This document shows positions 1 to 20,356 of a stretch of 20,356 bases of DNA, in pieces. Made by a program: the position numbers and the translations under genes. The DNA is from a virus. Positions within the stretch are counted from its first letter, which is position 1. Each line of letters begins with the position of its first letter. Location of the stretch: IMG/VR virus record IMGVR_UViG_3300032560_001663, positions 1-20,356 of that record, one strand, 5' to 3'. A model generated the notes under the pieces. That model searched no databases and was not told where the DNA came from. It saw only the letters and a list, made by a program, of their open reading frames with translations.

Positions 1-209
1 TTCCAAAAGAAGTTCAGATCAATAGCGCAGCGTCTTAGGTGGTTACTATTCATTGTTTTAGATCTACCGGTTTTGAAGTAAATTTGTTGTTGCTCTGGTG
101 AACGCCAGAGTTCACCCCCAGTAATGACCCACCCTCCTGCTGTTGCAAATTGAATAAGCTTGCTGACGTCGATTAGAAAGGCTGCTTGCTCCGTTACTAG
201 GCTGCTCAT
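1..209 (-). CDS. M15-family peptidase endolysin (partial, N-terminal 69 residues)
   Basis: The reading frame opens at an ATG at 209 that overlaps the holin stop codon (ATGA) and runs off the left edge of the window, so only 69 codons are visible. The protein begins MSSLVTEQAAFLIDVSKLIQ and contains GGWVITGGELWRSPEQQ (residues 26-42) and KTGRSKTMNSNHLRRCAIDL (residues 46-65). The S-x-H-(6)-D pattern there (His57, Asp64) matches the first two zinc ligands of VanY/D-Ala-D-Ala carboxypeptidase-like (M15) phage endolysins. Such enzymes cut the peptide part of peptidoglycan to release phage. Its place directly after a holin fits a lysis cassette. The third zinc ligand would lie beyond the window. 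No signal peptide is visible, so export would depend on the holin. The family call is from motif recognition. Confidence 0.82.
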   Translation of the reverse strand, partial: MSSLVTEQAAFLIDVSKLIQFATAGGWVITGGELWRSPEQQQIYFKTGRSKTMNSNHLRRCAIDLNFFW

Positions 210-739
210 TGCTCTTCTTTTTTCTTTGATCTATACATACGCATCTCAAAGATTTTCTCTACTGATCTACCGCCAAAGTAAGCCAGCATGACTAACTGAC
301 CCCATTCGCCTAGGAGCTTTACATAGGCTTCGTTGATGTCAATACCCATGGCTGATAAAAGTGCGAACAGAAGATAGGCTGTGAGGATATAAACAAGAGT
401 TCCCGGCCTAATGTTCTTCGATAGCTTGGAGTCGCTACCCATATCGGATTGCCAGCGATTGGTAGCGTTGTCCTGCGAGGCTCGATGCATCTCCGCTAGA
501 AGTTTGGATTCTTCAATCTCAAGCTCTTTCTGTTTAAGGGTGTATTGCAGCAGTAACTGCTCTTGTTCAATCTCTAACTGCTTGAGCTTAATCAGATCTT
601 CCTGGCTGGGGTTGTCCGGAATACGCACCCCAATCTTGCCCTCAATGAATTCCTTACCTTTGGCTTGGACCGCGCCCGCAAGTAGACCAAGGCCATTGAC
701 GGCCAAGGTTTGGACTAGAGAGGTGATGATTGGAAGCAT
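206..739 (-). CDS. Phage holin, 3-TM superfamily (GTA-release holin type)
   Basis: A 177-residue protein when started at the ATG at 739 (MLPIITSLVQTLAVNG). The frame stays open to a GTG at 844, but that extension would be encoded by an inverted repeat and has no clear ribosome site, so the inner ATG is preferred (AAGAG about 9-10 bases upstream). Residues 1-30 are hydrophobic. A charged coiled coil rich in E, Q, L and K spans about 45-90. Then come the signature WQSDMGSDSKLSKNIRPGTL and hydrophobic segments (VYILTAYLLFALLSAMGI and WGQLVMLAYFGG), ending in a basic tail. The SD..LSKNIRP signature followed by transmembrane helices is typical of the three-TM holin family first named in gene transfer agents. 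It would form membrane lesions that let the downstream endolysin reach the wall. Its stop codon overlaps the endolysin start by four bases. Confidence 0.8.
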   Translation of the reverse strand: MLPIITSLVQTLAVNGLGLLAGAVQAKGKEFIEGKIGVRIPDNPSQEDLIKLKQLEIEQEQLLLQYTLKQKELEIEESKLLAEMHRASQDNATNRWQSDMGSDSKLSKNIRPGTLVYILTAYLLFALLSAMGIDINEAYVKLLGEWGQLVMLAYFGGRSVEKIFEMRMYRSKKKEEQ

Positions 740-913
740 GTCATTAGCTCTTTTCTTGATGCTTGGAATATAGAAGTCCAACGCCCCACTACCGCCTAGG
801 CTTTTAATTGGTGTTGGCAGTGGGGCGCAGTTACGCGCGCCCACACGCCATGGTTACTTCAACACCCGCAGCCGCACCCAAACACCTGCTGCTAGCGGTG
901 GTCTTCCCTTCTG
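740..913. other. Intergenic gap with hairpin between the 131-aa gene and holin
   Basis: About 170 bases lie between the 131-residue gene and the preferred holin start. They hold a perfect 9-base inverted repeat, CGCCCCACT (782-790) and AGTGGGGCG (819-827). A short GCC/GGC extension and a 20-odd-base loop complete the hairpin. No clean T-tract follows on the minus strand, so it may be an attenuating or processing hairpin and not a strong terminator. CTGCTAGCG also occurs twice near 887-920. No other gene is visible. Confidence 0.5.
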
Positions 914-1309
914 CTAGCGTTTCTTAACCCCCTTGGTTTCTGTTGGCTCTTGCTCAAGAACTCCTTCTAGTGCCTTCTCTTGTACTGGGAGCTGACCTTC
1001 TTTCATCAAGCCTTCTACGATCTCCATGAGACGATCACCATCATCTTCACCAAACACTTTAGCTACGACCTCATGGCCATACTTAGCGCATAGGCGGTCG
1101 TACTCTTGCTCTGGAGTAATGGTGGTCTTTGATGGGCGCTCGAACACCGTGACGTTCTCGCGCCCAAACAGGTTACGAAGGATGTTGGTCTCATACGGCG
1201 GTACGAACACATGGATGGTTGTGAAGGCATCCCTGCGCACTACTGCTTCCACCTCCTTAATTTGGAAGTCACTATGAATAAGCTCTTTGTGATTCATGCT
1301 GTTATTCAT
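914..1309 (-). CDS. Hypothetical phage protein downstream of capsid
   Basis: A 131-residue soluble protein of unrecognised family. It starts at an ATG at 1309 preceded by an excellent AAGGAG six bases upstream, which overlaps the capsid stop codon, so the two are likely translated in series. The first half holds an alternating hydrophobic stretch (FTTIHVFVPPYETNILRNLFG) that reads like a compact alpha/beta fold. The C-terminal third is acidic and rich in E, Q and K (EGLMKEGQLPVQEKALEG, then EQEPTETKGVKKR) and probably disordered. There is no signal peptide or membrane segment. Its position after the capsid gene suggests a head-completion, decoration or head-tail joining role, but nothing in the residues proves this. 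Confidence 0.7.
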   Translation of the reverse strand: MNNSMNHKELIHSDFQIKEVEAVVRRDAFTTIHVFVPPYETNILRNLFGRENVTVFERPSKTTITPEQEYDRLCAKYGHEVVAKVFGEDDGDRLMEIVEGLMKEGQLPVQEKALEGVLEQEPTETKGVKKR

Positions 1310-1319
1310 TCACTTCTCC

Positions 1320-2366
1320 TTATTGAATAGCCAATACCGCATGGGCATTAGCTCTTGAGATGGATAAGGCGCAGCGTAGATTCACCATGGCGTACATGGC
1401 TAAGGTATCGTGCGGGCGAATTGGGGCAACGATGTCTAGGTCATCGTCACGTAGCTTCATAAAGCGGGTGTTAAGGAAATAACAGCGCTTACTCCACTCC
1501 ACCGTGCGATTGGCCATGGCATCAAGTTCATCAAACTGCGGATCCCAAATGATCTCCACTCCCTTAAAGGCTAGGCCAGTGTTAACACCTGCACCTACCC
1601 CAGCATCGATGTATTTGGTTTCGCCTGATCCAGCGATATGGGTCACCGTTACCTGCTTTCGATAGGTATCAATGAACTTACCGCCCGCGATGATGAAATC
1701 CGGGCTACCGCCATGCTTAATACATTGACGCCATGCCGTTTCCATCTCGCCCACTAAGTTGCCTGGCGATGTTGAGGCAATGTCTTTAACGGCGTAGTTA
1801 CGCCAGTAGCTTGCTTTGGCTCGATCAATACCGCCTACTGTGCCGGCGTCTGGCGCTAGGCTGACGAGGCTATCTAAGCCAACTACCGCATCGGCGCCGT
1901 GGGAGCCGTCGCGGTGTAGTTCCAGGTCTAGCTTATTGAGAAAGCCCTCTCTGAGGACCTCTAACTGCTCATCCAGGAGATTGATCAGTTGTACGCGCTC
2001 GTTGTATTCGAGCTGAAAGCCGCGCGCGCCACCCTCACGCACTTTGATGCCATTACTAAATAGGCGGTCATAGTCAATGTACAAGCCATCTACTGCTCTA
2101 CGCCATGGGAATGAGGCCTGCTCAGTGGTATTACGTTTATTGAATTTGACCGTCTCCTCACCAAAGGCCCAGCTAAAGTTACTACCGTGCTCTTTACGGA
2201 TGTTCTCGACGACATTCTGTTTTGCGCCTAATAGGCTTTTACGCCCTTCCATCAGTTTTTTAAGGAAAGGTCTCTCTACGGCGATCTGATCTACTGGAAG
2301 ATTGCGCAAGTACTCATCTAAGGAAACCTTAGCTAACTCTTGCAAGTCTGTATTTGAAATTGGCAT
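1320..2366 (-). CDS. Probable phage major capsid protein
   Basis: A 348-residue protein starting at an ATG at 2366, with AGGGG about six bases upstream. It has the features of a tailed-phage major head protein: a helical N-terminus (LQELAKVSLDEYLRNLP), an E-loop-like segment (FSWAFGEETVKFNKRNT, about residues 64-80), a helical spine region (RVQLINLLDEQLEVLREGFLNKLDLELHRDG), and later beta-rich repeats (DFIIAGGKFIDTYRK; GVEIIWDPQFDEL; RCYFLNTRFMKLRDDDLD). Its size and place downstream of portal and scaffold-like genes support the call. No prohead-protease gene is seen, which fits phages that use a separate scaffold. It is cut off from the scaffold gene by a two-gene toxin-antitoxin insertion and a structured 340-base gap. 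The family assignment rests on context and overall pattern, so a different head protein is possible. Confidence 0.75.
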   Translation of the reverse strand: MPISNTDLQELAKVSLDEYLRNLPVDQIAVERPFLKKLMEGRKSLLGAKQNVVENIRKEHGSNFSWAFGEETVKFNKRNTTEQASFPWRRAVDGLYIDYDRLFSNGIKVREGGARGFQLEYNERVQLINLLDEQLEVLREGFLNKLDLELHRDGSHGADAVVGLDSLVSLAPDAGTVGGIDRAKASYWRNYAVKDIASTSPGNLVGEMETAWRQCIKHGGSPDFIIAGGKFIDTYRKQVTVTHIAGSGETKYIDAGVGAGVNTGLAFKGVEIIWDPQFDELDAMANRTVEWSKRCYFLNTRFMKLRDDDLDIVAPIRPHDTLAMYAMVNLRCALSISRANAHAVLAIQ

Positions 2367-2581
2367 ATGCCACCCCTATCAATATGTTTATATATTCATG
2401 AATTAGTTGGCCTCAATACCTGGTGATGGGGCGTGAATCCATCCATTGCTACGCTACTAGTCGCGACTCTAGCTTTAACGCGATGGCGTGAAGTACCAAG
2501 AACAATTATTGAGGTGATGGATGTTGGCTTGGGATATTTGTGGGTTTTTTGTTGAGTTACTTGAAATACTCGCTTTGGGTC

Positions 2582-2620
2582 TTTATGCCCAATGTGCCTT
2601 TCTGCCACCTTGGGCATAAA
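2582..2620. repeat. Perfect 11-bp inverted repeat, 17-base loop
   Basis: TTTATGCCCAA (2582-2592) and TTGGGCATAAA (2610-2620) are exact reverse complements. In RNA of either strand this gives an 11-pair hairpin. On the minus strand it would sit in the leader between the toxin gene and the capsid gene. No run of T follows directly on the minus strand, so it is not an obvious terminator in the direction of transcription. Confidence 0.75.
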
Positions 2621-2641
2621 AGAGCGTTTCTTTGATCGTGG

Positions 2642-2685
2642 CCGTCAAGGGTGCGCAAGCCACCCCCTTGGGGTGCCCTTGACGG
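2642..2685. repeat. Nested inverted repeat with 10-bp outer and 6-bp inner stem
   Basis: The outer arms CCGTCAAGGG (2642-2651) and CCCTTGACGG (2676-2685) are perfect complements. Inside, CACCCC (2661-2666) pairs with GGGGTG (2670-2675) over a three-base loop. The inner stem stacks directly on the outer right arm, leaving a nine-base bulge on the other side. This begins about 25 bases past the toxin stop codon. It could end or stabilise the toxin-antitoxin transcript, though there is no U-tract, or be a REP-like element. The pairing is seen directly; the role is inferred. Confidence 0.75.
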
Positions 2686-2710
2686 AATTCAGGCCTAGCT
2701 TATTAAACTT

Positions 2711-3469
2711 CTATAAAAAAGTAGCTCGTAATTGTTCAAGCACCTGTGAATATGTAATGCTTTTAGCATGTCCAAGCTCTTTTAAGTCAACCGCTTCTTT
2801 TGCGGCTTGAACAAGAAACTCATTGATATCAGCTTGAATAGATGCTGGAACGACAATCTTTTGATTTTCGGGCATGGTTGCCAGCAGCAAAACAACATCC
2901 CTCAAATGCTTCCGAATCTTCTTGGAGTCTATCGCTACGCCACTCTCACTTCTTTGGCGCAAGTCTAACCATGCTTTTGCCTTCAGGGGAATTAGTGTTG
3001 ATGCATCAGCCCAGCACACTCCATCCCGTAGCCCCCTTCGGATTAATTCGTAATAATCCTCATCAAGCAAGATAGCAGAAAGACTTGATACCTCTTCATC
3101 AAATGTAATGGGCGTAATATCACCCGGCTCCCCATCCACCAAGATATCCTGCTTACGCGAAAACAACTCAATCTCCTTAGGATATCCAGCTGCTTGGGGC
3201 TGACTAAAGCGATAAAACTGCCTCCCATCATCGCCCTTCATCTTGTTCTCGTAGGCACCAGCTTTAATAAAACTCCAAAAACTTTTTGCAAAGTTAACAT
3301 CCAATGCCTCTACGATTAAAACAATGTCCAAATCCTTGGTAACCCTACCCAATGGCAGTCCAGCCTCCTCTGTAGCAAGATAGGTCGCCATACCACCAAT
3401 CAATACAAACTGATTCTCATGGCCTCGAAATGCATTGTGGAATAACTCTAATCCCACTGGTCCAGCCAT
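2711..3469 (-). CDS. AbiEii-like nucleotidyltransferase toxin
   Basis: About 252 residues. The ATG at 3469 shares one base with the antitoxin stop (TGATG); a GTG one codon upstream (3472) is an alternative start. Near residues 22-55 lies a nucleotidyltransferase signature, LIGGMATYLATEEAG followed by KDLDIVLIVEAL: the GG...and D-x-D elements of the DNA polymerase-beta-like fold. A later acidic strand (KEIELFSRKQDIL) may supply the third carboxylate. This layout is that of AbiEii/AbiGii-type toxins, which in characterised type IV systems transfer nucleotides to tRNA acceptor ends and stop growth or abort phage infection. The second half (LIPLKAKAWLDLRQR) is helical, as usual in the family. It lies downstream of a DNA-binding partner gene in a two-gene operon inserted between the scaffold-like and capsid genes. 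Biochemical activity is inferred. Confidence 0.68.
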   Translation of the reverse strand: MAGPVGLELFHNAFRGHENQFVLIGGMATYLATEEAGLPLGRVTKDLDIVLIVEALDVNFAKSFWSFIKAGAYENKMKGDDGRQFYRFSQPQAAGYPKEIELFSRKQDILVDGEPGDITPITFDEEVSSLSAILLDEDYYELIRRGLRDGVCWADASTLIPLKAKAWLDLRQRSESGVAIDSKKIRKHLRDVVLLLATMPENQKIVVPASIQADINEFLVQAAKEAVDLKELGHAKSITYSQVLEQLRATFL

Positions 3470-4479
3470 CACCTTACCCCTAATCCAATTTCAGTTAATG
3501 CAATTTGCACTCGATCGTCGTTCATATCCTCTAAACTCAGAAGCAAAGAATATGGATCCACATAGTCATCTCTCTCTTGCTTAAATTGAGTTCGTGCAGG
3601 AGCATAGCGCCAAACCTCTAGCTCCAGAGCACCTTCAATTGCCTCAGGCAATATCTGCTCGCCAGCCAACTCTTTTTGCGCACTGCGCCACTCCATTTCA
3701 CCGATAGCTCGGACTACGTTTGGCGGTTCACCCAACATGGTTTGCCCTGCCAGTGCGCTTAATCCTGCTAGAGGTAACTGCAAAAACTTATCAAGCGGAT
3801 TACGAAGCCAAATTCGCTTCCGCACAGGGTTTTGCAAACAAGGCTTGACGGCATCCCATAGCGCGTCACCTTGAAGATTCAGGCGCCAAATTCGCTCATT
3901 CTTGTATGCGCCAACATCTAGCCAACCATGCTCCATCAACTCGCTTTTAATACGAGTCATAGTCATGAGGCTATAGCCCAAGTACATGGCAATCTCTTTT
4001 GGATTTAATGTGTCAGGCAAATTACCAAGCAGCGTATTAATCAAAAATACTTGGGTTGCCACATGCAGCCTTTCTTTGGCATCGACCCTTGTTGCCAATG
4101 CGCGCTCTTGGAACTCAACTCCCAACGGGGGTAGGTAGGCCTGTTTAAATGGAATGATAAAAGGCATGCGCCTCGCAACCATCTCTTTGCGCGCATAAGC
4201 TTGAAGAGTATCTCCAACCCAAATAACAGGCACCCCAGCCTCTTTCTGAATAAGCGCCCTTTGTTTAAGTAACGCTGGCAATGCTTGAGCCCCGTCCTTA
4301 TTGGCCATCAAAAGAACCTCGATCCCAGCCAGCCTAGCTTTGCCCATATCGTAAGTTTGGGCAATGTAGCGTGGCAATTGCACCCCTTTCTCCCAAGCGC
4401 CCTCCTGCAGCAAATCCTCTCCCAGGGCTTGCTGCAAGTAGATGCCTGCTTGGTTAAATAGCTCATGTGCATTCGTCAT
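3469..4479 (-). CDS. AbiEi-like antitoxin / winged-helix transcriptional regulator
   Basis: A 336-residue protein starting at an ATG at 4479; no strong ribosome site is seen. A winged-helix/HTH segment lies near residues 160-195 (LNPKEIAMYLGYSLMTMTRIKSELMEHGWLDV, with MTMTRIKSELMEHG as the recognition-helix region). The N-terminal part (IEVLLMANKDG...VPVIWVGDTLQAYARKEMV) looks like an alpha/beta domain, and PLAGLSALAGQTML resembles a segment seen in regulators paired with nucleotidyltransferase toxins. Type IV AbiEi antitoxins bind inverted repeats in their own promoter. Here a perfect 19-bp palindrome lies 30-47 bases upstream of the start, which supports autoregulation. The stop codon overlaps the toxin start. 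The central HTH and the length (AbiEi is usually nearer 200-280 residues) mean this is a distant or different class, so the antitoxin role rests partly on context. Confidence 0.6.
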   Translation of the reverse strand: MTNAHELFNQAGIYLQQALGEDLLQEGAWEKGVQLPRYIAQTYDMGKARLAGIEVLLMANKDGAQALPALLKQRALIQKEAGVPVIWVGDTLQAYARKEMVARRMPFIIPFKQAYLPPLGVEFQERALATRVDAKERLHVATQVFLINTLLGNLPDTLNPKEIAMYLGYSLMTMTRIKSELMEHGWLDVGAYKNERIWRLNLQGDALWDAVKPCLQNPVRKRIWLRNPLDKFLQLPLAGLSALAGQTMLGEPPNVVRAIGEMEWRSAQKELAGEQILPEAIEGALELEVWRYAPARTQFKQERDDYVDPYSLLLSLEDMNDDRVQIALTEIGLGVR

Positions 4480-4507
4480 GCATCCATTTTAACACTGTTT
4501 TTATCTA

Positions 4508-4546
4508 TTAACATACAGTATGTTAATAAGAAATAAAGTATGTTAA
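4508..4546. promoter_or_regulatory. Palindromic operator of the toxin-antitoxin operon
   Basis: TTAACATACAGTATGTTAA (4508-4526) is a perfect inverted repeat of 9-bp arms about one central base. The right half-site GTATGTTAA recurs as a direct copy at 4538-4546, exactly 20 bp (two helical turns) further. A weaker TTAACA half-site lies at 4489-4494. On the minus strand, TTAACA within the palindrome could also serve as a -35 element, with an AT-rich -10 17 bases downstream. This is the expected form of an autoregulatory site. Binding is inferred. Confidence 0.65.
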
Positions 4547-4571
4547 TTAATTGATTTTATTGATATTAATA

Positions 4572-5774
4572 TTAAATTCCCATATTTCCTAGGTGCTGAG
4601 CGATGCGATCCATAGGCTGCTCAGAGTTGGTCAATGGCGCCCCTAGAGTTGCTGTTCGCGCCCGTATAGGCTGGACACTCTGCGAGGCTGAATGTCTGAT
4701 GCAGGCAATACTGGGGTTAGGCCTTTCGATTGCCTCATAAATAGACTCAATCATGGTTTGCCACTGCTCTGGCCGATTGTTCTGCACAAAGACCTGCATG
4801 TAAAACGGATCTGACATGTATTTATTAAAACAGACTGCCTTATCAATATGATCGATTTCATCTGAACGGGTATTTAAGAACTTGAGCATTTGCAGCTTTG
4901 CTTCCGATACCAATTCGGAAGGTTTTTTCTGTGAATCCGCATGAGCCATCACATTACCGACAAACTTGCTTTCTATTTCATATTTACGGATTACATCTTG
5001 CAAGCTCGTAACCGTGCATTGCAGATCTTCAACCTGCTTTTCTAGATCTCGCTTTTCATTGATGATTCTCTGTACACGCTCACACCCCCTCTTCGATTTG
5101 ATGTTGTCAGAGACATCTTGAATGACGCTGCCGTCAGCATCGGGACTCGAACCCGTAGGTCCGGGGTTCAATACTCGCTGGATTAGATCCTCGCCGGTTT
5201 CGGCGTGAACCTCAATTTGCGGGAGAGCATCAACAGTGATGGTGGCTGGTGCAGGTAATAATTCACTAAGATCATGGGCTGGTGGTGGCAGCTTGCTTTC
5301 TGAAGTAGGCATAAAGGCTGGTACATGCACCTCGCCCTTTACAGGTGTAAATATAGACTCGGGTTCAAGAGCTTCAGACTCCTCTTCCAATACTTCGCCC
5401 TCATCAATATCCTCAGATAACTTGGCAAGAGATACATTAGGGGTCTTACTTAAATCATCTAGTAAGTTCGTTGCTTGGCTCCGACTCTGGCTCTTACGCT
5501 CCGCCTTTTGTAGTTGTTGTATCTGAGCGCTACGCTCCTTATCTAATTGAGCTGTTTCTTGTCTGGCTTTTGCTTGCGCAATCAATTCAAGCGCACGCTC
5601 TTCCCTTGCCTTATTACGCCTTGCGGTGCTCTCGGCCGCGTGCTTTTCATAGGCTTCTTTTTCAAGGCGCTCGCGCTCTTTCTTGGCCTCTCTATCCTGC
5701 ACCCTCTGAATTGAGCCACCCTTAGTTAGGACCTCCGACTTAAAGCCTTCCACTTCATTTGCTACTTGCGTCAT
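4572..5774 (-). CDS. Putative phage scaffold protein (coiled-coil, between portal and capsid)
   Basis: A 400-residue protein starting at an ATG at 5774, inside the portal gene's 3' end (20-base overlap), with GAGGAG about seven bases upstream. Residues 20-105 are a highly charged coiled coil (REAKKERERLEKEAYEKHA and onwards). Residues 115-215 are acidic and proline-rich, probably disordered. Residues 225-270 form a second coiled coil (INEKRDLEKQVEDLQCTVTS). The last 130 residues look folded (SEAKLQMLKFLNTRSDEID; MQVFVQNNRPEQWQTMIESI). Charged, elongated proteins at this position, after portal and before capsid, are usually internal scaffolds that guide head assembly. No family signature was recognised, so another structural or ejected internal protein is possible. 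A short stretch near 5138-5185 mimics a tRNA T-arm but is in frame and coding. An AbiE-like pair separates this gene from the capsid. Confidence 0.6.
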   Translation of the reverse strand: MTQVANEVEGFKSEVLTKGGSIQRVQDREAKKERERLEKEAYEKHAAESTARRNKAREERALELIAQAKARQETAQLDKERSAQIQQLQKAERKSQSRSQATNLLDDLSKTPNVSLAKLSEDIDEGEVLEEESEALEPESIFTPVKGEVHVPAFMPTSESKLPPPAHDLSELLPAPATITVDALPQIEVHAETGEDLIQRVLNPGPTGSSPDADGSVIQDVSDNIKSKRGCERVQRIINEKRDLEKQVEDLQCTVTSLQDVIRKYEIESKFVGNVMAHADSQKKPSELVSEAKLQMLKFLNTRSDEIDHIDKAVCFNKYMSDPFYMQVFVQNNRPEQWQTMIESIYEAIERPNPSIACIRHSASQSVQPIRARTATLGAPLTNSEQPMDRIAQHLGNMGI

Positions 5775-7716
5775 TGCCTGTCTCCTCTTTTAATAAGTTG
5801 CTGCCGTAATTCATTCCAGCATTAGTCTTTTGCTTTCGCTCAGAAAACCAATTCATTCCTAAGTTTGGGTCGTCATCACGCAACCATCCCTCCGCTTGTT
5901 TTTCTACATTCGGTATAAATAGATTTGAATCGATGCGATCGTCATATCGCAAGAGAGTCTCCTGTAGGAGATTACGGATATGTTCGTAGTCCATTCCTCT
6001 TGCTTGTAGGTTTTGCATCTGTATAGATAGATTCGTAATCATGGGAAGAACCTTGAGCCAGCTCTCTTTATCTTCTATGCCGTCTGGCGCGCCGGTAGTA
6101 CCCGCACGTATTCGCAGATCTACCATGTCAAAGATTCGGTCTTTGGTGAGCTCTGGCCAGTCGTAGGTTTTCTCCATGGTCATGATTAGTTCGCCATTGA
6201 TCATGGTGGTCTTGGTACTTGGTGATCCCATGTAGCGCTCTACTTGCTCTTTAGTGAGTTCTTGTAAAAGCACCTGGGCACTGTATTGGGCAATCTCTTG
6301 TAGCCAATCCTCTATCTGATCTTTGAATTCAAATACGCGCCCCGATAGGGCTCTTTGCAAGATGTTGGCTTCGGTTGCCGTCTTGGGTCTGACTACTGTG
6401 GAGCGCGCTGCATCTTGTAGTCCAGTGACTTGCTCCCAGTCATAACGTACTGCGCTGGTGTCATAGACGATGGGATCGATCTTGGGGTGACCTCTGGGAA
6501 TAATGACTTGATTAAGCGGCTTGCCTTCGGTATCGACAATGGTGATCTCACCAAAGCGGGAATCTAAGTGCTTCTTGATAGTCTTTTCATTAATGTCAGC
6601 AGAGGCTACCCACCCTGGTATACAGAGGTCTCGATGTTGATTGAATCGGTCCCTTGCTTCATTGTGCTCATCCTGCAAGCGCTCAGTCAGGTCCACTAGA
6701 CTTGGGCCAATGAATTGACCATCGACTACTTGGTAAGGCAATATGAAGAATGGGTACCAGCGCTCTCCGGCTCTTGGTGGAGAGTAAGGTTCACGTAGCC
6801 ATTCAGTCGCGCCCTCTACCATCGTATAAACACGCTGGGTAGCTCTATCCCAGATCTCTAGTACTGCTATTTGCTGATCATCGGTGACTAGGCCTGAACC
6901 AGCATTCATTTGCATTGAGGCTAGGCGTTTGGCCTTCTTATGAGATGGCTCGCCTTGGCCTGGTTGATAGACCTTGGCGCTGGCTAAGTTCTTCTTGTAG
7001 AGGGCTTCTGCTTGACCGCGTTTCATAGGAATGATTTGGCAGATCCAATCAGCATCGGTGTAATCCCAGAACTCACAGATGGAGGGGTCGATGAGGAGGT
7101 TTTCTGTAAGGACTCTGTCGATTACTAGGCCTTCGGCAGATTGCACCTCTGATTGCTCTTGCAAGGATTTAATGAGCTCCTCTAACTCATTCCTCTTCGC
7201 ATCATGATGATGGGCTTGATCATTATCATGAAGGTCCTTCTCTAGTTCATGAATAGCCAAGAGATTCTCTTGTGCATCGTTGATGCGACCTTGGATATAC
7301 GAATCCTTGCTTGGGTCTCGCTGATACATCACTTTGAGAATGCCGAAGCTACAGGTGAGCGCCGCCCTTACAGTGGACTTAGCTCGATTCTTGAGCTGCG
7401 CATGCTCTAGCGCTCTATTGGTGACTTTCTCCAATGTTTTACAGAAGAGCTTGATGTCCGCGCCCGAGTGAGTGGGTGTTGTTGATATCTCAGGGTTGCG
7501 GGCGTAGACATTAGGAAGCACTGCAGAAATAGTGCCGTGAATGAGATTGGCTCTTAGGCTATAGAAGTCTTTGCCAGTAGGATCGGCATTCCAATTAAAG
7601 CCGGCTACCGTGTTGCGGTTGTGTCTTACGCGCTTATGAAAGGTGGCCCAGTGAGCGCGCGCATGCGTGATGCGGGCGGTCCATTTTTGTTGGAGGGGTT
7701 GAGAGTCTTGAGACAC
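5755..7716 (-). CDS. Phage portal protein
   Basis: A 653-residue protein of portal size. It starts at a GTG at 7716; an in-frame TGA lies six codons upstream, so there is little freedom. The AGAGG next to it is only two bases away, an unusually tight spacing. Portal-like parts are an N-terminal region for monomer packing (DFYSLRANLIHGTISAVLPNVYARNPEI), a clip/stem part, and the segment from LTERLQDEHNEARDRFNQHR through YDTSAVRYDWEQVTGLQDAARS to KTATEANILQRALSGRVFEF, which is characteristic of tailed-phage portals that carry ATEA-type helices. A 12-mer of this protein forms the vertex through which DNA is packed by terminase. In most phages it directly follows the large terminase, but here a two-gene defence-like cassette separates them. 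The call rests on motif pattern, size and context. Confidence 0.82.
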   Translation of the reverse strand: MSQDSQPLQQKWTARITHARAHWATFHKRVRHNRNTVAGFNWNADPTGKDFYSLRANLIHGTISAVLPNVYARNPEISTTPTHSGADIKLFCKTLEKVTNRALEHAQLKNRAKSTVRAALTCSFGILKVMYQRDPSKDSYIQGRINDAQENLLAIHELEKDLHDNDQAHHHDAKRNELEELIKSLQEQSEVQSAEGLVIDRVLTENLLIDPSICEFWDYTDADWICQIIPMKRGQAEALYKKNLASAKVYQPGQGEPSHKKAKRLASMQMNAGSGLVTDDQQIAVLEIWDRATQRVYTMVEGATEWLREPYSPPRAGERWYPFFILPYQVVDGQFIGPSLVDLTERLQDEHNEARDRFNQHRDLCIPGWVASADINEKTIKKHLDSRFGEITIVDTEGKPLNQVIIPRGHPKIDPIVYDTSAVRYDWEQVTGLQDAARSTVVRPKTATEANILQRALSGRVFEFKDQIEDWLQEIAQYSAQVLLQELTKEQVERYMGSPSTKTTMINGELIMTMEKTYDWPELTKDRIFDMVDLRIRAGTTGAPDGIEDKESWLKVLPMITNLSIQMQNLQARGMDYEHIRNLLQETLLRYDDRIDSNLFIPNVEKQAEGWLRDDDPNLGMNWFSERKQKTNAGMNYGSNLLKEETGNDASSK

Positions 7717-7823
7717 ATCCTCTTTATATATTCACAAACGGGACCTCCAGAATTTATTGTGAATTTATGTAGCAAATCTAGTGGGATGAAAAAAAGACTG
7801 CCGATGACTGCTTAGAGATCAAT

Positions 7824-8765
7824 TCAGAGAGCCCCATCCTTCCAACCCCTACCAATATCTTCCATTCCGTCAAAATAGTCTTCCAACATATTGAGTTTTT
7901 GCAATACTCGAAAAATATTACGGGAAGCTGCCTCAGTTTTATGGTCATCATCTATTTGGCACCATGAACATGTTTTTTCGTTGCCTTCCAATGGTTCTTT
8001 ACATGAAATGCAGAAGTTACTAGCCGGCTCTATGCAATTGAAATTAAAAATAAAGGGGTCACCACTTGAATTAATAAAGTACGGGATCGCCGAAGTCTTG
8101 CCTATCTGCAATTCAAAGTAATTACAACCAAACTCAAGTGATTTTTTGAGGGCCATAGCTTTGGTTTCGACAGACGCTCTTGGACCACATATAAACGATC
8201 TTATTGATCCAGCAGGAATATCAACAAGCATCATTCCATCCTCAACTCTAACTTCTTCCGAAGATAGAACCATGCGACGTTCTTTCTCATAATCCCAACA
8301 TATTGCCTTTGTGAAATATGCAGCATTAAAAACCCCTCCTTGCAAAAAATATAAGTAGCGAGGCTTACCAATTACATGTGCTCGATAAAGCATATCCCTC
8401 AAATCGGGATCCGGAGATTCTCTATAGATCACATCGTCAAATTGACTTTCAGGGAAGTCACTCGCTAAAGCAGCCTCATCGATCTCAATAGCAACACCTG
8501 TAAGATTTTTTGCGTAATGAGCCCACATAGGGAGCGCAATAGGGGAAGATGAAAAACATGTAACTGGATGCTGCTTAATATTTCCAATTACTTCAGCATA
8601 AAAAGCAAGTACCCCTGGCTCTTCCTTGAAATCAATGGTCAAAAATTGCTCATAGGGGTCGTTAAAATCCTTAGGATAGGAGCACTTTAGAGTTATTGCA
8701 TCCTTGAACTCAATAACTCTATCCAAGTACTCTGGACCAACATATTTAAATATATTCTTGCTCAT
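7824..8765 (-). CDS. DUF2971 protein with C-terminal zinc ribbon
   Basis: A 313-residue protein starting at an ATG at 8765, 13 bases after the stop of the upstream HEPN-like gene. It has no strong ribosome site, so translation is likely coupled. DUF2971 hallmarks appear in order: FKYVG near the N-terminus, FNDPYE (34-39), CFS (70-72), MWAHYAKNLTGVAIEID (80-96), and WDYEKERRMV (157-166). After the usual end of the domain, residues 252-269 carry C-x2-C-x10-C-x2-C (Cys252, 255, 266, 269), a zinc ribbon not part of the core family, followed by a helical tail. DUF2971 proteins are widespread next to defence and mobile genes; their activity is poorly established. Pairing with an AbiJ/HEPN-like protein inside a phage packaging module suggests that the two act together, possibly as effector and sensor. 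That is an inference. Confidence 0.78.
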   Translation of the reverse strand: MSKNIFKYVGPEYLDRVIEFKDAITLKCSYPKDFNDPYEQFLTIDFKEEPGVLAFYAEVIGNIKQHPVTCFSSSPIALPMWAHYAKNLTGVAIEIDEAALASDFPESQFDDVIYRESPDPDLRDMLYRAHVIGKPRYLYFLQGGVFNAAYFTKAICWDYEKERRMVLSSEEVRVEDGMMLVDIPAGSIRSFICGPRASVETKAMALKKSLEFGCNYFELQIGKTSAIPYFINSSGDPFIFNFNCIEPASNFCISCKEPLEGNEKTCSWCQIDDDHKTEAASRNIFRVLQKLNMLEDYFDGMEDIGRGWKDGAL

Positions 8766-8778
8766 ACTTGAATTTTTT

Positions 8779-9648
8779 TTAAGATTTTAGAGAGTCAATA
8801 TTTTCATGAAGATCATAAATTGCCGACTTTAAGACCTGAAGGGAAATTTTTGCAGTGCTTTCACGTGGGCGAAAGTTTGCCGCCATTTGCTCAAAGGGAT
8901 GAATGTAGTTACGAAAATCTCGAAGAGAATGGCTGAATTTAAAGGTATCGTGTTGAATTAAAGATAGCTCTTTTGACACGTCAATAAAGCTAGCAAGACT
9001 CCAATCATGGAACATCTTTACCTTCCCTGCTGCATCTCTTGGTGCGGAATTTGCAGAATTAAAGCGCCTTGGATATTGAGTGGCCAACCCCAAGAGGATG
9101 CCCTCTAGCGTACTTCCCGCAAGCAAAACTACTGCAAGTGGGGAGGCGGCGGAGAAACACTTTTCAATTTCTTCTATCCTATGCTTAAGAACTGGAACTA
9201 TTACACCATCTAATCCAAGCCCCTCAATGGATATATTGGAAAATTCTCTGGCAAGAAAGCCATTTTCCTGACTTAAAGATACACCCTCATCAATCTCAAC
9301 TTTATCCAAAGTTTTGAATGTAATTTCAGCTCCCGAACGAGTTATTCGCCACTTATCAAATGCCAAATATTGATTAAATTCCCTTAGATGCTGATCCAAT
9401 TCTGGCAGTCGATTAATAAAATTAATCGGGGCAAAAATTTGCTTAATGCACTCATCCAGCCTTGGGGTGCCGTTAATTTTTTTAAGGCATTCATCAGTGA
9501 ACATCCATCGCGATGGGAAACCCTGTCCATAGGATTCGTTAAAACCCAGATTATTGAAAAAGTTAATGAGCGTTGGACCGGATCTATATTCAGTCCGCTC
9601 ATTAATCATTTCTCTTAGCATTTCAAGTGACTTCTGGGATAAATTCAT
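8779..9648 (-). CDS. AbiJ-NTD/HEPN-like putative abortive-infection protein
   Basis: A 289-residue protein when started at the ATG at 9648 (MNLSQKSLEMLREMINERTE), which has AAAGG nine bases upstream. A GTG at 9675 is a weaker option. The N-terminal part (ERTEYRSGPTLINFFNNLGF, YGQGFPSRWMFTDECLKKIN, then CIKQIFAPINFI) is as I remember one of the AbiJ-type N-terminal domains found fused to defence effectors. The C-terminal helical half ends in RDFRNYIHP, where R-x6-H (Arg243, His250) resembles the catalytic motif of HEPN ribonucleases. HEPN proteins commonly cleave RNA during abortive infection. It lies directly after the terminase gene and 13 bases before a DUF2971 gene, apparently as a two-gene unit. 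An AT-rich TATTAT at about 9713 upstream could give it its own promoter. Domain naming is from memory of the family pattern, and activity is untested. Confidence 0.62.
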   Translation of the reverse strand: MNLSQKSLEMLREMINERTEYRSGPTLINFFNNLGFNESYGQGFPSRWMFTDECLKKINGTPRLDECIKQIFAPINFINRLPELDQHLREFNQYLAFDKWRITRSGAEITFKTLDKVEIDEGVSLSQENGFLAREFSNISIEGLGLDGVIVPVLKHRIEEIEKCFSAASPLAVVLLAGSTLEGILLGLATQYPRRFNSANSAPRDAAGKVKMFHDWSLASFIDVSKELSLIQHDTFKFSHSLRDFRNYIHPFEQMAANFRPRESTAKISLQVLKSAIYDLHENIDSLKS

Positions 9649-9721
9649 ATCAATTAACCTTTGGACTATCCGCACCTCAACACTTCGAGGAAGTATGGGA
9701 CTCTTTAAACATAATACATAT

Positions 9722-11029
9722 TCAGTCCAATACCCTCCTTGCTCTCATCACACCATACCTAGTAGCATCCCAAGCGTGATCTTCGGCATCTGTGTCTACG
9801 TCTTCGGGATTGAGTGAGTCTGGCGGTAACCGAGGGATAGTTCTAAGCCAATGCTTGCAATTGTTAAATACCTTTAACTTTCCTTCAGCTAATAGGCGGA
9901 TGATTTCTTGAGCGCCGTTTACCCTACTTCTGGGTGCGTTATAGGCTTCGGTCCATTTAACACCCTTATCCCTGAAGATTTGTCCGATGGATCGCTCTGC
10001 TCCGATCTTAGAAAAGATGGATGGGTCAGCTAGGTTCATGCGGTATTCATAACCAAGGCGTTGGTCATGGAACTCGATCTTTTTGATCTTCTCTGCCACC
10101 ACCGTTGCATCCTCCCTGGTGCCGATGTTTTCTTTCTCTCCATATCCATAGAGTTCTCTCCACAGGTAATAGACTCCATCGTTGGATAAGGCAAACCAAT
10201 AAACGGCATAAGGTCTGGCATAACCCCAATCCATTGAGCGCCATACCTTCCATGTTGGCGGAATGGCAAAGGGCTCTACAACGTGTTTAGAGGGCTGCCA
10301 TACGCCCTCCAAGAAACTTCCCACGTGAATATCCCAATCTCCTTCTAACCAGGCTCTACGCCTGTTTGGATCACTTAGCGACTCTAGGCTCATCAGGTAG
10401 TTTGGGTCGTTTTTGAGTAGGTGCGTGTTCTCATAAATCGTTGAATGAATTCTAACCCTGGGTAGTACGCCTTCTTGCCTAATGATCTGTCCTGCCGGTA
10501 TTGCTCCAATCTGGAATCGCTCCTTTACGGATGCATGCCCAACTCCAAATGGATTACAAGTGGCTCGTACCATTCTTGGCATTCCAGGATGAGATGACCT
10601 GCAGGTGGAATGCATGGCTTCGTAAAAAGAGAGATTGCGCCAGTTGGTTAATTCCTCGAATCCCAGCCATGGGTATTCATGGCCATGGTAATTCCAGTAA
10701 TCGTCCTCATTGGCGCCATAACGAAAGTACAACATCTCACCTGTGGGCCACTTCCATACGTAGTCAGATTCATTGAACTTGGCGCCTGGAAAGATTTGAT
10801 AAAACCAGCGCTTACTCTTGGCTACTACGTCAGCTAGCTGCGGATAAGTAAGGCGAAAGAGTGTTCCGCGCCAATGATCTCCAAAGCCTCTACCTACGTG
10901 TTGGGCATAGCTCATGAGTAAGGTATCGGTCTTACCCCCTCCTCTGGTGCCCTCTAGTAATACCTCATAAACAGGGCATGTCAGAAATAGCGTCTGACTA
11001 CCAGGTAATGGCGCCCAGATGGTTTTCAT
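9722..11029 (-). CDS. terL: Phage terminase large subunit
   Basis: A 435-residue DNA-packaging motor. The N-terminal ATPase shows a Walker A-like EGTRGGGKTDT (26-36, Lys33) and a Walker B with catalytic carboxylate in WLGFEELT (121-128, Glu125/126). ATCNPFGVGH near 156-165 fits the coupling motif. The C-terminal RNase H-like nuclease shows SMDWGYARPYAV with Asp267, NLADPSIF with Asp335, and DAEDHAWDATRYGVM (414-428), the metal-binding acid cluster. Full length for the family, with no break. It would cut concatemeric phage DNA and pump it through the portal. The small-terminase-like gene ends only a few bases upstream (stop at 11033, start at 11029), so they are co-translated. The next gene is not the portal, as usual, but a defence-like pair. 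Confidence 0.93.
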   Translation of the reverse strand: MKTIWAPLPGSQTLFLTCPVYEVLLEGTRGGGKTDTLLMSYAQHVGRGFGDHWRGTLFRLTYPQLADVVAKSKRWFYQIFPGAKFNESDYVWKWPTGEMLYFRYGANEDDYWNYHGHEYPWLGFEELTNWRNLSFYEAMHSTCRSSHPGMPRMVRATCNPFGVGHASVKERFQIGAIPAGQIIRQEGVLPRVRIHSTIYENTHLLKNDPNYLMSLESLSDPNRRRAWLEGDWDIHVGSFLEGVWQPSKHVVEPFAIPPTWKVWRSMDWGYARPYAVYWFALSNDGVYYLWRELYGYGEKENIGTREDATVVAEKIKKIEFHDQRLGYEYRMNLADPSIFSKIGAERSIGQIFRDKGVKWTEAYNAPRSRVNGAQEIIRLLAEGKLKVFNNCKHWLRTIPRLPPDSLNPEDVDTDAEDHAWDATRYGVMRARRVLD

Positions 11030-11032
11030 GGG

Positions 11033-11494
11033 CTAGTGTTTTGGCTGGGCAGCTAGCTCCCACTCATCCATACTCATGGCACTAGGCACCACTAAGACCC
11101 CACTTTGTAGGGGTGCACCATCCTTACCGGTGTGCTCAATTGCAGATAGACGTGGGTGCACATACGGCGCAGCATGCCTGGCGATGGTGGCAGCCATGTT
11201 CAGTAGCTTGATGCGGTTTTCAGTGATCATGGCGCTATGACCATCATCATGATCACCAACCTCATCACCATGGTCATGATGGTCGCGACTGCAATTACCA
11301 GCCTCCTTGTAAAGCGCCATCATCGTGCTCATCATAACTTCCAAGGGGGTAATACCCTGGGCAGCAGCTGCCTCTGCAATCTCACGAGTACGCTTGGTTA
11401 GACTGCCCTCCTTGCGGCCGGCTCCAGGCCTTGCCCCACCCTTGGTTTTGCTTGGTGCCGGTTTCTTTGATTTCTTTTGATTGTTTTCAATCAT
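11033..11494 (-). CDS. Probable terminase small subunit with His/Asp-rich insert
   Basis: A 153-residue protein starting at an ATG at 11494, with a four-base overlap (ATGA) with the preceding gene's stop. A basic N-terminus carries the GGARPGAGRKEGSLTKRTRE motif, common at the start of small terminase-like and related phage DNA-binding proteins. A helix with PLEVMMSTMMALYKEAGN follows, then a region ending in AATIARHAAPYVHPRLSAIEH, which is also typical of this group. Between them residues 70-87 are strikingly rich in H and D (HDHGDEVGDHDDGHS), a likely flexible loop that could bind metal. It directly precedes the large terminase with only a few bases between, so a role in recognising the phage packaging site is likely. 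The family call is by pattern and context. Confidence 0.72.
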   Translation of the reverse strand: MIENNQKKSKKPAPSKTKGGARPGAGRKEGSLTKRTREIAEAAAAQGITPLEVMMSTMMALYKEAGNCSRDHHDHGDEVGDHDDGHSAMITENRIKLLNMAATIARHAAPYVHPRLSAIEHTGKDGAPLQSGVLVVPSAMSMDEWELAAQPKH

Positions 11495-11721
11495 GAGGTC
11501 TTGATCAACCGTAAAAGATGAGGTTGCAGCGCTACCGAGTCTCCAACAGGCTCATCAAACTCGATGATGATTCTTTGGAATAGGTCATGTCGACTCTGGG
11601 CCCCACGATGTTTTACGACTGTGCCTACGCGCCCACTTGGGGTCCTCACTTTTGATCCAATGGGGAAGTCTTCCATGTCAAGACGCTCTATGACGCCTGC
11701 AAAGGTTTGATTAGTTTGCAT
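11491..11721 (-). CDS. Small phage protein, SH3/KOW-like
   Basis: A 76-residue protein started at the ATG at 11721 with AGAGG seven bases upstream. A TTG 11 codons earlier is possible but less likely. The body, FPIGSKVRTPSGRVGTVVKHRG followed by RIIIEFDEP and VALQPHLLRLI, alternates hydrophobic and charged residues as in small SH3-like or KOW barrels. Proteins of this size and pattern occur just upstream of terminase genes in many proteobacterial prophages, but their function is not known to me. It overlaps the DUF1376 stop by 11 bases and the small terminase start by four, so the three genes are one transcription unit with coupled translation. Confidence 0.7.
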   Translation of the reverse strand: MQTNQTFAGVIERLDMEDFPIGSKVRTPSGRVGTVVKHRGAQSRHDLFQRIIIEFDEPVGDSVALQPHLLRLIKTS

Positions 11722-12634
11722 TGGATGCCTCTTGACGTTTACGTAGTTCGGCAAAGATTCGGGTTTTGAAGGATTCGTAACTTTCAGAGCCCTGGGCCTT
11801 CATTGCCAACTCTCTGCCTTTGGCATCTATCCCTTCATTGGTTTTCCACCAGCCGTCTTCATCTGCGCTAGCCGCTTCTGCCTTCTTGCGTGCCCCTTTG
11901 AGTATGGCCAAGACATAGCCTGCATTGATGGGGGTTGGGTTTGAGACTTTCATTCGGGTTTCCTTTGCTGTGGTGATAGCCTCTGCCACCTCAGCCTCCG
12001 TTACCCCGAGATTGACGATGTCTCGTATGCGGTAGTCGTCTACGGCAATAGTTCTACCCTCCTTGCTGATCATGGCCGCAAAACTTTTATATTTTTCGAT
12101 ACGCCCCTGAAAAACTTTTTCTTCTTCGGATGGCGTTGCCGTCTCTTGGGGAATTTTTTCCTTTTCACCCCCATTGTTTTGTTTGCCTGGTGTATGGAGA
12201 TTGGTTACTGGTGACTGGTGTTTGGTGTCTGGTGAGCAATGCGTTCGCATTGCGGTCGCATTGCGAACGCATACATCATTGGATGGGTTTTCGGGTGCCG
12301 ATTCGTCAGCTGGAAATGATTGCCACCTGCCTTCTGCGCTCCGCCTGGCTTTAAGTTGCTTATCTTTAAAACGGGCTATTTCATGGTCGCAGCGCTCTTG
12401 TCTCCAGCCATCATCAGTGAGAGTAAAAAATTCATTAAGGACGGATACAACGGCATTTTTTTCTTCTTTTGATCGTGCATTGATCAATCTTTGCACTAGC
12501 TTGATATCACCTGGCATTGGTTTTTCTGTAGCGTAGTACTTTCTGATGAGGCGGCTATATGTTGCATCCTCTATGAATGTAAGATGCGCGGTCGCTTCTG
12601 CGTAATCTCCAATGTGGTGCTCGTAATAATTCAT
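11711..12634 (-). CDS. DUF1376 phage protein (replication-module type)
   Basis: A 307-residue protein starting at the ATG at 12634 (MNYYEHHIGDYAEATAHL). A frame upstream to 12685 lacks support, and CGGAG lies ten bases before this ATG. Residues 1-100 are a textbook DUF1376 (YdaU-like) domain: HHIGDYAEATAHLTFIEDA, YSRLIRKYYATEKPMP, and DDGWRQERCDHEIARFKDK. This domain is found in phage replication regions and has a winged-helix-like look. A low-complexity linker (about 118-165) is encoded by DNA repeats and a nested palindrome (12236-12272). The C-terminal 130 residues (EGRTIAVDDYRIRDIVNLGV; NPTPINAGYVLAILKGARKK) resemble the helicase-loader-like tails seen in this family. It opens the leftward operon, with a promoter candidate at 12692-12720. 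Confidence 0.85.
   Translation of the reverse strand: MNYYEHHIGDYAEATAHLTFIEDATYSRLIRKYYATEKPMPGDIKLVQRLINARSKEEKNAVVSVLNEFFTLTDDGWRQERCDHEIARFKDKQLKARRSAEGRWQSFPADESAPENPSNDVCVRNATAMRTHCSPDTKHQSPVTNLHTPGKQNNGGEKEKIPQETATPSEEEKVFQGRIEKYKSFAAMISKEGRTIAVDDYRIRDIVNLGVTEAEVAEAITTAKETRMKVSNPTPINAGYVLAILKGARKKAEAASADEDGWWKTNEGIDAKGRELAMKAQGSESYESFKTRIFAELRKRQEASNAN
12236..12272. repeat. Nested palindrome in the DUF1376 linker
   Basis: ATGCGTTCGCA (12239-12249) and TGCGAACGCAT (12262-12272) are exact complements. The left part is also an 8-bp palindrome by itself (GCAATGCG at 12236-12243, CGCATTGC at 12246-12253). The stretch stays in frame, encoding RNATAMRTHC. Beside it (12201-12235), CTGGTG-like units repeat. 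Together they form a repeat-expanded linker region in the protein. Confidence 0.75.
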
Positions 12635-12691
12635 CTCAATCTGTCTCCGTGTAGTTCTTTTTCTTGCGTGCAATATTTTTTGCAAGAGATG

Positions 12692-12720
12692 AATCTAACA
12701 ATCGGAAAGCGTATCGTCAA
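12692..12720 (-). promoter_or_regulatory. Leftward promoter for the phage structural operon
   Basis: Read on the minus strand, TTGACG (12720-12715) is followed after exactly 17 bases by TAGATT (12697-12692): five of six and four of six consensus bases at optimal spacing. The DUF1376 start lies about 60 bases downstream, leaving a short leader. An A/T-rich region upstream would strengthen it. Predicted only. Confidence 0.5.
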
Positions 12721-12978
12721 ACGCGTTTTTTTTGAATTTTTCTTTAATTTATTTATTCATCATTTCGCTGTAATCCATGTTTGAGATATTCGTGAGAATG
12801 AATTTCTATATCTGAAGTGTTTATTGATCTACGTGTGTCCACCACCCTCTTCGCGCTATCAGAATCTTCTGACAAGGCTGTAGCCATTTATTTATATGAC
12901 TTGTGTCACTTCTATGAATAAATATTTTTTTGTAGTCAAAAAATAATATGCGTCTTCAAAGTGGGTATTGACATTTGA

Positions 12979-13007
12979 TTGACCACCAAAATTTCATTGA
13001 CTACATT
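12979..13007 (+). promoter_or_regulatory. Rightward promoter for the small-peptide/AlpA operon
   Basis: TTGACC (12979-12984), a 17-base spacer, then TACATT (13002-13007), about 58 bases before the 36-residue gene. The -35 is one of the repeated TTGAC boxes, and TTGACTACA covers the spacer end and -10, so a regulator binding these boxes would block the promoter. Predicted only. Confidence 0.4.
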
Positions 13008-13064
13008 GCACTTCAGCAGCACACAGATTGATTCATAACAAAACATAATTGGAGATTAAATTAA

Positions 13065-13175
13065 ATGGTGGCATTTCGTTTGTATGGCTTGTATCGATCT
13101 TATGGATACACAAAAATGAGTTCTGCAAAGATGGCATTGCAGGTTTATCGTAAAAACTTAAAACGCGCCCGCTAA
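13065..13175 (+). CDS. Small basic phage peptide, 36 residues
   Basis: A short frame, ATG at 13065 to TAA at 13175, with GGAG ten bases upstream. The product starts MVAFRLYGLYRSYGYTKMSS and ends in a strongly basic stretch (VYRKNLKRAR). It is rich in Tyr, Arg and Lys, with net positive charge and no membrane segment. Its stop codon overlaps the AAGGAG ribosome site of the next gene, so the two are probably translated in series. It is the first gene after the rightward promoter candidate. A DNA- or RNA-binding role is possible, but no family is recognised. The ribosome site, tight packing and clean frame argue that it is real. Confidence 0.55.
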   Translation: MVAFRLYGLYRSYGYTKMSSAKMALQVYRKNLKRAR

Positions 13176-13185
13176 GGAGATGGTG

Positions 13186-13395
13186 ATGAGTCAATCAAGC
13201 CCCCAAATCCCACCTATTACTTTGATGAGAATTCCTCAAATATTAAAAGTGATGCCGGTATCAAAATCTAAGTTTTGGTTGATGGTTCAGAAAGGCGAGT
13301 TTCCAAAGCCAATCAAGATTGGAAGGTCTTCGTTTTGGACGATTGAGCAGGTGCAGGCGTATTTAAGGGAAAGGATGGGGCAATCCACCAATTGA
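13186..13395 (+). CDS. AlpA-family phage transcriptional regulator / excisionase-like
   Basis: A 69-residue protein. The start is taken as the ATG at 13186, six bases after AAGGAG; an ATG at 13180 directly abuts that site and is less likely. The core reads TLMRIPQILKVMPVSKSKFW, then LMVQKGEFPKPIKIGRSSFW and TIEQVQAYLRERM. This is the MerR-like winged helix-turn-helix of AlpA (PF05930 type), with the typical FPKPIKIG wing and W-x-x-x-x-V-x-x-[YW] end. AlpA proteins activate prophage excision or integrase genes and can act as recombination directionality factors. It lies downstream of the small peptide gene and just before a hairpin that controls the next gene. Its target could be the TTGAC boxes upstream. 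No integrase is in the window. Confidence 0.87.
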   Translation: MSQSSPQIPPITLMRIPQILKVMPVSKSKFWLMVQKGEFPKPIKIGRSSFWTIEQVQAYLRERMGQSTN

Positions 13396-13398
13396 GTA

Positions 13399-13455
13399 AT
13401 GGTTATCTCCTGAGCTTATGCTATTCATCCTACGGAAAACTCAGGAGATGACTAT
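13399..13455 (+). promoter_or_regulatory. Hairpin that hides the ribosome site of the 106-aa gene
   Basis: ATCTCCTGAG (13405-13414) is the exact reverse complement of CTCAGGAGAT (13440-13449). Pairing extends outwards, with G-U pairs, to 13399/13455, for about 16 pairs around a 25-base loop. The right arm contains the AGGAG ribosome site (13443-13447) and reaches into the ATG at 13454. The stem begins four bases after the AlpA stop (13393-13395), so a ribosome finishing AlpA would open it. This implies translational coupling or a switch. Confidence 0.7.
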
Positions 13456-13774
13456 GCATGCAGTGAATTTATCCAAGCCAGTTAGTGTTGAGGTCTTTGA
13501 CCACAACCGCCCCCTGTATGAGAGCGCTTGGATTCAAATTGGGGACTATGAAGATCTGGCGGATGCCGTCGATGCATGCAGGAGAGTAATTGATCGGGTC
13601 TTATGCAAACCGCGATACTCATCCCTTACTGGACATGCTTTGATGCAGGAGTATTTAAATTATGGCCCGGTCCCATGCATTCGCGGGGTTGATAATCTGG
13701 ATGCCTTTGATCCTTATGATTATCTCGAAATCAAAGCCAAGTTAGCTGCCAATAGCGCTATGAAAATGCTCTAA
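13454..13774 (+). CDS. Hypothetical phage protein coupled to AlpA
   Basis: A 106-residue protein starting at the ATG at 13454 (MHAVNLSKPVSVEVFDHNRP), six bases after AGGAG. In-frame ATGs at 13418 and 13448 have no usable ribosome site; the first lies in the hairpin loop. The sequence is soluble, acidic and mixed alpha/beta: an N-terminal strand pattern, a helix (YEDLADAVDACRRVIDRVL), then VDNLDAFDPYDYLEIKAKLA. It is not a family I recognise. Its start is enclosed in a long hairpin directly after the AlpA stop. The stop codon overlaps that of the converging nucleotidase gene by four bases (13771-13774). Its place in the regulatory operon suggests an early or lysogenic role. Confidence 0.7.
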   Translation: MHAVNLSKPVSVEVFDHNRPLYESAWIQIGDYEDLADAVDACRRVIDRVLCKPRYSSLTGHALMQEYLNYGPVPCIRGVDNLDAFDPYDYLEIKAKLAANSAMKML

Positions 13775-14217
13775 ACCTTGGTCTTTAAATAACTGACAAC
13801 AGCCTCCCAATCGGGGAACTCAGGGGTGGCAAAGTGGATATGCTCACCCTTGAATCGATCTACCCCATTCTTAAGGCGATCATCCACCAAGAAATCTCCA
13901 TCATTCAGATTCTTATGGTGACTTAGGATTAAGCGTTTGTATGCTGGCTTACCCAAATAGTCTTTTACCCATAGCAACTTATCAGACCATGCACTTGGGT
14001 TGCCCCAGGGCGCAGTAGAAAGAATATAGGTATCGAACATGGTGGCCAACTCTTCATATGCAGCAATTGCGCCCGGAATTGGATCCATTAAATAGAAGAT
14101 GCCTGGAACTTCATCCAATCGATCTTCGTACTGGTCTTGTATGTGCTCGGGGGTTCTTGCGATTCCTGATGGGAAATCCACCAATACGTTATCCATATCT
14201 ATGTAGAGTGTCTTCAT
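13771..14217 (-). CDS. 5'(3')-deoxyribonucleotidase, HAD superfamily (NT5C type)
   Basis: A 148-residue enzyme starting at the ATG at 14217 (MKTLYIDMDNVLVDF). A TTG 11 codons earlier would add a tail that does not fit the family, which begins right at the first HAD strand. HAD motif I is DMDNVLVDF with nucleophile Asp7 and acid Asp9; motif II is the Ser/Thr of STAPW (67-71); a basic HHKN segment (100-103) and FLVDDRLKNG (109-118, Asp112/113) complete the site. Members remove phosphate from dNMPs and could trim nucleotide pools during infection. It lies between the restriction operon (same strand, about 70 bases downstream of hsdR) and the rightward phage operon, whose last stop codon it overlaps tail to tail. 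Phages often carry such genes, so it may belong to the phage and not to the restriction operon. Confidence 0.82.
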   Translation of the reverse strand: MKTLYIDMDNVLVDFPSGIARTPEHIQDQYEDRLDEVPGIFYLMDPIPGAIAAYEELATMFDTYILSTAPWGNPSAWSDKLLWVKDYLGKPAYKRLILSHHKNLNDGDFLVDDRLKNGVDRFKGEHIHFATPEFPDWEAVVSYLKTKV

Positions 14218-14286
14218 ATTCGGTCCAGTAATTTCAATCAAATTAGGCAAAGCTCACGCCAATAGCCCATCGCACGTCAGATGCCA

Positions 14287-17154
14287 TTAGCCCATACCCT
14301 CAATAAAGGTATCAATAAATCGGGCAATCGCATCCCCAACCCTTACTAAAGTTGATTTACGCTCCAAAATCTTGGGCTTCTGCTCCAGGACTTCAATTAA
14401 CTCCTCCGACCTTGGGGCTTGATTTGTAAATTCATAGCCTTCTAGAAGGGCTTGAAGTTTCACCCCGCTAATCCCCTCAGACTGACAAAGCGCATCAAAG
14501 GCCGCTTTCTTCTTCTTAGCCCAAAACACCTCAAATTCTTCTGCAACCCCATCAGGAGACAAGCCGCTGAGGCTCTCTTCAATAAATTGCTCAATAAGAG
14601 TCCTCTTAGAGCGCAATTGAATCTCGCCAGACAGATAGTCATCAATCTGCTTCTTGATCCCCTCACCCTTTTTACCCTTGCCACCATTCTTTAACCACTC
14701 GGTTAACAACAGGATGATGTACGCAACATTAATTTGATCCCGATGAATGAGAACAATTTCAAAGTCCACGTCATTCAGAATGGAATCTTTCTCTTTGGCA
14801 TTCTCATGCTTGACGCGCTCGTAGATATCGAGATACTTAGACTTGTAATCTTCAAAACCTTGCTCAGTAAGTGCAAGATCCCCTTCTTTATAGTCAGTAA
14901 ACGAAGTGATTACGTTCTTTAACTTAAGGAGCTCTCTAAAGCGAGTTACAAATAGCAGCTGCTCATTCTCATCTTGCAAATCATCCACCGATGAAACGGT
15001 TGGAGTTAAGGCAAGGAGTGCCTCAACCGCTAGGTTATATTTCTCAACGTAATTCTCATAAGGCTCTAGCAGCACTGTTTCTTTGGCATCCTTATTGGAG
15101 AACAAGGCAATCGCCTCATCTGTCTTTTCCTTCAGATTCCTAAAGCAAATGATATTGCCCTGTGATTTCTTATCATTTAGGATGCGGTTGGTTCTAGAGA
15201 ATGCCTGAATGAGTCCGTGGTACTTTAGGTTCTTATCAACATAAAGCGTATTGAGTCTTGGGCTGTCAAAACCAGTGAGGAACATATTGACAACTAATAG
15301 GATGTCTACCTGCCCCTGACGTACTCGCTTGGCAATATCTTTGTAGTAGTTGTAGTAGTCCTGGCTATCTTTAGTCGAGAATTTAGTACCAAACATCTCG
15401 TTATAGTCATTGATGTATTGATCTAGCTTGTCTCGGCTATAGACGATCTTTTCAGGCGTTACGCCATCATCTTCAGGAATTACACCACCGGTACCATCAG
15501 CCTCAGGATTAGCCTCATTCTGTTGATAGCTAAATATGGTGGCAATCTTTAAGTCTGAGCCCGTTTCTGCGATTTTCTGCTTGAATAAGTCGTAGTAACG
15601 AATCAATGAATCCACACTGTCAACGCAGAACATCGCAGTGAAGTCTGGATGCTTGGTCTTTTGACGGTGATGATCAATGATGTAATCCGTGATTTTATTA
15701 AGGCGGTCGTCAGCCTCCATCAACTCCTTGGTATCAATTGACTCGACATCGATATCTAAATGGCTGCCAGATTCTTTTTTCTTATAACGCCCGACATACT
15801 CAACAGAAAAGCGTAGGACATTCTCATCCCGAATCGCATCGACAATGAGATATTTATGCAGGCAAGTGCCAAATAGATCGGCGGTTGTTTGCTTGCGTCC
15901 ACCATGCGTGGATGCGTTCTTCTCCAGAATCGGCGTTCCAGTAAAGCCAAACATTTGGCAGTTACTGAAATACTGCTTAATGTTTTTGTGGTTCTCACCA
16001 AACTGGCTACGATGGCACTCATCAAAGATGAAGATCACCCTCTTGTCTTTTAGGCCATCCATCTTGATGGCATGCCTATCTCGGGTGATCGCGTTATTCA
16101 GCTTCTGAATCGTCGTTAGAACTATCTTAGAAGTTGGATCATTCAGTTTCTTGACCAACTCCGAGGTATTGGGTGCGCTATCGACTGAACCCTCTTCGAA
16201 GTGATTGAACTCTCTCTCCGTTTGGTAGTCCAAGTCTTTTCTATCAACAACAAAGACCACCTTATCGACTTCGGGCAATTCGGCGACGATTTGACTGGTC
16301 TTAAACGAGGTTAAAGTCTTGCCAGAACCTGTTGTATGCCAGATATAAGCATTGGACTTACTGGTTTTTACCTTTTCAATGAGAGCCTCAACCGCATAGT
16401 ACTGATAAGGACGCATTACTAAAAGCAACTTATCCACTGTCAGAACCATATAGCGAGAAATCATCTTCGCTATATGGCAAGGCTTTAAGAATTCAGCGCT
16501 AAAGTCATGCAGATCTGAGATGCGCTTATTTTCTTTGGTGGACCAGAAGAAGGTCTGCTTGAAAGTGAACTCTTTAATGCTTTTATTATTAGAGAAATAC
16601 TTGGTATTGACTCCATTGCTAATGACAAAGAGCTGGACATACTGAAACAAGCCGTAGCCCGCATCATAGGATTCATGCTTATATCGGATGATCTGGTCAT
16701 AAGCGACCTTTAGATCCATTCCGCGGCGCTTTAGTTCAATTTGAACTAAAGGTAGGCCATTAATCAGAATCGTGACGTCATAGCGATTCTTGCGCTTACC
16801 CTCTGTTGAGATTTGGTTAGTGACCTGAAATTCGTTTTGGCACCAGTCCATATGGTTTAAGAAGGTAATCCAGATAACGTCGCCGTTATCACGCTTTAGT
16901 GCAAATTTATCTCGAAGGATTTCAGCGCGGTCAAATACGTTGCCGGTATTGAGCTTATTGAGAATTTGCTCATATTCCTTGTCGCTAAAGCGAAGATTGG
17001 GAATATGGTGGGTGTTTTCGTTATGGACTTCAAGCTGGCGCCTTAAGTTAGCCAGCATGTCAGACTCATCCAGAATCTCTACGCGGGAGTACTCCATTGA
17101 CTGGAGTTGCTTGATGAGCGCTTCTTCTAGCGCGGCTTCAGATTGGATGGCCAT
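14287..17154 (-). CDS. hsdR: Type I restriction enzyme, motor/nuclease subunit HsdR
   Basis: A full-length 955-residue subunit. The N-terminal PD-(D/E)xK nuclease shows RYDVTILINGLPLVQIELK with Asp126, Glu140 and Lys142. Helicase motifs follow: Walker A HTTGSGKT (273-280), DECH (378-381), GFTGTP near 405, and the motif VI-like LIQAFSRTNRIL near 650. The C-terminal helical part would bind the methylase core. HsdR pulls unmodified DNA through the complex and cuts it at a distance. Its ATG lies one base after the hsdS stop (TAA T ATG) with no visible ribosome site, so it depends on coupled translation. No frameshift is seen, and all motifs are intact. Confidence 0.95.
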   Translation of the reverse strand: MAIQSEAALEEALIKQLQSMEYSRVEILDESDMLANLRRQLEVHNENTHHIPNLRFSDKEYEQILNKLNTGNVFDRAEILRDKFALKRDNGDVIWITFLNHMDWCQNEFQVTNQISTEGKRKNRYDVTILINGLPLVQIELKRRGMDLKVAYDQIIRYKHESYDAGYGLFQYVQLFVISNGVNTKYFSNNKSIKEFTFKQTFFWSTKENKRISDLHDFSAEFLKPCHIAKMISRYMVLTVDKLLLVMRPYQYYAVEALIEKVKTSKSNAYIWHTTGSGKTLTSFKTSQIVAELPEVDKVVFVVDRKDLDYQTEREFNHFEEGSVDSAPNTSELVKKLNDPTSKIVLTTIQKLNNAITRDRHAIKMDGLKDKRVIFIFDECHRSQFGENHKNIKQYFSNCQMFGFTGTPILEKNASTHGGRKQTTADLFGTCLHKYLIVDAIRDENVLRFSVEYVGRYKKKESGSHLDIDVESIDTKELMEADDRLNKITDYIIDHHRQKTKHPDFTAMFCVDSVDSLIRYYDLFKQKIAETGSDLKIATIFSYQQNEANPEADGTGGVIPEDDGVTPEKIVYSRDKLDQYINDYNEMFGTKFSTKDSQDYYNYYKDIAKRVRQGQVDILLVVNMFLTGFDSPRLNTLYVDKNLKYHGLIQAFSRTNRILNDKKSQGNIICFRNLKEKTDEAIALFSNKDAKETVLLEPYENYVEKYNLAVEALLALTPTVSSVDDLQDENEQLLFVTRFRELLKLKNVITSFTDYKEGDLALTEQGFEDYKSKYLDIYERVKHENAKEKDSILNDVDFEIVLIHRDQINVAYIILLLTEWLKNGGKGKKGEGIKKQIDDYLSGEIQLRSKRTLIEQFIEESLSGLSPDGVAEEFEVFWAKKKKAAFDALCQSEGISGVKLQALLEGYEFTNQAPRSEELIEVLEQKPKILERKSTLVRVGDAIARFIDTFIEGMG

Positions 17155-17155
17155 A

Positions 17156-18316
17156 TTAGATAAACATCTGCTGTAGGAGGCCTTGTTTATATTTTTTGGT
17201 GAGTTCTAGTTGAGATTTAATAATTTCAATTTTTTTATCAATCCCAACCGAAAACTCTAATATTTTTATTTGCTCATCATGATGGGGTAACGGTATTGTG
17301 ATTTTTGAATACTGTGATATCCAATAACGCTTATGCTCATCACCCCCTTGAAAATCAATTCGACACATTGCTTCATAGATATATCTAAGACAGTTATCTG
17401 AATTGATATTTTTTAGCATCTTCATTGCGGATGACTTAGCCTTAAATGGAAAATCAACAAATTTAAATGCCGTGGTGAAGTCATCGAATATGATGACTGG
17501 TAAATCTGTATAAATACCGTTAATTTCGTCCGTGTAGCCCAATAAAAATGTCTTACCTGCTGTTAGAACGGGAGTATCAAAGCCATCAGAATATTCAGTG
17601 GATGAAACAAGATAGCGGCCCGGCTGTTCATAACCCAGCACTTCCTCTAACAGCACATATTCCCAGCCTGGAAAATCTTTTCCGGCCTTATCTTTAAAAC
17701 GTATTTCCTGATTAAAGATTTTCTGCATAACCCCTTTTTTATATTGAATAAGGAGTTCATGCTTTTTAACTAAGAGGGAGATTTTCTTATCTATCGCAGA
17801 GAGGAATGAGGAAATTTTTTGCTGCTCCCCCAATGAACACAGTGGAACTTTTATTTTTCCAATTTCTTTTAACGCCAAGAATAGTTGCGCACCGCCCGAT
17901 GTAAGCTGAATGAATTGTTTAGCAGCATTTCTTCTCTGAATCTGAACAAGATATTCAGGAATCACTCTCTGTCTATTTGGCTTTACTAGGGCCACATTTT
18001 TCAAGCTAAATTGATAATCAACCGTGTTAATTGCACATGTTGATGTTCCTGCGCCAATGTTAACTATCAACATATCGCCTTTTTCAGGGTTACATCTTTT
18101 GTAGATTTTTTGATGTTCCTCTTCCGGGAGAAAATAGCAATTTTCGTAATCGATTCCAGAGTCTTTTATATGAATGGCAGTCAAGTAAGGAATCCCCGTT
18201 TTTGTTGGTTTCGGAGTATCGTGCGTACCATCGGTTATCTTCTCCGCAACATCCCTCATCGTCACAAAAGCCCACTCATCCTTAAAGACCTTAAACCTTA
18301 ACTTCGGCTTATCCAT
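17156..18316 (-). CDS. hsdS: Type I restriction-modification specificity subunit HsdS
   Basis: A protein of about 386 residues. The ATG at 18316 shares one base with the hsdM stop (TGATG); a GTG one codon upstream is also possible. Two target-recognition domains are separated by coiled-coil spacers: TRD1 at about 10-150 (DVAEKITDGTHDTPKPTKTG; KYPYLTAI-like IPYLTAIHIKD), a central spacer at about 155-210 (EIGKIKVPLCSLGEQQKISS; FLSAIDKKISLLVKKHELL), TRD2 at about 215-340, and a C-terminal spacer (SKITIPLPHHDEQIKILEFS; IDKKIEIIKSQLELTKKYK). The two TRDs would read the halves of a bipartite site. Its DNA is more A/T-rich than hsdM or hsdR, as usual for exchanged TRDs. The recognition sequence cannot be predicted here. 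Confidence 0.93.
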   Translation of the reverse strand: MDKPKLRFKVFKDEWAFVTMRDVAEKITDGTHDTPKPTKTGIPYLTAIHIKDSGIDYENCYFLPEEEHQKIYKRCNPEKGDMLIVNIGAGTSTCAINTVDYQFSLKNVALVKPNRQRVIPEYLVQIQRRNAAKQFIQLTSGGAQLFLALKEIGKIKVPLCSLGEQQKISSFLSAIDKKISLLVKKHELLIQYKKGVMQKIFNQEIRFKDKAGKDFPGWEYVLLEEVLGYEQPGRYLVSSTEYSDGFDTPVLTAGKTFLLGYTDEINGIYTDLPVIIFDDFTTAFKFVDFPFKAKSSAMKMLKNINSDNCLRYIYEAMCRIDFQGGDEHKRYWISQYSKITIPLPHHDEQIKILEFSVGIDKKIEIIKSQLELTKKYKQGLLQQMFI

Positions 18317-19899
18317 CACTTGCCACCATCCCTGAGTGGTGGTTCAATTCCCAGCTCTTTGCAGAAGGCCACTATTTCCTTATCTACGCTCGCCGAATCC
18401 CTATCTAAGTTAATCAGTTGGGCCGATAGTGCTGCAAGATCAATTTCCTCTTCTGTCTCAAAGCTATCAACGTACCTTGGGATGTTTAGGTTCCAGTCGT
18501 TTTCCTTGATTTCCTCGATGGTAGCTATAGCGCTGTATCTATCTTCTGCTTTGCGTGCCTTGTATGTCTGAACAATCTTGGTAATGTGCTCGGGGCGCAT
18601 CACATTGGTTGTTTTGACTTTCTCAAAATTCTTACTTGCATCTATGAACAAGATATTGTCATTCTTCTTACGGCACTTACGCATTACCAGAATACAAGTT
18701 GGAATGCCCGTACCGAAGAAGATATTTGATGGAAGTCCAATAACCGCATCTAAGCAGTTCATTTTTTCAATAAGGTATTGTCGAATATGCCCTTCTGCAC
18801 CGCCGCGGAATAGGACGCCATGAGGCAGAACAACTGCCATGGTGCCTTCTTCTGATAAGTGGTAAACCATGTGCTGCACGAAGGCTAGATCAGCCTTGCT
18901 GCTTGGCGCCAGCTTGCCGTATGAGCTAAAGCGATCATCGCTCATAAACATCGGATTGGCAGACCATTGCGTTGAAAATGGTGGATTTGCCACAATCGCA
19001 TCGAACTTCATTTCTAGATGCTGAGGTTTCTCTAGCGTGTCTTCATTCTTGATGTCGAACTTACTAAAGTGCACGTCATGCAAAATCATATTCATGCGGG
19101 CTAAGTTGTAAGTCGTTGGATTTCTTTCTTGGCCGTAGATGTGGCCAACAAACTCTGCTTGTCGTTTTACGCGGAGCAGCAATGATCCTGATCCGCATGT
19201 TGGGTCGTATACGTTTCTCAGCTTTGGGTTATTGAGGGTTACTAATTCCGCTAGCAGTTGTGAAACTGGTTGCGGCGTGTAGAACTCCCCCGCTTTCTTA
19301 CCTGCACCACTGGCAAACTCACCAATGAGGTACTCATAGGCGTCGCCCAGTACATCAGCCGTAGCATCACGTAACTGGAAGTTGATCTTGTTTAGGTGAA
19401 CCAACACTTTAGCAATGAGTTCGTTTTTCTCGTCCTCTGACTTGCCTAGCTTAGCTGAGGTGAGGTCTATATCGTCAAATAGGTGCTCAAACTCTTCAGC
19501 ACTCTCGGTTCCCAAGGTGCTTTGCTCGATATTTTTGAGGACCTTGGTTAAGTCACCCAGAATGAAGGTGTTGGATCCTAGCTCACCGTTTCCCTTTTTA
19601 GCTAGATGATCAAACATTTCGCTAGGGGCTAGGTAATAGCCAAGCTCTTCTTTGCAGGCCTCTTCTATGGCCTCTAGGTATTTTTTACCTTCAGCAGACT
19701 TTTCATCAAGAGTTTCAAATGTCAGCTCTTCGCCCTCTAATTGATCATTGGCAAAGTTGGCAATTTTTTCTGATAGATACTTGTAGAAGATAAATCCAAG
19801 GATGTAATCCCGAAAGTCGTCTGCAGACATCTTGCCTCGCAATGTATTGGCAATATTCCATAGCTGCTGCTGTAACTGACGACGCTGCTCTTCTGACAT
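18316..19899 (-). CDS. hsdM: Type I restriction-modification methyltransferase subunit HsdM
   Basis: A 527-residue N6-adenine methyltransferase. The N-terminal HsdM domain starts LWNIANTLRGKMSADDFRDY. The catalytic domain shows GEFYTPQPVSQLL (204-216), the SAM-binding DPTCGSGSLLL (232-242), ERNPTTYNLARMNM, and the catalytic NPPF at 305-308. The ATG at 19899 is preceded by AAGGGA five to six bases upstream. It opens the hsdM-hsdS-hsdR operon, so methylation is made before the nuclease. With two copies and one HsdS it methylates host DNA at the site. A promoter candidate lies at 19940-19967. The sequence is complete with all motifs. Confidence 0.96.
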   Translation of the reverse strand: MSEEQRRQLQQQLWNIANTLRGKMSADDFRDYILGFIFYKYLSEKIANFANDQLEGEELTFETLDEKSAEGKKYLEAIEEACKEELGYYLAPSEMFDHLAKKGNGELGSNTFILGDLTKVLKNIEQSTLGTESAEEFEHLFDDIDLTSAKLGKSEDEKNELIAKVLVHLNKINFQLRDATADVLGDAYEYLIGEFASGAGKKAGEFYTPQPVSQLLAELVTLNNPKLRNVYDPTCGSGSLLLRVKRQAEFVGHIYGQERNPTTYNLARMNMILHDVHFSKFDIKNEDTLEKPQHLEMKFDAIVANPPFSTQWSANPMFMSDDRFSSYGKLAPSSKADLAFVQHMVYHLSEEGTMAVVLPHGVLFRGGAEGHIRQYLIEKMNCLDAVIGLPSNIFFGTGIPTCILVMRKCRKKNDNILFIDASKNFEKVKTTNVMRPEHITKIVQTYKARKAEDRYSAIATIEEIKENDWNLNIPRYVDSFETEEEIDLAALSAQLINLDRDSASVDKEIVAFCKELGIEPPLRDGGK

Positions 19900-19939
19900 C
19901 TATTTCCCTTGATTTTGGGCCTTATACCCAGATAACTGA

Positions 19940-19967
19940 ATTATCAAAATGCCATTACTAGCGCCAA
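19940..19967 (-). promoter_or_regulatory. Promoter candidate for hsdMSR
   Basis: On the minus strand TTGGCG (19967-19962), 16 bases, then GATAAT (19945-19940). The -10 matches five of six consensus bases, the -35 four of six. It lies about 40 bases upstream of the hsdM start. Predicted only. Confidence 0.35.
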
Positions 19968-20145
19968 TAATGATATTTTTTAGTTTAACTTAGCCCTTAC
20001 CCTCCTTGGCTCGGCATTAGCCTGCCTACACAGGGAATTGATGGTGATTTCAAGGCGCCAATCGAAGATTTGCCTGGAATCCAGCTATTTATCCAGAATG
20101 CTCCCTCCCGATCCATTTAGAACAGCAAATTCAGACAATGTTTTA

Positions 20146-20169
20146 GTGGTGGGTAGAGTGGTGGGTAGA
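20146..20169. repeat. Tandem 12-bp duplication GTGGTGGGTAGA
   Basis: GTGGTGGGTAGA occurs twice in immediate tandem (20146-20157 and 20158-20169), just past the tRNA-Ser terminator on the side away from the tRNA. Directly repeated short sequences beside a tRNA 3' end can be arm-type sites for a phage integrase. That role is only a suggestion. Confidence 0.6.
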
Positions 20170-20185
20170 AAGCCCTCAAAAAGAA

Positions 20186-20208
20186 AGAGCCCCATGGATA
20201 GGGGCTCT
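20186..20208 (-). terminator. Rho-independent terminator of tRNA-Ser
   Basis: AGAGCCCC (20186-20193) and GGGGCTCT (20201-20208) form an 8-pair stem with a 7-base loop. On the minus strand the stem is followed by TTTCTTTTT. It begins about 12 bases past the tRNA 3' end. A clear intrinsic terminator. Confidence 0.85.
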
Positions 20209-20219
20209 CAGGGTACTGC

Positions 20220-20310
20220 TGGCGGAAGAGGCGGGATTCGAACCCGCGGTAGGCTATTAACCTACGTACGCTTTCCAGGCGTATGACTTAAACCGCTCAT
20301 CCACCCTTCC
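20220..20310 (-). tRNA. tRNA-Ser (GGA anticodon)
   Basis: A 91-base tRNA with the CCA end encoded (20222-20220) and a G discriminator. The acceptor stem is GGAAGGG (20310-20304) with CTCTTCC (20230-20224), including one G-U pair. The T-arm GCGGGTTCGAATCCCGC is perfect. The anticodon loop reads CTGGAAA, giving anticodon GGA for the UCC and UCU codons. A long variable arm (GTAGGTTAATAGCCTAC) is typical of class II serine tRNAs. The gene faces left, so its 3' end borders the restriction-phage region, as expected if that region entered by integration at a tRNA 3' end. Confidence 0.95.
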
Positions 20311-20356
20311 GGAAAACCATGATTATACGTTTGCCGAAAGGGTTTACCCAAAATTC

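Follow-up and report, generated by a model that had tools for sequence, protein, structure and literature searches.

Does the hairpin that follows a gene for an excisionase-like regulator make translation of the next gene depend on that of the regulator? The question is raised by a 20,356-base virus record (the window, here meaning the whole stretch of DNA analyzed), a prophage-like element of Polynucleobacter, the genus in which its relatives are found.

The orf36–alpA–g106 locus and its element

Three genes lie in order on the plus strand: orf36 (13065–13175), alpA (13186–13395), and g106 (13454–13774). To their left, the minus strand carries phage-type genes; to the right of g106 lies a type I restriction system. 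A tRNA-Ser(GGA) gene on the minus strand (20220–20310) is the probable integration site, and g106 adjoins tRNA-Ser in elements without cargo. Genes for an integrase, a lysis-type enzyme, capsid, portal, terminase, and replication-type (DUF1376) proteins are apparent in window positions 206–12634 and in three related elements (L153, L154, and L155), in none of which was a tail gene recognized by eye; the related elements may be capsid-forming satellites that have no tail. Accessory genes occupy fixed slots, namely the portal–terminase gap and the gap between g106 and tRNA-Ser (7824–9675 and 14287–19899 in the window; also L130, L131, and L132), and the cargo of these slots includes type I restriction systems, the PDC-S31 candidate defense protein, and SIR2-like and OLD-like ORFs (the last two recognized by eye), such that the element looks like a defense-gene hotspot. 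Where cargo has been inserted, the upstream gene's 3′ tail, the hairpin, and g106 recur as a second copy adjoining tRNA-Ser (14707–15109 in L131, 9959–10349 in L130, and about 6600–7020 in L132), as if an older end of the element had been duplicated, or left in place, on cargo entry.

The regulator encoded by alpA is a 69-aa AlpA/excisionase-like protein that matches phrog_66 (excisionase and transcriptional regulator) at an E value of 1.8e-9 and scores 20.8 bits against PF05930, for which the cut-off is 21. AlpA regulators (PF05930) are known from PICIs and prophages, and the protein described here resembles them in being small, AlpA-like, and of HTH type, and in belonging to an integrated phage-type element. 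Its start was placed at the ATG at 13186 on the basis of Shine-Dalgarno (SD) spacing and the alignment of relatives (the ORF list begins the gene at 13180), its SD is CTAAGGAGAT (13172–13181), and its stop codon occupies 13393–13395. Directly upstream, the stop of the 36-aa gene orf36 abuts the alpA SD; in many relatives, orf36 has a 42-aa form that overlaps the alpA start. Its product is a basic protein of 36 to 42 aa (MVAFRLYGLYRSYGYTKMSSAKMALQVYRKNLKRAR), 74 to 97% identical across most AlpA loci and strongly conserved in nearly all related ones, and still recognizable in L051 and L052, which are distant; Pfam and PHROG searches returned no match for it.

The gene behind the hairpin, g106, starts 58 nt after the alpA stop and encodes a protein of 106 aa, whose family (35 members aligned) is uncharacterized and seen here only in Polynucleobacter. 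Its AlphaFold2 model (pLDDT, 84.8) shows a small alpha/beta fold with no confident Foldseek match among solved or viral structures, and nothing confident regarding function came from Pfam, PHROGs, PADLOC, PDB sequences, or Foldseek; matches to SPOR (best E value, 0.037) and ERH (0.23 and 0.26) were too weak and were set aside. Within the genus, g106 occurs in 19 of 186 genomes and AlpA in 31 of 186, and among 398 genomes sampled from the family, none carried g106 beyond those already found in the genus.

A predicted hairpin over the g106 start

The preliminary description, made from the letters of the sequence, had noted a perfect 10-bp core, extendable to about 16 pairs, that begins right after the AlpA stop, contains AGGAG, and reaches the start codon of g106. 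Folding bears out each of these points. The hairpin comprises 16 pairs, including two G-U pairs, between 13399–13414 and 13440–13455 on the plus strand, with the perfect core ATCTCCTGAG/CTCAGGAGAT at 13405–13414 and 13440–13449. The first base of its 5′ (anti-SD) arm, 13399, is the fourth past the last base of the alpA stop (13395), and its 3′ arm carries the SD AGGAG (13443–13447) and ends with the first two bases, AT, of the g106 start codon (13454–13456), which are paired. The hairpin is thus predicted to sequester both the SD and the start codon of g106. Between the arms, a 25-nt loop (13415–13439) contains the conserved TCCTACGGAAAA (13428–13439) and an in-frame ATG at 13418. This ATG, to which the same description had drawn attention, is present but not conserved, and it was rejected as the true g106 start since relatives with TAAGCTA loops are without it. 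The ATG at 13448 is missing in many relatives, the sole constant ATG is that at 13454, and the loop ATG appears incidental.

Over 58 nt, the hairpin has a minimum free energy (MFE) of −23.0 kcal/mol, against a mean of −9.15 (standard deviation, 2.6) for 200 dinucleotide shuffles, none of which was as stable (z = −5.3); when folded in 101 nt of context, its z value is −2.3. Perfect 10-bp inverted repeats with loops of at most 40 nt occur in about ten places in the window, at 1.8 per 10 kb across 15 related loci, and at 0.8 per resampled window. The 10-bp core alone is unremarkable, and the excess lies in the length of the stem, its position on the SD and start, and its conservation. A rough comparison is provided by 102 SD-bearing ATG starts, picked mechanically from the ORFs of the window and related loci, among which g106-family starts rank 1, 2, 3, 5, 7, and 9 in the energy needed to open the region from SD to AUG; the g106 of the window, at 15.6 kcal/mol, is the second hardest of the 102 (mean, 6.9; standard deviation, 3.0).

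A search of Rfam 15 gave no match above the gathering score for the hairpin. Pairing of the 5′ arm with alpA's own SD was considered and rejected, as relatives in which orf36 overlaps the alpA start do not possess that site. An integron attC-like site, suggested by GTTRRRY-like motifs near some hairpins, was likewise discarded, with no consistent paired core sites seen by eye.

Conservation and natural variants

Scans for related AlpA proteins recovered 45 viral loci and 24 genome loci; g106 starts 58 nt past the alpA stop in most of the linked loci and 56 to 76 nt past it in the others. We aligned 34 distinct sequences, 31 of which are alpA-linked (the window included) and three of which are orphans; in a few (L042, L055, L075, and L076), the gene behind the hairpin is shortened or shifted. 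With the stem of the window imposed on this alignment, 89.2% of cells pair, versus 35 to 51% when the stem is slid. Two-sided changes occupy 18 cells, compared with 6.4 after shuffling, and none of 500 shuffles attains the covariation score; pairs with two-sided changes number four, a count that 71 of the 500 shuffles reach, and all of these values derive from a stem taken from one aligned sequence and from related sequences that represent few independent events. The changes include U-A to C-G beside the SD in six rows (with U-G in two more) and G-C to A-U in three rows (L035, L041, and, separately, the orphan L097). Covariation in homologues, proposed earlier as a check on the stem, is therefore present but modest, with few independent events on a conserved sequence. 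Certain relatives count against the proposal: L041 has lost most of the stem and requires only 1.7 kcal/mol to open, and stems are weak (5 to 6 kcal/mol) in L007, L008, L035, and L057. Overall, the hairpin, the SD sequestration, the conservation with two-sided changes, and the constant spacing are shown by sequence and computation, and sequestration of the g106 SD, as a prediction from sequence, is well supported.

Copies of g106 without an intact alpA fall into two classes. In L087, L091, and L097, alpA is reduced to its 3′ tail, followed by the hairpin and then g106 (L087 and L097 adjoin tRNA-Ser); in L088, L092, and L098, g106 is preceded by the tail of another gene, and its SD lies in an unrelated hairpin. 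All six require 14.4 to 21.9 kcal/mol to open the start, and because both classes are costly to open, SD hiding is a recurrent property of g106. That the hairpin persists in three g106 remnants without alpA is a point against coupling to AlpA. Matches to a covariance model built on the hairpin were also obtained at L036, L065, and L029, in which g106 was not found, so the hairpin may have another role, and at L043, whose contig ends too soon to show whether g106 follows.

At many other g106-less alpA loci, a compact hairpin faces a convergent ORF; this hairpin looks like an ordinary 3′-end structure. In L016, L021, L027, L031, L062, and L070, for example, alpA is followed by a compact hairpin (e.g., CCCCTGAGGATTCTCAGGGG), on the far side of which a convergent ORF of about 530 to 590 aa ends some 30 nt past the alpA stop. 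For these g106-less loci, distances to neighboring genes were used, automated fold parsing being unreliable for branched folds.

Probable coupling to AlpA translation and its alternatives

Given that the predicted hairpin hides its ribosome-binding site and start, g106 is probably translated mainly when AlpA is. We infer that alpA and g106 share a transcript, on which the segment just past the alpA stop would pair with the SD and start codon of g106, and the hairpin so formed would repress de novo initiation there. Ribosomes finishing alpA would cover the lower half of the stem, allowing the other seven to nine pairs to open, and g106 would initiate mainly, but not solely, on alpA messages under translation, its output following synthesis of the excisionase-like AlpA. 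Judged from the sequence, repression of g106 by the hairpin is very probable; given such repression, dependence of g106 on alpA translation is fairly likely; and the proposal as a whole, repression by the hairpin plus relief by alpA translation, falls slightly on the likely side of even. Repression in vivo and its relief by alpA termination are both presumed.

A terminating ribosome is taken to cover roughly 9 to 12 nt past the stop codon. The 5′ arm starts after the alpA stop, so elongating ribosomes never cross it, which is a point against coupling; a terminating ribosome should occlude just the lower seven to nine pairs. The modeled probability of an unpaired SD in the window is 0 when no ribosome is present, 0.005 with 9 nt covered, and 0.37 with 12 nt covered, and the mean opening cost over 29 relatives declines from 11.1 kcal/mol when uncovered to 8.5, 7.4, 7.1, 5.8, and 4.8 kcal/mol with 9, 10, 11, 12, and 15 nt covered, respectively. 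In such a model, AlpA termination could bring g106 near the local norm (6.9 kcal/mol), with melting that would be partial and would hinge on the exact footprint (9 versus 12 nt). The preliminary description had ribosomes ending AlpA melt the stem and g106 made only when AlpA is translated. For the first claim, modeling retains the occlusion of the lower pairs but makes the melting partial. For the second, sequestration is supported, with pairing kept in 34 sequences, but strict dependence is too strong in view of this partial occlusion and of the finding that, in a synthetic operon in E. coli, the downstream gene was expressed less when a structure lay right after the stop codon, a type of structure for which an insulating role was proposed (PMC7518266). 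Partial coupling of g106 to alpA is likely; it is favored because the SD and start trapped in the structure are those of g106 itself and because the preceding pair, orf36 and alpA, is likewise closely spaced or overlapping.

An insulating role could also apply here: the hairpin would be a "ribosome termination structure" (RTS) that blocks re-initiation after alpA, leaving g106 expression low and independent of alpA translation. An RTS is defined as a structure directly after the stop codon, of at most −6 kcal/mol, with the next gene at least 25 nt away (PMC7518266). By MFE and spacing, rather than by sliding-window delta-LFE, the hairpin lies within these energy and distance limits, starting three bases past the stop, far below −6 kcal/mol, with the next gene 58 nt off, and related or compact hairpins also follow alpA where g106 was not found. 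However, an RTS is defined by folding energy only and need not include the SD and AUG of the next gene, yet the alpA–g106 stem does so in nearly all g106-linked loci, with its sequence and pairing conserved; moreover, RTSs are reported to be depleted between genes of one operon (PMC7518266). We consider insulation unlikely.

That the hairpin is a 3′-end structure of the alpA message, either a terminator or an RNA-stability hairpin overlying the g106 start by accident, is less probable again, despite the many g106-less alpA loci at which a compact hairpin faces the convergent ORF. No intrinsic (Rho-independent) terminator, sought as a short-loop G+C-rich stem followed by a T run, is found at the hairpin on either strand, the loop being 25 nt long with no T run, and the position of the stem follows the g106 SD and start.

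Very improbable is a DNA-level or hitch-hiking origin, in which a recombination junction or conserved boundary travels with g106 and RNA folding plays no part. The alpA tail, the hairpin, and g106 do occur together in remnants, and the loop TCCTACGGAAAA is conserved about as well as the stem, but the pairs show two-sided changes, and L035, L037, L055, and L067 retain the stem with quite different loops. Exact matches to TCCTACGGAAAA are confined to the neighborhood of g106, so that it is not a dispersed site or repeat. The motif, which can fold into a 3-bp mini-stem, is constant even in relatives with variable adjacent loop bases.

GGA in a loop plus GGA in an SD is the layout of CsrA targets, and both are present here, but the idea that g106 translation is set by a protein, such as CsrA, bound to the loop ACGGA and the SD is scarcely credible: CsrA was found in 0 of 61 sampled Polynucleobacter genomes, while the control search did recover it from E. 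coli, B. subtilis, and T. maritima, and several relatives without the loop motif still keep the stem.

Control by an SD-sequestering intercistronic hairpin is a known mode, of which alpA–g106 is a new case. In E. coli rpmI–rplT (L35–L20), translational coupling operates at a spacing of +52 nt with an inhibitory structure over the downstream start (PMC12548453). Like rpmI–rplT, alpA–g106 consists of co-oriented genes about 50 to 60 nt apart (+58 for alpA–g106), with an inhibitory structure on the downstream start and relief by upstream translation proposed; unlike the sequence-based case of alpA–g106, coupling in rpmI–rplT was shown by experiment, the genes and structure differ, and only the alpA–g106 stem lies wholly past the upstream stop. 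Structured downstream starts are also opened by upstream translation in phage f1 genes VII–IX and in MS2 coat–lysis (PMC12548453), but there the genes overlap and the upstream ribosome traverses or adjoins the structure, whereas the alpA stop precedes the stem. The same review distinguishes two models of coupling, RNA unfolding and ribosome scanning.

Whether a post-stop hairpin couples or insulates is a question left open by both PMC12548453 and PMC7518266, and one that sequence alone cannot decide; the natural variants described here (pair swaps, differing loops, a second hairpin design, and alpA-less copies) form a ready series for addressing it. As a more doubtful extension, g106 might be an excision-linked gene beside the integration site, translated mainly with AlpA, through which the element would alter the host, or a partner phage, solely as it switches to leaving the chromosome. 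If the coupling holds, a single hairpin would tie the accessory protein g106 to the excisionase-like switch of defense-gene-carrying Polynucleobacter elements.
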